Shown here piece after piece: positions 1 to 57,327 of a stretch of DNA of 57,327 nt (positions within the stretch are counted from its first letter, which is position 1; the number at the start of each line of letters is the position of its first letter). A program made the translations under genes and the position numbers. The notes beneath the pieces are model-generated. The model worked only from the letters and a program-made list of their open reading frames with translations, was not told the origin of the DNA and did no database searches. This stretch comes from a virus. Location of the stretch: positions 1-57,327 of the IMG/VR virus record IMGVR_UViG_3300002145_000154; one strand, written 5' to 3'.

Positions 1-38
1 AGGCTCAATGCCGCCACCGCGTTACCTCAGGTCGTTAT
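1..38 (-). repeat. Partial attC-like site at window edge
   Basis: Read on the minus strand it begins ATAACGACCTGAGGTAACG. This nearly matches the box after the 2088-2396 gene (GTAACGATCTGAGGTAACG) and resembles the one at 781. The stop codon of the 35-283 gene is the TAA inside ATAAC. The second arm is beyond the window edge. Confidence 0.5.
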
Positions 39-283
39 CTGGAAGAACCATGCTGTTCCATCACAACAGCCATTCGTTCGAGAAGCACAAGTTGCTCTTC
101 TGTCAATTCGTTGCGTTTCATTAACGCCGTATTGGCCAGTTCTGCCAGTTCATTGGCCCGCTTCATAGCCTTCGATCGACCGACCTTCACCCACAGATCG
201 TAGAGAATTATGAACGCCATCAGCCCCAGTGATCCGCCAAGCGTTACTCCCAAACCCCAAACCACTGCTGTCCAAAACATCAT
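35..283 (-). CDS. Small membrane protein, cassette gene
   Basis: An 82-residue protein. A hydrophobic N-terminal segment (about residues 3-28) should be one membrane helix, followed by a charged, Leu/Glu-rich amphipathic tail (LAELANTALMKRNELTEEQL) that may form a coiled coil. The start is one of two adjacent ATGs behind GGAG (4 or 7 bases away). A longer reading would translate the repeat end and is less likely. The stop lies in an ATAAC repeat box. I do not recognise a family. It could be a small phage or cassette membrane protein such as a holin-like or immunity protein, but nothing beyond topology supports that. Confidence 0.6.
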   Translation of the reverse strand: MMFWTAVVWGLGVTLGGSLGLMAFIILYDLWVKVGRSKAMKRANELAELANTALMKRNELTEEQLVLLERMAVVMEQHGSSR

Positions 284-293
284 GAAACTCCAG

Positions 294-298
294 ATAAC
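294..298 (-). repeat. Half attC-like box between cassette genes
   Basis: The minus strand reads ACATGGTTATCTGGAGTTTCATG, nearly the same as the end of the full site at 1078. Only the GTTAT half is present. The upstream gene stops 7 bases before it, so the other arm seems lost or was never there. Confidence 0.4.
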
Positions 299-304
299 CA
301 TGTA

Positions 305-649
305 TTATTGGGACTCAAACTTCCGCTTCAGTCGCTCGTACTCTTCGGCTTCTTTTGCCTCTTTCCGTTCATTTGCCGCCCGTACTCTCTCGACTCGCAA
401 CCGCTCGCGTTCCGTCACAAAGTTGGCGTCAATCACTCCGGTCGCGAGCAACACTTCATCGCGATAGCACGACGAATCAAAATGATCGTCGTCGTTGATT
501 TCTTCGTCGCCGTCTTCGTAACCTCGATCGATCGACAACTGGCAGTTGCTGCCGTCATCAAAAACCAAGACCATCCGACTTCCGTTTATGCTTTTTGCAA
601 TGCCGCATAGTTTCTTGCCAACAGCGTCTTCAATTTTCGTAAACATCAT
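305..649 (-). CDS. Hypothetical acidic protein, cassette gene
   Basis: A 114-residue protein of unknown function. The first half holds a small beta-rich stretch (SRMVLVFDDGSNCQLSID) followed by an Asp/Glu run (YEDGDEEINDDDHFD). The last 35 residues are Arg/Glu/Lys-rich and predicted helical (RERLRVERVRAANERKEAKE). Start chosen at ATGATG following GTTATCGGGATTT, the same leader pattern as its neighbours. Starting earlier at 739 would translate the whole upstream palindrome. Flanked by a full attC-like site at 658-781. Confidence 0.6.
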   Translation of the reverse strand: MMFTKIEDAVGKKLCGIAKSINGSRMVLVFDDGSNCQLSIDRGYEDGDEEINDDDHFDSSCYRDEVLLATGVIDANFVTERERLRVERVRAANERKEAKEAEEYERLKRKFESQ

Positions 650-657
650 AAATCCCG

Positions 658-781
658 ATAACAAACCAATGCAAACGAGCGGCCATCGATCGCTTTTGAA
701 GTGGTGAATCAACCGTGGCCGCCGGTTGATTGGTAGCATTGCCGGCCTTCACGTTCGGGCTGGCTTACCTTGGGTCGTTAT
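658..781 (-). repeat. attC-like palindrome (site F)
   Basis: 124 bp. The outer arms, ATAACGACCCAAGGTAAGCC and ATAACAAACCAATGCAAACG (each read inward on its own strand), match at about 17 of 23 positions including the ends. An inner perfect 9-bp stem (AATCAACCG/CGGTTGATT, 7-base loop) resembles the variable terminal structure of attC sites. The stop codon of the 778-1065 gene is the TAA of the first box. Confidence 0.5.
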
Positions 782-1065
782 CTGGTAAGCCCCATCAGCA
801 CCTTGTCGATGGCAGCTTCGTCCCGTTCGTACATCTTCTCTTCGACGGTCAGCCCATCCTCATGAAAATGAAGACGCAATGCCTTTGCAGTGCGCTGTAC
901 GTGCTTCTGTAACAGTTGTCGGGTACCGCGTCCTACCTCGGCACCCGGGCACTTCAGAATCTCCCTATAAACCAACTCCAGAAGCAGAAGTGACTCATGT
1001 GCAATATCTGCTGCGCAGTTAGCATCAGTTGGGTCTACGTGTTGCAAGGCGTCTTGGGCGTTCAT
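778..1065 (-). CDS. Hypothetical helical protein, cassette gene
   Basis: A 95-residue, mainly alpha-helical protein of unknown function with few hydrophobic runs (ESLLLLELVYREIL) and a charged C-terminal half. The ATG at 1065 follows GTTATCTGGATTTCACG, the leader shared with neighbours. An upstream in-frame start at 1170 was rejected because the added residues translate the palindrome. Its stop lies in the ATAAC box of the next site. No signal peptide, membrane segment or metal-binding motif is visible. Confidence 0.6.
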   Translation of the reverse strand: MNAQDALQHVDPTDANCAADIAHESLLLLELVYREILKCPGAEVGRGTRQLLQKHVQRTAKALRLHFHEDGLTVEEKMYERDEAAIDKVLMGLTR

Positions 1066-1077
1066 CGTGAAATCCAG

Positions 1078-1163
1078 ATAACAATGTATTGCACGGGAGT
1101 TGCGGGTCTCGCGTGTTCTGAATGGGGAGCAACTTGCCGCAACCCCGTGAATACGGTCGTTAT
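1078..1163 (-). repeat. attC-like palindrome (site E), best example
   Basis: 86 bp. Left arm 1078-1105 and right arm 1137-1163 pair almost completely: ATAAC at the end, then GTATT, CACGGG and TTGCGG in both arms. One arm carries two extra single bases (a G after ATT, an A after CGGG), like the extrahelical bases that set strand choice in attC folding. The stop codon TAA of the 1160-1525 gene is inside the right-hand box. Confidence 0.6.
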
Positions 1164-1525
1164 TCGTCAACCACCGTCATCTCGTCGCATGGCCGAACGT
1201 CAACCAAATCGGAACCCCACAGAAACCTTTTCGCGTCGTACTTATCTGACAAAGCACAACCCGTGTAGCCTTTCGGAAACCGATCACCCTTTTCGCTTGT
1301 GACGTACATCAGGACCGGAACCATCCCACGAACGGCAACCTCGTAGATCGCCCACTCGCCGTGGTAATCCTTGTTGCCTGTCACTTCCGTTTTCACCTTG
1401 TCGCCAATGTGAATTGCTCGTCCGTTGCTGTCGTACAGTCCAGTGGCCGATCCATAAGACGGATAACTATTGCATGCACGGGAGCCGCGACCTGCAGCAA
1501 CATTTTTCGTCTTTTTTGTACGCAT
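1160..1525 (-). CDS. Hypothetical protein, cassette gene
   Basis: A 121-residue protein of unknown function. ATG at 1525 has GGAGGG nine bases upstream. The first ~25 residues are basic (MRTKKTKNVAAGRGSRA) and read through the CTCCCGTGCA...GTTATCC half of the preceding repeat, so the N-terminus may be a fusion made when the cassette was inserted. The core (NGRAIHIGDKVKTEV, then HGEWAIYEVAVRG) looks like a small beta-barrel of the type that starts D-G-R-x-I-x-x-G-D-x-V. No in-frame ATG follows the repeat until about residue 68, which supports the upstream start. Confidence 0.6.
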   Translation of the reverse strand: MRTKKTKNVAAGRGSRACNSYPSYGSATGLYDSNGRAIHIGDKVKTEVTGNKDYHGEWAIYEVAVRGMVPVLMYVTSEKGDRFPKGYTGCALSDKYDAKRFLWGSDLVDVRPCDEMTVVDE

Positions 1526-1569
1526 GATTTCTACCCTCCACCGGATGCCCAACAACCTTGAATCGTTAT
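1463..1569 (-). repeat. attC-like site (site D), partly coding
   Basis: The 3' half CTCCCGTGCATGCAATAGTTATC matches 21 of 29 positions with the same half of the site at 1078. The other end reads ATAACGATTCAAGG with the stop codon of the 1566-1751 gene. The arms pair poorly beyond the end boxes, and the next gene starts inside the site. Confidence 0.4.
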
Positions 1570-1751
1570 TTGCTCAACGTCATCTCTACCGGTGTCGCGT
1601 GTGGGATTATTGTTAGAGACTGTCCACCATTTTCGAGTTTGGTGAATCGCAATTTGAACTCACAATATGATTCCACCTTCAGTAGGTCAATCAGATTTCG
1701 AACCAAACAATCCACCCTGTCTCGCTCCAAAACGATTTCTTCGCTAATCAT
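1566..1751 (-). CDS. Hypothetical 61-residue protein, cassette gene
   Basis: Start at ATG 1751 with GGAGG five bases upstream; it overlaps the TGA of a tiny upstream ORF (ATGA), which suggests translational coupling. The protein is a helix (SEEIVLERDRVDCLVRNLID) followed by two strands (CEFKLRFTKLENGGQSLTII). The family is not recognised. Its stop codon lies in an ATAAC repeat box like those of its neighbours. Confidence 0.55.
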   Translation of the reverse strand: MISEEIVLERDRVDCLVRNLIDLLKVESYCEFKLRFTKLENGGQSLTIIPHATPVEMTLSK

Positions 1752-1813
1752 GAGACCTCCGCAAATATCCAAGCAATGTACCAGGCAGCCGTCTGGCGTA
1801 AAGACACAGTCAA
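1748..1813 (-). CDS. Possible 21-residue leader peptide
   Basis: TTG start with GGAGG seven bases upstream; the peptide MTVSLRQTAAWYIAWIFAEV plus Ser is hydrophobic in the middle. It ends in an ATGA overlap with the next gene. It may act only as a coupling leader, and it is short enough to have arisen by chance. Confidence 0.3.
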   Translation of the reverse strand: MTVSLRQTAAWYIAWIFAEVS

Positions 1814-1832
1814 CTCTTCGCCTCCAGTAATT

Positions 1833-1851
1833 GTAGTCGTTCTTTGACTAC
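1833..1851. other. Small inverted repeat after the zinc-ribbon gene
   Basis: GTAGTC (1833-1838) pairs with GACTAC (1846-1851) around a 7-base loop, overlapping the stop codon of the 1848-2060 gene. This junction has no ATAAC/GTTAT ends, so it may be a decayed cassette junction or a weak hairpin. Confidence 0.3.
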
Positions 1852-2060
1852 GCATATTCTGATGGCGAGTCCTTCACATGAAAATTGTCCAGAAATTCAT
1901 CCCTCGATCCTCGCCATCCACAACTTCCCCAGCCTGGCCACTTGGGATCACGTCGTGAAAATGACTCATGTCCGTGGCAGTGGTATTGAATCACACCACC
2001 AGACTTCGACGATCCATAATGATCACCGCCACACTTCGGACATTGGAACTCTTTTTTCAT
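1848..2060 (-). CDS. Small zinc-ribbon protein, cassette gene
   Basis: 70 residues. CPKCGGDH (residues 7-14) forms a first metal knuckle. A later HCHGHE and CGWRG can supply the other ligands. Such isolated zinc ribbons bind nucleic acid or protein; the partner is unknown. The start lies only a few bases after a compact repeat (GTAACGATCTGAGGTAACG) with no room for a full attC, so this junction is shorter than the others. Confidence 0.65.
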   Translation of the reverse strand: MKKEFQCPKCGGDHYGSSKSGGVIQYHCHGHESFSRRDPKWPGWGSCGWRGSRDEFLDNFHVKDSPSEYA

Positions 2061-2062
2061 AC

Positions 2063-2084
2063 CACGTTACCTCAGATCGTTACC
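2063..2084 (-). repeat. Short attC-like box (site B)
   Basis: Minus-strand GTAACGATCTGAGGTAACG nearly repeats the box at 1-38 (ATAACGACCTGAGGTAACG). No second arm is present between the two genes. Confidence 0.4.
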
Positions 2085-2087
2085 TGC

Positions 2088-2396
2088 TCATCTCTCGCAC
2101 GCTGGCCGTGTTCGCCTCATCAACGCCTCTGCCTCATCAACGCCAAACGGTTCGCCATACCCCAGCCTGGCGTCCGCGATCGGACTTCGAGCATCGATCA
2201 CTTTTCGATACACCATACAGTCTACCGTTGCGGCCAAACAATCCGCTGCCTGTACTCGCAAACGTAAACGCATCAGTTCGCGGTGTTCACCACTCGTAAG
2301 TTCACCGTGTTTTCTCGGCGGTGGCGGGCTCACTGGTCGGTTCTCTGGCAAAGACTGCAAATTCTCTGGTATAGGCTGCGGGGCTTTGGCTCCCAT
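2088..2396 (-). CDS. Hypothetical protein, cassette gene
   Basis: 102 residues. ATG at 2396 has GGGAG six bases upstream and follows GTTACCTG. The N-terminal third is Pro-rich (NRPVSPPPPRKHGE) and probably flexible. The rest is helical (SGEHRELMRLRLRVQAADCL) and ends in basic residues. It resembles small phage or plasmid accessory proteins in general style, but no family is recognised. An alternative start at 2468 would translate the preceding palindrome. Confidence 0.55.
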   Translation of the reverse strand: MGAKAPQPIPENLQSLPENRPVSPPPPRKHGELTSGEHRELMRLRLRVQAADCLAATVDCMVYRKVIDARSPIADARLGYGEPFGVDEAEALMRRTRPACER

Positions 2397-2417
2397 GTCG
2401 CACTCCCACAAAAGCAG

Positions 2418-2503
2418 GTAACAATCGCATGAAGCCGAGGGCTCATTCATGCGTTTTCTGAAATTCAAGTCTTCCTTTTGTGTTGGGTGACCTTAGTGCG
2501 TTC
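2418..2503 (-). repeat. attC-like site (site A)
   Basis: On the minus strand it runs from GAACGCACTAAGG to GATTGTTACC. It contains a perfect 8-bp stem CGCATGAA/TTCATGCG (2426-2433, 2446-2453). The outer boxes pair weakly; it is placed here by its position between two cassette genes and by the GTTAC end. Confidence 0.4.
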
Positions 2504-2508
2504 TTTTG

Positions 2509-2946
2509 CTATTCACCGTTGGAAGTCTCTTTGATATCAGCGGGAGTAATGACTTGAAACCCGTCCTTGAATGTCGCAATTCGATCATCGTCGCCGATCT
2601 GTCCCAGCGTTGTGTTAATGTGTCGCAACAGGCCGTCCATCCAGTCCTTGGTGTTCTGTTCACTGCATGTCGTCACGTAACCTAACAGGCTGTTCACTGC
2701 ACTTACAAGTCGCACGTCTTCCGGTCGCTTCTCTCGACTATTCCATCGCGAAGCTAACTTTTTCCGGTTATGGTCTGGCCCAATCTGGGGCATCACTGGA
2801 CAGTCACAGTTGCTGCACCCAATCAGTGTGGTCGTCAGCGTTCCACCGATCGACTCTTCCGCTTTGGACCCGCAGAACGGGCATGGTAAAAGAACCATGC
2901 GTTCGTACGGAGCCGTCATTGTAGCTGTGTCTTGGGCTTGCGACAT
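2509..2946 (-). CDS. Lar-like zinc-ribbon protein
   Basis: 145 residues. LLPCPFCGSKAEE near residues 19-31 followed by CSNCDCP is the paired-cysteine pattern of the Lar/restriction-alleviation family, common in phages and prophages. Lar of the Rac prophage modulates type I restriction; whether this protein does so is unknown. After the zinc ribbon comes SRWNSREKRPED and an uncharacterised helical tail. ATG at 2946 has GAGGT five bases upstream. It is the first gene of the array and lies next to the large hairpin at 2968-3080. Confidence 0.65.
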   Translation of the reverse strand: MSQAQDTATMTAPYERMVLLPCPFCGSKAEESIGGTLTTTLIGCSNCDCPVMPQIGPDHNRKKLASRWNSREKRPEDVRLVSAVNSLLGYVTTCSEQNTKDWMDGLLRHINTTLGQIGDDDRIATFKDGFQVITPADIKETSNGE

Positions 2947-2967
2947 GACGACCTCAGATTACAGAAG

Positions 2968-3080
2968 TGGATTATTGTTAAGGGAGTGGGTGCCTCTTAA
3001 TCTGTGTTTGTTACCAGCAAATCACAGATTTCAGGTCCATTCGCATGGCACCCAACCCGCAGTAGACTGCAACAATTGAT
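2968..3080. other. Large nested inverted repeat at the array/phage junction
   Basis: The 234-bp gap 2947-3180 has no gene. Perfect pairs are GGGTGCC (2988-2994) with GGCACCC (3047-3053), and inside it AATCTGTG (2999-3006) with CACAGATT (3023-3030). ATTGTT (2974-2979) and AACAAT (3071-3076) could close the outside. It lacks a T-run on either side, so it is not a simple terminator. Its orientation (ATTGTT first) is opposite to an attC site. Confidence 0.5.
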
Positions 3081-3180
3081 CACTGTATCAACCACGAGAG
3101 AATTCAGATCGTACCTGACACCATGCCAACCGTTTGCATTGCAGTCTGCCCCATAGACCTACCAGGGCTGCCTTTCCAGC

Positions 3181-3456
3181 TTATTTCGGCCAAAGATTAA
3201 GACGCTGGAGAGAGTAAGCTTCCGGTCCCATCAGGTCTGACACAGCTTGCTCCCACAACAAACCATCGATCTTTCCTATCTTGAGACCAGCTATCACTTG
3301 CTCCAGTTCTGCAAAGATCAGTGAGAGTTGCTCTTCTGTAGGATCGATCGTTGCCAACGTCTGAGCCAGAGTTTTCAACGTCTTCCTGACAACTACCTTT
3401 GTAACGATACAACTCGTCGCCTTCTTTTTCTGTGGAGCAGATGGAACACTACTCAT
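3181..3456 (-). CDS. Hypothetical protein
   Basis: 91 residues, last gene of the minus-strand early operon before the cassette-like region. The N-terminus is basic (SAPQKKKATS); the middle is helical and Leu-rich (LSLIFAELEQVIAGLKIGKI). No known domain. It overlaps the upstream gene by 8 bases, so it is likely co-translated with it. Confidence 0.6.
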   Translation of the reverse strand: MSSVPSAPQKKKATSCIVTKVVVRKTLKTLAQTLATIDPTEEQLSLIFAELEQVIAGLKIGKIDGLLWEQAVSDLMGPEAYSLQRLNLWPK

Positions 3457-3655
3457 CGGTCAGTTCCTCCCAAGCTTCTTGTAAAACAATTATGAGGTGT
3501 CGAAGGTCTTCCATATCTGGTATTGTAATCAGATCAGGAGGATGTCCTTCTTCTTCAAAGTTTTGGAACAGATCCACGCACTTGGTATCTCGACCAACAT
3601 TGACAAAGACATCCAGACCAGCCTTTTCTCGATAATTTTCATTCTTATGAATCAT
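3449..3655 (-). CDS. Hypothetical protein
   Basis: 68 residues, acidic, with a likely alpha/beta start (DVFVNVGRDTKCVDLFQNFE) and a C-terminal helix (LRHLIIVLQEAWEEL). Its stop overlaps the next start. No family recognised; the compact overlap with its neighbour is the main support for expression. Confidence 0.6.
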   Translation of the reverse strand: MIHKNENYREKAGLDVFVNVGRDTKCVDLFQNFEEEGHPPDLITIPDMEDLRHLIIVLQEAWEELTDE

Positions 3656-3694
3656 TGCTTACTCCCAGCATCTTGTAGCTTGTCACGTTCATTC

Positions 3695-3892
3695 TCAGTA
3701 TTTCCTGAGTTCTACAAGAGAGGAAGACAGATCCATGCTTGCTCTTTTCAGAGCTGCCGTGTGCTTTCCTCCGACGTACCTGGGATCATTGTCATCTGGA
3801 TCCTCCACAGAAGCTAGATCTTTCACAGCTTCTGCTTTTTTGATGAATCGTCGGGCATTTTCAATCGCTTCCTCAATCTGTGACATCCTCAT
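3695..3892 (-). CDS. Hypothetical small helical protein
   Basis: 65 residues, starts MRMSQIEEAIENARRFIKKA with AGGA nine bases upstream. Two amphipathic helices flank an acidic Pro/Asp loop (EDPDDNDPRY). No recognised domain. Confidence 0.55.
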   Translation of the reverse strand: MRMSQIEEAIENARRFIKKAEAVKDLASVEDPDDNDPRYVGGKHTAALKRASMDLSSSLVELRKY

Positions 3893-3907
3893 GATTTCAC
3901 GTCCTTT

Positions 3908-4483
3908 CTAGCAACTACATGAAAAGGAATGAGGACGGACAGGACATAGTAAGCCTGTCACGTTTTCTACATGATCCCAGAACTCTGGTGGAATATCCCC
4001 ATGAGCGTCCAATCCGTTGAAGTGAAGATAATCATCGTCCAGAGTGTAGCCTGTTCGGTAGTATTTCGGGTCCGAGCTTTTTAACTCTCCCGCTGTTGCT
4101 GCTGTGATCAGTGTTTGGTAGTCAGGACAATCAGACCTGTCCACAAAATCCTCTAACCACTCTCTTGATTCTTCCTTTGTGAATCCGAAGCACTTTTGTT
4201 TTTCATCACTGAAGGATGGATGACTCCAGTGGTGTTTCATCCCCCTTACAGACTGAGGGAACAGCACCAGCCAGAATACGTCGCCTTCTTTAATGATGTC
4301 TTCAAGAAAAGGATCAACAATTCCCAAAGGATTGTGAGATGATTCGATCGCCGAACCATTTTCAACAGTGACTTTATCTCCCCTTGCAAGAACCTCTCCA
4401 GCTCTGACCGCAATGATCGCAACGTGAACAGCATCTCGCTCGCCAAGCACTTTTGGTGTTTGACCTAGAGTCGGACTTTCCAT
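3908..4483 (-). CDS. Hypothetical protein
   Basis: 191 residues. The N-terminal half is beta-rich (AVHVAIIAVRAGEVLARGDK, then GDVFWLVLFPQSVRG); the C-terminal half is charged and ends in CSC. The pattern V-x-A-G-E-x-L-x-x-G-D-K-V resembles small virion-associated or capsid-fibre-type proteins, but the position among early genes argues against a structural role. Function unknown. Confidence 0.6.
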   Translation of the reverse strand: MESPTLGQTPKVLGERDAVHVAIIAVRAGEVLARGDKVTVENGSAIESSHNPLGIVDPFLEDIIKEGDVFWLVLFPQSVRGMKHHWSHPSFSDEKQKCFGFTKEESREWLEDFVDRSDCPDYQTLITAATAGELKSSDPKYYRTGYTLDDDYLHFNGLDAHGDIPPEFWDHVENVTGLLCPVRPHSFSCSC

Positions 4484-4493
4484 TTCATCCTCC

Positions 4494-4760
4494 TTATCTC
4501 ACACGAACCAGGTACTGTACCAACACGCTCTGGTACAAAAGACGACCACTACAGACTACAGGCCGAAGTTCAACTCTGAGTATACGGACGTAGACAGGAC
4601 ACACCGACACTGGTCGATAGAAAACCGGAGACTCTCCTGGAAAAGGTTTGATCAGACGACTTGGTTCCTCTCCAGGCATCGGTCCGATCACGTAGTTCTG
4701 AGCCTGGACTTCTGTTGTGAGCAACAGAGTAAAGATCAACAGCAACAAGTGCGATTTCAT
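4494..4760 (-). CDS. Small secreted protein with signal peptide
   Basis: 88 residues. MKSHLLLLIFTLLLTTEVQA is a classic Sec signal peptide (basic start, hydrophobic core, AQA-type cleavage site about residue 20-21). The short mature part has Pro/Gly-rich motifs (GPMPGEEPSR, PFPGESP) and then basic/hydrophobic stretches with two cysteines. A secreted early phage protein could act in the periplasm, for example in superinfection exclusion; no evidence beyond the signal. Confidence 0.6.
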   Translation of the reverse strand: MKSHLLLLIFTLLLTTEVQAQNYVIGPMPGEEPSRLIKPFPGESPVFYRPVSVCPVYVRILRVELRPVVCSGRLLYQSVLVQYLVRVR

Positions 4761-4805
4761 GTTTGCTTTCTCTGATTAAAGAACACTGAAGACTGCTCTG
4801 AAGAC

Positions 4806-5039
4806 TTAGAGGGTCTCTCCTTCTAACGTGTCTCCAGTCAGTTCTATGCCCAACTTCCATGGCTCCAAGGACTTTTCTGGTTCCATGGTCTCTTGTTGTG
4901 GATTGTTCAAGATTTTGATTACTTCCACAGCACGTTTCAGAGCACGCTTCCATCTCATCTGTTGAGGACGAAGGACTTTTTCAATCGTCTCTAACGATTG
5001 GATTGTTTCAGCAACATCAAGCTCAGTTAGATCAGGCAT
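4806..5039 (-). CDS. Hypothetical helical protein
   Basis: 77 residues. A basic helix (RPQQMRWKRALKRAVEVIKI) sits between acidic ends. No known domain. Downstream of the HNH nuclease in the same operon. Confidence 0.55.
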   Translation of the reverse strand: MPDLTELDVAETIQSLETIEKVLRPQQMRWKRALKRAVEVIKILNNPQQETMEPEKSLEPWKLGIELTGDTLEGETL

Positions 5040-5055
5040 TCTTCTTCCCCAGAGA

Positions 5056-5508
5056 TTAGTGACAGAGGTTTCCCCAATTGTTTTCCCACTCTTCTTGTTC
5101 TTCTTGAGAGGTCGGTGGGCGACCCTCCTTGGCTATGAATTCAAACCAAGTGCAAAGTTGGTAGATTGTTTGTTGCGTTTGTGCACGATTTCCTTGTTGA
5201 TGACTCTCTAGTCTCGTGTGAAGTTGTAGGTTATCTTGTCGATCGTCTTGTCGGTTCTCATTGATGTGATCTACAAAACAGTCATCAGGGATTTCTTCTC
5301 TAGACAGAACCAAGTACAGCAAACGATTCTTGTAGACCACAGACCTTCTCGAACCTACAGAGTATCTCCACCTTCCTCTCCACAGTTGAGCTATCTTAGT
5401 GATCCATCGCTTATGGGCGTTATGGAAAATCTGAAGTTCTCCGTCCTCTGAAAAGCGAAGCTCGTCTTTCAAGATTTTGGTTAAGCACCATTGTTCTCCT
5501 GGACTCAC
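5056..5508 (-). CDS. HNH endonuclease
   Basis: 150 residues. VDHINENRQDDRQDNLQ (residues 79-95) is the DH-x-N-x-D/N-x3-N-L signature of HNH nucleases of the homing/AP2-linked type (D80-H81 and N94 as likely catalytic or metal residues). The region before it (about 25-70) is the beta-rich part usual in these proteins. Freestanding HNH genes are often selfish and sit next to conserved replication genes, as here beside the helicase-like gene, with a 4-base overlap. Confidence 0.75.
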   Translation of the reverse strand: MSPGEQWCLTKILKDELRFSEDGELQIFHNAHKRWITKIAQLWRGRWRYSVGSRRSVVYKNRLLYLVLSREEIPDDCFVDHINENRQDDRQDNLQLHTRLESHQQGNRAQTQQTIYQLCTWFEFIAKEGRPPTSQEEQEEWENNWGNLCH

Positions 5509-6830
5509 TCTGCCAACTCCATTATATTCTCGTAGAGCGTCACCATCTTAGAGACGAGTCTCCAATGGGGACGAGCCTGTATCCCTGGGATTTTGCTGGG
5601 ATGGAACAACTCCACAACGTGGATTTGGCGAAGGAATCGCAACAATACATGGAGTTTCGCTGAATCCTTCGCTAATCGTGTGGACAATGCTTTGGCCTGA
5701 CAACCGTCTTCTCCACACTCATAGAGGTAGTCGATGATGTCCATCGTCTGTCCTCGTGCCGTGTCCAGGGCAACTTTCGTACAACGCCGCATCACCTCTT
5801 GGTCGAGAGATTTCCGATTAAGAACAAAGGCTAGACATTTCGCCAACCTGACGTGCTGAGACACAAGACGAGCGGCAAATTCCCTCTCCGCTGTTTCGTC
5901 CTGTTGTGTAGAAGGTCTGGCCCGTAGAAACGCGACAAACTTTCCAAGACGAGTACACTTCCTGAGCGAGGACTCCGTTCCTGTAATGCGGTTCATTTCA
6001 TCGATTGCATTGTGTCTAAGCCAATCGATGTAGCCTCCGGTCATAGCAATGGCTGTTGCCATTGCCGGATCATGTTGTTGAGCTTCGTCTCCGACCGCTT
6101 CGACGATCATGTTTTTGTCAGTGCGTTGAGCCACCTTCCATAGGATCTCATCCTCCAGATCATCATCGATTCCATCCATGATCACACAATCCAGGAACCG
6201 TTGTCCTAACTCAGATGAGTCAAGAGTTCTCATGGATGCTGTACCACAGATGATCCACGTCATACGGATCCCAGTGTAGTCCCGACTTGTTTTGTTACGG
6301 TAATGCGTTCGAGAAGAACCATCGTAAACATCACGAGCTTCTGAGAGAATCTGACCAAGATTTGGTGACTGGAGTAGCGTGTCACCATCTTTTGTAACGA
6401 GCGTCTTTCCTCCCAGCTTTGCAATCAGAGAGTTGTCTTCAGTTCCATCACCAAACCCTGAGTGGAACCCACGAATCGTAGATTTCGCGAGAACGTACTC
6501 CTCGTTGATGGAAACAGCTTCGCAGAGAGTTGATTTTCCACAACTTGCTGGTCCTACAATCTTAACCCACAACTGGTCTCCGACAGACGGAACCGAAGCA
6601 ATGGAAGCAAGCATCACGGACAGAGCACAATCCAGACCATCGGTCCATTTCATGGCTGACTTCCAGGCTGTGACCAGATCCTCGTAATTATCACAAGGAA
6701 TCTTTTCGAGCTCAGGAGCTTCTCCTGCCTGCTTGACTCTTTTTGCCTTCCATTCCTCAGGGACTGGAGCGATCATCTTGAGGAAGAGTTCGGTGCGCAC
6801 CGCGAGATTTTGCAGCTTATCTACAGTCAC
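5505..6830 (-). CDS. P-loop ATPase, probable replicative helicase
   Basis: 441 residues. Walker A GPASCGKST (93-101), an acidic strand near 143-151 (TLVTKDGDTLL) and a sensor-like strand followed by arginine (MTWIICGTASMRTL about 192-205) fit phage AAA+/SF3-like helicases that lack their own primase domain. It lies directly downstream of the primase genes, so a role in unwinding at the fork is likely (inference). The start is GTG behind AAGGA. It could instead be a packaging- or transposition-type ATPase, which the context does not favour. Confidence 0.65.
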   Translation of the reverse strand: MTVDKLQNLAVRTELFLKMIAPVPEEWKAKRVKQAGEAPELEKIPCDNYEDLVTAWKSAMKWTDGLDCALSVMLASIASVPSVGDQLWVKIVGPASCGKSTLCEAVSINEEYVLAKSTIRGFHSGFGDGTEDNSLIAKLGGKTLVTKDGDTLLQSPNLGQILSEARDVYDGSSRTHYRNKTSRDYTGIRMTWIICGTASMRTLDSSELGQRFLDCVIMDGIDDDLEDEILWKVAQRTDKNMIVEAVGDEAQQHDPAMATAIAMTGGYIDWLRHNAIDEMNRITGTESSLRKCTRLGKFVAFLRARPSTQQDETAEREFAARLVSQHVRLAKCLAFVLNRKSLDQEVMRRCTKVALDTARGQTMDIIDYLYECGEDGCQAKALSTRLAKDSAKLHVLLRFLRQIHVVELFHPSKIPGIQARPHWRLVSKMVTLYENIMELAE

Positions 6831-6842
6831 AGATTGTATTCC

Positions 6843-7241
6843 TTAGAACGGGATCAGATCACAAGCAATGAGTTTTGTTGATGTCTCTTTGAAGTACACT
6901 TCCAGGTCTGACTGACCATTACTGATGAACTTTTCAAGGGACGTGAATGTACGGTTGTTCCATTTTGGATGGTCCAGTCTACTGACAACTAGAATACGAA
7001 CCCCAGGTAGCAAAGACAGCCGAACATTGTTATGAGCCGTCTCTCCTACGAGAACAATCAGGTCAATCGGTTTAAGACACTCGATCACAGGATTGATCCA
7101 CTCGAAATTTGGTCCACGTTCGAGAGGAGTGCAGTTGACGTATTGTACGTCGTCAAACTCTCTTTTCAGACAGGCTGTCAATCTCTGAATCCATTTGTCA
7201 ACAAATAAACTCTCAGGACTCAGCACCACGATACTTTTCAC
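6843..7241 (-). CDS. Hypothetical alpha/beta protein
   Basis: 132 residues. The strand pattern KPIDLIVLVGETAH, then VRILVVSRLDHPKWNN, loosely resembles the second half of uracil-DNA-glycosylase-type folds (V-x-V-G-x-x-A, then an H-P turn), but the first-half catalytic motif is absent, so this is not a safe call. GTG start, GGAG seven bases upstream, GTGA overlap with the primase stop, hence co-translation with the primase. Confidence 0.5.
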   Translation of the reverse strand: MKSIVVLSPESLFVDKWIQRLTACLKREFDDVQYVNCTPLERGPNFEWINPVIECLKPIDLIVLVGETAHNNVRLSLLPGVRILVVSRLDHPKWNNRTFTSLEKFISNGQSDLEVYFKETSTKLIACDLIPF

Positions 7242-8143
7242 GACAATACTCCGTGAAGAAAGTCACGAGCATCAGTGCCTGATGGAAGATCAGGATGGTA
7301 GCCTTCCGGTCCCCACCGGATGTACCGTAGGTTTTCAGGCTTCTTGGGGTTACTCCAAAGCGTAGCCACAACTCGACGGACTCCTTCCAGTCCCGCAGGT
7401 GTGATAGGAGTATTGGTTTTTGGGTGAGTCCGTGGATGATCTGAGTCATAAGCCACGATCACAGTTTTCCCTTCCACCAGCTTGCCCCAAGTAGCAAAGA
7501 AGGTCCCAATCCCGGGGACCGCGATGACGTTGCTGTTGGCATAAGAGATTTCAGAGGACTCGGGGAAATGCTTGCCCATCACCGATAGTCCTTCTTCTAA
7601 AGCAATGCCATCCCACGGACCTTCACAGATGAAGGTGACTTCACGGCTCTGTTTGAACGTTCCGAGTCCAAACAACTGATGACCAAGAGTTGGAGTTGGA
7701 AGAAGTTTCTTTCCGTCTGGAAACTTGATGTAGCGATACACCTGATTGATCACCTGTCCGACACCGTAGCCAGGAACAATCCAATCTCCAGTGAGAAACG
7801 ATTTTTTCAGTCCCCAACTGATTGCAGTTTTTGTTGAGACATACCCTCGTTCTACACAAAACTCCTTGATCTCTTTGACGGGACAAGGACTGTCTTCCCA
7901 CAATTTCCTGATGAACGTTGTAGCATTTCCAGTCTCTAAACAGACAAAGCATTTCCAGAGACCTGTCTGAGCCTGGATAGAGAACTTACCTTCTCGACCA
8001 CACCAAGGACAATCAACGACTTCTTCTCCGTTGAGGTTTTCAACATCGACATCTAGACCATGGAATTTGTAGGGTCTCAGTTCTTGATTCACACCCTGTT
8101 TTTCAGTAGACTGTTCAACAAGCTTCTTCACAGGTTTTGGCAT
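7238..8143 (-). CDS. DNA primase, zinc finger plus TOPRIM
   Basis: 301 residues. A CHC2-like zinc ribbon (CPWC 45-48, CFVC 65-68) binds template DNA. The TOPRIM fold shows E174 in FICEGPWDGIAL and the D-S-D pair at 233-235 (VIVAYDSDH), the metal-binding residues of DnaG/T7-type primases. There is no helicase domain, which is supplied by the neighbour at 5505-6830. Start at ATG 8143 (AAGGA seven bases upstream) rather than 8182. It begins MPKPV, a sequence shared with two unrelated proteins in this window. Confidence 0.8.
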   Translation of the reverse strand: MPKPVKKLVEQSTEKQGVNQELRPYKFHGLDVDVENLNGEEVVDCPWCGREGKFSIQAQTGLWKCFVCLETGNATTFIRKLWEDSPCPVKEIKEFCVERGYVSTKTAISWGLKKSFLTGDWIVPGYGVGQVINQVYRYIKFPDGKKLLPTPTLGHQLFGLGTFKQSREVTFICEGPWDGIALEEGLSVMGKHFPESSEISYANSNVIAVPGIGTFFATWGKLVEGKTVIVAYDSDHPRTHPKTNTPITPAGLEGVRRVVATLWSNPKKPENLRYIRWGPEGYHPDLPSGTDARDFLHGVLS

Positions 8144-8147
8144 CAGT

Positions 8148-9203
8148 TTATCCTTTTCTTGAAGTGGCTGCACAATTGGCACAATAACCTACTGAGTTGC
8201 TCCGATGGATCGGTCTTCCGCACTGAGAACACGCTCTTGAATAGCTTGGCGACACGATCTTCATGCCCGGCTCTTCATCAAGGATTTCAGGTTCCTTCCA
8301 TTCACAGTCCTCAGGATACTCTGCCCATCCACACCCATTTTGTGTCGGCCCAGATGGAGCAATTTTGAGTTCTCCTGCAACAGAGACACAAATATCTACA
8401 GACCCAAAATCTTGGAAGAAGTCTTGGACGATCGGAACGGTGGTGTCTGTCTCTGGTTCCAGTTCTGGAGATTTCGGGTGTTGATAATTGTACTCTTCCA
8501 GGAAGTTTGCAGGATCATAGTGTTCGTCGAATGTTTGTTTGAATCGCTTTGACCAATTGAGAAGTATGGTCGATTCTCCGAACCGATTAACGAACTCTCT
8601 GATACTGACTGGTTCGGAGAACGGACGTTCCCACTCCCCTTTCCAACCATTCGCATCTATGATTTCCAAATCAAACTCTTCACACAATTCTTTCGGAGTG
8701 AATAACCGTCGTTCTCCATCACACCGTAGACAATGCCAATGGTCCGACTTATCCTGACAATCAGGACACTCCACACCAAAGACCCCTGGTTGTTCACTGT
8801 CTTTTGTTTGGACAGCCTCACGTTCTGCTTCTCTGTCTCGGTTCTCTTCCGCTGCTCGTTCATCTGAGTAGAGATTTGGGTATCTCGATTTCAGCTTCTG
8901 AAGATTGCCTGACATACAGTCTTCCAGCGTGATCTCGAGAGCGTTGCAGATTTGAGACAACCTCCAGAGAGCATCACCGACTTCTTCTTTGATGTTGACC
9001 TTGTCCAGTGGCTTACCATACTCAATCCACTTTTTCAAAGCAGCGTTCAGTTCTCCTACTTCATCAGACAGTCCCGTGATCCCGTTATTCAGTTCAATAA
9101 ACAACAACTGATCATTTGGGGACCAACTGTGGAATCTCTCCAACACTGTCTGTTGGTCTGCTTCAGTTTTCATTGCCAGAACTTGGTATTCGTTTGGGGT
9201 CAT
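8148..9203 (-). CDS. MazG-like nucleotide pyrophosphohydrolase fused to zinc-ribbon tail
   Basis: 351 residues. Residues about 40-110 are a MazG-type all-alpha pyrophosphohydrolase (EVGE at 48-51, KEEVGDALWRL 72-82), which hydrolyses (d)NTPs to monophosphates. It is followed by a cysteine cluster (CPDCQDKSDHWHCLRC about 147-162), an acidic middle region and a C-terminal zinc ribbon (CSQCGRP...CANC). The fusion to zinc ribbons is unusual for MazG and may dock it to DNA or replication proteins. ATGA overlap with the upstream gene. Confidence 0.75.
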   Translation of the reverse strand: MTPNEYQVLAMKTEADQQTVLERFHSWSPNDQLLFIELNNGITGLSDEVGELNAALKKWIEYGKPLDKVNIKEEVGDALWRLSQICNALEITLEDCMSGNLQKLKSRYPNLYSDERAAEENRDREAEREAVQTKDSEQPGVFGVECPDCQDKSDHWHCLRCDGERRLFTPKELCEEFDLEIIDANGWKGEWERPFSEPVSIREFVNRFGESTILLNWSKRFKQTFDEHYDPANFLEEYNYQHPKSPELEPETDTTVPIVQDFFQDFGSVDICVSVAGELKIAPSGPTQNGCGWAEYPEDCEWKEPEILDEEPGMKIVSPSYSRACSQCGRPIHRSNSVGYCANCAATSRKG

Positions 9204-9373
9204 CTCTTACTTTCTGAACAGGAACTACAAACAGGCTCAACGCTGATAGTCAGCTCTTTCACACAACGATTACACACACTGCGACGACAGATCCCACACT
9301 CCCAGACAGGTCCTTCAGTCCACAAAGAAAATAGGAATTCACAACATCCACAACGGAAAACTCCTGGGTCCAT
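9200..9373 (-). CDS. 57-residue cysteine-rich zinc protein
   Basis: A short gene: MDPGVFRCGCCEF followed by CGICRRSVCNRC and CSSC. Four CxxC-like pairs in 57 residues suggest two zinc sites, similar in spacing to treble-clef or B-box-like fingers. It ends in ATGA overlap with the MazG-like gene. This tight fit and the cysteine spacing support a real gene. Confidence 0.65.
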   Translation of the reverse strand: MDPGVFRCGCCEFLFSLWTEGPVWECGICRRSVCNRCVKELTISVEPVCSSCSESKR

Positions 9374-9388
9374 ATTTCATTCCCTGTT

Positions 9389-9943
9389 TCAGTACAAACG
9401 GACTTCCCACCAAACAGTCTTGCATCCTGAGATTGTACCGTACGGAACTGAATACGTGGAGAACTCAATCACATGACCTGGATAGCGGTCTAGCAGGACC
9501 TGTAACCAATCATAGTCTTCTGGTGGGAGATAGCTCTTCAAGAGGTTTTCCGCAACCACACCGCGTGCCTCACGTCCTCCCATGTGTAGAGCACTTCGCA
9601 TAGTTTCTTTGAGAGTGCTGAAGTAGAGGTACAACCCGTCTGGAGTTTGTTGTACTTCTCCTTGTAGACGAGTCTTTTCAGTTGGAGCCATCTCGCTGAC
9701 ATACCAGTCTTCGGATTTCCAACCGCTACTCAACAGAACACGATAGGTTCTCTGGAGAGCTTCTTCGTCTAAGTCGTAGTGTGTTGGACCTGATACTTTC
9801 CGACAACGCAGATGGTATCGACCTCTTTTTGGTTGTCCTAGGGAAAACTCCTCGACTGAGTTCCAGCTGGGTCCCGCATTACCGAATTCTCCTTTCTGAT
9901 AACGACGGACAAAGTCCCTCTTAGATAGGACTGGCCAGCTCAC
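9389..9943 (-). CDS. Hypothetical protein
   Basis: 184 residues from a GTG that overlaps the stop of the upstream zinc-ribbon gene (GTGA). An ATG at 10006 in the same frame would add 21 residues but run across that gene. The body has a beta-rich centre (GRYHLRCRKVSGPTHYDLDE) and a C-terminal strand pair (HVIEFSTYSVPYGTISG, TVWWEVRLY). No known family. Confidence 0.6.
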   Translation of the reverse strand: MSWPVLSKRDFVRRYQKGEFGNAGPSWNSVEEFSLGQPKRGRYHLRCRKVSGPTHYDLDEEALQRTYRVLLSSGWKSEDWYVSEMAPTEKTRLQGEVQQTPDGLYLYFSTLKETMRSALHMGGREARGVVAENLLKSYLPPEDYDWLQVLLDRYPGHVIEFSTYSVPYGTISGCKTVWWEVRLY

Positions 9944-10074
9944 TGCTTCTTCAGACACTTGTGACACAGTTCTACGATCCCTTTCTTTGTCAACAGTTTT
10001 CCACATTGCTTACATGCCCGTGGAACATCTTGCGTGTTCTTCCCTGTCCCGACTGTTTTCGTTGTGATTTTCAT
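9940..10074 (-). CDS. 44-residue zinc-ribbon protein
   Basis: MKITTKTVGTGKNTQ then CKQCGKLLTKKG and CHKC: a single four-cysteine zinc ribbon. Both ends overlap neighbours by 4 bases (ATGA with the 10071 gene, GTGA with the 9943 start), which is strong support for such a small gene. Probably nucleic-acid binding. Confidence 0.65.
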   Translation of the reverse strand: MKITTKTVGTGKNTQDVPRACKQCGKLLTKKGIVELCHKCLKKQ

Positions 10075-10325
10075 GAGTCGTCACCTATCTCTTCAAAGCG
10101 TTCAAGAATTACGTTTCGCATAATCATCTTCAGTGCTTGTCCTGCTTCGTTTCGTTCCATGCGGCGAAACTGGTTCTGGATATCCACCACAACGAAAACC
10201 TGCGGTTCACCTTCAATGATAATCTTTTCACCGATATTGAATTGAGCGTCGCAGTACGACGTGTCAATCCAATGTTCGTCATTCGTACCTTCAGGAAAAT
10301 GGAACGTATTCTTTGTTTTAATCAT
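10071..10325 (-). CDS. Hypothetical protein
   Basis: 84 residues. The core is beta-rich (AQFNIGEKIIIEGEPQVF, VVVDIQNQFRR) and resembles a small SH3- or OB-like barrel; the C-terminus is helical and acidic. Translationally coupled to the zinc-ribbon gene. Function unknown. Confidence 0.6.
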   Translation of the reverse strand: MIKTKNTFHFPEGTNDEHWIDTSYCDAQFNIGEKIIIEGEPQVFVVVDIQNQFRRMERNEAGQALKMIMRNVILERFEEIGDDS

Positions 10326-10354
10326 TAGACCAGTCTTCTAGGTTTGTGTTGTTA

Positions 10355-10744
10355 TTACTCTGTCTGCACATCGATGTCGGGAATGATCGTTGTCGGCCTG
10401 AAGAACACACGATAGCGAAACGGGTCCGCCTTAACTGGATCTAGTTGCTCAACGAAATACGACATATTGTCCGACAGTCCAAGATAGTGTTTCTTGTACG
10501 ATTCTGGCCCAACCTTCGCGACGACTTCGAGTCTGTGTTGCGAATTGCTTTTCGTAACCGTCAACCGTCCTTCAATCGTCAGCATGTATTCCCCAGTGAT
10601 CCCGTTATAGAAGATACACCGGCGATTGATCTCGAAGTTGTGTGCCGCCAACGACATGTTTTCCGACACAACATCGGACTCTGCACGGCACCCTACGAAC
10701 ACCAACATCACCACCAACATCACCGTCGTTGTACATTTCTTCAT
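10355..10744 (-). CDS. Small lipoprotein
   Basis: 129 residues. MKKCTTTVMLVVMLVFVGC is a lipoprotein signal (basic start, hydrophobic core, FVGC lipobox, Cys19 as lipid site). The mature part is beta-rich (GEYMLTIEGRLTVTKSN, RYRVFFRPTTIIPDI). ATG at 10744 has GGA seven bases upstream; an in-frame ATG at 10768 would place eight charged residues before the signal. Phage lipoproteins often block superinfection at the envelope. That role is inference. Confidence 0.65.
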   Translation of the reverse strand: MKKCTTTVMLVVMLVFVGCRAESDVVSENMSLAAHNFEINRRCIFYNGITGEYMLTIEGRLTVTKSNSQHRLEVVAKVGPESYKKHYLGLSDNMSYFVEQLDPVKADPFRYRVFFRPTTIIPDIDVQTE

Positions 10745-10794
10745 TGCTTCTTCCTTTGTCAAAAACACGACTAATCAACACATCACTGAGTTGG

Positions 10795-11136
10795 TCACTG
10801 AACAAGTGCTTGTCTGTCTAAGCACTCACAATCTTCTGAGATTTCAACATCGCTGCTCTTCCTGACATAAAGTAGGCCAGCAAGACCATAGTAACAATAC
10901 TCTTCCGGACTCGCTCCTTCGGGGACTCGTGAAAATTCCCAACTGTAGGCTGTGACTCTAAGAGACTGTCGTCTGAAGTCGTACGTGATTTCAATAGGAA
11001 AGGTTCGTTGTAACACTTGTGGATACAACAAACGAAACACTTGTGTGTTGTGAATGTAGAACACACCTACTCGTCCTTCGTTGAACACGTTGCTGTAAGG
11101 ACCTGACATTTCACCATAAGGATTTTGTAGGGTCAA
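10795..11136 (-). CDS. Hypothetical protein
   Basis: 113 residues, TTG start with GGAG seven bases upstream. Beta-strand-rich (GRVGVFYIHNTQVFRLLYP, FPIEITYDFRRQSLRVTAYS) and ends in a Cys-containing acidic tail. Not recognised. Confidence 0.55.
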   Translation of the reverse strand: MTLQNPYGEMSGPYSNVFNEGRVGVFYIHNTQVFRLLYPQVLQRTFPIEITYDFRRQSLRVTAYSWEFSRVPEGASPEEYCYYGLAGLLYVRKSSDVEISEDCECLDRQALVQ

Positions 11137-11185
11137 CTTGACACTCCTCTCTGGACACTGTTTGTTTGGAAGATTTCAACGACAA

Positions 11186-12322
11186 TCAGTCTTTCTTCAA
11201 GTGGTTTTGTTCCCAGTTGGTCTGTCGTCGTTGCAGCCACTCAATACCTGCTTGTCTCCAATCTGGAGCTTCACATGTAGTGCGTAACAAGTTCAGTGCC
11301 ATCGAGTACTGTCTCCGTTTGTGTAGTTCAAACGCATAACACATTGGAGCAGCTACTCTCTGGAGAAACGGTTCTGACCAATTCCGAGTCCAGTCCTCGT
11401 TCGTGACGAATGCTTGGACCTCTCTATCAAAGACCCCTCTATCACAAACAAAGGGTTGTTGCCAAGGAGCGATTTCGTCATAGTTGGTGTCTGTACAAGC
11501 TTCCAACCACTTTTCAGGATGGAAACCAGAGTTAGTGTCCAGGTACACATGGAGATCAGAAGAGATTTGGTGGTATTGACCAACTTCTATTCCTAGACAA
11601 CACGCGATATACTCCTGTAGGAAACTGAAGTGAACAACGTTGGCTCCGAGCATCCCATAGATCGCGTCATTGGATCGATTGAAGACAGTCATGTCAAGAA
11701 CTTTTGGACTGAGTTGCTCTCCAGGTGTTTTGGTTGGGTGGTAAGGTCCAGCGACTAACCCGTCATCAGGGTCTCTGATCGAAAACACCACAGACAAATT
11801 GCAACAAACATCTTTTGATGTGTCCAGTTGTAACAAGTCGTCTTGAACATTCCACATCTGGAGAACAGCTCTTCGAGAGTTTGGGGTTTCTCGAAGATGT
11901 TCAACGAGAAGACATAGTTGGTCAATCCCATTCAGATCTGAATCCACTCGGTCCTCTACACAGTCATCCACTTGGGCATGTCGCCAACGGTATCCGTAGG
12001 CACCGTTGAGAGTTTCCCAGTCGTCGGAGTAGTTTCCGAACGTAGAAACATATTTCAGCAAAGGCTGAAGATCGTTCCGACCAGCAAGCATCCAGAGTGA
12101 TTCGAACAAATGAAAGAACGGATTGCAGTTACGAACTGAATTGAACAACACACGTTCTCTTGGGTGTGTGTATGTCACAATGACTGGTGTGGAGAACTTT
12201 CTTGTTTTTCCGTTCCTTGTGTTCACCTCAACGATTGTTCCATTGGCTAACAGTTCCGGGTCTCGGAGATCGCTAACCAACTGTTCAAAAGCTGTGTTGA
12301 CATTTCGTGTCGTGTAGTGCAT
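11186..12322 (-). CDS. Thymidylate synthase family enzyme (possible dUMP hydroxymethylase)
   Basis: 378 residues, longer than the usual ~265-residue ThyA. Family marks are visible: paired Arg in NSRRAVLQMWN (148-158), the catalytic Cys position in DVCCN (C173/C174, where ThyA has PPCH), NRSND (215-219), N228 and D256-x-H-x-Y260. ThyA methylates dUMP; phage relatives hydroxymethylate dUMP or dCMP. The usual His after the catalytic Cys is Asn here, so the reaction is uncertain. The base-modification cluster downstream would fit hydroxymethyl-dUMP. GGAG nine bases before ATG; the nucleotidase gene ends just upstream. Confidence 0.75.
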   Translation of the reverse strand: MHYTTRNVNTAFEQLVSDLRDPELLANGTIVEVNTRNGKTRKFSTPVIVTYTHPRERVLFNSVRNCNPFFHLFESLWMLAGRNDLQPLLKYVSTFGNYSDDWETLNGAYGYRWRHAQVDDCVEDRVDSDLNGIDQLCLLVEHLRETPNSRRAVLQMWNVQDDLLQLDTSKDVCCNLSVVFSIRDPDDGLVAGPYHPTKTPGEQLSPKVLDMTVFNRSNDAIYGMLGANVVHFSFLQEYIACCLGIEVGQYHQISSDLHVYLDTNSGFHPEKWLEACTDTNYDEIAPWQQPFVCDRGVFDREVQAFVTNEDWTRNWSEPFLQRVAAPMCYAFELHKRRQYSMALNLLRTTCEAPDWRQAGIEWLQRRQTNWEQNHLKKD

Positions 12323-12323
12323 C

Positions 12324-12887
12324 TCACTCTGCTCCTTGTTTTTCTAGAAGGGTTTCCAACTCAGTGATTAAGTGGGTCATCGGGTCCTGAGATTTCAAGT
12401 GTAGGGAATTCCCACGTGTTGGAAACACGATAGAATGCCCTCCTGCCTCTCGGAACTTTTCTACATTATAGTCTCTGTCGTCGATCAAAACCGAACCAGA
12501 ATGAGCCATCAGGTGTTTGTGTGGTGTCAGAACGAATCGATCGAACTGTTTCCCGAAGAAGTTCTGAAGCCACTTGATTTTGCCCGTCCTGGAATCTATC
12601 TGCCATGACGGAGAAGAAGCGATGTACCATTCTTCTGGAAAAAGCGATTCTACAATATCTACGACTTCATGGGCCCACGGCAAAGGTTCTAGATCAGTCC
12701 AGAACTGTTCACCAGCCTCATTAATCGGTCTCCAGAATTGTCCTGGTGTCAGGCCGAGCGGCGTGTTGATGTCCCAACTCCCCGGAGTACGAACTTTTTC
12801 AAGGTCTTCTACTGAAAAACCGTGAAGAATTAAGGCTCCTTGCGTGAAATCAGTGATTACCTCGTCCATATCCAGGAGAATTCTCAT
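12324..12887 (-). CDS. 5'(3')-deoxyribonucleotidase, HAD superfamily
   Basis: 187 residues. DMDEV (6-10) is HAD motif I (nucleophile D6, acid D8), WYIASSPSW motif II, and LIDDRDYNVEKFREAGG motif III/IV, as in NT5C-type enzymes that dephosphorylate dUMP/dTMP. It sits first in the operon beside the ThyA-family gene, so it probably removes unwanted deoxynucleotide monophosphates. The divergent promoter region lies just upstream. Confidence 0.8.
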   Translation of the reverse strand: MRILLDMDEVITDFTQGALILHGFSVEDLEKVRTPGSWDINTPLGLTPGQFWRPINEAGEQFWTDLEPLPWAHEVVDIVESLFPEEWYIASSPSWQIDSRTGKIKWLQNFFGKQFDRFVLTPHKHLMAHSGSVLIDDRDYNVEKFREAGGHSIVFPTRGNSLHLKSQDPMTHLITELETLLEKQGAE

Positions 12888-12904
12888 GTGTTTTCTCTAC
12901 TTTC

Positions 12905-12975
12905 AAAAATCTTGGAAAATTTTCTAGAATAGTCTACGGGGACTATTTACTTTCTACCGATACAAAGTATATTCC
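12905..12975 (+). promoter_or_regulatory. Promoter with palindromic operator, copy 1
   Basis: An A/T-rich block (GGAAAATTTTCTAG) is followed by AATAGTC (12928-12934) paired with GACTATT (12941-12947). TTTACT (12946-12951) and TATATT (12968-12973), 16 bases apart, are -35/-10-like. It stands between divergent operons. The arrangement recurs at 30270 and 33086. Confidence 0.6.
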
Positions 12976-13024
12976 GCTCACGGCAATGCGGTTCACTGAA
13001 ACTTATCTTTCACGGAGCAAAACA

Positions 13025-13270
13025 ATGAAAGTCACTTTCAACAACAACGAATACGTTCGAAGTCATGCCAAGAAACCCCGAGGAGGAGTCCGAGGCAGTT
13101 GGGCGTTCCAGATCGTCGAGATCAACCAATACCAAGGCGAAGGAGAGATACATTTCAGTCCTTCAATGACCTTGGCCGAAGCAAAGAAGTGGGTGATGAG
13201 TCTTGTCAGGGAGGAAGCAATCCAACTTGTCCCAGCTGCTGATGCTGTTGATGTTGCGATTCTTCCGTAG
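13025..13270 (+). CDS. Hypothetical protein
   Basis: 81 residues. First gene of a plus-strand operon behind the repeated promoter. Leader CACGGAGCAAAACAATG carries the ribosome site; the same leader precedes the next gene. An earlier in-frame ATG at 12986 lacks a site. A strand-rich middle (GSWAFQIVEINQYQGEGEIH) and a helix (LAEAKKWVMSLV) are visible; no known family. Confidence 0.65.
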   Translation: MKVTFNNNEYVRSHAKKPRGGVRGSWAFQIVEINQYQGEGEIHFSPSMTLAEAKKWVMSLVREEAIQLVPAADAVDVAILP

Positions 13271-13335
13271 TCTCTTGGACCTCTTCAAACCCAGGCTGTT
13301 TCTCCTTCTACCCTATCCTTCCACGGAGCAAACCA

Positions 13336-13809
13336 ATGAGAAATGCAAAGACCGACATTGAAACCCTTATCGCTAAGTATAGCCTGACGGAAGTCATCGC
13401 TTGGGAGCGTGTCCGAGAATTGAGTACTTTCGACGACGAGGGATTTCGTGACGAGTTGCGGGGTTCTTGGACAAACGCGAGTCGCGTTTGGGTGGGTGGT
13501 ATTGGAGCAGGACTCAGCGTTGTGATTTGTGAGTTCTCCGGTTCATGGCCATGGTACAACGTAATCGTCTCAGAAGCTGTTCCAGTTAATACAGCCTGGG
13601 TGAAGATTGAAGACCAAAAACGAGAACCGCTTGGCTACGCAATAACGACAGATTGGAACGGCGAGCGAGCCGGCAGCGGTATCCCTAGGATTCCAGAATC
13701 TCTCCGAGGCTTTATGTACCGGGTCACGACGGGTGGCGATCACAAGATTCTTCCCGAAGATGTCATTTCCTACTTGGTTTCCCGGATTCAATCGAACCCA
13801 AACGGGTGA
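13336..13809 (+). CDS. Hypothetical protein
   Basis: 157 residues, preceded by CACGGAGCAAACCAATG, almost the same leader as the gene before. The N-terminus is helical (TDIETLIAKYSLTEVIAWER); the middle is beta-rich (VGGIGAGLSVVICEFSGSWP). No domain recognised. Confidence 0.6.
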   Translation: MRNAKTDIETLIAKYSLTEVIAWERVRELSTFDDEGFRDELRGSWTNASRVWVGGIGAGLSVVICEFSGSWPWYNVIVSEAVPVNTAWVKIEDQKREPLGYAITTDWNGERAGSGIPRIPESLRGFMYRVTTGGDHKILPEDVISYLVSRIQSNPNG

Positions 13810-13904
13810 TTTTGGGTCGAATTGAAAAATTCCTGAGATTTTGTGTCCTACTGACTAGTCCGGTTTTGTTTTCCAACGTACACTCATACAAGGAGGTACC
13901 AATC

Positions 13905-14096
13905 ATGATTCAAGAGACAATCAAGCGAACGTTCGGTGAACTCATGGTCGGGGATATTGTGATCCTTGAAGACAACACTGAGTTCACCATCCTCTCCGTC
14001 CAAACAAACCGAAGCCGTTGTAAGGCGTTCGGACGAGTAGACGGTGTGACCCGTCTAGTTGAATTCGATGGCTTGGTAACATGCGTTGCCGAGTAG
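13905..14096 (+). CDS. Hypothetical small beta-barrel-like protein
   Basis: 63 residues. AAGGAGG lies eight bases before ATG 13905, a near-perfect ribosome site, which rules out the longer in-frame reading from 13806. FGELMVGDIVILEDNTEFTI resembles small KOW/SH3-like folds. Function unknown. Confidence 0.6.
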   Translation: MIQETIKRTFGELMVGDIVILEDNTEFTILSVQTNRSRCKAFGRVDGVTRLVEFDGLVTCVAE

Positions 14097-14140
14097 TTTC
14101 CCGGACCATTTCAGGTCCACAATCCCTTGTGTCAGGAGCA

Positions 14141-14596
14141 ATGATGACAACGACGACGACAAAGAAGGCGACGACAAAGAAGGCACCCGTCAAGAAAACC
14201 GCAACAAAGGAAGCTACCCCGACTGCAGCTAAGAAGGAAGTTGCCCCGACTGCAGCTAAGAAGGAAGCAACAAAGAAAGTTCCTGCAAAGGAGCCCAACA
14301 CTCCCCGTAAAGAGAGAGAAGTGGCTGACCAGACAGCTAAAGAAATTCGCTGGACGCAAAAGAAGATTGATCTTTTCGCGGCATTCAAGGCTGCTGGTGC
14401 TGTGTCGGAAGCTACTGCCAAACGAATCGAAGAAATCGCTGAGGCAGGCGGTCTGGCTGTTGCAGCTGCTCGCCATCAAGTCAATCCCAAATTCGATTTG
14501 ACTGTCCAGGAATACATCGGTTCTGCTGTGATCGAGGGAGCACGAGCAACCTGTTACTTCTTGACCAAAAAGGGACAGAGCAAAAAGTTCGACTGA
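14141..14596 (+). CDS. Histone-like Lys/Ala-rich DNA-binding protein
   Basis: 151 residues. Residues 1-50 are made of KKAT, KKAP and TAAKKE repeats like histone H1 or AlgP-type tails. The rest (about 65-150) is a compact helical domain (RWTQKKIDLFAAFKAAGAVS) ending in basic residues. A DNA-coating or nucleoid role is likely. ATGATG sits just after AGGAG (first ATG 2 bases, second 5 bases away). It is the last gene before a strong terminator. Confidence 0.65.
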   Translation: MMTTTTTKKATTKKAPVKKTATKEATPTAAKKEVAPTAAKKEATKKVPAKEPNTPRKEREVADQTAKEIRWTQKKIDLFAAFKAAGAVSEATAKRIEEIAEAGGLAVAAARHQVNPKFDLTVQEYIGSAVIEGARATCYFLTKKGQSKKFD

Positions 14597-14623
14597 GCCT
14601 CCTGCTCTGTCCAGAGAAAGTAG

Positions 14624-14657
14624 AACTCGTGGCTCGAAACCGGGTCACGAGTTTTTT
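14624..14657 (+). terminator. Rho-independent terminator
   Basis: AACTCGTG (14624-14631) pairs with CACGAGTT (14646-14653), followed by six T. It ends the plus-strand operon 13025-14596. On the minus strand a run of A precedes the stem, so it may work for the converging operon only weakly. Confidence 0.85.
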
Positions 14658-14662
14658 CGTTC

Positions 14663-15034
14663 CTACTTTTCTACGAGCTCGTGGCAAAGAAGGACCACAG
14701 TCACCCAAGGAGCCAGACGGTTGATTTCTGTGGCCTGAACCGGGTCGTCTTCGAAGTGAAGTAGAACCTTGATATCCTCCTCATTTTTCAAACGACTGAA
14801 CACAGTCCCCTTGTGTTGCCCCGAAGTTACACGGCTCCGTCCATTGAACGGTAATGGGTTCAGGTAGAGACGTTCTGGAGAGATGCCTCGACTTCTCAGC
14901 ATATCTTCCGTTTCTTCTCGTTGCTCAAACGACCGCCCCGAAACGATTATGTCGTCCGGTCCAGGGTAGATCCCCTTGTGTCGGGGTCCCATCCATATCA
15001 CTCCGTCGATGTCGTAGGAGTTGACGTAAATCAT
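14663..15034 (-). CDS. HAD-like phosphatase
   Basis: 123 residues. YDIDGV (7-12) is HAD motif I with D8 and D10; IIVSGRSFEQREET provides the Ser/Thr motif II; FEDDPVQATEI matches the acidic motif IV. This short form resembles the phosphatase half of phage polynucleotide kinases and related nucleotide phosphatases. There is no kinase half. It is preceded by a 239-bp leader with a duplicated element. Confidence 0.65.
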   Translation of the reverse strand: MIYVNSYDIDGVIWMGPRHKGIYPGPDDIIVSGRSFEQREETEDMLRSRGISPERLYLNPLPFNGRSRVTSGQHKGTVFSRLKNEEDIKVLLHFEDDPVQATEINRLAPWVTVVLLCHELVEK

Positions 15035-15053
15035 CAGATTCTCCGAATGGTTT

Positions 15054-15167
15054 GATGTAAGGACCTGGGTGATCCCAAACGGAACGCTATGCCTGGACTT
15101 AACCCTTATGCCCGCCCGCAGGTAAAACCTCCGTGACGGTCCTTGTAGGGTCCTCAGGTTTGAGTAC
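15054..15167 (-). repeat. Intergenic repeated element, copy 1
   Basis: 114 bp, tandem with 15183-15296 (period 129). Shared blocks on the minus strand: CTGAGGACC, AGGACCG, ACGGAG, TTTT, AGCGTTCC, GGATCACC and CCTTACATC. The middle differs, so the parts conserved are probably structural or protein-binding. Gap 15035-15273 contains nothing else I can identify. Confidence 0.6.
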
Positions 15168-15182
15168 AGAAACCCCCCAAGG

Positions 15183-15296
15183 GATGTAAGGAGCCAGGTG
15201 ATCCTGTAAGGAACGCTGTCATCAGGCCGTAAGTTACTCCCTAACCTACGTACAAAACTCCGTAGCGGTCCTCTCAGGTCCTCAGATTGTGAGTCC
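15183..15296 (-). repeat. Intergenic repeated element, copy 2
   Basis: Second copy of the 114-bp element. It overlaps the last 23 bases of the inositol-phosphate synthase gene, so the C-terminal THNLRT of that protein is encoded by repeat sequence. A related sequence lies at 53083-53210. Confidence 0.6.
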
Positions 15297-16437
15297 GTAA
15301 TGAGTCAGTCAGTTCTCGATTCGCTAGAGCCTGACACTCCTTGTAGGCATCTTGAATCATCATCTGCTGGGGAGGTGATTTCTGAGTTGCTGCTGAAGGA
15401 CCTCTGAGAGCACCTACGAGCCCCAACTCCTTCGCGACCTGTAAGTACCTGATCGCATCAATAACAACGCCTGCAGAGTTTGGTGAGTCCTGTACGGAAA
15501 GTTTCGCATCGAACTCGACTTTGGCCCCGCCGAACCCAGTTGCCTCGATACGGAAATGGGCGATTTTGTTGTCACCGAGGTGTGGGATATAGCAGGACGG
15601 TCCCGCATGAATCCCGTCTTCCGGGACCGGAATCCCTCGAATATCATTCTGACTTCGAATCACGTTTTCTTTTGAGATTTTCTTCGAAGAAAGACGTGTC
15701 TGATCGACCATATTAAGAAAGTCAGTGTTTCCTCCGTAATTGGTTTGACAATGGAACTGAACGTGCATGCCTCGGTTGAAGAAAAGTTCTTGTAAAGCCT
15801 GAGACATAACAGAAGCACCGAGTTGAGACCGCATATCATCCCCGATTGCAGGGATGCCGGCTGCTCTAATACGATCTTCCCACACTGGATCAGAAGCAAT
15901 AAACACTGGAATACAATTCACGAACGGAACCCCAGCAATAAGACAACCAGAGATATAGAACTCAGTTGCCTCCTGAGAACCCACAGGAAGATAGTTGAGC
16001 ACAACATCAACCTCATAATCTATGAGGTCGTTAATAAACTTGCTGGAAGACAATTCAGGTCTATTTGAAACCCGAACACTCTGATGAGCTGGGTAGCTTG
16101 CCATGTGAGGAGCCACTCCATCAAGGACTTGCCCCATCTTGACTGGACAAGTACCATCAATCACAAAATTCAAAACATCATCTTCTCTGTAGTCCTGGAA
16201 GAAGCTCTTTGCACAATTCGGTTGTTGGTATATCGCGTCGGCCAAATGTCTCCCAACTTTCCTATCGTCTACATCATAAGCTAGCACAAACTCCAGGTCT
16301 TCTGCTTTGTACCCTCCAATTTCAACAAAACTCAGTCCGTCAGTGCTTTCATTTTCAGTGTAGAGGCCCACTCCTTCTATCAAGGATTTGGCACAGTTAC
16401 CTACCCCAACAACGCAGACACGGATTTTCTTTGACAT
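15274..16437 (-). CDS. ino1: Myo-inositol-1-phosphate synthase
   Basis: 387 residues, normal length for the bacterial/archaeal form. VVGVGNCAKSL (9-19) is the NAD-binding loop; GDDMRSQLGA (199-208) matches the family hallmark GDD-x-K-S; NYGGNTDF, and SPNSAGVVIDAIRY near the C-terminus are also typical. The enzyme converts glucose-6-phosphate to inositol-3-phosphate using bound NAD. It is rare in phage. It overlaps the ATG of the glycosyltransferase-like gene upstream by 37 bases, linking it to the proposed DNA-modification cluster. K-to-R in the GDD motif is conservative. Confidence 0.9.
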   Translation of the reverse strand: MSKKIRVCVVGVGNCAKSLIEGVGLYTENESTDGLSFVEIGGYKAEDLEFVLAYDVDDRKVGRHLADAIYQQPNCAKSFFQDYREDDVLNFVIDGTCPVKMGQVLDGVAPHMASYPAHQSVRVSNRPELSSSKFINDLIDYEVDVVLNYLPVGSQEATEFYISGCLIAGVPFVNCIPVFIASDPVWEDRIRAAGIPAIGDDMRSQLGASVMSQALQELFFNRGMHVQFHCQTNYGGNTDFLNMVDQTRLSSKKISKENVIRSQNDIRGIPVPEDGIHAGPSCYIPHLGDNKIAHFRIEATGFGGAKVEFDAKLSVQDSPNSAGVVIDAIRYLQVAKELGLVGALRGPSAATQKSPPQQMMIQDAYKECQALANRELTDSLRTHNLRT

Positions 16438-17282
16438 TCTGCAACCTCCTTCAAGAATCCAGGGGAACTCGTTGTGGTCTTCAGCTTTGTGCTGAAGCGG
16501 CGATTAAAGACTGGCTTTGAGGTCACCTCAAACACAGTACCAGTCTTCTGAGTGTATTGTATACGATCTGTCTGTCTCGAAAGTCTAGGATACTCTTTCT
16601 GGAGTAGATCATAGAACTCTCTCTGTTCCGTAGCCCGATCAAACGACTGAAGACCTCCAGGGAGGGTAGACAGATCAGCTGCCCAACAATACTTCCCGAT
16701 CCGTAAGGTCACGAGTTCTTCCAGTAACAGGTGGGCTGAAGCTACAAATTCTTCATGGTATCCTCTTGTTACTTCTGGAACAAACCAGGACTCTGTACGT
16801 ACGATGTAAGTCGTTTCGAACATTTTATTCACATGAGTCACATCTCTCCAATCTGAATGGAAATACTTGGAGGGGAAACTCAGACCTCCCAGACTGAGTC
16901 CAGCCTCTTCTGTCACAGAGGAAAGGTCTGAAAGAAGTGTGAGACAATCGTCTAACATCTTTCCCTGATCAGACTTGGATGAAACCCGGGAATGATCATA
17001 CCAGTGATGAATGTCGTCGTCCATTTTCCAAACAAACTCAACACCTGAGGACTGGCAATGTTTCTTCATTGCTGACAGAGCATGACCAAGTCCCTGATCG
17101 TTGTGTTTGAGCACTACTAACCGACCCTCTTCCACTCCTGCTTCAAGGTACGAACCAACGTCTTGTGGTTCAACAAACACAGACCAATCCACGTTGGTAT
17201 GTTGTAGTATTTTCGCAGTTTTTTTGATGAAAATTTCTGCCCTTGCTTTAGAAGGAACACAAATTTTGACTAGGCTATTCAT
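16401..17282 (-). CDS. GT-A fold glycosyltransferase
   Basis: 293 residues. A beta-strand start (LVKICVPSKARAE), FVEPQD, QGLGHALSAMK and WKMDDDIHHW (86-94, metal-binding DDD) are GT-A features. The layout resembles TET/J-associated glycosyltransferases that act on hydroxymethyl pyrimidines in DNA, though I cannot exclude a general GT2 enzyme. Start set at ATG 17282 (GGAG five bases upstream, overlapping the previous stop), not 17330. It overlaps the inositol synthase gene, so its donor could involve inositol (inference). Confidence 0.65.
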   Translation of the reverse strand: MNSLVKICVPSKARAEIFIKKTAKILQHTNVDWSVFVEPQDVGSYLEAGVEEGRLVVLKHNDQGLGHALSAMKKHCQSSGVEFVWKMDDDIHHWYDHSRVSSKSDQGKMLDDCLTLLSDLSSVTEEAGLSLGGLSFPSKYFHSDWRDVTHVNKMFETTYIVRTESWFVPEVTRGYHEEFVASAHLLLEELVTLRIGKYCWAADLSTLPGGLQSFDRATEQREFYDLLQKEYPRLSRQTDRIQYTQKTGTVFEVTSKPVFNRRFSTKLKTTTSSPGFLKEVAECQRKSVSALLG

Positions 17283-17958
17283 TGAGGCTCCAACCATAGA
17301 TTCTTGTGTGAAGGTCTTGAAGTTCTTCATCGTTCAAGATGTAATCAGGTAATTCTACGTCTTCATATCTCCTATTAAAGTCCTCGGCTCTATTAACGGC
17401 TTCTGGGAAAGAGGAACCTGACGAAGTCTTCACAGAATCCTCATCCCCTGCCAATTTGAAACTTCTCAGAGCCGATTGAGGGATCCCGGTAACTATTCTG
17501 TCAGACGAGCATAATTGGGTGATAGAAACACCAAACTCCTGAAGAGGAGCGTAGACTACCGAGTTGTCTTCTAGCCACTCTTCGTAGATGATGGAAGTTT
17601 TTCGGTTGTTGATCACTATAGTAGCTCTATCCTTCCATCTTCTAACAAACTTTTCATCTGTGGGAAGGATACCATACCATTTCTTCGCCTTATCATGTCT
17701 TTCAATCATCTTAACTCTAGATGAGTAGACGTTATAGATACTCCGTATGATCTCTAGACCAAGAGAAGCGTTCTTTTCTTCGAACAGTAATAGATTCAAC
17801 CTGTTCGTCTCTGTTCCCCTGAATATTTGAGGTTCAGGTATCTTTAGATTCAAATCATTAAACAGATAACAGTCCCCGGGATATGACCTGGCTATCTGCT
17901 CACAGATCACATGTGCTCCACTCCTTCTAAGGAAAGACAGGGGAATAGTTTTCACCAT
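17275..17958 (-). CDS. Sulfotransferase-like P-loop protein (tentative)
   Basis: 227 residues. FLRRSGAHVI near the N-terminus resembles the phosphate-binding loop of sulfotransferase-like enzymes (R-S-G-x-H), and RSIYNVYSSRVKM resembles their second, 3'-phosphate site (R-D-x-Y-N-x-x-S-R). The C-terminus is acidic and helical. The match is by pattern only. It could also be an unrelated kinase. ATG at 17958 is preceded by AGG; a GTG three codons upstream is possible. Placed between the glycosyltransferase and the transferase-like gene. Confidence 0.4.
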   Translation of the reverse strand: MVKTIPLSFLRRSGAHVICEQIARSYPGDCYLFNDLNLKIPEPQIFRGTETNRLNLLLFEEKNASLGLEIIRSIYNVYSSRVKMIERHDKAKKWYGILPTDEKFVRRWKDRATIVINNRKTSIIYEEWLEDNSVVYAPLQEFGVSITQLCSSDRIVTGIPQSALRSFKLAGDEDSVKTSSGSSFPEAVNRAEDFNRRYEDVELPDYILNDEELQDLHTRIYGWSLNE

Positions 17959-17970
17959 TTGACACACCTT

Positions 17971-19080
17971 TCATAGATGAGGTATAGATATCCCTTCGTC
18001 TTGGAATAGTTCCTTGACCAGTAATTCGTTCGGGTCAATTCCTAACTGAAGATATGGATTTGGCATATCGTCCTGGAACAGTTCACCCATATGGAACAAC
18101 AACCCAGTTTCACCAAAGACTTTGTTGTGCTGATTTACGTACGTGAGTCCCTTCACAACACTTTCTTGAGTAAGCAGGGCTCTCCTGAACAGGGACCAGT
18201 CTACCTCAGGCCAATGTTCTCGAAAGTAAAGATAACGACTGGTTGCATCACCGCTTGAATGTCCTGGGTATTCTTTCGAATCGTTTGGATTGAACAATCG
18301 TTTGAATTGACACCACACAGACTCCCATTTAAAGACGTCCACTGAGATCCCTGAGTACTCTTCGGCTTTACGCCGATACCTCATGATATCATGTCTCACG
18401 AACTCTAAATCTTCTGGTGTGACCTGGTATCCAGAACCAGTAGCATATTGTTTCCCGAGAAGCTTGTCGTAGTGTCCTTTCAACATACAGTACCCATTCC
18501 AAATCGATTTCATGCTTCCGTCAGAGTTTGGGTTTCTTACAAGAACATTCGGGAAATCGATCTTCAAACCAAGAACATCGTACAGACATTGACAGGCAAT
18601 CCAACTCGTCATCCGACCAAACTTGAAGATTTCACAGACTGAATTGAACAGACTCTCAAAGTTTGTGTGGGGATCTTTGAAGGAAGTGAGTGCTTCAACT
18701 TTCTCTAGGAGAGAAGAATATCCATCGACCCACTTGATCAGAGAACACGTCTGAGCAGCAAAATGACCCTTGTTGTATCGTGCGTCTGTGCCGTACGAAG
18801 TGCGTTTCCAATTCTCAGTGTTCCATCTCTCAACGTCTTGTTCTGTGATCTCTTCGAAGTCTTGAAAGTGCCACCAATAAGCATATGCTTGAGGTGTTCG
18901 GTAGGTCATTCCGAACAAGAATCCAAACCAACATTTTTGTTCTCTGGTCATCTCACTGGTGAGCACACGACAATAGTGAGAATGATCCAAATCGTCAACT
19001 GTCATCCTCCATGTGTAGTATCGTAGGAACAATTCTTCTCTGTTCTTCAGAGACCGCCAATCACGAACTGGTTTGGGCAT
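17971..19080 (-). CDS. Amino-acid:DNA-transferase-like protein of thymine hypermodification
   Basis: 369 residues, all-alpha. FKFGRMTSWIACQCLYDVLG (about 152-171) and a tryptophan-rich first part (AYWWHFQDFEEIT) resemble the alpha-glutamyl/putrescinyl-thymine pyrophosphorylase-type (ADDT) family, which displaces pyrophosphate from 5-hydroxymethyl-dU in DNA and attaches an amine. Direct proof is missing; the neighbouring kinase pair supports it. Starts MPKPV (TTG-ATG), like two other proteins here, and overlaps the kinase gene by 20 bases. Confidence 0.55.
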   Translation of the reverse strand: MPKPVRDWRSLKNREELFLRYYTWRMTVDDLDHSHYCRVLTSEMTREQKCWFGFLFGMTYRTPQAYAYWWHFQDFEEITEQDVERWNTENWKRTSYGTDARYNKGHFAAQTCSLIKWVDGYSSLLEKVEALTSFKDPHTNFESLFNSVCEIFKFGRMTSWIACQCLYDVLGLKIDFPNVLVRNPNSDGSMKSIWNGYCMLKGHYDKLLGKQYATGSGYQVTPEDLEFVRHDIMRYRRKAEEYSGISVDVFKWESVWCQFKRLFNPNDSKEYPGHSSGDATSRYLYFREHWPEVDWSLFRRALLTQESVVKGLTYVNQHNKVFGETGLLFHMGELFQDDMPNPYLQLGIDPNELLVKELFQDEGISIPHL

Positions 19081-19621
19081 CAAATAGTCCTAGAATTTGG
19101 GCAACTGCTTTCCTATGATCGATGATGACCACTCTCCGGCCGATCTCAGTGATTACCCTGATACTTCTCTCCACATTTTTGAATTTAACGATCACATTTT
19201 TGGGGTCGAGTGGTTTGGTGTTTCCTCTAGCCAATCGACGACTCTCAACTCGCTTAATACACTTTTCCAAAGGAGTGTCCAAGAATGCGAACACCATTTC
19301 GTCCCCAAAGACTTCACTTGCTCTGCCAATGGTACCATAGGAAGAACTGACGAGAGCTCCCTCGAATAACACATGACCTTCCTGAGCATATGCAGCGATC
19401 CGAGGCCAAATCAGGGCATAAGGCTGAATACTGTCACACCCTCCGCATTTGGTCTTGTAGGCTCCTACAATGAAGAGAGGCTTGTCCAACCAAGGAACAC
19501 TTAACTTGTATCCATCAGGCTTCTTTTCTCCAGAAATTTCTTCTTTAGGATATCGTTCCAAGATCGTAGAAACGATCGTAGATTTTCCGCTTCCGTTAGT
19601 TCCTCTAAGAGAAATCAACAT
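19061..19621 (-). CDS. P-loop kinase, probable 5-hmdU DNA kinase catalytic part
   Basis: 186 residues. RGTNGSGKST (6-15) is Walker A; GHVLFEGALVSSSYG (82-96) holds the acidic strand, and FAFLDTPLEKCIKRV the lid-side strand. Standalone domains of this kind phosphorylate 5-hydroxymethyl-dU in phage DNA. AGGAG lies six bases upstream of ATG. The gene directly upstream encodes the helical partner usually found in the same polypeptide, so the kinase seems split. It could otherwise be a dNMP-kinase-type enzyme. Confidence 0.65.
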   Translation of the reverse strand: MLISLRGTNGSGKSTIVSTILERYPKEEISGEKKPDGYKLSVPWLDKPLFIVGAYKTKCGGCDSIQPYALIWPRIAAYAQEGHVLFEGALVSSSYGTIGRASEVFGDEMVFAFLDTPLEKCIKRVESRRLARGNTKPLDPKNVIVKFKNVERSIRVITEIGRRVVIIDHRKAVAQILGLFDAQTSS

Positions 19622-19622
19622 T

Positions 19623-20465
19623 TCAAACTCCTGCGAATCGTTGTTTCGGCCGACCTTCTCCGTTCAATGTCCGGAGGTACTTATCTGTTTCACAAAGACA
19701 ATTCTGAACATCGATAGCTTCTGGGAGTTGGAGCCAATTCCTTGAAGATCGAACTCGATCAATCAGCTTCGCAAGTTCCTTCTGAAATTCTCCCTTAGAT
19801 ATGGGAGCCCCTAATTTTCTCCCAAGAATTCTGTTCATGCCTCTCTTGGACCCTGGTCCCATCGGAGCCCATTCATCCTTGTCTGGCCACTCGACATCTA
19901 CTGTCCATCTGAGATCAGCAACGACTTGTCCTGCGATGAACGAACTGAATCCCGCATAGGGTAACAGATTCTCCCAAGTGGTTTTCATCGAAGAGCGATC
20001 GATGAGTTTGCTTCGATCAGCATGGATCGGTGTGACAACTTTGTGGACCACTTGTTCGATCTTAGTTCCTCCAAGAGTTCCAGTGATCATGTAAGCAGCT
20101 GCGAAGTTTTTCAATCCATTGACTACTCTCTTGTCCAGGATTTTCTGGACAGCTGCTGGACTCCACTTCTTTGGGAACCCAACGTCAGCAAGAGACTCTG
20201 TGTTGTTCAGTTGTCTCGCCAGTGTTACTGCTGTTGGCATGTTTGCATGGTCGAAGTTTGGCTGGTACCAGTTCTCTAACAACCATTGACTGACCCGATC
20301 ATTTATCCTCAGAACGTTACAGAACTTGAACTTCATAAGGATTTCGTCGTCTGTCCAGGGTTTCGAAACAGCATTCAGTCTCTTCAAATAGATCTCTTGA
20401 CGTTCTGAAACCCAATAGTCGAAAATTTCCAATGGGGTCAGTTTCTTGACTTCGGCGATCTTCAT
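19623..20465 (-). CDS. 5-hmdU DNA kinase helical-domain protein
   Basis: 280 residues, alpha-helical. PWTDDEILMKFKFCNVLRIN (36-55) followed by DRVSQWL matches the characteristic start of the helical domain linked to 5-hydroxymethyl-dU kinases; basic residues and RPKQRF close the C-terminus. This domain is thought to place the kinase on DNA. ATGA overlap with the polymerase stop. The kinase gene follows immediately. Recognition is from memory of the family pattern. Confidence 0.65.
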   Translation of the reverse strand: MKIAEVKKLTPLEIFDYWVSERQEIYLKRLNAVSKPWTDDEILMKFKFCNVLRINDRVSQWLLENWYQPNFDHANMPTAVTLARQLNNTESLADVGFPKKWSPAAVQKILDKRVVNGLKNFAAAYMITGTLGGTKIEQVVHKVVTPIHADRSKLIDRSSMKTTWENLLPYAGFSSFIAGQVVADLRWTVDVEWPDKDEWAPMGPGSKRGMNRILGRKLGAPISKGEFQKELAKLIDRVRSSRNWLQLPEAIDVQNCLCETDKYLRTLNGEGRPKQRFAGV

Positions 20466-22648
20466 ACAGCACCTGTTGTTGTGAGGTATTTCAACTCTTT
20501 CATACTGATGCTGGTTCCCCAGTTATCAGGATGAATATCGATCCCGACTCTCAGAGGAATTCCAACATTTTGGCCCATGTCTTGCATGATCCGTTGTACC
20601 TCCAGAAGAACAGGTTCATAGTCACAGTCCAGTGGGAAATCAATAACAACTTCGTCGTGGACTTGCATGATCAGTTTCCAGTCATCTTCTAATGTCTCAA
20701 AGTATTCAGAGACCTTGACCATGGCTCTCCAGATAATCCACATGGCCGTTGACTGAATATGGTAGTTCAATGGGATTGTCGGCGAAATCGTGCCATATGG
20801 AGTCCTTGAACAGGCAACTGGATAGCCTTTCTCAGGGTCTACTTCCTTGTCTGGAATTGTCTCTACGATTCCATACGTGTTCGCCATTCTGATGTAGTGA
20901 TCGTTTAAGGCAGCGATTTTGGGCATCTTCTTCTTGAGCTCATTATAGGCTCCCGGAACCCGAAAGGTCGTGTCTGCTTTAGCTTCTTGGCAACCATACT
21001 GGATAGCGAAGCCACCGTTCTTGACCCATTGATAGTAGGTTGCTTTGTACTTGTCCTTGAAAGCTCCCTTAGTTTCGCTGAGAGGCCAGAACTTTTCGGG
21101 ATAGACGATACTAGCGTTGAGAAGGTGGTAAGAACCAAAGTAAGGAGCTTCGTCTGGTTTTTCAAACAGCTCAATCATCACTTGTTCTTGTGATTCGTAA
21201 GCTGGAATCCTGAGCTCCACGTTTTCATAATCCATAGAAGCCCAACAACGACCAGGAGTTGGGCCGAAAGCGTATCTCAGATTGAAGCCATCTTGTTTAG
21301 AGATATTTTGCTCGTTCGGGTTAGAAGAGCTTCCTCTGAGCGTGTTCGTACCAGTAGGATTCAAGGAAGGATGTAATCTGAAGAACTGTTCATGCTCTGT
21401 TGGAACCCAGAACTTTTGATAAGAGTCCATGTAGGAACAAGCAGTGTCTCTTTTTCTCTTATCCTTCAGTGCTCTAACGAAGAGAAGCTCTTTGCTCTTA
21501 GGAGGTAAGACCTCTTCATAGGCTGACATCGCTTCTTTGTCTAATGAGGGGTTTCCTGATTTGGTACGACTGACAATTGGAAGTGGAAGGACTGCTTTAG
21601 TCTTTTCTGAATCAAACAGGAAGTGGAGCAAAGAGTTGTTATTCCCAGATTTCGGGAGGACCAGATCGTAGTTCATCCTCTTGGCTATGCGAACACACCG
21701 ATCTCCTGATTTAACAGATTCCTCCTCGTACTGAGCAGTCAGTTCTGACAGATTAGATTGGTTGACAGTGACGCCCCACTCTTCCATCTGTGGAATCACT
21801 GGTAAGAGTCTGAGACGTTCGTTGTAGATGTCCCAGAGTTGTCTCTCTTCGATCTTTTCAGCAAGGTACCTCCACAACATTACTGTGGCAATAGAATCTG
21901 AATTGGCATAGTCGGAGCAGATCGTCTGATATGGATGTCTTGTTGGCAATCTCTCTGTTCGAGCTACTACTCTCGGAAGCCACATGTCCAGCTTCCAGAC
22001 TTTGGATTTGGCCGAAGGCATACATTCTAGATCAGATTTTGCGAGCACCCAATCCTTAAACAGATATTCCTCTTCATCTTCGATTGTTTTGGTACATCGT
22101 CGTCGAAGCTCCAAAACTACGTCTCGAATTTTGTCTTCGTAGGGTTGTAAGTTGGTTCCAAGATACCGGAGAACCATGCTTGTCAGATCATGCGGTTGAA
22201 CTGAATTAAGCATGTGATCAGCAAACAATGTGTCTACAGTTTTCAACCAATCCCATTCTAGTTCCATTCCATTATCTTGGAAAATGGCTTTCAACATAGA
22301 ATAGTCGAACTTCGTATTCTGTAGTACACAAAGTTCTGCCTGATTAATCTCTTCTTGGATCTCACAGAGGTCCGCTGGGTCAACGATTACACGGCGAGTT
22401 TTCGGATCAACGTCCCATTCCCACCAAGACACTGCACCATCTTGATCAGCAACAGTGACGAGGAACGGTCTAGCTCCGTGATGTAGGTCTACCCCAGTTG
22501 TTTCAGTGTCAATCGAGATCCATCTCTTCGCCGATAGACACAGGTTTCGGAGAACCTTTCCTGATCGGTGATTTGGCTTTGAGGGCAGCTTTCTTCTTGG
22601 AGAATGTTTTCTTTGTAGGACTTGGGTTCGGTGTTTTGGCTTCGGCAT
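20462..22648 (-). CDS. Family A DNA polymerase with 3'-5' exonuclease
   Basis: 728 residues. Exonuclease motif I SIDTETTG (45-52), LQNTKFDYSMLK (motif II) and NSDSIATVMLW (motif III) precede the polymerase: GTNTLRGSSSNPNEQN, motif A MDYENVELRI, motif B YYQWVKNGGFAIQYG, motif C MQVHDEVVID. It lacks the 5' nuclease, as usual for T7-like phage enzymes. The ATG at 22648 lies 140 bases inside the upstream zinc-finger gene; the first 40 basic residues are therefore encoded in an overlap. It starts MPKPK. Replicates the phage genome. Confidence 0.95.
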   Translation of the reverse strand: MPKPKHRTQVLQRKHSPRRKLPSKPNHRSGKVLRNLCLSAKRWISIDTETTGVDLHHGARPFLVTVADQDGAVSWWEWDVDPKTRRVIVDPADLCEIQEEINQAELCVLQNTKFDYSMLKAIFQDNGMELEWDWLKTVDTLFADHMLNSVQPHDLTSMVLRYLGTNLQPYEDKIRDVVLELRRRCTKTIEDEEEYLFKDWVLAKSDLECMPSAKSKVWKLDMWLPRVVARTERLPTRHPYQTICSDYANSDSIATVMLWRYLAEKIEERQLWDIYNERLRLLPVIPQMEEWGVTVNQSNLSELTAQYEEESVKSGDRCVRIAKRMNYDLVLPKSGNNNSLLHFLFDSEKTKAVLPLPIVSRTKSGNPSLDKEAMSAYEEVLPPKSKELLFVRALKDKRKRDTACSYMDSYQKFWVPTEHEQFFRLHPSLNPTGTNTLRGSSSNPNEQNISKQDGFNLRYAFGPTPGRCWASMDYENVELRIPAYESQEQVMIELFEKPDEAPYFGSYHLLNASIVYPEKFWPLSETKGAFKDKYKATYYQWVKNGGFAIQYGCQEAKADTTFRVPGAYNELKKKMPKIAALNDHYIRMANTYGIVETIPDKEVDPEKGYPVACSRTPYGTISPTIPLNYHIQSTAMWIIWRAMVKVSEYFETLEDDWKLIMQVHDEVVIDFPLDCDYEPVLLEVQRIMQDMGQNVGIPLRVGIDIHPDNWGTSISMKELKYLTTTGAV

Positions 22649-22865
22649 GTTTGCTCGGACACTTACTGTTGTGGCAATTGTCGTAAATGAACCCTCTGTG
22701 AACCATTCCGCAATCTGGACAAGTCCAGACTCTCAATTCTTTTGACAATCCCTTTCCATTACAAGGAACACACCGACTTCCAGAGGATGCAACTCCGGTT
22801 CCACTACAGGCAATACAAGAAGAGACAGGTTTCTCTTCCTTTTTCTTACGAACTGGGGCAGGCAT
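22509..22865 (-). CDS. Zinc-finger protein, DnaJ-type CxxCxGxG
   Basis: 118 residues. CIACSGTG (17-24) and CVPCNGKG (32-39) are two CxxCxGxG repeats as in the DnaJ central domain; CPDCG follows. The C-terminal half is Lys/Ser-rich (SPTKKTFSKKKAALKAKSPI) and overlaps the polymerase start. The J-domain is absent. It may tether the polymerase, or be fused to it by frameshift; no slippery site was seen. Confidence 0.65.
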   Translation of the reverse strand: MPAPVRKKKEEKPVSSCIACSGTGVASSGSRCVPCNGKGLSKELRVWTCPDCGMVHRGFIYDNCHNSKCPSKHAEAKTPNPSPTKKTFSKKKAALKAKSPIRKGSPKPVSIGEEMDLD

Positions 22866-22874
22866 ATTTCATTC

Positions 22875-23927
22875 CTAAATGAATACTGTCAAGTCTTTTG
22901 CAGCACGAGTGATTCCTGTGTAGAGCCATTTTGATTGGTTCCACCTGCCTGCCTGAGCGATAAGAGCAACTCTGTTCCACTCAGACCCTTGTGATGCGTG
23001 AACTGTGATCCCAAAAGCATAATCGACAGCTGCGACTTTGCCTCTCAGGCAACGGAGATTTTCCCAGACGAGAGATTTCGGATCAAGCAATCCTCTGGTC
23101 CAGAGCTTGAGATTTCTGGGACCGGTCTCTCCGGCGAATTTCACCACACAATCAGCTCTGTAATGTTCTACGGATAGAACCTTGAGAACATCCAGCAACT
23201 GTCCATTATACAGTCCAAGAGAAGGATCATTACACTTGATGATCAACCTGTCTCCAGGACAAATAGGTTGGTTGAACCCGAGAACTTCTCTGTGTACCTG
23301 ATTGATTTCAACTCTGGTTCGATTGTACCCACAGAGATAGATATCAGGTTCTATGTCTAGAGAAGCTAGACTAGAGAACGGAACAACTCTGCAACCGGGA
23401 GTCTCTGAGAGACGAAGCGGAATGCCTCTTCTTACTTGAGTTGCCAACCGAATGATTGGTGAGTCTTCAGCTTGTCTATGAATCTCTTCGAGAAGAATGT
23501 CTGGATTCTCCAAGAGATTTACTGAGCTGTCGTTCACCGGCTCTAATTGTCCTGGATCACCAACCGAGAGGATCGGGATTTCATAAGAGAGCAAATCTCT
23601 GTAGAGCAGTCTCCCAACCATTGAGCCTTCGTCAATAATGAAACAATCACACTCTGGATCATCTTTCAAGTAGAACTCACCGCTCTCAGAGTCCCATTGA
23701 TAGATAGATGAATGGATGGTCTGAGCAGTCACTCCCTTTTCTCTGAGAACAGCTGCTGCTTTTCCGGTGAAGGTGACGACACGAGAGTTTTTGGTCTGTC
23801 TCACAACGTCCTTGATTACTGTTGTCTTGCCTGTACCTGCATAGCCAGCAACCGTTGCCGAGTCTCCCTTGTTTAGTGCTGTCACGGAGAAGTCAATGGC
23901 TTCTCGTTGCTCCGTTGTGTATTCCAT
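22875..23927 (-). CDS. SF1 DNA helicase, RecD/Dda-like
   Basis: 350 residues. Walker A GYAGTGKTT (28-36), VVTFTGKAAAVL motif Ia, FIIDEGSMVG motif II, GDPGQLEPV motif III, ITVHASQGSEW motif V and YTGITRAAKDL motif VI. This set identifies a small 5'-3' helicase like T4 Dda. It works in origin opening, recombination or protein displacement. It is downstream of a 253-bp leader with a strong hairpin. Confidence 0.9.
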   Translation of the reverse strand: MEYTTEQREAIDFSVTALNKGDSATVAGYAGTGKTTVIKDVVRQTKNSRVVTFTGKAAAVLREKGVTAQTIHSSIYQWDSESGEFYLKDDPECDCFIIDEGSMVGRLLYRDLLSYEIPILSVGDPGQLEPVNDSSVNLLENPDILLEEIHRQAEDSPIIRLATQVRRGIPLRLSETPGCRVVPFSSLASLDIEPDIYLCGYNRTRVEINQVHREVLGFNQPICPGDRLIIKCNDPSLGLYNGQLLDVLKVLSVEHYRADCVVKFAGETGPRNLKLWTRGLLDPKSLVWENLRCLRGKVAAVDYAFGITVHASQGSEWNRVALIAQAGRWNQSKWLYTGITRAAKDLTVFI

Positions 23928-24022
23928 GATTTCCTGACCAAAGGTCTGTTCTCGAACTGTGTTAGCTGTTTCGCGAATGAAGCGAACACTTATTTCATGG
24001 CTGCTACCGATCCATCAAAAGA

Positions 24023-24085
24023 ACCAGACACTGGATTCCCCTAACAAGACCTCCTCCCCTGAAATCTTGTTTTCCAGTGTCTGGT
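24023..24085. other. Long stem-loop in 5' leader of helicase operon
   Basis: A perfect 13-bp stem, ACCAGACACTGGA (24023-24035) with TCCAGTGTCTGGT (24073-24085), encloses a 7-bp stem AACAAGA/TCTTGTT (24043-24049, 24065-24071). On the minus strand the loop displays GGGGAGGAGG. The gap 23928-24180 has no convincing gene; the stem may terminate, attenuate or protect the transcript. Confidence 0.7.
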
Positions 24086-24180
24086 CTAGTGACCACAGCG
24101 ATCATCCTTGTAGCCTCGTCATGAGACCCGCTTCCCTGCCTGTTAGTCACACTCCTGTCACCATCTTGGTGTCTCTATCT

Positions 24181-25251
24181 TTACTCAGGTTCGATTTCAG
24201 ACCAAGGAACTGAAACGTAGACCTTCCCTCCGACCTTTGCCTTGAGACTGACCTTCTGGCTCTTGGCAAGCACTTTCGTCACTGAGCACTCCACAGCTTT
24301 CTTGGATTTCGGTGGCATGTAGAGATAGACTTCCCCAACTTCTGGTGACCACTCCTCTTCCTCTGTTGCTTCCTCTTCTGTTACTCCTCTGAGAGCTGAT
24401 GCAACCTCGGTCCAGGTCTCGACAGTATCGGTGTCGAACTCAGCCTCTTCAGCCAGTTCTGTCAGACGAACTTGGGCATCTTCGTCACCATCATCAGCAG
24501 CAGCACCTAGAGCTTGGAGATCTTCTTCTTCTCCTTCTTCCTCTGTTACTTCTTCTTCTTCTCCTTCTTCCTCTGTTGCTTCTTCCTCTGTTACTTCTTC
24601 CTCTTCTTCCTCGGGTTCAGGTTTTGGTTTTGGTGAGGTCTTCTTTTTTCCTTTCGGAACTTCCTCTACGACATCATCCTCTTCCACGTCGTCTGAGTCT
24701 TCAGGGTCATGATCAACAGCTCCATTCCATTCGTGGTTGATTGATCCCTGCCGAGTTGCCCCTGCGGCGTCCGTGTACTCTCCCCCACCCCAGGTTCGGA
24801 AACGGAATGTCGGAGCTTCACCGACCAAAACTTCACAAACTTCCTCCAGCTCTGATCCATCGATCTCTGAGGTGTCAAGACCCAACAGCCGGAGCTGGTT
24901 GAGGACCCAAGCATAGTGATCATCGAACGTCGCACGTTTTCGCTCTGGTGTGTCACAGAGAGGTTCTGGACCGATTTGAGTGTTGAGTCCTTCGATCTGA
25001 ATTCCGTCGTGTTTCTTTGGCTCAAGGACGGTTCCTTGCGCCATAAAGAAAACTTCGCCTTGCATTTTTCCAGTCTTGTAGGTGCCGAACTGAATAGATT
25101 TCAGTCGGGCAATACCCAGCTCAATTCCCGAAGGAAGACCTGCTCCTGCGGAGACGGCTGTTACGTCATCCTTATGAGCCTCGTGAGCCTTTGCTAAACG
25201 GCTGCCGAGTTTTGCCGCCAACACACCACCACTTGACTTTTGCTTCGCCAT
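24181..25251 (-). CDS. Acidic protein, possible ssDNA-binding protein
   Basis: 356 residues. Residues 35-150 look beta-rich (IARLKSIQFGTYKTGKMQGE, then FFMAQGTVLEP) as in phage single-strand-binding proteins. Then follows a Lys/Pro bridge and a long Glu/Thr repeat region (EEVTEEEATEEEGEEEE), and a C-terminal small barrel (WSPEVGEVYLYMPPKSKKAV). Acidic tails of SSBs recruit replication partners. It lies between the recombinase-like and the helicase genes. The call rests on layout, not on diagnostic residues. Confidence 0.5.
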   Translation of the reverse strand: MAKQKSSGGVLAAKLGSRLAKAHEAHKDDVTAVSAGAGLPSGIELGIARLKSIQFGTYKTGKMQGEVFFMAQGTVLEPKKHDGIQIEGLNTQIGPEPLCDTPERKRATFDDHYAWVLNQLRLLGLDTSEIDGSELEEVCEVLVGEAPTFRFRTWGGGEYTDAAGATRQGSINHEWNGAVDHDPEDSDDVEEDDVVEEVPKGKKKTSPKPKPEPEEEEEEVTEEEATEEEGEEEEVTEEEGEEEDLQALGAAADDGDEDAQVRLTELAEEAEFDTDTVETWTEVASALRGVTEEEATEEEEWSPEVGEVYLYMPPKSKKAVECSVTKVLAKSQKVSLKAKVGGKVYVSVPWSEIEPE

Positions 25252-25295
25252 GTTCTAATCCACCTTGTCAGAAGAAAGAAAGAAAGACAGAGATT

Positions 25296-26156
25296 TCAAC
25301 CAGAGTGGTTGATGATCTCCATGAGTTTATCATAGTCCGGATCAACGATCAGTTCTGGCAGTTCTGTTCCTTTTGGCATCCGGAACTTTGTTGTGTAGAT
25401 ATCGTCTGGTCCTGTCCTTAGACAGAACTCGACTGAACCAGAACGCGACGTCTTGATCTTCGTTTTGCCAGCAATCTTCACCTCCTTTTCTACCATTTCA
25501 GCTCGTTTGAATGTTTGACATATGTAGTCACAGGCTGGATTCAACCATCCGGCCAACGACGGAGTCAGAGCAGCTCCTACATACGGAAGAAGAAGATCAG
25601 CAGTATCTCCGTCTGGAACACTTTCACGCTCTTGAGCAACGATCACAACGTTACATGATAGATTCAAGAGCATCCTGAACAACTCTTTGCACTGCGCAGT
25701 GCACTGCCCATACTGCTGTTGTGAGGCCAAACCCCAAGACTTCTGGACAGGGATCTCATCGACTCCAAGGATCTCCCCCAGGACCTTGTCCTGAAGACCA
25801 GTACTGTGGTCGAGCACTACTGTAGCAAATCGACCTGTCTCAGCTTGTTGCTCACAGAGGTCTTTGATCTCCAGAGAGTTGTCGATGTTGATCGTCTTGA
25901 TCTTTTTGCGGAGAGCCGGTGTGTTGACAGACCGAAGCTCTCCAGGATTTCGCCCTCCTGAAGCAATGATAGCGAGAATCGGACCCGGAAACGAGGACCA
26001 GAAAGTTGTCTTTCCAGAGGCACTTCTCCCATACAAGAGCATTTTCAATCCTTCGTCCTCGAAGGATATGTCACTGATTCGATCCCAAGCAGAGCCTGAG
26101 GATGCTTTCTTTTTGGTTGCTTTCTTCTTGGGGGACTGGCGGGTCACGACTGGCAA
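25296..26156 (-). CDS. Sak4-like recombination ATPase
   Basis: 286 residues. GRSASGKTT (43-51) is Walker A; FATVVLDHSTG is the Walker B strand; NVVIVAQER the sensor strand. This is the compact RecA-core family (Sak4) that partners with phage SSBs for strand annealing. The N-terminus has a KKKATKKKASS tail like other proteins here. TTG start with AAGGAGGTGA seven bases upstream, a full-strength ribosome site. A role in recombination-dependent replication is likely. Confidence 0.75.
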   Translation of the reverse strand: MPVVTRQSPKKKATKKKASSGSAWDRISDISFEDEGLKMLLYGRSASGKTTFWSSFPGPILAIIASGGRNPGELRSVNTPALRKKIKTINIDNSLEIKDLCEQQAETGRFATVVLDHSTGLQDKVLGEILGVDEIPVQKSWGLASQQQYGQCTAQCKELFRMLLNLSCNVVIVAQERESVPDGDTADLLLPYVGAALTPSLAGWLNPACDYICQTFKRAEMVEKEVKIAGKTKIKTSRSGSVEFCLRTGPDDIYTTKFRMPKGTELPELIVDPDYDKLMEIINHSG

Positions 26157-26350
26157 TCTGTCACCTCCTTTTCTTCCATCATTCTGTGTTTGTTGAGTCC
26201 TGGATCAGAAATGGCTCGGAGCATTCCGATAGCGATACAAGCCCTTAACAAGCAAGAGTAGCATGAGCTGGGAATATCTTGGCCTTCGAGTTCTACGATA
26301 AGACTATCAAGAGAACCATCTACCTCTGTGAGAACATCCTGTAGTTCCAC
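26144..26350 (-). CDS. Hypothetical small protein
   Basis: 68 residues, GTG start with AGGAG seven bases upstream, inside the recombination operon. A hydrophobic Cys-rich centre (SSCYSCLLRACIAIGMLRA) may be a helix. It carries the ribosome site of the next gene in its last codons. Not recognised. Confidence 0.55.
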   Translation of the reverse strand: MELQDVLTEVDGSLDSLIVELEGQDIPSSCYSCLLRACIAIGMLRAISDPGLNKHRMMEEKEVTDCQS

Positions 26351-26351
26351 G

Positions 26352-27515
26352 TTACAGCTCCTGGAACAGTGAATCGACTCTTTGGAGTCCTACTTCAGAC
26401 CCCGAAGACAAGTAGTTGTCTACATCAGCAAACCCTCCCTCTGCTAGGATGTTGTAGAATCCATAAGGAGTTCTCCAATGTAACCAGTTGTAAGCACCTC
26501 CATCTGCTCCGCCGAATGGGTCGAACTTTTCACCTGTTGGTTCTCCTGTTTCAGCGTCAGTGAATCCCTTGACCCAATCGTACCACTCACAAAGTTGTTC
26601 TAAGATCGGAGTAAGAAACTCTTTCTGATATTTGGCGAGGTCTTCAGGCGTGACTTCTGCTGAGAACCGAGTGAAGTATTCCTCCTGACATCCAGATAGG
26701 ATTTCACCAAGTCTGGCAAAGTATCCCTCTTCTGACTCTCCTTGTGGATTTTTGGCCGTTGGTTTGTGAGGACGAATGGAACCCTTCCCTCCACTTAGAG
26801 GCCGCCTTATCACATTATAGCGGACACCAGCAAGCGAATATTTCGCGAGCGTTGGGTGTTCCATCCTGGAGAGAGCCGTGAGATACATCATCGACTGAAG
26901 ATCAAACGTCAGTTGGCGACTGAGAACTTGGCCGTCCACCGAACTTTTGGTCTTGTTTTCTTGGAGATACACAGATTTCTTGCGTCCACGTTTGATCACA
27001 TCCACTGAATCGAACTTTCCACGCAAGAGCACGACACGACCGGAGGGTAGCTCGTATGGGACACGGAACACTTCTTCCTGAAATATTGGTTCCCGATTGA
27101 GCACGTCCTTCTGTTTCTTCCAATAGTCCACATACAACGGGAATTGAATGAGACAAACCTTCCACCACTTCCTGATCTCAGTTTGTTGTAATGGATACTC
27201 TCGACAGAGGTTCTGGCAGTACTTCTTGAGAGGGATTTCGTATGTCTCGTTCCTGGCTAAGTGCTCTTCACAAAGATGCCACATTTGTCCGTACTCAATC
27301 TTCACATCGAATTTCTTAGCAGGACGAAGACCCTCTATCGCTAAGAGTCGGAAGCGTTCTCGGCAAACGAGGAATCGGCTGAGAAGTGATTGAGTGATCC
27401 CATCAACTTCTGGTCCTTTCCAGACTGGTCCTCTTTTCCGGGACTCATTGAAGGACTTGATTTTGTTCTTCAGAGTAGAGAGAGCAGCTGGCTTCTTCTT
27501 CTTAGGACTTGGCAT
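26352..27515 (-). CDS. RecB/Cas4-like PD-(D/E)XK nuclease
   Basis: 387 residues. LSRFLVCRERFRL near the start, RGKFDSVDVI and VYLQENKTKS (the D...E-x-K core, Q following) match the RecB-like exonuclease family (PDDEXK_1). It starts MPSPKKKKPAAL. Such phage nucleases make 3' or 5' tails for the annealase or ATPase nearby, or degrade host DNA. Overlaps the uracil-DNA glycosylase gene by 14 bases. Confidence 0.8.
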   Translation of the reverse strand: MPSPKKKKPAALSTLKNKIKSFNESRKRGPVWKGPEVDGITQSLLSRFLVCRERFRLLAIEGLRPAKKFDVKIEYGQMWHLCEEHLARNETYEIPLKKYCQNLCREYPLQQTEIRKWWKVCLIQFPLYVDYWKKQKDVLNREPIFQEEVFRVPYELPSGRVVLLRGKFDSVDVIKRGRKKSVYLQENKTKSSVDGQVLSRQLTFDLQSMMYLTALSRMEHPTLAKYSLAGVRYNVIRRPLSGGKGSIRPHKPTAKNPQGESEEGYFARLGEILSGCQEEYFTRFSAEVTPEDLAKYQKEFLTPILEQLCEWYDWVKGFTDAETGEPTGEKFDPFGGADGGAYNWLHWRTPYGFYNILAEGGFADVDNYLSSGSEVGLQRVDSLFQEL

Positions 27516-28062
27516 GGATTTCCTCGAATAGGTCTACGAGTTGGACTTCCGTTTTCTGGATGGCCAAACCTTGTTGGGATTGATCAGCTCTCAAGATAAC
27601 AGCTGGATGGATGATCACCACTGGGTCTGTCTCAAGCTCCAACAGCTTCGGAATCCACTTGCCGGGCAACTTCCCGACACAAACGATTTGGGATGGTTGA
27701 CAAAGAACTAAGAGTTCTCTGAGACGTGGGCTACAAGCCTCGATTGCACTTTTTGGTGGTTCGTGAGTCTTCTGGTTGGAATCATCCAATGGGATACATC
27801 CAACCAGATTTGTGAAGGCAATCCTTGGAGGCTCCTCGATATCTGCAAGTCTTATTGCTCTCTCGATTATTTGGTCTAAGAGTTTGCCAGCTGGTCCAAT
27901 AAATGGTTTCCCTAGATCATTTTCAGAAGTTCCAGGAGCCTCTCCAACGAAGAGAACATCGCAAGGGATTTTACCTCTTAGGAGAACAACATTTCGTCGT
28001 TGCTCACAAAGACTGCATTCCTGACAACCAACCCACCGCTCCTTATACTCCTTCCAAGCCAT
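27502..28062 (-). CDS. udg: Uracil-DNA glycosylase, family 4/5 (Fe-S)
   Basis: 186 residues. CQECSLCEQRRN (13-24) starts the iron-sulfur type. VGEAPGTSENDLGKPFIG (39-56) is motif A with the catalytic region E-A-P-G; FTNLVGCIP the base pocket; VVIIHPAVILR the H-P motif. Excises uracil from DNA. In a phage that may carry hydroxymethyl-uracil derivatives, this points to plain uracil being unwanted. Confidence 0.85.
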   Translation of the reverse strand: MAWKEYKERWVGCQECSLCEQRRNVVLLRGKIPCDVLFVGEAPGTSENDLGKPFIGPAGKLLDQIIERAIRLADIEEPPRIAFTNLVGCIPLDDSNQKTHEPPKSAIEACSPRLRELLVLCQPSQIVCVGKLPGKWIPKLLELETDPVVIIHPAVILRADQSQQGLAIQKTEVQLVDLFEEIHAKS

Positions 28063-28312
28063 CGCTATCTTTCTTTTCTAGGAGGGAAAGACAATCTTCC
28101 AGACTAAGAGTCGACAACACCCAATACGTCTTCTTTTCAATGTTCCGGACTTCATACACCTCAATCGGAAAAGGAGAAGACCTAGGAACCTCTTTCCAAG
28201 AGATTTTGACTGGATCAGGAGCTACTGCTTCTAGGACTTGACAACGACGATAAGGTTCCAAAGTTCCATGAAGACAGCCTCCTAAGCAAAGCAAGCCAGT
28301 GTCTGAGGTCAT
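28043..28312 (-). CDS. Hypothetical protein
   Basis: 89 residues. Cys/Gly-rich start (LLCLGGCLHGTLEPYRRC), then an alpha/beta part (IEVYEVRNIEKKTYWVLSTL). Overlaps the glycosylase start by 20 bases. Function unknown. Confidence 0.55.
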   Translation of the reverse strand: MTSDTGLLCLGGCLHGTLEPYRRCQVLEAVAPDPVKISWKEVPRSSPFPIEVYEVRNIEKKTYWVLSTLSLEDCLSLLEKKDSDGLEGV

Positions 28313-28328
28313 TGTTTCTACACTCTTT

Positions 28329-28778
28329 TCAGTTTGTTTCTAAGTGCTTCCTGTACAGCACACTCCTCTGTTTACCATTCCTGCATTGTTTGATTACTGA
28401 GTGAGGGATACCGCGATGTTCTAGTATTTTGATCTGAACAGGTTTTGGCTGGTTCTTAAATTTCGTTGTGACCTGTCTGATACCCACTGGATGGTATGGT
28501 CCTTGCTCTTGTTCCAGATACTCTGCCATTGCTCTGAGAACTTCTGGTAAGTCCTGAGAGAGCGTCGCACACCGTGTGAAGAAGAAATTTTCGACCTTTC
28601 CAAGGAGGGCATTTCCCTCTCTGGAAACGACTCCCCTGATTCTCCCTGAGCGGTGATCGTGGTCTACAACAGGCTCGTATCCCTCTGCCTTCAGTATAGG
28701 GCAAATTTTGGGTGCGTTTTCTTTGCGATAGTTTGGTAGATCCTTCCCTGGGACATAGCCGATCCGTTGTTTAGACAT
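28329..28778 (-). CDS. Endonuclease VII-like Holliday-junction nuclease
   Basis: 149 residues. VVDHDHRSGRIRGVV (37-51) is the DHDH-x-T/S-G-x-x-R-G signature of T4 gp49-type HNH nucleases, followed by GNALLGKVENF. The usual second zinc Cys pair (LC..CN) is changed to VSREGN; C26 and possibly C70 remain, so the zinc site may be lost. Resolves branched DNA before packaging; fits the recombination operon. Confidence 0.7.
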   Translation of the reverse strand: MSKQRIGYVPGKDLPNYRKENAPKICPILKAEGYEPVVDHDHRSGRIRGVVSREGNALLGKVENFFFTRCATLSQDLPEVLRAMAEYLEQEQGPYHPVGIRQVTTKFKNQPKPVQIKILEHRGIPHSVIKQCRNGKQRSVLYRKHLETN

Positions 28779-28802
28779 TGTCAGAATCCTCAGTCCAAGA
28801 AA

Positions 28803-29048
28803 CTATAGAACACTTTCGATTAGATCACGAAACTCCAGGTATTTGCGAATACTATCTCCGGAGATCGCTTCAACCGTAGCACTTCCATTCGGGAGCGTCT
28901 CTCGCAGTAAAACACACCCACAATCGAATCTCGCAGACACAATGCGTCCATCCTCTAAGAGTTGGTGCTTCGCTTCCCCGAATGTTTTTTCAATCTCTTT
29001 GTATCGATGGGGACTTTCTTCAGCGAAAGAAGGTATTCTATCAGTCAT
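28803..29048 (-). CDS. Hypothetical protein
   Basis: 81 residues, mostly helical and charged with a CGC motif (SARFDCGCVLLRETL). ATGA-like overlap with the upstream gene. No family recognised. Confidence 0.55.
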   Translation of the reverse strand: MTDRIPSFAEESPHRYKEIEKTFGEAKHQLLEDGRIVSARFDCGCVLLRETLPNGSATVEAISGDSIRKYLEFRDLIESVL

Positions 29049-29412
29049 TGTCGAATTCCAGATAGACAGGTTGAGTACGTAGACGATCAGCAGAGCGTTG
29101 TCGAGACCTTCTCAGCCTGTTGAGCACTGGCTTCAGGTCGTCCGAAGTCAAACAATGCAACAATGCAGTTTTCAGCGGGCGTGGAAGATGTTGCCAGAAG
29201 TCTTTGACGAATTCGATCGCAGACTCTTGTGTTGGATACGTTGCTATTCGACGACCTGAGGCAAAGTGCGTGATTTCGTACAACTCAGTCTGTGAGGAAG
29301 TCTCAAGGTCAATTCTGTTGTGGACACAGAAGACCTCATTTACGACAACACACGGCACACGAGCAAAACCGTCGGTGTTTTTTAACACGACATATGATAC
29401 AGGTTTTGGCAT
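29041..29412 (-). CDS. Hypothetical protein beginning MPKPV
   Basis: 123 residues. TGATG overlap with the upstream stop. Starts MPKPVSYVVLKNTDG, with the same DNA (TTTGATGCCAAAACC) as the primase and transferase-like starts. The remaining sequence is alpha/beta with a basic C-terminus (LNRLRRSRQRSADRLR). Function unknown. Confidence 0.55.
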   Translation of the reverse strand: MPKPVSYVVLKNTDGFARVPCVVVNEVFCVHNRIDLETSSQTELYEITHFASGRRIATYPTQESAIEFVKDFWQHLPRPLKTALLHCLTSDDLKPVLNRLRRSRQRSADRLRTQPVYLEFDND

Positions 29413-29726
29413 CAAATTGTCTTCCCAAGTTCTTCGCAGATGATTTCAAGCTGTCGGCGGGTGGTATTGGATAGCACACAGATCTCTTCTCCAGACTCAC
29501 TTCTAAGAAAAACTCGTTTAGAGTTCCGTCCCCACACAACTGTCAGCCCATTGTACTCTAGACAGAACAAGTCGTCTTCTTGTCCGTTGATGACCTGGTT
29601 ACTGAATCCCTTGGACTTGATCCAATCTACTGTCACTAGAGCATGTCCACCTCCACTTGCGTCAGGTTCTTTTCTTGCTGGGTTTAGCACGAGGTCTACC
29701 TCTTCGCTTTTTGGGAGGGAAGTCAT
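29412..29726 (-). CDS. Hypothetical protein
   Basis: 104 residues. A helix-strand core (LVTVDWIKSKGFSNQVI, CLEYNGLTVVWGRNSKRVF) recalls small phage accessory proteins. Its first 20 codons overlap the upstream AT-hook gene in another frame, so the true start may be an internal GTG near 29637; that one lacks a well-placed ribosome site. Confidence 0.5.
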   Translation of the reverse strand: MTSLPKSEEVDLVLNPARKEPDASGGGHALVTVDWIKSKGFSNQVINGQEDDLFCLEYNGLTVVWGRNSKRVFLRSESGEEICVLSNTTRRQLEIICEELGKTI

Positions 29727-29997
29727 GGACAGTAACTTTCAACCGATTCCCTTCGTAGGAAATACTCACCGCCTTCCCCAGTTTAACCACTTCATTCCGT
29801 ATCTGCTGAGCCATCCCATGCATCTGACAATCGAAGTCAACTCCATGTTCTAGCACAAACGATTCGTTAGAAAACCACTCTTCCCACGGATATTTCCGTG
29901 CATAAGTAGTTGGGTCACGTTCTTTTCTAGGAACTGGTTCAGTTACAACAGTTCTTTTGAATTCGAACTTCGTTGTTCTCAATGGCTTTCTATGCAT
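29662..29997 (-). CDS. Basic protein with AT-hook-like tail
   Basis: 111 residues. The tail KKRRGRPRAKPSKKRT contains R-G-R-P-R, the AT-hook core, which binds the minor groove of A/T-rich DNA. The middle has FDCQMHGMAQQIRN. ATG 29997; a TTG at 30039 in the same frame is possible. First gene of the long minus-strand operon from 30 kb, hence perhaps a regulator. Confidence 0.6.
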   Translation of the reverse strand: MHRKPLRTTKFEFKRTVVTEPVPRKERDPTTYARKYPWEEWFSNESFVLEHGVDFDCQMHGMAQQIRNEVVKLGKAVSISYEGNRLKVTVHDFPPKKRRGRPRAKPSKKRT

Positions 29998-30074
29998 CTT
30001 TTCTATGATCTCCTTTCCATGTATTCTTCTGACCGTCAATACATCCCCCCTTCCCCCCCTTCATTAGAAGTTTC

Positions 30075-30086
30075 ACCTGATCAGGT
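30075..30086. promoter_or_regulatory. 12-bp palindrome, operator candidate
   Basis: ACCTGATCAGGT is a perfect palindrome upstream of the minus-strand operon start. The gap 29998-30356 has no gene. It also holds C-rich runs at 30045-30060, TATAAT on the minus strand near 30193-30198, and the promoter element at 30270. Confidence 0.4.
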
Positions 30087-30254
30087 CAGGAATTACATGG
30101 GTCAGGAAAGAATGCATTTATCCAGACGAAGCAGAGAGCTAATGTCCTGCGGCCAGGCTGGAGACGGCCTCCCCCACGCTTTCGCGTTCCCGCATTATAG
30201 CTCCGGGGGAAGCCCGAATTTTCTCGTCGCCATTGTCACTAGGCTCGAAAAAGA

Positions 30255-30316
30255 ATTTTGGGAATTTTTCGGAATAGTTCCCCCCAGACTATTTACGGAC
30301 TTCGCCAGTTATACTA
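30255..30316 (+). promoter_or_regulatory. Promoter with palindromic operator, copy 2
   Basis: GGGAATTTTTCGG, then AATAGT (30273-30278) paired with ACTATT (30288-30293) across CCCCCC, then TATACT (30310-30315). Same element order as at 12928 and 33087. The -35 spacing is shorter than at the other copies, so the true -10 may be shifted. It would drive the plus-strand genes from 30357. Confidence 0.55.
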
Positions 30317-30356
30317 AAGTGCGTTCTCGAAGTCAGGGTTCACTAAGGAATTTCAG

Positions 30357-30749
30357 ATGGTAACGCTCAAAGCAGACCCACGAACCTGCACTCGGTGTGC
30401 AGGTGCTGGCAGCAAGCCTAACTGGGTGCCAGAAGATGGACGGTGCTACTTGTGCCGTGGTACTGGTTTTCTGCCCACGATAGCTCAGGTCGTTCGAGAA
30501 AAGATCAAGGGATTTCGGGACCACCTGACAGAGATGGAACAGCACGCTGCTGATCTGAAAATTGTCATAGAAAAGACTCGGTCCCGATTTTGCCGGGACA
30601 AGTGGACTAAGGAGTTGGAAGATTTGCGGACAACTTATCGAGTTGTCCGTGGTCGCCTCGGTCGATTGGAGACAGGGACTGTAGAAAGAGTCACGATTTC
30701 CACACTCCAGGGCACCAAGATTTACCTCTCTTCTGGAGAGACGTTGTGA
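30357..30749 (+). CDS. DnaJ-type zinc-finger protein with coiled coil
   Basis: 130 residues. CTRCAGAG (11-18) and CYLCRGTG (30-37) are two CxxCxGxG knuckles. The following residues 44-95 are charged helices (FRDHLTEMEQHAADLKIVIE), probably a coiled coil. First gene after promoter copy 2. No J-domain. May act as a zinc-dependent adaptor. Confidence 0.65.
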   Translation: MVTLKADPRTCTRCAGAGSKPNWVPEDGRCYLCRGTGFLPTIAQVVREKIKGFRDHLTEMEQHAADLKIVIEKTRSRFCRDKWTKELEDLRTTYRVVRGRLGRLETGTVERVTISTLQGTKIYLSSGETL

Positions 30750-30805
30750 CGTTCCGTGCTGTCATCCCCGACAGCTTTCTTTTCTTTGTGTAGGAGCAAG
30801 CTCTA

Positions 30806-31021
30806 ATGGTCCAAGTCGTACGAACACCAGCCTTCGCCAGAAATCTGTTCACAGCAAACCAGCTCTGTGGTTGGGCGGATTTTGCTTCGGGTGTCGACTT
30901 TTCAAGGCAAAAGAAGAAGCCTCTCAAGAAAGGCAAACAACGCAAACGGCAGAACACTTTCCAAGGACAGAAGCACACTGTCGCCCTCTGTACTCTTGGA
31001 GCTGACGCTGAGCTCGTGTAG
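30806..31021 (+). CDS. Hypothetical basic protein
   Basis: 71 residues; centre SRQKKKPLKKGKQRKRQN is strongly basic and likely to bind nucleic acid. AGGAG lies ten bases upstream of ATG. No family recognised. Confidence 0.5.
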   Translation: MVQVVRTPAFARNLFTANQLCGWADFASGVDFSRQKKKPLKKGKQRKRQNTFQGQKHTVALCTLGADAELV

Positions 31022-31104
31022 TCACTGACTTCAGACGATCTTCTTCCTGGTCCCCGTTCTCTGTGATCGGGGACTCTTTTCACAATCTTCGGAGCACGAT
31101 ACAA

Positions 31105-32343
31105 ATGACAGACGAACGCGAACCCCTCTACCCAACGTACAAAGTCCGGCTCTGTACTGAAGACAATGCGATCACAGAAGAAGGAGCCAAAGAACTTCTT
31201 GGCTGGACTACTGAGTCTGGTGATGAGAAATTCGGTGCCGAGTATTCGTTCATCGACTTGGAAGGCAACAAAGTGCGTTGCTTGAACAACTCGGCGAACC
31301 GTCCGATTTACAAAGGTAACACGGACACGCTTCAGCAGGAACACTTGAGAGCTCGATGGAGGTTTAACGGAGAGCCAATCATCATCGGTGAGTATGGTTC
31401 CATTCTCAACGGACAACACTCGCTGATCAGTTTCGTGTTTGCCTGTCAGGCATACCGTAAATCTCCGGAGATTTGGGAAGAGTACTGGCAGGAAGCTCCT
31501 GTCATGGAGAAACTCCTGGTTCTCGGTGTGAGCGAGGACGACGAAGTTGTTAACACCCTGGACACCTGCCGGCCACGATCGCTCACGGATGTCCTGTATC
31601 GCTCTGAGTACTTCAGGGACCTACAGCCGAAGTATCGGCGAGAAGCAGCTCGGTGTACAGACCATACAATTCGTATGTTGTGGGCACGGACAGGAGCCAG
31701 CACCAACGCCTTTTCTCTACGGAGGACTCACTCAGAGTCCCTGGATTTCGTTGCTCGCCACCCACGAGTGCTTGAGTGTGTAGGGAAAGTCATAGAACTG
31801 GCTGACCAGGGTGAGTCTGGTGTGTTGTGTGAGTACATGTCCCTTGGGTACCTCTCCTCATTGTTGTACTTGATGGGTTCTTCCAACTCGTCTCGAACAA
31901 CCTACACTGAAGAACGTGCCGAGATCGTCCTTAACTGGGATAACTGGGATACTGCTTGTGAATTCTTACACCATCTTGCGGAGGGCTCTCCGGAGTTCCT
32001 TCCCGTAAGAAAGGCTCTCGCTAATGCTCTTCGCAAGCGAGACATCAAACCAGTCCGTTGGGCGGTCCTCATCAAAGCCTGGCATCTCTTCCTTTCTGGG
32101 GAGAAGCTCACTGAGAACAGTCTGGTACTGGATTGGGTCAACAACTCTTCTGATCTCCCAGAGTTAGCGGAGTGTCCTACTACGGGAGGAATTGACATTG
32201 GTGATGCCACTCACCATGAAGAAGAGGAAACTCTGGCCCCAGTACCCGAACCAAAACCAGAACCAGCTCCAACGAAGAAAGCTCCGACGAAGAAAGCTCC
32301 GACGAAGAAGAAGTCAGTTAAGAAAGCAGCTTCTACCACTTGA
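31105..32343 (+). CDS. ParB-fold protein with histone-like tail
   Basis: 412 residues. NGEPIIIGEYGSILNGQHSL (about residues 89-108) matches the ParB/sulfiredoxin-type core seen in many phage proteins (N-G-Q-H after a strand). The middle is helical, and the end has a Pro/Glu spacer and TKKAPTKKAPTKKKSVKK repeats like those of the 14141 gene. ATG 31105 follows CGGAGCACGATACAA; an earlier ATG at 31063 lacks a site. Some relatives modify or cut DNA; the role here is unknown. Confidence 0.6.
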   Translation: MTDEREPLYPTYKVRLCTEDNAITEEGAKELLGWTTESGDEKFGAEYSFIDLEGNKVRCLNNSANRPIYKGNTDTLQQEHLRARWRFNGEPIIIGEYGSILNGQHSLISFVFACQAYRKSPEIWEEYWQEAPVMEKLLVLGVSEDDEVVNTLDTCRPRSLTDVLYRSEYFRDLQPKYRREAARCTDHTIRMLWARTGASTNAFSLRRTHSESLDFVARHPRVLECVGKVIELADQGESGVLCEYMSLGYLSSLLYLMGSSNSSRTTYTEERAEIVLNWDNWDTACEFLHHLAEGSPEFLPVRKALANALRKRDIKPVRWAVLIKAWHLFLSGEKLTENSLVLDWVNNSSDLPELAECPTTGGIDIGDATHHEEEETLAPVPEPKPEPAPTKKAPTKKAPTKKKSVKKAASTT

Positions 32344-32360
32344 ACAAAGGAAAGCCAAGG

Positions 32361-32558
32361 ATGGAACTCCCTCTAGGACAAGAAGAGTGTGTCCATTGCT
32401 ATGCTATTGTGGCTGGTGTGGATTCTTACAAAGTGAATGATCACGGTCCAGTTTGTGAGAGCTGTGCTGTGATTGCCAAAGACGGATTTGGGGACGGTCG
32501 AACAGTGAAAGTAGCGAGATTTCACCTTCCGTTCCCGGCTCCTCCTAAGAAAGGCTAG
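32361..32558 (+). CDS. Small zinc-ribbon protein
   Basis: 65 residues. CVHCYAIV...CESCAV forms a four-cysteine site, then a Pro-rich basic C-terminus (FHLPFPAPPKKG). ATG 32361, GGA nine bases upstream, immediately after the ParB-fold gene. An alternative TTG at 32340 is less likely. Unknown function. Confidence 0.6.
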   Translation: MELPLGQEECVHCYAIVAGVDSYKVNDHGPVCESCAVIAKDGFGDGRTVKVARFHLPFPAPPKKG

Positions 32559-32561
32559 ACA

Positions 32562-33023
32562 TTGCAAACTTTCCTGCCACTTCCTTCGTCCAGTGAGTCA
32601 GCCAAAGTGTTGGACGTGAAACGGCTGGGGAAGCAACGTGTAGAATGCTTAGAGCTTCTCGTTATCCTCAATGGGACACAGCCGGATTGGATGTCGGACA
32701 GTTGGTACGTCCGCTGTCAGCACCACCGACACCATCCGGCTGTGTCTATGTGGGACGGTTATGTAGAAGCTCTCGTTGAGTACGGAGTTGAGATTTGTGA
32801 TGAGTGGATTCGACGAGGATACAAGGACAACTGTCGGGAACGGATAATCCAACAAAGTCAGGGAACGGAAATTGTCTACCCTTCTTGGTTCGGTGATCCA
32901 GAGTTCCACGCGAGTCATCGTTCTAACCTCTTACGGAAAGCTCCGGTTTGGTATTCGATCTATGAGTGGACCGAGTCGTCCAAGGCACCATACATTTGGC
33001 CTGTTCCCTCTCTCAGCGATTAG
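32562..33023 (+). CDS. Pyrimidine-dimer glycosylase (endonuclease V-like)
   Basis: 153 residues. MQTFLPLPSSSESAKVLD then KRLGKQRVE and HHPAVSMWDGY, then ASHRSNLLRKAPVWY match the MSMEG_6728/Pyr_excise family related to T4 DenV. In T4 the N-terminal Thr is the nucleophile; here the second residue is Gln and Thr is third, so the mechanism may differ. TTG start, AAAGG seven bases upstream. Repairs UV-damaged DNA. Confidence 0.75.
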   Translation: MQTFLPLPSSSESAKVLDVKRLGKQRVECLELLVILNGTQPDWMSDSWYVRCQHHRHHPAVSMWDGYVEALVEYGVEICDEWIRRGYKDNCRERIIQQSQGTEIVYPSWFGDPEFHASHRSNLLRKAPVWYSIYEWTESSKAPYIWPVPSLSD

Positions 33024-33085
33024 TCGTTTTGTTACTATACGTTTGAAGCCTGGATTTTTCTTTGAAAAAATTGAAATTTTCTTCC

Positions 33086-33133
33086 GAATAGCTTCCCCCG
33101 ACTATTTACTTCTCGGAATAGTCCCCCTATACT
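33086..33133 (+). promoter_or_regulatory. Promoter with palindromic operator, copy 3
   Basis: GAAATTTTCTTCCG, AATAG (33087-33091) paired with CTATT (33102-33106) across CCCCC. TTTACT (33105-33110) and TATACT (33128-33133) are 17 bases apart, an ideal spacing. A further half-site GGAATAGTCCCCC lies between them at 33115-33127, where a bound protein would cover the promoter. Drives the genes from 33189. Confidence 0.65.
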
Positions 33134-33188
33134 GCGTCCATCGCGGTGAGGGGTTCACCGGGTGAAACTGTTAACGGAGAGAACTACA

Positions 33189-33497
33189 ATGAAGATTTCA
33201 AACGAACTTATCGCTAAAGTCCGCTCACTGGTTTTCAATGAACTCGGAATCACAATGCCAGCCGTTTTTGAAGTCTCAACCAACTGGGTTGAGGTTGCTG
33301 TCAAGCATCCGATTCCGACGTCTCACCTGGGTCCATTCGCCCCAGCCATCGAATCAATGACCGTCACAGTGAGTGTTGGGTTCTCAGAAGAGAACGAAGA
33401 AAGATCGGAACGTGCTAATGTACGTTACGAGTATGACTACAATCACCCTTGTGGCGGACACAACGGATACACTCACCGTGTCAGCTTCGGTCTTTGA
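33189..33497 (+). CDS. Hypothetical protein
   Basis: 102 residues. Leader AACGGAGAGAACTACAATG. Helical start (SNELIAKVRSLVFNELGI) then a beta-rich part (MTVTVSVGFSEENEERSE) and an aromatic C-terminus. Not recognised. First gene after promoter copy 3. Confidence 0.6.
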   Translation: MKISNELIAKVRSLVFNELGITMPAVFEVSTNWVEVAVKHPIPTSHLGPFAPAIESMTVTVSVGFSEENEERSERANVRYEYDYNHPCGGHNGYTHRVSFGL

Positions 33498-33507
33498 TAT
33501 TTCTCGG

Positions 33508-33530
33508 CCTCCCGGATTGTGTCCGGGAGG
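33508..33530 (+). terminator. Hairpin, possible terminator
   Basis: CCTCCCGGA (33508-33516) pairs perfectly with TCCGGGAGG (33522-33530), 5-base loop, without a proper T-run after it. It follows the stop codon of the 33189 gene by ten bases. Confidence 0.55.
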
Positions 33531-33568
33531 TCACTTTCTCAAAGCACTCACGAATTCCGGAGAATCCA

Positions 33569-34006
33569 ATGGACTACCAACTCACACGCGACGACATTAA
33601 GTTTCTCAAGAAGGCAGAGGTCCACGGTCGTAGACTCGGAAAGGACTGCTCGCGACTGGAAGCTGTACACGACAACCTCCGAAGCGAGATTCCCTGTCAG
33701 GACCGACTCACACGATACAATCGGTCGGAGAGCACCGTGTCGGAACATTCCAAAGCGTTCGCATTCAATGTTGGAAGTTCTCGAATGGGAGGTTCTCGAA
33801 GTCAGTGGCAAACCATATGCTCGCTTCTCCGTGTTGGAGATGTTCTACGACTTGTGTGGGTGTCTGACAACAATAATCAGTACGTGGAAGAGGCGAATCT
33901 CCACCACGACGAACTCCATCTCGTCATCGTAAGAGGATCGAAGGAAATGGAGTTCCATATCCACGACAGCACTTGTGCTAACAATTCAGCCCGAATGTTC
34001 AATTAG
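33569..34006 (+). CDS. Hypothetical protein
   Basis: 145 residues from ATG 33569, with GGAG eight bases upstream. Helical N-terminus (RDDIKFLKKAEVHGRRLG), a beta-rich centre (VGDVLRLVWVSDNNNQYV) and a His-rich stretch (HHDELHLVIV). Unknown. Confidence 0.6.
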   Translation: MDYQLTRDDIKFLKKAEVHGRRLGKDCSRLEAVHDNLRSEIPCQDRLTRYNRSESTVSEHSKAFAFNVGSSRMGGSRSQWQTICSLLRVGDVLRLVWVSDNNNQYVEEANLHHDELHLVIVRGSKEMEFHIHDSTCANNSARMFN

Positions 34007-34028
34007 CCGATACCGTTTGAAATTCCTC

Positions 34029-34051
34029 CCCAACGATCACGTGTCGTTGGG
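34029..34051 (+). terminator. Hairpin, possible terminator
   Basis: CCCAACGA (34029-34036) pairs with TCGTTGGG (34044-34051), 7-base loop, between the 34006 stop and the helicase start. No strong T-run, so partial termination or processing are both possible. Confidence 0.5.
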
Positions 34052-34078
34052 TGTCTTCAGCACAGAAAAGAGTACACC

Positions 34079-35695
34079 ATGCCTTCGCTAGCAGAACAAC
34101 TCAAGACAGCCAAGTCCCGGTCAGAGACACCTTCTAAGCTGCCCCACCTGATCATCGTCGCTCGGGCTGGCACCGGGAAAACCACTACACTGGTGGAGGG
34201 TCTTCACGCTGTGAACGGCAAGAAGTCAAAGCTCATACCGTCACCGCAGCAGGCAGCCGTCTGGGACGAGCTCAAGAAGTCTCGTGGGGCAAAGACGATT
34301 TGTTTCGCGGCGTTCAATTCATCCATCAAGAAGGAGTTAGAGTCCCGAGTCCCTGAAGGATGCGAGGCTGCAACTATGCACTCCTTGGGGTTCCGCTCGC
34401 TTAGGAAAGCGTTCCCCAAAGCAGCCAAGAAAGATTGGAAGTGTGAGGACATCCTCGCCGAACTCTCCGGGAAGACCTCTTGGAATCTCAAGAAGGAGCG
34501 TCCGGAGCTTGTCAGTACAATCTCCCAACTTGCCGGACTGTGTCGAAGCTCGCTTTTGTCTGGGACGGAGGAAGAACTCCTCGATCTGATCGAGGCTCAT
34601 TCGATCGAAACGAACGATTCGCTGCGGGAGATTCTTCATTACACACCTCAAGTTGTAGAGATGTGTAAGGACATCGCTCGTTGGGGTTTCGACTTCACTG
34701 ACATGATTTGGGCACCACTTGCCTTGAAGCTATCCATCTACAAGTACGACTTGCTTCTTGTGGACGAGGCGCAAGATCTGAATCGGTGCCAACAAGAACT
34801 TGCCTTCCACATGGGGAAGCGACTGATTTTTTGCGGAGATGATCGACAAGCCATCTACGGATTCGCCGGAGCGGATTGTAGTTCTTTGTCTAGCTTAGCG
34901 AAGATTCTAGGAGAAACAGCAAATGGAGTGACTGTCCTCCCGTTGACAGTCACACGACGATGTGGACAAGCAATCGTCAAAGAAGCAAAAGAGCTTGTTC
35001 CAGATTTTGAGGCACACCCTGACAATACTCCAGGGAAGATTTCATACATGTCGTATGGGTCTGGAGACGACGACTACCGGAAGTTCGTTGGTCCTGGAGA
35101 CATGGTTCTTTGTCGATGCAACGCTCCTTTGGTGAGAGAGTGCTTCCGGTTCCTTCGGGACGGAATCAAAGCTAACATCCAGGGACGAGACGTAGGTGTT
35201 GGTCTTTTCAACGTCCTGAAGAAAATCTACAGACCAAGGGGGAAAGGTCTGATGAAGAGAGAGGATTGGATTGCTCTCTTCGAAGGGATTTCAGCGAACG
35301 ATCTACTCACCCAGCTGTCCCAATGGGTCGAGTCTGAGACCCTGAAGGAACAGGCGAAGTCGCATCCGTCGGAAAGAAAAATTGAGACTCTCTCTGACAA
35401 ATACAATTGTCTCGTGTGCTTCACTGAAGGAGCACAAACAGTCGGTGATGTTGTTCGGAAGATGGATGAGATTTTCACTGACACGGAAACGACTGGAGTC
35501 CTGCTGAGCTCTTGCCACAAAGCAAAGGGTCTAGAGGCTGACAATGTGTTTCTTCTGAGGATCAAGGAGGCTCCTGTGCCTCACCCGATGGCAAAGACCC
35601 AGGAATCATACAACCAAGAGCTGAACCTGCTCTACATCGCGATCACGAGAGCCAAGCATGTTTTCACGTACGTGACCTCTCCTGTTGACGATTGA
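34079..35695 (+). CDS. SF1 helicase, UvrD/Rep-like
   Basis: 538 residues. Walker A ARAGTGKTTT (28-37), TICFAAFNSSIKKEL motif Ia, LLLVDEAQDLNRCQ motif II, FCGDDRQAIYGFAGAD motif III, SSCHKAKGLEADNVFLL motif V and YIAITRAKHVF motif VI. The middle carries an insert that shifts the 1B/2B domains. A 3'-5' helicase for replication or repair. Own ribosome site is weak; two hairpins precede it. Confidence 0.9.
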   Translation: MPSLAEQLKTAKSRSETPSKLPHLIIVARAGTGKTTTLVEGLHAVNGKKSKLIPSPQQAAVWDELKKSRGAKTICFAAFNSSIKKELESRVPEGCEAATMHSLGFRSLRKAFPKAAKKDWKCEDILAELSGKTSWNLKKERPELVSTISQLAGLCRSSLLSGTEEELLDLIEAHSIETNDSLREILHYTPQVVEMCKDIARWGFDFTDMIWAPLALKLSIYKYDLLLVDEAQDLNRCQQELAFHMGKRLIFCGDDRQAIYGFAGADCSSLSSLAKILGETANGVTVLPLTVTRRCGQAIVKEAKELVPDFEAHPDNTPGKISYMSYGSGDDDYRKFVGPGDMVLCRCNAPLVRECFRFLRDGIKANIQGRDVGVGLFNVLKKIYRPRGKGLMKREDWIALFEGISANDLLTQLSQWVESETLKEQAKSHPSERKIETLSDKYNCLVCFTEGAQTVGDVVRKMDEIFTDTETTGVLLSSCHKAKGLEADNVFLLRIKEAPVPHPMAKTQESYNQELNLLYIAITRAKHVFTYVTSPVDD

Positions 35696-35793
35696 ATCTG
35701 GCCGTGAGGGCGAGGTCCTGGACATGACTCAAAACTGTCCACTCTACTTCTTCGACACTTCAGAGAGCATGTAACGGACCACAGGAGATCAGC

Positions 35794-35976
35794 GTGGCGA
35801 CCACAACAACAATACAAGACGATAATTTCAGGGATGCCGTAATCAGCCGGTCACTGCTTGAGGATGCTATCGCGTGGATAGCGGAAAATATGGAGCCAGA
35901 AGACGTTTTCAGTGAGAAAGCACTTGAGGCGTGGGCGACTCGTCACGGAATGACGCTTGACAATCCAGACGAGTAA
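35794..35976 (+). CDS. Hypothetical 60-residue protein
   Basis: GTG start with AGGAG six bases upstream. Thr-rich start, then helices (SRSLLEDAIAWIAENMEPED). No recognised family. Confidence 0.55.
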   Translation: MATTTTIQDDNFRDAVISRSLLEDAIAWIAENMEPEDVFSEKALEAWATRHGMTLDNPDE

Positions 35977-36015
35977 ATTCACAGGTAGACTATTCCAACG
36001 ATTTTCAGGTGATCT

Positions 36016-36585
36016 ATGGACCCAAGTACTCTTCAAACAACAATGGCAGTCGCTTTAGGACTCATTGCAGGAGCCTCAGGACTCCTCTCAGCTCCCGTAA
36101 CTTCTCGGCCGGAGAATACCTCGCGTCGGAGATTGCGGAAGCTCCTAGCGAAGGCTGAGAAGCTGAGGATGCGAGGTCTCTTGGTGTTCCAGGTCTCCAA
36201 AAAGGATTTCGACCTGATAGTCTCTAACGTAGAACAAGACATCGCTGGTCCGGTCTTATTTGGTGGTTGTGTGGTTTGTCCTCCTAATTGGTTTGCTCTC
36301 CGGAAAATTCCAAAGAAGAGACAGGGACAGATTTGGCAACCGAAGGATCAGCCAGCTCTACATGTCAGTCTGATGACTGACAGGCATCTGGAGAACAGCA
36401 TCAATCTTCTCCTAAGGTACGGACACACAGCGTACTCTAATCGGACTCTCCGATGGTTGTTAGAAGAACGAAATGAAAGAGCAACTCTCCGTAACAAACC
36501 CGAAGACGAGGAGGATTTCGTTCATGGATATTACAACGACGACGATGACGATTACGAAGATGAAGACGACTTCCGAGACTTCTAG
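36016..36585 (+). CDS. Hypothetical protein with membrane helix and acidic tail
   Basis: 189 residues. Residues 9-25 (TMAVALGLIAGASGLLS) form a hydrophobic segment, followed by RRRLRKLLAKAEKLRM. The middle holds PALHVSLMTDRHLENSINLL and the tail is Asp-rich (YYNDDDDDYEDEDDF). Function unknown. The C-terminal coding region overlaps the next zinc gene. Confidence 0.6.
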   Translation: MDPSTLQTTMAVALGLIAGASGLLSAPVTSRPENTSRRRLRKLLAKAEKLRMRGLLVFQVSKKDFDLIVSNVEQDIAGPVLFGGCVVCPPNWFALRKIPKKRQGQIWQPKDQPALHVSLMTDRHLENSINLLLRYGHTAYSNRTLRWLLEERNERATLRNKPEDEEDFVHGYYNDDDDDYEDEDDFRDF

Positions 36586-36784
36586 GGGATTTTGCTGCCA
36601 CTGTGGTGCGTCTGTCACTCTCGGTGCTGTCATGCACGGTCGATCCGATAGGTTCTACGTCCTCGGACATCGGTGCAAGAACAAGCCAAGAGCCTACAGA
36701 ATTCAGGTTGATCGTTACTGTCGCGGAGTACAACCAATGATAGGCATGCTTGTGCAGCCCAAGCAATCATCTGGAAGTAGGTAG
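36560..36784 (+). CDS. Small zinc-binding protein
   Basis: 74 residues from ATG 36560, overlapping the previous gene by 26 bases. GFCCHCGASVTLG is half of a zinc ribbon; CKNKPRAYRI and RYCRG may complete it. The C-terminus is followed by an in-frame TAG and then an open frame of 57 codons in the same phase (see findings). Confidence 0.5.
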   Translation: MKTTSETSRGFCCHCGASVTLGAVMHGRSDRFYVLGHRCKNKPRAYRIQVDRYCRGVQPMIGMLVQPKQSSGSR

Positions 36785-36856
36785 AGACGATTTAAGCGTC
36801 CCGATAAGTCCCGTCGAGATCGCTATAATCAGGTCAGGGGCTGGAAGAGAAACTTA

Positions 36857-36958
36857 TTGTGTTCTCATGGACCTGAAGAGGAGGCTCTGACCTTGGACTA
36901 TGACCCTGTCCGTTCAACTCTAGACTATGGTCTGGAAATTTATGAGGAAGAAGTATGA
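36857..36958 (+). CDS. Possible 33-residue acidic peptide
   Basis: TTG start with GGAAG nine bases upstream, ends in ATGA overlap with the HTH gene. Acidic (SHGPEEEALTLDYDPV, EIYEEEV). Lies in the same frame as the preceding zinc gene, after its TAG. Short; support comes from the overlap only. Confidence 0.35.
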   Translation: MCSHGPEEEALTLDYDPVRSTLDYGLEIYEEEV

Positions 36959-37164
36959 CTCCACGAGAAATGGCTGATATCATTGGTTGTTCCGTCCAAC
37001 AAGTGAGGACACTGATCAGAAAAGGATCAATCAACGCAAAGACAAAGGAAATTCCTGGAGGATTTTGTTATGACATCAGTCCGAAGGAAGTCGAAAAATT
37101 CAGAGTACAACCTCAAACTGGAGGATGGCCTCGGGGAGTCCCTCGGGGAAAGACGAAGAAGTAG
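36955..37164 (+). CDS. Excisionase/MerR-type helix-turn-helix protein
   Basis: 69 residues. TPREMADIIGCSVQQVRTLI (2-21) is a winged helix-turn-helix of the excisionase type, with IPGGFCYDISPKEVEKF as the wing/strand. The tail is basic (RGVPRGKTKK). May be a regulator or a recombination directionality factor; no integrase lies in the window. GAGGA seven bases upstream of ATG. Confidence 0.7.
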   Translation: MTPREMADIIGCSVQQVRTLIRKGSINAKTKEIPGGFCYDISPKEVEKFRVQPQTGGWPRGVPRGKTKK

Positions 37165-37251
37165 ATAACATTTCACCTGTAAGAGATTTCAGGTACAGGA
37201 CTGTCTGAAGTTTCTGCTTAACAATTCCGAGTCCTAACAGGAGAGTGCGTT

Positions 37252-37566
37252 ATGTCCCATGAGAAGAGCTTAGATGTAACATCGACAACAGACACGAAAG
37301 AGAAGGTTTCTGATGTGGTTGTCGTTGGAAACCCGGACATGTTTTCCTTGTTGTGTAAGGCGAGCTCCAAAGAACAGGGATGGATGAAGTCGGCAAAAGC
37401 GTACGTCATTCCTGGTGGTGTGTTTGTTCAAGTGACAACACAACAACGAAATCCCGATGGAAGCTATGCAGTGGCGGAGGCTCTCGCTTTTGCTCCAGGT
37501 AACTTCTTATTACGACCTGAAGATAACGGTGATAAATCTATCGTTCCATCGGATTCTGTCTTCTAA
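37252..37566 (+). CDS. Hypothetical protein
   Basis: 104 residues. Strands KVSDVVVVGNPDMFSLL and AKAYVIPGGVFVQVTTQQRN suggest a small alpha/beta or beta domain. AGGAG eight bases before ATG. Not recognised. Confidence 0.6.
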   Translation: MSHEKSLDVTSTTDTKEKVSDVVVVGNPDMFSLLCKASSKEQGWMKSAKAYVIPGGVFVQVTTQQRNPDGSYAVAEALAFAPGNFLLRPEDNGDKSIVPSDSVF

Positions 37567-37694
37567 GAACAGATCACTGCTCTCTTTCTTATCTTTCTGG
37601 TAGACGATCAACCAGACGTCCTGAAGGATTGGACTCACACACACACCTGACCTCACGGGACAGACCGACACCCCCGACCATTTCAGGTACCAAA

Positions 37695-37850
37695 GTGAAG
37701 GCTGCTCCTGTCCAGATTTCAGTCCCTCAAACAGGGAACGTGACCTGGGAAGTTCTTTCAGGTTCACAGATGTGGAAGAATGATGGAACCTTTGATTTCA
37801 AGACAGGGACTCACATACAAGTCGAGCAGAACCAATATCAAGGAGTTTGA
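37695..37850 (+). CDS. Hypothetical 51-residue protein
   Basis: GTG start with AGGT six bases upstream. Beta-rich (VQISVPQTGNVTWEVLSGSQ). A longer in-frame reading from 37629 lacks a ribosome site. Last gene of the plus-strand region. Confidence 0.45.
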   Translation: MKAAPVQISVPQTGNVTWEVLSGSQMWKNDGTFDFKTGTHIQVEQNQYQGV

Positions 37851-37916
37851 AGAATTTGTCAAGATCATTGCTGGTGTTGATCAAGTTCTTTGTAACTAAG
37901 CAACAATAATAACAAA

Positions 37917-37976
37917 CCCCAACGGTCGCTCACTCCCAGGCCGGAGCATGGACCCAAGAGGAGCAGACCGTTGGGG
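37917..37976. terminator. Convergent terminator hairpin
   Basis: A perfect 11-bp stem CCCCAACGGTC (37917-37927) and GACCGTTGGGG (37966-37976) encloses 38 bases with internal pairing possible (CAGGCCGGAGC). It lies between convergent operons. There is no T-run, so a factor-dependent or bidirectional function is likely. Confidence 0.7.
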
Positions 37977-37982
37977 CTGTAG

Positions 37983-38726
37983 TCAGTTCAACTTTTCATG
38001 TTGGAATTTGGTAGACACTTCTCTAGTCCTTCTCCGATTTCGAAAGTAACTCTGTAGACGTTGCTGGCGTTCTTTGGCTTCGTCCGGAACAGAACCATCC
38101 GTCAGAGCAGAGCTTCGTCCACACCAGTTCACACCGGCTGGTCCGAGGTGTAGTACCTCAAACGGTGGCCTGATTTTTCGCTCGGCCGGCCAGAGAGCCT
38201 GGAAGAAAGAATCAGCTCCTCCTGCGTGTCGCCAGTTAATATCGTGCCACGGTGGTGGGGGAAGTATTTCGTCGCTTCCGTGGAGGAGCTGGGAGTACCC
38301 TGCAAACTCTGTTTCGTTTCGATGTAAGGGATACTCCGCCCAGTGGCCCTCGGACGGTATAGGATCACTCAGGTCCTCCAGCATTCTCCGTCTGGGAGTA
38401 TAAATGTTTCCCTTCTGAGGTTGGAACCCATCGAGAGATTTCGGCCAGAGTACGTCCGCGTCCATAAGACAGAGCCAACCATCTCTTCCTATATGGTCTA
38501 GACATGCTTCCAGGGCACGCCACTTGTTGAAATCAGCACCGTTTTCGTAGAAGAGATCAGTCTGCCAGACTTCCGCCCCATGTGCGACAGCCACTCCCGG
38601 AGTTCGGTTATCAGCGAAAGAGGTGATAACATGAACTTCCGAGAAGTGATGGCGGTTGTAGGGAAGTGTGATTGCTAGAAGGTCTGCATAGTCAACGCAC
38701 ACTAGCACGGCTCGTACTTGTTCCAT
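37983..38726 (-). CDS. GT-A glycosyltransferase
   Basis: 247 residues. LCLMDADVLWP (about 89-99) is a D-x-D metal motif; ALEACLDHIG before it and WRHAGGADSFFQALW later suit a GT2-like sugar transferase. TGATG overlap with the methyltransferase. First listed and last transcribed gene of the minus-strand glycan island. Confidence 0.7.
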   Translation of the reverse strand: MEQVRAVLVCVDYADLLAITLPYNRHHFSEVHVITSFADNRTPGVAVAHGAEVWQTDLFYENGADFNKWRALEACLDHIGRDGWLCLMDADVLWPKSLDGFQPQKGNIYTPRRRMLEDLSDPIPSEGHWAEYPLHRNETEFAGYSQLLHGSDEILPPPPWHDINWRHAGGADSFFQALWPAERKIRPPFEVLHLGPAGVNWCGRSSALTDGSVPDEAKERQQRLQSYFRNRRRTREVSTKFQHEKLN

Positions 38727-39307
38727 CAATTGTCCTTTCGCATATAGTAGGACCAGGGAGCTCCATCAATTTCAGTCACCAAGTAGACGTAGGGAATACC
38801 AAGAGACTCCGCAACAGTTGTTACCGCTGGTTGGACAGTACGTCCCCAGCCTCCCTGTTTCTCTCCAAGACACACGATATCGTGTCCAGCCAGTATTCCT
38901 CCGGCACGTAATTTTGGCCACCAAGCTCGGAGGTCTTGTGCTGTAGCTTCTTCTTGGTGACAGGCGTCAACATAAACAAAGTCGACAGTCCCATCGGAGA
39001 ATCGATCGGCAGCAGCAACACTGTCTTTTCGGTAGATTTCTGTTCGTGATCTGAAAGGATGGAGGATTTGCTGAGCTGCTTTGTAGTCAGCCGTCCGATC
39101 ACTGTGAGACGTTGGATCAGCCACGTCATATCCTGAAGCCCACGTATCCACACAAACCAACTTTTCACCCTTCCAGTTGGCTATCAGGTTGGCAGCAAAG
39201 ACCCCTCGATGAGTACCCAACTCCACGGCAGTTCCTAAGAGTCCCAGAGAATTCAAGAAGCCTGCAAACTGGTTTCGTCCTGCGAAAGGAGCAGCTTGAT
39301 AGATCAC
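38726..39307 (-). CDS. Class I SAM methyltransferase
   Basis: 193 residues. VELGTHRGVFAANLI is the SAM-binding strand/loop; DTWASGYD and DFVYVDACHQEEATAQDL are the later Rossmann strands, and GGILAGHDIV a motif of sugar-type methyltransferases (Methyltransf_24). It is a paralogue of the gene at 43275. Probably methylates a glycan or nucleotide sugar. Confidence 0.75.
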   Translation of the reverse strand: MIYQAAPFAGRNQFAGFLNSLGLLGTAVELGTHRGVFAANLIANWKGEKLVCVDTWASGYDVADPTSHSDRTADYKAAQQILHPFRSRTEIYRKDSVAAADRFSDGTVDFVYVDACHQEEATAQDLRAWWPKLRAGGILAGHDIVCLGEKQGGWGRTVQPAVTTVAESLGIPYVYLVTEIDGAPWSYYMRKDN

Positions 39308-40248
39308 TTTTTGGCTCCTTGCAGGTATTCCGTGAACTTGAGATTTCGTGAGTCGAGCTGGTTGATGTCGGTCACTAACTCTACCAGCCGTTCTCTTGAT
39401 TTTGGATGGTAAATGTTCGCGTGAGTCTCACTGACTTGCTCAGGTCCAGTCCCTTGTTGAGCCAGTTGACCGTACCCACGGAGAGGCACACCACAATTCA
39501 AACAATGCTGGTCTACCTGGTTTTCGAAAGCATCCATTCCGAGTTTCCACCACTCCAGATTTTCCGCAACCGGGATCCCAGTGATCGGCCAGTCTGGATC
39601 GTCCTGATGGAGAATCGCTTGGGCACCTGCGACTTCACAGAAGTACCCATAGAGAGTTCCTCGGATTTCACACATCATCGCAGACCAGTACTTGTTGATA
39701 TCACAGTTGGCTATCAGGTTCCAACACTCACCCTCATCAACAATATCCTTCATTGCTACATGTGTTGGACTATGCCGAGAGTCGTCTTCAGATTTCAGAC
39801 CAAACGGTCGCGACTCTGGCCAATCCCTTTTGAACTCATCGAAAGCTTCTTGTTTGAGATGAACATTCAGGTTGGAATATCCTGGATCAAACGTAGAACG
39901 CATCTCTCGACCATGCCCTCTGGGATGATTACACCAGATACCAGCCCGACGTCGAGGAACATGAATCCGAACCAGGTTACAAAGAGTTGGAAACTCTGGA
40001 TGAAGAGCAGGATTGCCACCGAATACTCCAACAATGCCAAAGTAGCTTCTCAGAGACATCAGTGCGAGTTCAAAGTTTTCTACACTGATGAATGAACGAA
40101 GACCACGAAGATTGCTTCCCTGAGTACAGTGATAACAAGCCAGATCGCAGGTCCGTGTCACATGGATTTGTAATACACCTCCTCTTGGCTTGCCTGTCCG
40201 ACGCTGGCTAGGGAGTATCATCTGTGATAATGCTTGCTGTCTGTCCAT
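39304..40248 (-). CDS. Radical SAM enzyme
   Basis: 314 residues. HVTRTCDLACYHCTQGS contains C-x3-C-x2-C for the [4Fe-4S] cluster; GVFGGNPALHPEF is the GGE-like SAM strand; HCLNCGVPLRGYG near the C-terminus offers extra cysteines as in SPASM-type domains. Substrate unknown; the glycan island suggests a sugar, peptide or nucleotide. ATGA overlap with the methyltransferase. Confidence 0.8.
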   Translation of the reverse strand: MDRQQALSQMILPSQRRTGKPRGGVLQIHVTRTCDLACYHCTQGSNLRGLRSFISVENFELALMSLRSYFGIVGVFGGNPALHPEFPTLCNLVRIHVPRRRAGIWCNHPRGHGREMRSTFDPGYSNLNVHLKQEAFDEFKRDWPESRPFGLKSEDDSRHSPTHVAMKDIVDEGECWNLIANCDINKYWSAMMCEIRGTLYGYFCEVAGAQAILHQDDPDWPITGIPVAENLEWWKLGMDAFENQVDQHCLNCGVPLRGYGQLAQQGTGPEQVSETHANIYHPKSRERLVELVTDINQLDSRNLKFTEYLQGAKK

Positions 40249-41313
40249 CTATTTGCTCCTAATTGTTGTTGCGTAATTCTCTCTCAGTACTTCGATCTCA
40301 GATGCGAGACGTGATGTCTCCCGACGAAAGTCAAAACGTTCACATGCTTGACGTGCAAAGAACTCTTGAGAATCAGTGTCATACTCTGTGAGAGCTTGTT
40401 CAATGGCATGATGGATTTCACGCATTGAGGCTCTCGGAGAGACTCGTATCAAGTTCTCACTGATTTCAGGAACCACTTCATCTTCAGGCAGATCTGTAAT
40501 CACTCGACAACCACAAGCAGTAGACTCGACAATCTTACGAAGCAAGTACCCATACTTGCTGGCAGTACAGATTGAGACTTTATACTGCGAGAGTGCCTGA
40601 AGGAATTCTTCAGTACACGATCCGTTTCGGTGATACCCTGGGTGTTGAAGATAATCAATCCCTAGTGCTCGAAAGTGTCTAAGATTTCGTATGATTTGTT
40701 GACGCAAGGGATAAGCCGAAGAGACTGCTCCACTGATCAGAACATTCTTAGTTCTGTCAGCTTTGTAAGCAGGAACCAAGAAAGGGTCCAAAGTGTGATA
40801 GGTTCTGATGTAGTGTTCTTTTCTGACGTACGGAGCCAGATGTTGAACAATGGTTGGATGGTAATAACCGATCCACGCATGACATCCGATTTCCTCTGCT
40901 GACTCACGGTGATATTCAGGAGCCTGATGACTATCTTTGAGAATTGTGAGTTTGAAAACATCCTCACGAGATTTCAGTTCTCCCACGTTCTGAAACTTAG
41001 CAGCAGGATCACGGAAGTCTCTGGAGTGTGTGACGTCCCATTCTCGTTTATCCTGAAGAACTATGGTTCCTGGGTTCATAACAAGAAATCGTCGCACATC
41101 TACTGTGTCTAGAGGAAGGTGGTGTCCTCCTAACAGATATCCCGCTTGCTCTAGTCCCGCGAAGATTTGCCAACCTTCGTCAGTCATGTGACGTTTCATT
41201 GACTCAACAGCCAAACCTATTCTGAGCGTGCCTTCTCCAGGAGTGTATGCCGGAGATTTAAGAGGTACCATCGCTGGTTGCGGCAGCTTTTTGAGCACGT
41301 CAGTTATGAACAT
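40249..41313 (-). CDS. GT-B glycosyltransferase
   Basis: 354 residues. The C-terminal donor half is clear: VSICTASKYGYLLRKIVEST, ACGCRVITDLPEDE, then helix-rich HHAIEQALTE, as in glycosyltransferase family 1/4 proteins. LISGAVSSAYPLRQQIIRNL marks the domain junction. It follows the radical SAM gene by one base. Confidence 0.75.
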   Translation of the reverse strand: MFITDVLKKLPQPAMVPLKSPAYTPGEGTLRIGLAVESMKRHMTDEGWQIFAGLEQAGYLLGGHHLPLDTVDVRRFLVMNPGTIVLQDKREWDVTHSRDFRDPAAKFQNVGELKSREDVFKLTILKDSHQAPEYHRESAEEIGCHAWIGYYHPTIVQHLAPYVRKEHYIRTYHTLDPFLVPAYKADRTKNVLISGAVSSAYPLRQQIIRNLRHFRALGIDYLQHPGYHRNGSCTEEFLQALSQYKVSICTASKYGYLLRKIVESTACGCRVITDLPEDEVVPEISENLIRVSPRASMREIHHAIEQALTEYDTDSQEFFARQACERFDFRRETSRLASEIEVLRENYATTIRSK

Positions 41314-42032
41314 TTCAAAGTCTCTCGCATTGTTTCTGAATCCAACTCCTCTCTGAAAGAAAGAGAGATAGGATGTTTCTTACGACCGATGGTGCTCTCT
41401 GTTCCTGTATGTTGGATCAGGCTCGGATTGTGGACATACTCCCGATAACCGAGATCATTCATTGCTGTCACAACAATCCCGTCAATGTTTTTCGTTGGAT
41501 GTCGTACGGTCGCAGGCTTGTTGGTAAGTAGAGGATGACCCAATAGTGACGGAACAACTTTTCGAGGGAACACCAATCCCAACGCTCCACGTCCTGTTTG
41601 CTGCGTCGTTGTGCCTCCGAGCTGTCTTGTTTGTTTCCAACAGTAGTGTTGGTTTTCTGTAAACATAGTTTGATTGGATGGAGCCGTGTAGAGATTCATG
41701 TATCCATCATCGGGACAGTGAGACATTTCCAGGTAGTCTCGGAGATTTGCAACACACTGAACATCATCCTGAAAGATAGCATACCACTGTGCATCAGGAT
41801 TTCGTACCCAAAGTCCCCAAAGAGCTGACATCCAATTGCCGAAGGCTCCTAGTGGTGGTTGATGACGAGTGACTTGGTATTCATCTTCCCATCCATCAGT
41901 GTCTTCGGTCAAGTCCAAGAACAATTCGGGATGAGTGAATCCTGCTTGATAAAGACTTGCAAGGGTTCTGACTAATGTGGTGTTCCTGATCCGCTCTGTA
42001 CAGCTTGTCACTCCATATGCCCAAGTTTTCAT
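41304..42032 (-). CDS. GT-A glycosyltransferase
   Basis: 242 residues. SALWGLWVRN then WYAIFQDDVQCVANLRDYLE has a D-D-V metal motif; LGGTTTQQTGRGALGLVF follows. Typical of short bacterial GT2/GT25-like proteins. Overlaps both neighbours by a few bases. Confidence 0.7.
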   Translation of the reverse strand: MKTWAYGVTSCTERIRNTTLVRTLASLYQAGFTHPELFLDLTEDTDGWEDEYQVTRHQPPLGAFGNWMSALWGLWVRNPDAQWYAIFQDDVQCVANLRDYLEMSHCPDDGYMNLYTAPSNQTMFTENQHYCWKQTRQLGGTTTQQTGRGALGLVFPRKVVPSLLGHPLLTNKPATVRHPTKNIDGIVVTAMNDLGYREYVHNPSLIQHTGTESTIGRKKHPISLSFREELDSETMRETLKCS

Positions 42033-42694
42033 GTGCTCCTCCTGGAAAACTGGTAGACGTGTTGAGCCAATTCAAAGTCTTCTTCCGTATCGATATCAAT
42101 CCCTCTCTTTTCAGTCTCATACCATAGGGGTTTCGCTCCTATGTGGTAAGGACAATGAGCCAGAGATTCTTCGGTGAGAATGGAGAACGTGAAAGGCATT
42201 GTGTACATTGTCGAGAGAGTTTGACTGGTTTTGTGGTAGTTACCAAACTGCCAACCGACAGGATTATGTTGTGGGTCTAACAGGTATTGCTTAGTTTTGT
42301 AAACGACACACAGACTGTCATACGCTTTCCCTCTTCTCTCCCAAGTATTTAGAGCCAGGTCATATTCATCAAACAACGGATCGCAAACTTGTGCCCAGGC
42401 GATCTCATTTTCATAAGAGATCTCCTTGATGATTTCACTGATCCAGTGAGTAAGAGACACAGAGTTGTCACAGAGTTTCGGGTCTCTCTCCAGTCCTCGG
42501 ACAGAATAACGTCCTCTCAGTTGTCGGAGAGCTTCAGCACAATCACAGCTGACGTAGATGTCTCCTGGTAAGAAGCCTGCCAACAACAACTTTTCAATGG
42601 TTAAATCAACAAGACATTTCCCTTGATAGAACTCTCTCCAGTTCTTGTATCGAACTCGTGTGCTTTCGAGTTTCGCTGGGATAACTACTTTCAT
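42029..42694 (-). CDS. CMP-sugar synthetase (acylneuraminate cytidylyltransferase)
   Basis: 221 residues. MKVVIPAKLESTRVRYKNW (1-19) is the nucleotide-binding loop of NeuA/KdsB-type enzymes (IPARxGSxR-x-x-x-K, here AKLESTRVRYKN). VSCDCAEAL, WAQVCDPLFDEYDLAL and GIDIDTEEDFELA also match. Uses CTP to activate an acidic sugar such as a sialic or legionaminic-type sugar, or Kdo. Its presence in a phage is uncommon. Confidence 0.8.
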   Translation of the reverse strand: MKVVIPAKLESTRVRYKNWREFYQGKCLVDLTIEKLLLAGFLPGDIYVSCDCAEALRQLRGRYSVRGLERDPKLCDNSVSLTHWISEIIKEISYENEIAWAQVCDPLFDEYDLALNTWERRGKAYDSLCVVYKTKQYLLDPQHNPVGWQFGNYHKTSQTLSTMYTMPFTFSILTEESLAHCPYHIGAKPLWYETEKRGIDIDTEEDFELAQHVYQFSRRST

Positions 42695-43278
42695 GAGAGG
42701 ACCTCAATTTGAACACCGTAAACTCTCTGAAGAACTGGAATGATGGTTTCGTTGGCTCGCTTGAATTCGTTAAGCAGGTCATCGTGAGTGTTCATAGCTC
42801 CTATCATTCCTGGAGCGTAATTAGATCTTCCTCCGCCATCCATTCCCAGTACATAGAGCGTTTTCAGACAGCGATACTTACACAACCAGTGGATTGCTCC
42901 TGATGTTGTGTGGTGATGAACTATTCCTCCTGAAAGGATTCTGTGGTGAATGTTTTCAAGCACATAGGAACAAGCATGGTCCTCGTAAGTGAGCCATTTG
43001 TACTGTCCGTCTAGCAACCATCTATTGTCCGGGTGCTGTTTTGCAAACTCAGGACTCACGAACGTGTCGATCTTTACCGCCAACGATTCAGGGATTCTGG
43101 ATTCGCTCGGGATTCCTACACGAGTCAGATGTGTGAAGAAACAGTAATCTATTCGAGGAGTTTTCTTCAACAGAAGACTAGAATCGTTCACGGTCGCAAT
43201 GATTTCTGGTCTCAATTTTTCACAGACCTCGTCAGCTCTTGCCGCTGATGGTCCTTTAAGAATCAAGATCGCTTTCAT
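42691..43278 (-). CDS. DUF115/sialyltransferase-like protein
   Basis: 195 residues. A Rossmann-like start (ILILKGPSAARADEVCEKL, then ATVNDSS) with SGAIHWLCKYRC and LYVLGMDGGGR resembles DUF115 and CMP-sialyltransferase-like proteins, which would use the product of the neighbouring cytidylyltransferase. The match is partial; another nucleotide-sugar enzyme is possible. Confidence 0.5.
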   Translation of the reverse strand: MKAILILKGPSAARADEVCEKLRPEIIATVNDSSLLLKKTPRIDYCFFTHLTRVGIPSESRIPESLAVKIDTFVSPEFAKQHPDNRWLLDGQYKWLTYEDHACSYVLENIHHRILSGGIVHHHTTSGAIHWLCKYRCLKTLYVLGMDGGGRSNYAPGMIGAMNTHDDLLNEFKRANETIIPVLQRVYGVQIEVLS

Positions 43279-43841
43279 TTTCGCACCCAGATTCTAGTGT
43301 CTTCTAAGACTTGGAACTCTCCTGGTAATGACATGTTCACTGCGTCAACAACACCAATCTGGCTAGCACAATAATCGTGTCCCCAGAGAAGACCGTCGTC
43401 ACCTACAACAGAACCCCACTCCTGGATGTCTGATGACACCTCAGCGTATTCATGACAAGCATCGATATAGACTGAATCAGCTTGCAACACTTCGATCGCT
43501 GCATGAGACGATTTCATCTGGAGATGTAGAATCTCTAAATCTGGTCGGTGGTTCTTGATACTGTCGAGTGTTGTGTTGAAAACTTGTTTCCACCAATGGA
43601 TACTGGGCATGTGGAGAGATACAGTGTCCCACTCAATGAACGGTTCAATCGTGATCAGCCTTCCCCCTACCGGCATCGCTCCTGCAGCAACAAAGAGGCT
43701 TTTCCCGCAAAAACTTCCAACCTCAACGTGGGTCCTTGGTTTCTTCTGTGTGATTACGTCGTAGATTGCACCAAGCTCGACTGGCCAACACCACCCAGGT
43801 ATCAGATAGCTACTTTCAACAGTCTTCTTACGATCAAGCAT
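43275..43841 (-). CDS. Class I SAM methyltransferase
   Basis: 188 residues. HVEVGSFCGKSLFVA is the SAM loop; ADSVYIDACHEYAEVSSDIQ and GLLWGHDYC parallel the 38726 gene, with which it shares the same motif order, so the two are paralogues at either end of the island. Probably acts on sugar. ATGA overlap with the 42691 gene. Confidence 0.75.
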   Translation of the reverse strand: MLDRKKTVESSYLIPGWCWPVELGAIYDVITQKKPRTHVEVGSFCGKSLFVAAGAMPVGGRLITIEPFIEWDTVSLHMPSIHWWKQVFNTTLDSIKNHRPDLEILHLQMKSSHAAIEVLQADSVYIDACHEYAEVSSDIQEWGSVVGDDGLLWGHDYCASQIGVVDAVNMSLPGEFQVLEDTRIWVRK

Positions 43842-45267
43842 GACATTCCCCCGAAGACGGACAGATGACGATACCTTTGCTCAACTCATTTATCCGTTTT
43901 GCTTGTTGAGGATCAGATTCTATAAAACAAGGCGGCTGTACACGGTGTTTCATTTTCATGAACTGCTTGAATTGACCAGCTTTGAACGCAGCCACATCAT
44001 GTTTTCGTCGTTCGTGTGTTGTAGGATAAGGGGCCATCACCAATTTATCGACCACCATACCATGACGAGCTAGCCACTTAAGAGTCTCTTCTCTGTACTT
44101 TTCGATCCGAGCTGTCACGATCATCTTTATGTGAGTGCGGCGGATAGCATACAGAGGCGTTGCATTGCGAATGAAATTAAGATACTTGTCTCCATCATCA
44201 TCCTCATGAGGGTGACAGTCTCTACACAGGATTCCGTCAAAGTCTGTAGCAATCCCTTCACTCATAATGGAGTTGAACAGATTCCACTCCAAGAAGTGTG
44301 GCCATGGAAGATCATGTACCCAAATGTCAGGTTTGACCCTTGCAGCAGGATTACAGTACACGCAGGCTGATATCGCAGAAGGATATGTTTGTCGTACCAC
44401 TGGCATAACATATCTAAACGAATTACCAGACATACAAGTGTCATCTATGACTACAGGCGGTCCTTGCCCACCGGTGTTTCCAGTAAGACGCCAACCATTT
44501 CCAGCCTCGATCAGGTCGTAAGTGTTTTGGCGAAAAATGCTAAGTGGCAAGTGCAAATACATGGCCACCTGAGTTGCTACAGAAATGCCGGAACGTGCAA
44601 CACCTATGATTCTTGATGTGTCTGGAGGAATCTTTGAGACTAGAGACAGTATGTCATCTGCTAGTTGTCTCCGTGAAATGAACTTAGGTCCACTAGCACC
44701 AGGTTTATAGTTGAAAGGACTGTGTCTCTTCGCCCATTGAACGGTCCTTAGGTTTGGAGTAGATGCTGCATTTCTGGCATCCATACGTTCCTTTTCCAAA
44801 TTCTCTAACATCTGCTCATACTTCTCCCTCCCGATCGGACAAGTTTGACAGGACGTCATTCTCTTTATCTTACGAGAGAAGGTGCATTCATGATCCTTGA
44901 CAGACTCATTACTACACGCGTACACTGTAGCTTCTTTTGACGTAGACCCGCAGACATCACATTTCTGTGTTCTGATTGCTTCGCCTCGAAATTCACACGG
45001 CACATCTTCGATAGTCAAAGCACTAAACGCATACAGATTTTTGCGACCACGCACTGTCCGTACTTGTCGTTTCTCCCTATTCTGAGATCGTGAGGGAGCT
45101 TCTACTAACTCTCCCCAAGTTTTCAGCCAAGAATCACGAACCTTATCAGAAACGTCTTGACCACTACAAATCTGGACCTGACGAGCGGATTTTACAGTTC
45201 CGTGTCTTCGACAAACTACGGTCTGCCCTAAAGGACATTCACATTTGAAAGATTCCTCTACTGTCAT
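43834..45267 (-). CDS. Zinc-finger/phosphoribosyltransferase/HAD fusion
   Basis: 477 residues in three parts. 1-150: cysteine pairs (CECPLGQTVVCRRHG; CDVCGSTS; CQTCPIG). About 200-320: a PRTase fold with IIGVARSGISVA and the PRPP loop VVIDDTCMSGNSF. About 335-477: HAD-like phosphatase with ATDFDGILCRDC (D-F-D). PRTase-HAD fusions occur in phage and bacterial nucleotide or sugar salvage. Substrate unknown. First gene of the island, overlapping the virion region by one base. Confidence 0.75.
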   Translation of the reverse strand: MTVEESFKCECPLGQTVVCRRHGTVKSARQVQICSGQDVSDKVRDSWLKTWGELVEAPSRSQNREKRQVRTVRGRKNLYAFSALTIEDVPCEFRGEAIRTQKCDVCGSTSKEATVYACSNESVKDHECTFSRKIKRMTSCQTCPIGREKYEQMLENLEKERMDARNAASTPNLRTVQWAKRHSPFNYKPGASGPKFISRRQLADDILSLVSKIPPDTSRIIGVARSGISVATQVAMYLHLPLSIFRQNTYDLIEAGNGWRLTGNTGGQGPPVVIDDTCMSGNSFRYVMPVVRQTYPSAISACVYCNPAARVKPDIWVHDLPWPHFLEWNLFNSIMSEGIATDFDGILCRDCHPHEDDDGDKYLNFIRNATPLYAIRRTHIKMIVTARIEKYREETLKWLARHGMVVDKLVMAPYPTTHERRKHDVAAFKAGQFKQFMKMKHRVQPPCFIESDPQQAKRINELSKGIVICPSSGECHA

Positions 45268-46652
45268 TATTGAGTTATCCTAATTATCAGTTGCTCTTGA
45301 CAACAAAGACCATAACAAGGTGAGACATCGCCTCCTGATGGTTCCATCACGTATTCTAAAAACAGTGGACTACAAGAAGCTGTGTCAGGGTCTGGAAATG
45401 CATAACCTGTCCAAGTTGTTCCACAAGGATTTGCCTGGACACTCCATTGCAAGATGTACCGAGTTGGGTCAGCAATTAGACTGTCATCTGGAGCATCGTC
45501 ACAAGACAAAAGAGGATAGTAGAGCCGAGCAGAGATCACATATGGATAGTTGTGATCGTGTGGGATATTGCTAGGATGCGTGTGTTCAAAATCGCATTCA
45601 CTGTCTATCGTGAATTCCCAGTGCCAAGCCTGAGACGGACATCTGGGATATTCCTCGGGTTCTGGGTCTAGTGGATTGCCCGTGGGTTCAGAGTCACCAT
45701 TGGACCTTGTGATTCCATCAAGGGATTCACAATTGTTGGCTATGATAGACATGATAACGCTTTCCAGTATGCATTCGCTTTTGAGCTCGGAACAAGCCAG
45801 AGGACATTCTTCGCTGTCTAGCGGCAGACAGAGGCAGTCATCTACGATTTTGAGCGTTTCTAATCCGAGGACATCCGGATCATCCTTGATGGTTTCCTGA
45901 ACATTTACAGAGCAAAATTTACCAGGACTTGTTAGAGGAACGTTGTATTCCACAGTGTCATACGAATTACTGATCACAGATACGGTTAGACCACAGATGG
46001 GAGGCTCGCCCAGAGTGATTTGGACTTCTCTAGTCTCTACCGAACCGTCTAGCTTTGAAAAGGAGAATGTGACTGGATCATATCCAGAACATCCATCCCA
46101 AGCAGTGATTTCCTTGAATCGAGACGGAGCACAATCTGATTCAGTGATGTAAGTGATACATAGTTCATTTGGTAAGCAAGAACATCCGTCTAAGCAACTA
46201 CCACACTCAAAGTAGATGTTTGGATTTGCTTGTCCTGCTTTTGGAAAAACTGAGAACGATGAAGCTAACACGTATTCATCAGGTTCTACGGTCACAGAAA
46301 AGTCTGTTGTTTTTATGTTCTCAGAAGCCACCTCTACGAGATCATCTAGATAGGCATATTTCACTCGAACTACGAAATAGCACTCTCCAGCAATTTCCTC
46401 CAGAGTTATGGTTGCGCCTTCTATTCCACCACACCAATTAACACTATCAGGGTCTAATAGTGACCAAGATAGATTTTGGTAGACGTAAGTCGCTGTTGTG
46501 AATGGACAACAAGAATCGTTGGTAAGGATGGTCAAACACAAATTGGTGGGCACACAACCCGAACAAGGGGCACAACCCGATAATTTCGTATGACATTCTC
46601 CACAGGAGCACTGTGCTTTCGGTCGAGTCAACATCTCTATGCGTCCTAACAT
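45267..46652 (-). CDS. Cysteine-rich virion-associated protein
   Basis: 461 residues with over 40 cysteines. An internal repeat recurs: CVPTNLCLTILTNDSCC, CLPNELCITYITESDC and CLCLPLDSEECPLAC. Beta-rich throughout; likely disulfide- or metal-stabilised. It follows tail genes and precedes the glycan island, so a tail-tip, fibre or decoration role is plausible. Start ATG 46652 overlaps the previous stop (ATGTTAG); an ATG at 46634 has AGGA nine bases upstream and is an alternative. Confidence 0.6.
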   Translation of the reverse strand: MLGRIEMLTRPKAQCSCGECHTKLSGCAPCSGCVPTNLCLTILTNDSCCPFTTATYVYQNLSWSLLDPDSVNWCGGIEGATITLEEIAGECYFVVRVKYAYLDDLVEVASENIKTTDFSVTVEPDEYVLASSFSVFPKAGQANPNIYFECGSCLDGCSCLPNELCITYITESDCAPSRFKEITAWDGCSGYDPVTFSFSKLDGSVETREVQITLGEPPICGLTVSVISNSYDTVEYNVPLTSPGKFCSVNVQETIKDDPDVLGLETLKIVDDCLCLPLDSEECPLACSELKSECILESVIMSIIANNCESLDGITRSNGDSEPTGNPLDPEPEEYPRCPSQAWHWEFTIDSECDFEHTHPSNIPHDHNYPYVISARLYYPLLSCDDAPDDSLIADPTRYILQWSVQANPCGTTWTGYAFPDPDTASCSPLFLEYVMEPSGGDVSPCYGLCCQEQLIIRITQ

Positions 46653-47329
46653 CCTATAGAGCAGCAAAGGGCAGCAACCCGCCAATGAGAAGTTTCGATA
46701 TCGTAATCAGAACAAGGATTGTCTCCTTCAAATCTATGAGCGATACCGTTAAGTCCTATCAGTAGGTCCTCACGTACATTGAAGAAACAACCTAGACCGT
46801 CCAACACACTGATTGTGTCCCCAACCTCAACTGACGACTCGCCAACACCCAACGCGGTCACTTCTGCTTCGACACAACCAGCTTCGCAATCTGCACTCAG
46901 AATAGTGAACTGGATTGTTCCGCCACCACCACCACCTCCACCAGACATTGCGAGCCACTTACCAAATTTGTCTCGCGTAACACCCATTGGCTTCTTCTCA
47001 AGTTCTGAGAGAGTGACGTTGTGAACCTTGACCGAACGTCCGATTTCCTGAAGGATCGGCTCATTAAAAGCATCAGTTCCAACGCGATAAATGTCGCACA
47101 CACCAATACCTGGAATGTCTCCATCGCCACTCTCGGTCAATGCAGGGATACCGTTCTCGTCCTGAGGAACTGCAATGTATGTCTCAGGAGCTTGATGATC
47201 TTCAACTTCTCGTGCTCCATAAGTAGAATTGGAACGGTTTTTCAATCTAGTCGGATCGCTTTTAACGATCGCAACAACCTCTCGCAAGATTGCGACATCT
47301 TCTGCTGATAAGACATATCCTTCCGCCAT
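46646..47329 (-). CDS. Virion protein with Gly linker
   Basis: 227 residues. Helical N-terminus (LSAEDVAILREVVAIVKSD), a beta middle, then an eight-glycine linker (about residue 130-138), then a Cys-containing beta domain (CEAGCVEAEVTALGVGESS). Looks like a two-domain tail or fibre protein joined by a hinge. Function otherwise unknown. Confidence 0.6.
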   Translation of the reverse strand: MAEGYVLSAEDVAILREVVAIVKSDPTRLKNRSNSTYGAREVEDHQAPETYIAVPQDENGIPALTESGDGDIPGIGVCDIYRVGTDAFNEPILQEIGRSVKVHNVTLSELEKKPMGVTRDKFGKWLAMSGGGGGGGGTIQFTILSADCEAGCVEAEVTALGVGESSVEVGDTISVLDGLGCFFNVREDLLIGLNGIAHRFEGDNPCSDYDIETSHWRVAALCCSIGC

Positions 47330-47331
47330 GA

Positions 47332-47754
47332 TTACCTCGGAAGCAGTTGGAGCACGGCTGAGATCAGTTTCCCTGCTGAGCGAAACGTGATTTTGGAAGG
47401 TTCTTGAGCAAGCTCAAGGTATTGTGTTTGTTTCGGACGTACTCGAAGTACAAGACCATCGATTTCAAGCAAAAGAATGCTCTGATCGTAATTATCCCGA
47501 ACGTCTTCACCGTCTGTTAACAAGGGACACTTGACATCTGTTGTATTCGTTACAAGGAGTACAGGATTTCGTCCTGTGAACCATCCTAGATCGATGGTTG
47601 ACGGAGTAGGAGACACCTCTCGATAGATTCGTTCGAACGCTTGCTCGTCTTCTGCACACCAGAAAGCAAACGATGATCCATACGAATCTGCGGAAAGCTC
47701 TCCGTAGGAGTAGTATGTCTGGCTGACATGTGTGACACGACTCTGTCGACTCAT
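47332..47754 (-). CDS. Hypothetical tail-region protein
   Basis: 140 residues, beta-rich (SILLLEIDGLVLRVRPKQTQ, NPVLLVTNTTDVKCPLL). Overlaps the next gene by 4 bases. It may be a minor tail or baseplate-like component. No family recognised. Confidence 0.55.
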   Translation of the reverse strand: MSRQSRVTHVSQTYYSYGELSADSYGSSFAFWCAEDEQAFERIYREVSPTPSTIDLGWFTGRNPVLLVTNTTDVKCPLLTDGEDVRDNYDQSILLLEIDGLVLRVRPKQTQYLELAQEPSKITFRSAGKLISAVLQLLPR

Positions 47755-48779
47755 AGGGACACCGCCAAATCCGTTGGAAGTCCTAGAAGTGTGAAATCTG
47801 TTTCGATGTACTTTTCGACTGTGATGTAGAGAGGATCGATCAGTTGTGTTCCAGCAGACAACGGGAGTGGTTCTCCGTTTTCATCCAGTAGACAACGAGT
47901 ATTTTCACCGTTCCTATCTTTGTATCGACTGAAGTGTTGAGGATTAGACGGATCAGGAGCCTCTCCATCTATGCAGATGAGTTTCCAATCAGAGCCTGCT
48001 GGTTGAGAATTTGCTGTCCCTGCACCACGACATGCATTAGCCAGATCTGCTGCATCTTTTGCCCACTCACCGTGAAGTGCTTTGGTTCCCTCGTTAAGCA
48101 ACTCACGATCAAATGTGTCATAGTTAATGTCAAACTCAAACTTCCTCTTGAAATAGAAATTGCAGACACCGTACAGTACTCGCTCCCAAGCGATAGAACT
48201 GATTTTGATCGTTCTCGGAGGAAGTCCCCAAAGAGTTGTATCGTTCACCGTGTTTGCCATTTCAGCAAGCAAAGGCAGTTCCAGATCAGCAACATTTTGC
48301 TCGATAGAAACTGTTGGTCGAGAGACATCAAACTCGACATTTGGGCCCCGGAACAATTCAAACGCTGTGTTGACGATTAGATCGCCGAACCGATCTCTTT
48401 GTGCTTCTTCTGTTTGACGAATAAAAGAACCAGAGACTCTTTGTGGTTCCAGGAGTGGGTCTTCTATTGTTTCATCCTGACACCGCTTCAATGGTTTGGT
48501 TGAGAACGTCTGCTCTACAACCCACCAGCGATTAGGGTCTCCCTCTTTTTCCTGATGAATAGAGACTCTGGCTGATGGGCGGCAAAATGCCCAAACATCG
48601 AGGTCACCGTCAAAGTTCCATTGATCTCCGATCTGAGGAAGTCCTGCTGCTTGAATAACATTTGCAGGACCATCGGTGATTTCACTTTTGACAAGATGCT
48701 TGATCGTGTATGTACGATGACCTTCATCATCCCGTTGAAGACTCCAAGTTCGTTGTCCAGAGAGTACTGTTATTGTCAT
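47751..48779 (-). CDS. Hypothetical tail-region protein
   Basis: 342 residues. Starts as beta strands (TITVLSGQRTWSLQRDDEG), a conserved-looking centre (RVLYGVCNFYFKRKFEFD) and an acidic loop-rich end. Located between the tape measure and the Cys-rich proteins, where distal tail proteins normally lie. ATGA overlap with the tape-measure stop. Confidence 0.6.
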   Translation of the reverse strand: MTITVLSGQRTWSLQRDDEGHRTYTIKHLVKSEITDGPANVIQAAGLPQIGDQWNFDGDLDVWAFCRPSARVSIHQEKEGDPNRWWVVEQTFSTKPLKRCQDETIEDPLLEPQRVSGSFIRQTEEAQRDRFGDLIVNTAFELFRGPNVEFDVSRPTVSIEQNVADLELPLLAEMANTVNDTTLWGLPPRTIKISSIAWERVLYGVCNFYFKRKFEFDINYDTFDRELLNEGTKALHGEWAKDAADLANACRGAGTANSQPAGSDWKLICIDGEAPDPSNPQHFSRYKDRNGENTRCLLDENGEPLPLSAGTQLIDPLYITVEKYIETDFTLLGLPTDLAVSL

Positions 48780-51700
48780 GATGTTGCCTCTAATCCTGCC
48801 AAGAGAAATCCGTTACCAGCCGACTTCTTTTGTAGTTCCAGCATCTGCTCACTGATTTCAACAAGACGCTGGAGTGATGTCTGAACATCTTGATCTTCTT
48901 CGAGATTTTGTCCCAGAACAGGAACAGCCTGAGAACGTTGTCCTGGGACGAGGAAGTTGTCCGCCTGATTTGTCAGATTGTTGGGCTTCAGGTCTACAGC
49001 AGGTAGGTTCTGGACCAGATCTTCTGTGAGACCTGCTCCTGGTAGTCCTAGAAGACCTGAGGCATCGGCGACTAAGCCATGTGTCGGATCTTCCAGAGGA
49101 TTTTTCCTGATTTGGCCTTCCATGTATTCTTGGATACTAGCGAGAGCTTGGGAGCTACCTTTGATCGCAGCGTCTACACCCTGGACGTTAAAGTCGATGT
49201 TCACCGACTTGTCTTCGATTTCGTCCATTTCTTTCTTAGCATCGATCAGAGCTTTGTTGTAAGTCCCTGTGTCAATCGCTCCTGCATTAAAGAGTTCTGC
49301 AAGATGTTCTTGTGTCTTGGCAAATTTCTGTTGCGGAGAGAGATACTTTTCAACCAAAGACTTGCCTTCGGCTAAGAGTTGCTTGTGTTTCGTTGCAGCT
49401 TCGATCTGTTTTTGCGTTGCCTTAACTCCCTTCAACACTTCCTCTGTTGCTCCAGCTGTTTGGAGCTTGTAGATTTCTATCTCGGCTGAGGTCATGTTGA
49501 CTGTGGCAAGTTGGGTGTCTAAAGACTCTGTAAGTCCTTTGACCTGGGACTCTAGTTGAGCAGCTTTTGTCATCTTTTCGATGTTGGTATTAAGAGCATC
49601 GACAATCCTCATCTGCTTTTCAAAGTCAGCTGCAACTTCTTCATTGCCTTGTCGAAGAGCCTCTTGCATTTGGAGTTGTAACTGGAACGATTGAGTCTCC
49701 GCTGGATTCATCCCAAAGAACGTGACCTTGTTCTCCAGAGCTTGAATCATGTCATTTCCAGGTTTCAAGTGAGCAGTAGAAGCTGCTCTCGCTTCTTCAG
49801 TTTCCTTAGCAACAACCTTTGGGACGGCCTCTCTCACCATCTTTAGTTGTTCTTCGATCTGAGCTTTTCGATCTTCTAGTTCTTTCAGAACAGCTTTTTC
49901 AGCTGTTATTGTTTGAGCGTTGATCACCGCATCTAACAGACCAAACTCGTCTTCAATGTATTTCTTCTGACCTTCAATTGAGGAACCAATCCCTGCTAGG
50001 TTCTTTTCAAGATCCAGTTCCATTTTTCGTAGAGCAGACTCTTGTCGAGCTTCTCCGCTGAGTTCAAACACTGCCGAGAGATCAGATTCGAATCGAGTCT
50101 GGTTTGCTCCTGCAACTTTTTCGTTAATTTTCGCTGTTTCAGCGAGAGCTTCGTTGAAATCGTGAACATCCTGCAATTTACTCTGTAACCATTCGAGTCC
50201 TGAATAGGTGAAAACAATGTTTGCAGCAGCAACCGACAAGTCTTTGAGGTACTGAATAAATTCTTGAAGAGCCGGTGTTGCTTCGATAAAAGCACCCCAC
50301 CATTCAGTCATTTTCTCTTTAGAGTAGTTGAAGGCACTGCCAACAGATCCAGTTAACATTTCTGCTAGGTGTCCGAGAGGTACTATCAGATTGTTATGGA
50401 GTAGGTCTCCGAGGGATGCCAGCTTTGCTCCTAGAGTTTCTCCACGAGAACCGAGAGTAGCAAACAAACCAATGATGACGGCCAGAGTAGTTGTTACTGG
50501 GTTAAACAGACCAAGAAACCTACTTCCCCAAGTGATCAAGAATTGGAAAGGTTTCAAAACAAGTCGAGCAGCTTTAGTGACTAAGGTGAACTTCCCTCCT
50601 AGGAGTGTTAGATTCTGACTGAGAGCTGAAGTCTTAGTGACCACCTTAGAAGAAGTGAATGCAACATCGATCACATCATCTGCATATTTCGAGGCAGCAT
50701 TTGTGGCTCCTCCTGTCATACCCAAGAGTCTTGGACCTTGAGCTGCCTGATTAGCCATACCCAAAAGATTTCCTCCTGCACTGACTCCTGAGGATGTTTT
50801 GGCAGCAAGAGCAATCATTCCATATGAAGCAGTAATCCGGGAAGCAGCAACGGCAGTTGTTGTTGCATATGCATGCATTGCTGCTGAAGATGCAGCAGCA
50901 GATGTCTGGACAGTGGCAGCAGTTGCTGTGGCAGTAGAACCAACACGGATCAGGGCTGTAGAGGTTGTTGCTGTGGTAGTGTTCCACGCTTTCCAGGTTG
51001 TCGTGACCCACGTGTAGACTTTGATCATCTGAGAACCTGAAGCAATCAGAGTGCCCATCATCACAATCATTGGACCGATAACTGATGCTCCAGCAGCAAT
51101 CACTACAACTACGTTCTTGAATGGTTCAGGAACTTTGTCCCAGATGTCAATGATCCCCATTCCGAAAGATCGGATATGACTAAAGACAGGAGCAATCCTG
51201 TCTCCAATATCAATCATCAGGATTTTCATTTGAGCCATTGCTTGATTCATCTTGTGCCCAGCAGTGTCAGCAACAGCTGCAAAAGCATCATCGAGAATAC
51301 CAGCCGAGTTGGCCACGTCATCGAACACTTGTTGTGCATCAGCAGCAGCTGATCCTGTGAACTGGAGAGCAGCTGTAAGACCTTCTGAATCCGTGAATAG
51401 TTCGTTCAGTTTGATCCCAGCTTCGTCTGCTCGCTCTCGAATCAGGACGAGAGTTTTGGCCAAACCTTGTTTTTGGGCCAAACCTTGTAACTGATCAATT
51501 GTCAGTCCCATTTTGGCGAAATTCTTGATCGATTCTTTAGAACCACCGATCAGAACTCTAAGGATACCTTTCAAACCTGTGGCAGCAAGAGAGGCATTTC
51601 CTGTGGTTTTGGTCAGGAAGGCTAGGCCGGCTGCCACCTGTTCAAATCCAATTTTCATGGATGCGGTAAGAGGTAAGATTTGGCCAAGTTGAGGAGCAAA

Positions 51701-52282
51701 CTGAGACGCTTCTGCCTTACCAGCACGAACAGCAGCAGTGAGTAGTTCAGTTGCTCTTGTCGCTGACAAATTAGAATGTCCATAGGCATTCATTGCAGAA
51801 GTGACAGCATCTGCTACAGATGTTGTACTCCCAAGACCTGAAGCAGCAGCTTTGGCAGAAACAGCGAGAGCTTCTGAAGCGTTGGCTCCTCTCAGTCCGG
51901 CCGAAGTGATAAAGAACATAGCTTCAGCAAGTTCTGTAGGAGCTTTTCCTGTCTCCATTGCTACTGTCATGATTTCTTTACGAAATCCATTGACTGTTTC
52001 CTTAGAGAGTCCCACAAGGCCAACGATTTGACTCATTGCTGTCTGGAACTTTCCTGCTTCCAGCCGTGCGACAGCAGAGATTCCGGCCAGAGGCAATGTT
52101 AAGTACATTGAGACCTTCTGACCGAAACCCTTCATTTTGCCTGCTACATCGTCGAGAGCTCTGGGCACATCTTTCTGGAAATTGCTGATTGTCTTAGACG
52201 CCTCTGCCATGACTTTTTCATAAGAAGAACCATCACCAATGAGGCGAACAACCAAGCGTTGTATTTCCGTTTCTGTAGCCAC
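48776..52282 (-). CDS. Tail tape measure protein (TP901 type)
   Basis: 1168 residues. The N-terminal TP901 core is clear (AMFFITSAGLRGANASEALA, SALNAYG-like SAMNAYGHSNLSA, AFLTKTTGNASLAATGLKG). Residues about 370-620 contain Ala/Gly/Ser/Thr-rich hydrophobic helices; the second half is coiled coil (LEKNLAGIGSSIEGQKKYIE). Its length sets tail length; at about 0.15 nm per residue this would suggest a tail near 175 nm (inference). It follows the chaperone genes by 3 bases. Confidence 0.95.
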   Translation of the reverse strand: MATETEIQRLVVRLIGDGSSYEKVMAEASKTISNFQKDVPRALDDVAGKMKGFGQKVSMYLTLPLAGISAVARLEAGKFQTAMSQIVGLVGLSKETVNGFRKEIMTVAMETGKAPTELAEAMFFITSAGLRGANASEALAVSAKAAASGLGSTTSVADAVTSAMNAYGHSNLSATRATELLTAAVRAGKAEASQFAPQLGQILPLTASMKIGFEQVAAGLAFLTKTTGNASLAATGLKGILRVLIGGSKESIKNFAKMGLTIDQLQGLAQKQGLAKTLVLIRERADEAGIKLNELFTDSEGLTAALQFTGSAAADAQQVFDDVANSAGILDDAFAAVADTAGHKMNQAMAQMKILMIDIGDRIAPVFSHIRSFGMGIIDIWDKVPEPFKNVVVVIAAGASVIGPMIVMMGTLIASGSQMIKVYTWVTTTWKAWNTTTATTSTALIRVGSTATATAATVQTSAAASSAAMHAYATTTAVAASRITASYGMIALAAKTSSGVSAGGNLLGMANQAAQGPRLLGMTGGATNAASKYADDVIDVAFTSSKVVTKTSALSQNLTLLGGKFTLVTKAARLVLKPFQFLITWGSRFLGLFNPVTTTLAVIIGLFATLGSRGETLGAKLASLGDLLHNNLIVPLGHLAEMLTGSVGSAFNYSKEKMTEWWGAFIEATPALQEFIQYLKDLSVAAANIVFTYSGLEWLQSKLQDVHDFNEALAETAKINEKVAGANQTRFESDLSAVFELSGEARQESALRKMELDLEKNLAGIGSSIEGQKKYIEDEFGLLDAVINAQTITAEKAVLKELEDRKAQIEEQLKMVREAVPKVVAKETEEARAASTAHLKPGNDMIQALENKVTFFGMNPAETQSFQLQLQMQEALRQGNEEVAADFEKQMRIVDALNTNIEKMTKAAQLESQVKGLTESLDTQLATVNMTSAEIEIYKLQTAGATEEVLKGVKATQKQIEAATKHKQLLAEGKSLVEKYLSPQQKFAKTQEHLAELFNAGAIDTGTYNKALIDAKKEMDEIEDKSVNIDFNVQGVDAAIKGSSQALASIQEYMEGQIRKNPLEDPTHGLVADASGLLGLPGAGLTEDLVQNLPAVDLKPNNLTNQADNFLVPGQRSQAVPVLGQNLEEDQDVQTSLQRLVEISEQMLELQKKSAGNGFLLAGLEATS

Positions 52283-52285
52283 GAC

Positions 52286-52636
52286 TTATCCCTTCTTCTT
52301 TGGTGGAGTGACCCAACCAATCCAACGAGCTTTAATGGCTTCTATCATGGAAGCCTTGTCCGTCTCTGGAACTTTCGTTGGACGCTTCCTTGTCTCAAAC
52401 GGAATTTTCATTTCAGAAAGTTTGAGACGTTTTCCAAAGATCGACTTGATTTCTAGGGCAATCTGCATCAGATAGTGATCTGATCTGGAAGGCTCATTCA
52501 TCTGCTCATCAAGCCAAAGCATCCATGCCTGGAGCTCTCTGGTAGTATGTTCTTGCATACATTTCTGGAGAGGCATGTTGAGATGAGAAGCTAGACGAAA
52601 CCAATCCCAGTAGACTGCCTTCAGTCGTCGTTTCCC
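52286..52636 (-). CDS. Tail assembly chaperone T part, read by -1 frameshift
   Basis: Continuation of the G protein in the -1 frame. From the slippery site it adds 114 residues, giving a G-T fusion of about 257. The added part (KAVYWDWFRLASHLNMPLQK, then RELQAWMLWLDEQMNE) is of the type found in lambda gpG-T-like chaperones. An internal ATG at 52576 is not needed. Expected at low level relative to G. Confidence 0.8.
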   Translation of the reverse strand, partial: GKRRLKAVYWDWFRLASHLNMPLQKCMQEHTTRELQAWMLWLDEQMNEPSRSDHYLMQIALEIKSIFGKRLKLSEMKIPFETRKRPTKVPETDKASMIEAIKARWIGWVTPPKKKG

Positions 52637-53058
52637 AGATCCTGTTCCGCTTCGAGTTCGGCCAGACGACGCTGGAGAGCTTCAATTTGTTTCTCAATCT
52701 TTTCAGGCGTGTCATCACTCAGGCTCGGAGTGATCTGCTTTGCCTTTGTGACAATAGCATCCACCACACGATCAGGCCACTGTCTGATGATTTCAACTGG
52801 GACAAGACGTTTCGTCTCATCGTCATACAGACACTGACTGATCAGCAAGAGATCGATATGAGCGATGTCACCACTTGCACCTGAAGGCTTCCCAGCCTCG
52901 AATTTGGTGGCCTGGATGGCTGCTGCTTTGTATTTGGCCGTCCCTTCTCCGGAGGGTTCTCGGAGAGTGTAAGATCGGACAGTACCCGAAGCGTCTTTCA
53001 CCTTCACTGGATACTCAACACGTTCAAGGGAACTGAAATCAAGGTCGTTCTGTGTCAT
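52621..53058 (-). CDS. Tail assembly chaperone G
   Basis: 145 residues. Strand-rich start (YPVKVKDASGTVRSYTLREP) and helical rest, ending in coiled coil (KIEKQIEALQRRLAELEAEQ). It binds the tape measure during tail assembly. It ends 12 bases after a G-GGA-AAC heptamer, the classic frameshift site of this gene pair. Gap 53059-53233 upstream is structured. Confidence 0.8.
   Translation of the reverse strand: MTQNDLDFSSLERVEYPVKVKDASGTVRSYTLREPSGEGTAKYKAAAIQATKFEAGKPSGASGDIAHIDLLLISQCLYDDETKRLVPVEIIRQWPDRVVDAIVTKAKQITPSLSDDTPEKIEKQIEALQRRLAELEAEQDLGNDD
52630..52636 (-). promoter_or_regulatory. -1 frameshift slippery heptamer
   Basis: Minus-strand GGGAAAC reads G-GGA-AAC in the G frame, matching X-XXY-YYZ. 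The -1 frame is open from here to 52286. Lambda uses GGGAAAG at the same place. Confidence 0.85.
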
Positions 53059-53082
53059 TTTGGTATGCTCCTACCGGGTTGA

Positions 53083-53233
53083 AAACAAGCGTACTCGTGT
53101 GAGACACGCTGAGACGCGATTTAAGGACTCGTGGTCCTGGTTCAGGGTATTTACCGAAGGACAGGACAGCTCGTCCGTGAGCGTCCTGCCAGGTCCTTGA
53201 GGGATGAGGGACGTCCCTGTCCCTCGACGACCG
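53083..53233 (-). repeat. Structured intergenic region, related to the 15054 element
   Basis: On the minus strand, AAGGACCTGGCAGGAC, CTCACGGACG and GAGTCCTTAAATC resemble blocks of the 15054/15183 elements in the same order. It also forms hairpins: GAGGGA/TCCCTC enclosing GGGACGTCCC, and CGTGT/ACACG. No gene. May be a terminator, RNA-processing site or promoter. Confidence 0.45.
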
Positions 53234-53710
53234 TTATGTTCCTGGCACGTTGACCAGAACTGGAGCTTCTTCTTCTCCAGTTGTCGGGTCTTGGTTTGTC
53301 GGAACGATAGAGACCGAAGCTGTCGGCTGGGCACCTTCCGCGAGTTCTCCCGGCTCGAAAGATTTCAAGAAACCATAGAAGGAGAGAGTACTCCCATCAG
53401 GGAAAGTGATAGTGACCGTTGTTTCCACATTGATGAGATCTAGAGCTCGGGTGTAGAAGACAGGATCGTATGCCATTGTGGTAGTCATTGGAGTCAGTGT
53501 GAACAGACTCCGAGGAGACATTGTGCGATACGTTGTGTTGTGCATCGTTGTGGTGTCTACACCATCACCACCATCGATGCCCGGTGGTGTGACCGACTTT
53601 TCCCAGAGTTCGATATCTGGGTCGGCTTCGAACGTGATCAGTGTCTGATGCCCATCATCCAGCTTGATGCCTGCTGGGGTCTGACGAGCGGTTGCGGAGG
53701 GAGCAGTCAT
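53234..53710 (-). CDS. Major tail tube protein
   Basis: 158 residues. FEADPDIELWEKSVTPPGID followed by TTTMHNTTYRTMSPRSLF and a later beta sandwich (VTITFPDGSTLSFYGFLKSF) are typical of siphovirus tail tube proteins. Upstream of the chaperone and tape measure as expected. The C-terminal tail is acidic/Pro-rich and could be exposed. Confidence 0.8.
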   Translation of the reverse strand: MTAPSATARQTPAGIKLDDGHQTLITFEADPDIELWEKSVTPPGIDGGDGVDTTTMHNTTYRTMSPRSLFTLTPMTTTMAYDPVFYTRALDLINVETTVTITFPDGSTLSFYGFLKSFEPGELAEGAQPTASVSIVPTNQDPTTGEEEAPVLVNVPGT

Positions 53711-53724
53711 GATTGACTCCTTGG

Positions 53725-54168
53725 TTAGATTTGCCTGAGGTTGATCAGACAGTTAAAAGAAAACAACAACCGCCGATTGCCGGGCTCGTGCCCAAGATTG
53801 GCGACGTCTTCCGAACGTGAGATGCTGTGGATCAAGTAATCCACTCCACTGTGTGTAACAATCTCCTGATAGACTTCTTTATCAAGAAGTTGTTGGATGC
53901 CTTTTGCTTTGGTATATCCTGCTTCAGTGTCTGTGTGACGAATAACAACCCTACAGCCATGTTTCTCTTGAACTTCTCCGTCGTTCATAGTGCGACCCTC
54001 GACTTTTCCGGTCGAGTTGAACACTACAATTAGATTGTCAGGATTTTCTGGTTTCTTGTCAGCATAGACCGGCCAGGTTAGATCGTCATCTGGATCAGTT
54101 CCCTGTCCGAAAGCTATGAGTAGTTCTCTGAGAACTTGAGCAGGAGAGTGAGTTAGGGTTCCACTCAT
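53725..54168 (-). CDS. Tail terminator-like protein
   Basis: 147 residues. Helix-strand layout (AQVLRELLIAFGQGTDPDDD, then LIVVFNSTGKVEGRTM, then VDYLIHSISRSEDVANLG) and position between the gp10-like protein and the tail tube fit tail-terminator proteins that cap the tube. No catalytic motif expected. Overlaps its upstream neighbour by 4 bases. Confidence 0.6.
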   Translation of the reverse strand: MSGTLTHSPAQVLRELLIAFGQGTDPDDDLTWPVYADKKPENPDNLIVVFNSTGKVEGRTMNDGEVQEKHGCRVVIRHTDTEAGYTKAKGIQQLLDKEVYQEIVTHSGVDYLIHSISRSEDVANLGHEPGNRRLLFSFNCLINLRQI

Positions 54169-54635
54169 TTCTTCCTCCCTTTCTTCGTTTTCTTACTCTG
54201 TTTCGCCTTTGTTCGAGATTTCAAGGTGCGGGCTCTTATTGTCTCTGCGTTGCTATAGGCTTTTGCAGCGGCAGCCTCAACATTTGCTGTCAGGTCAGTG
54301 AACGCACTAGCCTTCAAAGCTCCAGTATCTACTGGTGTTCTGTTTTGAGACTCTCTCTGAATTCGTAAGCCACCAAGGAGAAGAGCTTGTTCTAGTGTTG
54401 CACCGTTTCTATAAGCAGTAACGATGTTGTCTCTCATAGAAGCTTCCACTGCTTTGACAGCTTTCAAGAGATATTCAACTTCCCCTACCACGTGGTTCGC
54501 CGGGATTTCATGGACATACAGAGCATAATTTTGCGTGTGCCCAACTGTCACACTGGCTTGTGAAGCTATCCTTCCTTTCTTAACAAGCTCATCGAACTTG
54601 CCCTTGAGTTGTGAAGCTCCTGTGAGAATTGGCAT
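54165..54635 (-). CDS. HK97 gp10-like head-tail joining protein
   Basis: 156 residues. QNRTPVDTGALKASAF is the family hallmark; KFDELVKKGRIASQASV near the start. The tail is Lys/Arg-rich (SKTKAKQSKKTKKGRKK-like). It sits at the neck between head and tail. Good match with position. Confidence 0.8.
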   Translation of the reverse strand: MPILTGASQLKGKFDELVKKGRIASQASVTVGHTQNYALYVHEIPANHVVGEVEYLLKAVKAVEASMRDNIVTAYRNGATLEQALLLGGLRIQRESQNRTPVDTGALKASAFTDLTANVEAAAAKAYSNAETIRARTLKSRTKAKQSKKTKKGRKK

Positions 54636-55001
54636 TTAGACCACCGTTGGTAATTGGTCTGAGAACTTAGAAAGAGAAGCGTCGTACCTTGTGTTTCTGT
54701 TTTTGATGTCTGGTGTCTTGTTGAGAGCAACAACGACCAGAAGATCAGTCGGTTCGGCAGGAAGATCGGCAAGAGCACCTTCCCATACAATACTTCCTAT
54801 CGGAACTGCTTGATTCAGAACTAATGTTCCGTTGACTGAGATGGTTTTTCCGTCCTGTTCGAACGAATCGTTCAGTCCTGTCACAAGTCTTGCTGAAAGT
54901 TCCTCTCCTGCTGACACTGTGTCAAAACCATTGCGATCAGTCCCGTTAGCACGGAACAGAACAATCTTTTGAAGTAGACCGATTGTTTCAATCGGAGGCA
55001 T
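54636..55001 (-). CDS. Head-closure-like protein
   Basis: 121 residues, beta-rich (KTISVNGTLVLNQAVPIGSI, LLVVVALNKTPDI), in the usual place of a neck stopper/head-closure protein between the connector and gp10-like genes. Recognised by position and fold pattern, not by motif. TGATG overlap with the next gene. Confidence 0.6.
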   Translation of the reverse strand: MPPIETIGLLQKIVLFRANGTDRNGFDTVSAGEELSARLVTGLNDSFEQDGKTISVNGTLVLNQAVPIGSIVWEGALADLPAEPTDLLVVVALNKTPDIKNRNTRYDASLSKFSDQLPTVV

Positions 55002-55426
55002 CAGTTCCTCTCCTGGTATGTCGATTTGTTAGGGGCAGTTTTCCCAAGCCAGTGCATTTCAACGACACCGGCACTGTCGTCCATACCCGCTAGAATGCCT
55101 GTTGGGTCTAATCGTTTTGCTGCTTGACCATATTGTGTCGAGTCAAGTCCCATGCCTGACTGACCCTGAAAGGAACCTGAGGCTCCTGCCGTCGATTTGC
55201 TGGTGAGCAGTTGGTCGGCATGAGCGTAGTAGTGAGCTGAAAGCCATCGCTCTATGATTTCAAGGAGTGTTGCATTGATTGTTAGACTTCGACTGGATGC
55301 CTTTGTTACTAATGCATCGACCATGGCTGATGCTGTGTCGATGAATGGCGTCAGAGAAGGACTTGCTGCTGTGTCGTAGTTTGTCAGGAGGATTCCCTTG
55401 ACGTTGTCTGATGTGGTTCTAGCCAT
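55001..55426 (-). CDS. Head-tail connector (gp6-like)
   Basis: 141 residues. Helical (DTASAMVDALVTKASSRSLT, ATLLEIIERWLSAHYYAHAD), matching gp6-type connector proteins (LEIIERWLAAHY signature). Start at ATG 55426 rather than 55516, which lies in the upstream gene. It forms the ring under the portal. Confidence 0.7.
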   Translation of the reverse strand: MARTTSDNVKGILLTNYDTAASPSLTPFIDTASAMVDALVTKASSRSLTINATLLEIIERWLSAHYYAHADQLLTSKSTAGASGSFQGQSGMGLDSTQYGQAAKRLDPTGILAGMDDSAGVVEMHWLGKTAPNKSTYQERN

Positions 55427-55815
55427 TAGTTGTTTCTGTCCACTTCCAAGACACGTGCCTGTCCCAATTGAGACAAAAAGATGGTAGACCCTACATTGGA
55501 TACAATCTTCAGCCAATGGTAGGGAGACATTGCAATTTCAACTGGAATCGGGTAGATACCTGCTGTGGTGCCAATGGTCAAAGTACAGGTTTCAAACGAA
55601 GTGAAGTCTGTGTCAGAAGAAGTTCTTCTTTTGTAGGGAACGTACGTTGCGTCTCTTGTCGTAGCACCATAGAAAGTCAGAACTAAGGAACTCTCAGGAT
55701 TTTCTTCTACGAGAATCGAAAGTTCTGCTCCGGTCTTTTTGATTGCTGGTGTGTTCTCTAAAGACGTTTCCACGTCATAGTTGTCATAGAACTGCCCATA
55801 AGAGATTTCACCCAT
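55426..55815 (-). CDS. Hypothetical virion protein
   Basis: 129 residues, beta-rich (SLVLTFYGATTRDATYVPYK, TIFLSQLGQARVLEVDRN). Lies in the head/neck region; could be a decoration or adaptor protein. Overlaps both neighbours slightly. Confidence 0.55.
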   Translation of the reverse strand: MGEISYGQFYDNYDVETSLENTPAIKKTGAELSILVEENPESSLVLTFYGATTRDATYVPYKRRTSSDTDFTSFETCTLTIGTTAGIYPIPVEIAMSPYHWLKIVSNVGSTIFLSQLGQARVLEVDRNN

Positions 55816-55993
55816 TTCGATCTTCCCGACGATTGGTGGTGAGAAGCAGAAGGTGTCTACTTCTTAACCAAGGAGTTCTTCTACTTGTTGTCTCTTCTAC
55901 TGAAGAGGAACCAGCTCTGATCAGGATTTGCGATCCTCGTGTTGTGATCAGAGTGTTGTTTGTGTGAGCAAGTCTCAAGGTGATTTGTGTCAT
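55808..55993 (-). CDS. Hypothetical 61-residue protein
   Basis: Strands ITLRLAHTNNTLITTRGSQI then an Arg/Leu-rich part (PWLRSRHLLLLTTNRRED). It starts just after the beta-helix gene stop and overlaps the next start. Small but well fitted; function unknown. Confidence 0.5.
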   Translation of the reverse strand: MTQITLRLAHTNNTLITTRGSQILIRAGSSSVEETTSRRTPWLRSRHLLLLTTNRREDRNG

Positions 55994-55995
55994 GT

Positions 55996-56943
55996 TTACA
56001 AGCTCGGAAGAACAGTTTCATCTTGGTAGATTTTGCCTGAACCTATTCTTTCTAGAATCACATTGTCCCAAGAATCCCTGATTGTGGGACCAACCACATG
56101 TGGCACAAAACCACTATTGATGTATCCTGAGACAGTGAACGGGGAGGAAGTTGTGAGTAAGTATTCCCCGTTGAGTACTTCATTGATCGAAGCCTCTGTC
56201 TCGTCTGCCAGAATATTGTCTCTGAAATATGCTTCTACAACAACATCTGAACCATTGACGACTTCAATTTCAGAACATCGAGTTTTCTTGCATCGTATGA
56301 ACCTGTTGTTGACCACATCAATTTGGAACGATTGACTGAGGGGTTTCAATCCCAAAGTCATCGTGTGGCCAGTCTCAATAAGATTGTTAAGCACCGTGCT
56401 AGGATTCACGTTGGCTCGTAGTCGATTCCCTGAAATCTGAGGAACTCGCCTGTCACATGCGAGCAGCATCGAGTTTCTTAGAATGAATCCGTCACAATCT
56501 ACCATCAGAGCCATTTCGTGATTTCGACCTGCATGAAAGCAAGCACCAATCACTGAGTTTTCAATCGCACAGTCGGAGCAGTCTCCAGTGATAGCCACCG
56601 TTTCGTCAGCACCGCCATAGATAGAACAGTGGGAGATGCAAAACTTGCTGACATTAACTGCCTTGACCGCATCCAGGGATGCGAGGTCTGAAACTGTTCT
56701 GCCATCAACAGGACATCGGATAGATAGGTTGGTTAAGAGAATGCGAGAACTGTCAGAGAAGATCACAGGACCGATAACCTGAACAAGTCCTTCTCCGAAA
56801 ATCCTCTTGTTATGGATACTTGAAAATGCTGTACCTCTAGGAAGCACATATTTCCCTGTTTGGATAATCACTTCCGTGACCATTGGACTTTCAATGGCTG
56901 TGATCAGTTCAATGACTGTGTTGACTGTCGTTGTAAGTCCCAC
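55996..56943 (-). CDS. Parallel beta-helix protein, pectate-lyase-like
   Basis: 315 residues with repeated short strands (LLTNLSIRC, FCISHCSIYGG, CAIENSVIGACF, FILRNSMLLACDR, STVLNNLIETG, DVVNNRFIRC), a right-handed beta-helix. GGADETVAI, AGRNHEMALMVD and CDRRVPQISG follow the order of pectate lyase (PL1) active-site segments. It may cut or bind a host polysaccharide as a tail-spike, or be a structural helix only. Confidence 0.65.
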   Translation of the reverse strand: MGLTTTVNTVIELITAIESPMVTEVIIQTGKYVLPRGTAFSSIHNKRIFGEGLVQVIGPVIFSDSSRILLTNLSIRCPVDGRTVSDLASLDAVKAVNVSKFCISHCSIYGGADETVAITGDCSDCAIENSVIGACFHAGRNHEMALMVDCDGFILRNSMLLACDRRVPQISGNRLRANVNPSTVLNNLIETGHTMTLGLKPLSQSFQIDVVNNRFIRCKKTRCSEIEVVNGSDVVVEAYFRDNILADETEASINEVLNGEYLLTTSSPFTVSGYINSGFVPHVVGPTIRDSWDNVILERIGSGKIYQDETVLPSL

Positions 56944-56953
56944 TTGTTGTCCC

Positions 56954-57327
56954 CTAGAGAAAAGTCATGATTTTAGATTTAGGAGCCAATGGATCAGCAA
57001 CGACTTCAAGATAGGGATCTGACGCCGTGCCTGATGTCTCTGCCATTTTCATCGTGAGTGAAGACTTCCACCCGGATGACCACGATGGTTCGGCGTCGTC
57101 CAGATCAAAGTCCAGGATGACTCCGAATTTTGAGATCCCCTCGACGTCTACTGCTGCCAGCCCTGAGGCATTTAACGCCCACGTCAGAGTACCAGTCCAG
57201 GATGAATCAGGAATATCAGTATCACAAAAACGAGTTGTCCCGAAATTTGAGTAGTCGCTAGTCGCCAATGCCGTATTTGATGCTGGACTGAATGCACACA
57301 ACGCCAGTGATCCATCACTACCGACGG
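56954..57327 (-). CDS. Partial virion protein at the window edge
   Basis: The frame stays open to the right edge, so the N-terminus is missing. The visible 123 residues are beta-rich and acidic (ISKFGVILDFDLDDAEPSWS, SSLTMKMAETSGTASDP). Probably a head or fibre protein. The beta-helix gene follows by ten bases. Confidence 0.6.
   Translation of the reverse strand, partial: VGSDGSLALCAFSPASNTALATSDYSNFGTTRFCDTDIPDSSWTGTLTWALNASGLAAVDVEGISKFGVILDFDLDDAEPSWSSGWKSSLTMKMAETSGTASDPYLEVVADPLAPKSKIMTFL

What the first reader, a model, noticed from the sequence alone, without database searches (positions are those of the whole stretch)
11186..20465. Candidate DNA base hypermodification pathway
A ThyA-family enzyme with an altered catalytic motif (CCN instead of PCH), a nucleotidase and MazG could supply hydroxymethyl-dU nucleotides. 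A kinase, its helical partner, an ADDT-like transferase, a GT-A enzyme and a sulfotransferase-like protein would act on DNA. Similar kinase/transferase sets build thymine hypermodifications in phages such as ViI and M6. This arrangement also includes inositol synthesis.
Basis: partly seen in the sequence, partly recalled or inferred. Interest (0 to 1): 0.8.

Follow-up and report, generated by a model that had tools for sequence, protein, structure and literature searches.

The report
Phage pathway attaching inositol to DNA
This phage carries a gene set that very probably replaces part of the thymine in its DNA with a hydroxymethyl form, phosphorylates it and swaps the phosphate for inositol (a sugar-like ring that the phage makes itself), a kind of DNA decoration for which I found no earlier report and which gene neighbourhoods suggest is widespread in phages.

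Summary
Profiles confirm a ThyA-family enzyme (closest to phage M6's; shared His-to-Asn change), 5-hmdU DNA kinase and helical partner, ADDT, TAGT glycosyltransferase, NT5C, MazG and a full-length inositol-3-phosphate synthase (MIPS). 'Sulfotransferase' is unsupported.

The new point is inositol. From MIPS, 31 of 33 distinct phage loci carry an ADDT or HMUDK_hel-type protein. From ADDT, 39 of 39 window-type loci carry MIPS, against 0 of 15 Ackermannvirus-type (serine-derived, from memory). From the HAD, 78 of 80 carry MIPS; in 50,697 phage records HAD and full-length MIPS share the same 18. Of 100 random viral stretches none carries any of these. M6's amino-acid tailoring genes are absent. The modelled ADDT resembles the solved 5-phosphomethyl-dU glycinyltransferase; a conserved Arg/Glu pair of the Ackermannvirus type is Asn/Gln here.

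Best reading: T-hypermodification in which ADDT puts inositol, not an amino acid, on phosphorylated 5-hmdU; the GT then glycosylates. All by inference; no chemistry measured. Inosityl- and hexosyl-hmdU are isomers, so mass alone could mislead. Iyer 2013, Lee 2018/2022 and the phage-TET paper could not be read.

The parts
8148..9203 (-). MazG-type nucleotide pyrophosphohydrolase (N-terminal domain), probably nucleotide-pool control
   Evidence: PF03819 6.2e-9; phrog_229 6.2e-30; conserved in position in L003, L028 and L090
11186..12322 (-). ThyA-family enzyme, probable dUMP hydroxymethylase making 5-hmdUMP
   Evidence: PF00303 2e-22; best named hits Pam3 38% and M6-type phages 35%; best PDB match CMP 5-hydroxymethylase rather than a TS; CCN/PCN motif and the Asn of the dUMP site kept
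12324..12887 (-). NT5C-type HAD phosphatase: 5'-deoxynucleotidase, or a second inositol-phosphate phosphatase
   Evidence: PF06941 1.8e-11; in L014 an NT5C abuts MIPS where the small HAD is missing, and L017 and L090 also carry one
14663..15034 (-). small HAD hydrolase, candidate inositol-phosphate phosphatase
   Evidence: HAD-like motifs DIDGV, GRS, K, EDDP invariant in 5 homologues; within 1.5 kb 3' of MIPS in the 56 of 63 loci that have it; 78 of 80 HAD loci have MIPS; same 18 INPHARED records as full-length MIPS
15274..16437 (-). myo-inositol-3-phosphate synthase (MIPS, Ino1)
   Evidence: PF01658 6.8e-25; profile of phage MIPS matches M. tuberculosis Ino1 1gr0 over the whole length, 5e-107; TIGR03450 4.7e-88, below its equivalog cut-off
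16401..17330 (-). GT-A glycosyltransferase of the TAGT family, candidate glycosylation of the attached group
   Evidence: PF20691 35.1 bits, cut-off 27.5; DDD motif; TAGT-like gene between ADDT and MIPS in Cr30, 47% identical GT in L090
17275..17967 (-). unknown 230-aa protein between GT and ADDT (reader: sulfotransferase-like)
   Evidence: no credible family, PDB or phage match; no relative in the loci compared
17971..19083 (-). ADDT-family DNA transferase, proposed inositol:5-phosphomethyl-dU transferase
   Evidence: PF18724 3.9e-25; AF2 pLDDT 91.5; best PDB fold matches 8z2m/8z2n 5-PmdU glycinyltransferase; clade always linked to MIPS
19061..19621 (-). 5-hmdU DNA kinase, P-loop protein (GTNGSGKST)
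   Evidence: PF18748 9.9e-10; 66% identical to the L003 kinase
19623..20465 (-). helical partner of the 5-hmdU DNA kinase (HMUDK_hel, aGPT-Pplase1 type)
   Evidence: PF18723 2.4e-41; relatives in 131 phage records, M6-type phages included
20462..22648 (-). family A DNA polymerase, replication module next to the cluster as in L003; M6 and Pam3 also have one nearby
   Evidence: PF00476 4.4e-32; synteny

Best explanation
A post-replicative thymine hypermodification pathway whose added group is inositol. Proposed steps: (1) the ThyA-type enzyme makes 5-hmdUMP, which enters DNA; (2) HMUDK with HMUDK_hel phosphorylates the hydroxymethyl group in DNA to 5-phosphomethyl-dU; (3) MIPS converts glucose-6-phosphate to inositol-3-phosphate and the small HAD (or NT5C) removes the phosphate; (4) ADDT flips out the base and displaces its phosphate with an inositol hydroxyl, giving 5-(inosityloxymethyl)dU; (5) the TAGT enzyme adds a sugar to the inositol; 17275-17967 may tailor further. 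Enzyme families are shown by sequence profiles; steps 1-2 follow from work on M6/ViI-type phages; inositol as the group, and steps 3-5, are inferred from genomic linkage, fold and residue swaps.
For: Family matches. M6-like front end without M6's amino-acid genes: M6 gp51-53 homologues occur in none of the MIPS or ADDT loci. Linkage from three starting points: MIPS, ADDT 39/39 against 0/15, HAD 78/80; identical 18-record profile in INPHARED; random control 0/100. The link survives exchange of the other parts: ThyA or TET/JBP as hydroxymethyl source, HMUDK or another P-loop kinase, GT-A, GT4 or FkbM methyltransferase as tailoring enzyme. No C5-cytosine methylase above cut-off in 7 TET+ADDT+MIPS records including all of Cr30, which argues that the oxidised base there is T. 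Window ADDT model (pLDDT 91.5) best matches the 5-PmdU glycinyltransferase and then a DNA glycosylase; the invariant E254/C258 align with ET..C of M6 gp51. N104 and Q165 replace Arg and Glu that are invariant in Ackermannvirus-type ADDTs, as expected if a zwitterion is exchanged for a neutral polyol. Enzymes that commonly modify sugar-like hydroxyls sit beside MIPS.
Against: No chemistry: no nucleoside has been measured in any of these phages. MIPS-linked and unlinked ADDTs separate on one branch, so in the tree the contrast is one change. Attachment could be through phosphate, or the HAD could act on something else. L002 and L048 have MIPS+HAD without ADDT or HMUDK_hel but with QueC, so the module is not tied to this chemistry alone. 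The fold match to PUGT is by structure at E about 0.01 (probability 1.00), not by sequence search of the PDB.
Confidence: 0.7

Rival explanations
1. Ordinary amino-acid hypermodification: ADDT adds an amino acid to 5-PmdU as in ViI or M6, and the GT works on that or on hmdU directly; MIPS is a passenger.
For: ADDT is named for amino-acid transfer; Ackermannvirus relatives carry 5-NeOmdU (PMC11721090; serine origin recalled from Lee et al. 2022, not read); fold match to a glycinyltransferase.
Against: No homologue of the M6 aGPT-Pplase2, PLP or radical-SAM genes in any MIPS or ADDT locus; MIPS in 39/39 loci of this ADDT branch; Arg/Glu pair replaced by Asn/Gln.
Confidence: 0.13
2. Inositol is attached as the phosphate ester (inositol-phosphate) or as a preformed glycosyl-inositol, and the HAD acts after transfer or in recycling.
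For: HAD is downstream of MIPS but its substrate is untested; a GT lies between ADDT and MIPS in several loci.
Against: HAD stays with MIPS even where ADDT and kinase are not seen (L002, L048, L088), which fits action on free inositol-phosphate; neutral N104/Q165 fit a neutral acceptor.
Confidence: 0.12
3. MIPS serves host metabolism (solute, lipid or small-molecule supply) as an auxiliary metabolic gene and only happens to lie near DNA modification genes.
For: Earlier papers read it so: a marine virome survey grouped it with antibiotic synthesis (PMC5705922) and a Menderavirus paper called it bacteria-like (PMC9025141).
Against: 31/33 distinct loci have an ADDT or HMUDK_hel-type protein and the other two have QueC; 0/100 in random stretches; conserved through exchange of the neighbouring enzymes.
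Confidence: 0.05

Closest known systems
Thymidine hypermodification pathway of Pseudomonas phage M6 (5-NedU) and relatives such as Pam3
   Same: ThyA-type enzyme with PCN/CCN motif, P-loop kinase plus helical protein, PolA, similar genome size
   Different: M6 aGPT-Pplase2, PLP and radical-SAM genes are absent; ADDT, MIPS, HAD and GT take their place
Salmonella phage ViI / Ackermannviridae pathway (5-NeOmdU)
   Same: ADDT-family transferase (PF18724), 20-25% identical
   Different: no MIPS or HAD in 15 loci; Arg/Glu in place of Asn104/Gln165; separate branch of the ADDT tree
Caulobacter phage Cr30 gp121-gp123 region (unrecognised)
   Same: ADDT (46%), TAGT-like GT, MIPS (48%) and HAD (43%) in the same order
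   Different: relative of a TET/JBP dioxygenase (cluster of L023, PF12851) and a different P-loop kinase instead of a neighbouring ThyA/HMUDK/HMUDK_hel; no HMUDK_hel in its genome
5-PmdU glycinyltransferase PUGT (PDB 8z2m, 8z2n)
   Same: best solved fold match of the ADDT model; shared E..C motif with its likely family (M6 gp51)
   Different: no sequence match by HMM to PDB chains; proposed acceptor inositol instead of glycine
Mycobacterial Ino1 (1gr0, TIGR03450)
   Same: full-length homology, lysine motifs retained
   Different: below the equivalog cut-off; genomic partners are DNA modification genes rather than mycothiol genes

Membership tests
M6/ViI-type thymidine hypermodification pathway | ThyA-family pyrimidine hydroxymethylase | tested here: met
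   (by homology; activity not assayed)
M6/ViI-type thymidine hypermodification pathway | 5-hmdU DNA kinase and helical partner | tested here: met
   PF18748 and PF18723 above cut-off
M6/ViI-type thymidine hypermodification pathway | transferase acting on phosphorylated 5-hmdU | tested here: met
   ADDT above cut-off and best PDB fold match to 5-PmdU glycinyltransferase; activity not assayed
M6/ViI-type thymidine hypermodification pathway | amino-acid tailoring genes (M6 aGPT-Pplase2, PLP, radical-SAM) | tested here: not met
   no homologue in MIPS or ADDT loci; a radical-SAM protein at 39304-40248 is far away, in another cluster
M6/ViI-type thymidine hypermodification pathway | hypermodified thymidine present in phage DNA | not testable with these tools
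   needs LC-MS of phage DNA
ADDT (PF18724) | profile match above gathering score | tested here: met
   89.4 bits, cut-off 26.2
ADDT (PF18724) | amino acid as the group transferred | tested here: inconclusive
   linkage to MIPS and Asn104/Gln165 argue against it; no assay
Inositol-3-phosphate synthase | profile and full-length structural homologue | tested here: met
   PF01658; 1gr0 5e-107
Inositol-3-phosphate synthase, mycothiol type (TIGR03450) | equivalog cut-off 638 bits | tested here: not met
   295.8 bits
HAD phosphatase (14663-15034) | HAD motifs I-IV | tested here: met
   DIDGV, GRS, K75, EDDP invariant in 5 homologues; no Pfam match, only weak phrog_415
TAGT glycosyltransferase (PF20691) | profile match above gathering score | tested here: met
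   35.1 bits, cut-off 27.5
Sulfotransferase (17275-17967) | match to a sulfotransferase profile or fold | tested here: not met
   no profile or PDB sequence match; fold not testable, model pLDDT 36

The most novel reading that the evidence does not exclude
MIPS plus its HAD is a portable cyclitol module for DNA hypermodification: many unrelated phages build inositol onto hydroxymethyl pyrimidines through ADDT or HMUDK_hel-type transferases, then decorate it with sugars or methyl groups, and some phages (Menderavirus, L048, L088) may couple it to 7-deazaguanine bases. Cyclitols would be a further class of group on DNA beside sugars, amino acids and polyamines.
Probability: 0.55. Interest if true: 0.92.

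Novelty: new variant of a known kind. Interest (0 to 1): 0.84.

Why it matters
Known groups added to phage DNA are listed in a 2025 review as sugars, amino acids and compounds such as putrescine (PMC12707154). Inositol would be a new class. It would explain why phages keep an inositol synthase, which earlier papers read as a metabolic or acquired gene, would reassign a branch of 'amino acid:DNA transferases', and would give a testable target in a cultured phage (Caulobacter Cr30). Because inosityl- and hexosyl-hmdU have the same mass, such bases could have been read as glucosylated.

Tried and rejected
Sulfotransferase reading of 17275-17967: no support in profile or sequence searches; single-sequence AF2 model unusable. 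PhoH as a control gene: the scan found only Cr30 itself, so a random 14-mer was used instead. ADDT scan with the single window protein found nothing; the alignment worked. PDB sequence searches with the profiles of the two architecture-C proteins gave nothing credible. C5-cytosine methylase as a sign of cytosine modification in TET-type records: none above cut-off. HAD as polynucleotide 3'-phosphatase, suggested by weak phrog_415, is disfavoured because it follows MIPS also where no DNA kinase is seen nearby. Prior report of inositol on phage DNA: none found in the held library; Iyer 2013, Lee 2018, Lee 2022 and the phage-TET paper are not held, so priority is not settled.
Full report
What is there. 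The window is a 57,327-base IMG/VR virus record, probably a tailed phage with a long tail (1168-aa tape measure). The finding lies in a - strand block running from primase (7238) to a Dda-like helicase (23927), broken by small + strand ORFs at 12986-14596. Pfam and PHROG profiles confirm ThyA family, NT5C, MIPS, TAGT, ADDT, HMUDK, HMUDK_hel and MazG. The protein at 17275-17967 has no credible match anywhere tried, so 'sulfotransferase-like' stays a guess.

Front end. The ThyA-type protein is closest among named phages to those of Pam3 (38%) and of M6 and its relatives (35%). At the catalytic Cys the window reads CCN, M6 and Pam3 PCN, a canonical TS PCH; its best PDB match is the CMP 5-hydroxymethylase, ahead of all thymidylate synthases. 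M6 DNA carries 5-(2-aminoethyl)dU, and ViI DNA 5-(2-aminoethoxy)methyl-dU together with 5-hmdU (PMC6449724). Kinase and helical protein are separate genes as in M6, Pam3 and Sonora. This half of the pathway is therefore well supported by homology.

Back end. M6's transferase and amino-acid tailoring genes (gp51-53) have no homologue in any MIPS or ADDT locus. Instead there is ADDT, MIPS, HAD and a GT. Caulobacter phage Cr30 has ADDT (46%), TAGT-like GT, MIPS (48%) and HAD (43%) in the same order. L003 and L090 are the nearest relatives of the cluster. L003 has a FkbM methyltransferase where the window has its GT and unknown protein; L090 has the GT, but an NT5C and no small HAD was found.

Linkage from MIPS. 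Neighbour clustering and family searches show these settings: (A) ThyA + HMUDK + HMUDK_hel + ADDT (window, L003, L090); (B) TET/JBP dioxygenase + P-loop kinase + ADDT (Cr30, L014, L017, L025, L026, L040; L023 lacks a detected kinase); (C) an unknown ~355-aa protein + HMUDK_hel homologue, often with FkbM methyltransferase and an NMAD1-type or DUF6378 protein (most other loci, T4-like ones included); (D) MIPS + HAD + QueC (Menderavirus Moby, L048, L088). Of 33 loci distinct at 90% MIPS identity and with 2.5 kb on either side, 31 have an ADDT or HMUDK_hel-type protein and 28 the small HAD; the two without the former have QueC.

Linkage from ADDT and HAD. A separate ADDT scan gave 54 loci: all 39 of the window-like branch carry MIPS, none of 15 Ackermannvirus-type loci does. 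In a tree of 41 ADDTs the two sets are separated by one branch, SH-aLRT 100, so this is one change on the tree; what adds weight is that MIPS stays while hydroxymethyl source, kinase and tailoring enzymes are exchanged. A HAD scan gave 78 of 80 loci with MIPS; one exception is cut at the contig end. In INPHARED the HAD occurs in exactly the 18 records that hold full-length MIPS, which are two lineages. One hundred random IMG/VR stretches hold none of these genes apart from two weak ThyA matches. The sets overlap: some loci are the same contig fetched twice (L003/L125, L014/L096, Cr30 as L001/L095).

HAD. It carries HAD-type motifs and, where present, lies within 1.5 kb downstream of MIPS, also where ADDT and kinase are not seen (L002, L048, L088). 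In L014 an NT5C-type HAD abuts MIPS and the small HAD is not seen; L017 and L090 also carry an NT5C. This suggests dephosphorylation of inositol-phosphate. That is an inference.

Which base. In 7 records with TET+ADDT+MIPS, including complete Cr30, no C5-cytosine methylase passes the cut-off, which favours thymine as substrate there. Architecture C in T4-like loci has a ThyA protein with CTN and, next to the dUMP-site Asn position, an Asp, which may point to cytosine; this was not followed up.

ADDT mechanism. The AF2 model of the window ADDT (30 sequences, pLDDT 91.5, pTM 0.90) has as best solved matches 8z2m and 8z2n, the 5-phosphomethyl-dU glycinyltransferase, then a DNA-bound 8-oxoguanine glycosylase. 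E254 and C258, invariant in all ADDTs aligned, line up with ET..C of M6 gp51. Ackermannvirus-type ADDTs have an invariant Arg and Glu where the MIPS-linked ones have Asn (97%) and Gln (100%). If Arg and Glu hold the carboxylate and amino group of an amino acid, their loss fits a neutral polyol. Whether the two residues face the active site was not tested.

What is shown and what is not. Shown: the gene families, their order, their linkage in many phages, the fold match and the residue swap. Inferred: that inositol ends up on DNA, that ADDT attaches it, that HAD makes free inositol, that GT acts on it. No molecule was measured. Predicted inosityl-hmdU has the same formula as hexosyl-hmdU, so mass alone would not settle it.

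Novelty. No held paper was found that joins inositol with phage DNA modification. A 2025 review names sugars, amino acids and compounds like putrescine as added groups (PMC12707154). Earlier notices of phage MIPS give other readings (PMC5705922; PMC9025141). Iyer 2013, Lee 2018, Lee 2022 and the phage-TET paper could not be read here, so an earlier mention of MIPS in such loci cannot be excluded.

Noticed in passing
L004:8464-16209, L006, L007 and L029-L089: A second large family of loci: NMAD1/DUF6378, unknown ~355-aa protein with GDSH...GNID (SGNH-like) motifs, MIPS, HAD, often FkbM methyltransferase, HMUDK_hel homologue; the unknown and the HMUDK_hel homologue occur together in 21 of 21 clusters and appear fused in phrog_17781.
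   Followed up: partly
L002:11201-16615, L048:10004-12319, L088:9998-13060: MIPS and HAD directly before QueC (in Moby also TGT, QueE and GTP cyclohydrolase), with no HMUDK_hel or ADDT in the whole of Moby: inositol may be linked to 7-deazaguanine DNA modification.
   Followed up: partly
window 37983-43841: A second sugar-type cluster: GT-like proteins, two Methyltransf_24, radical SAM, GT-B-like, cytidylyltransferase; perhaps a surface glycan or further DNA decoration.
   Followed up: no
window 43834-45267: Phosphoribosyltransferase domain with a C-terminal stretch distantly like the small HAD (28% over 92 residues).
   Followed up: no
phrog_800; L001:15057-15602; L009:6701-7264: 'Terminase small subunit' labels sit on P-loop kinases: phrog_800 matches the window HMUDK (1.7e-21), and Cr30 gp114 and M6 gp054 carry the name, probably a propagated misannotation.
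   Followed up: partly
L001:6709-8037: Cr30 gp129, annotated 'putative SNF2 DNA repair protein', clusters with TET/JBP dioxygenases.
   Followed up: partly
window 15050-15300: The stretch between MIPS and HAD contains two similar ~30-base units (ctgaggacc...ggaccg...acggag) seen by eye.
   Followed up: no
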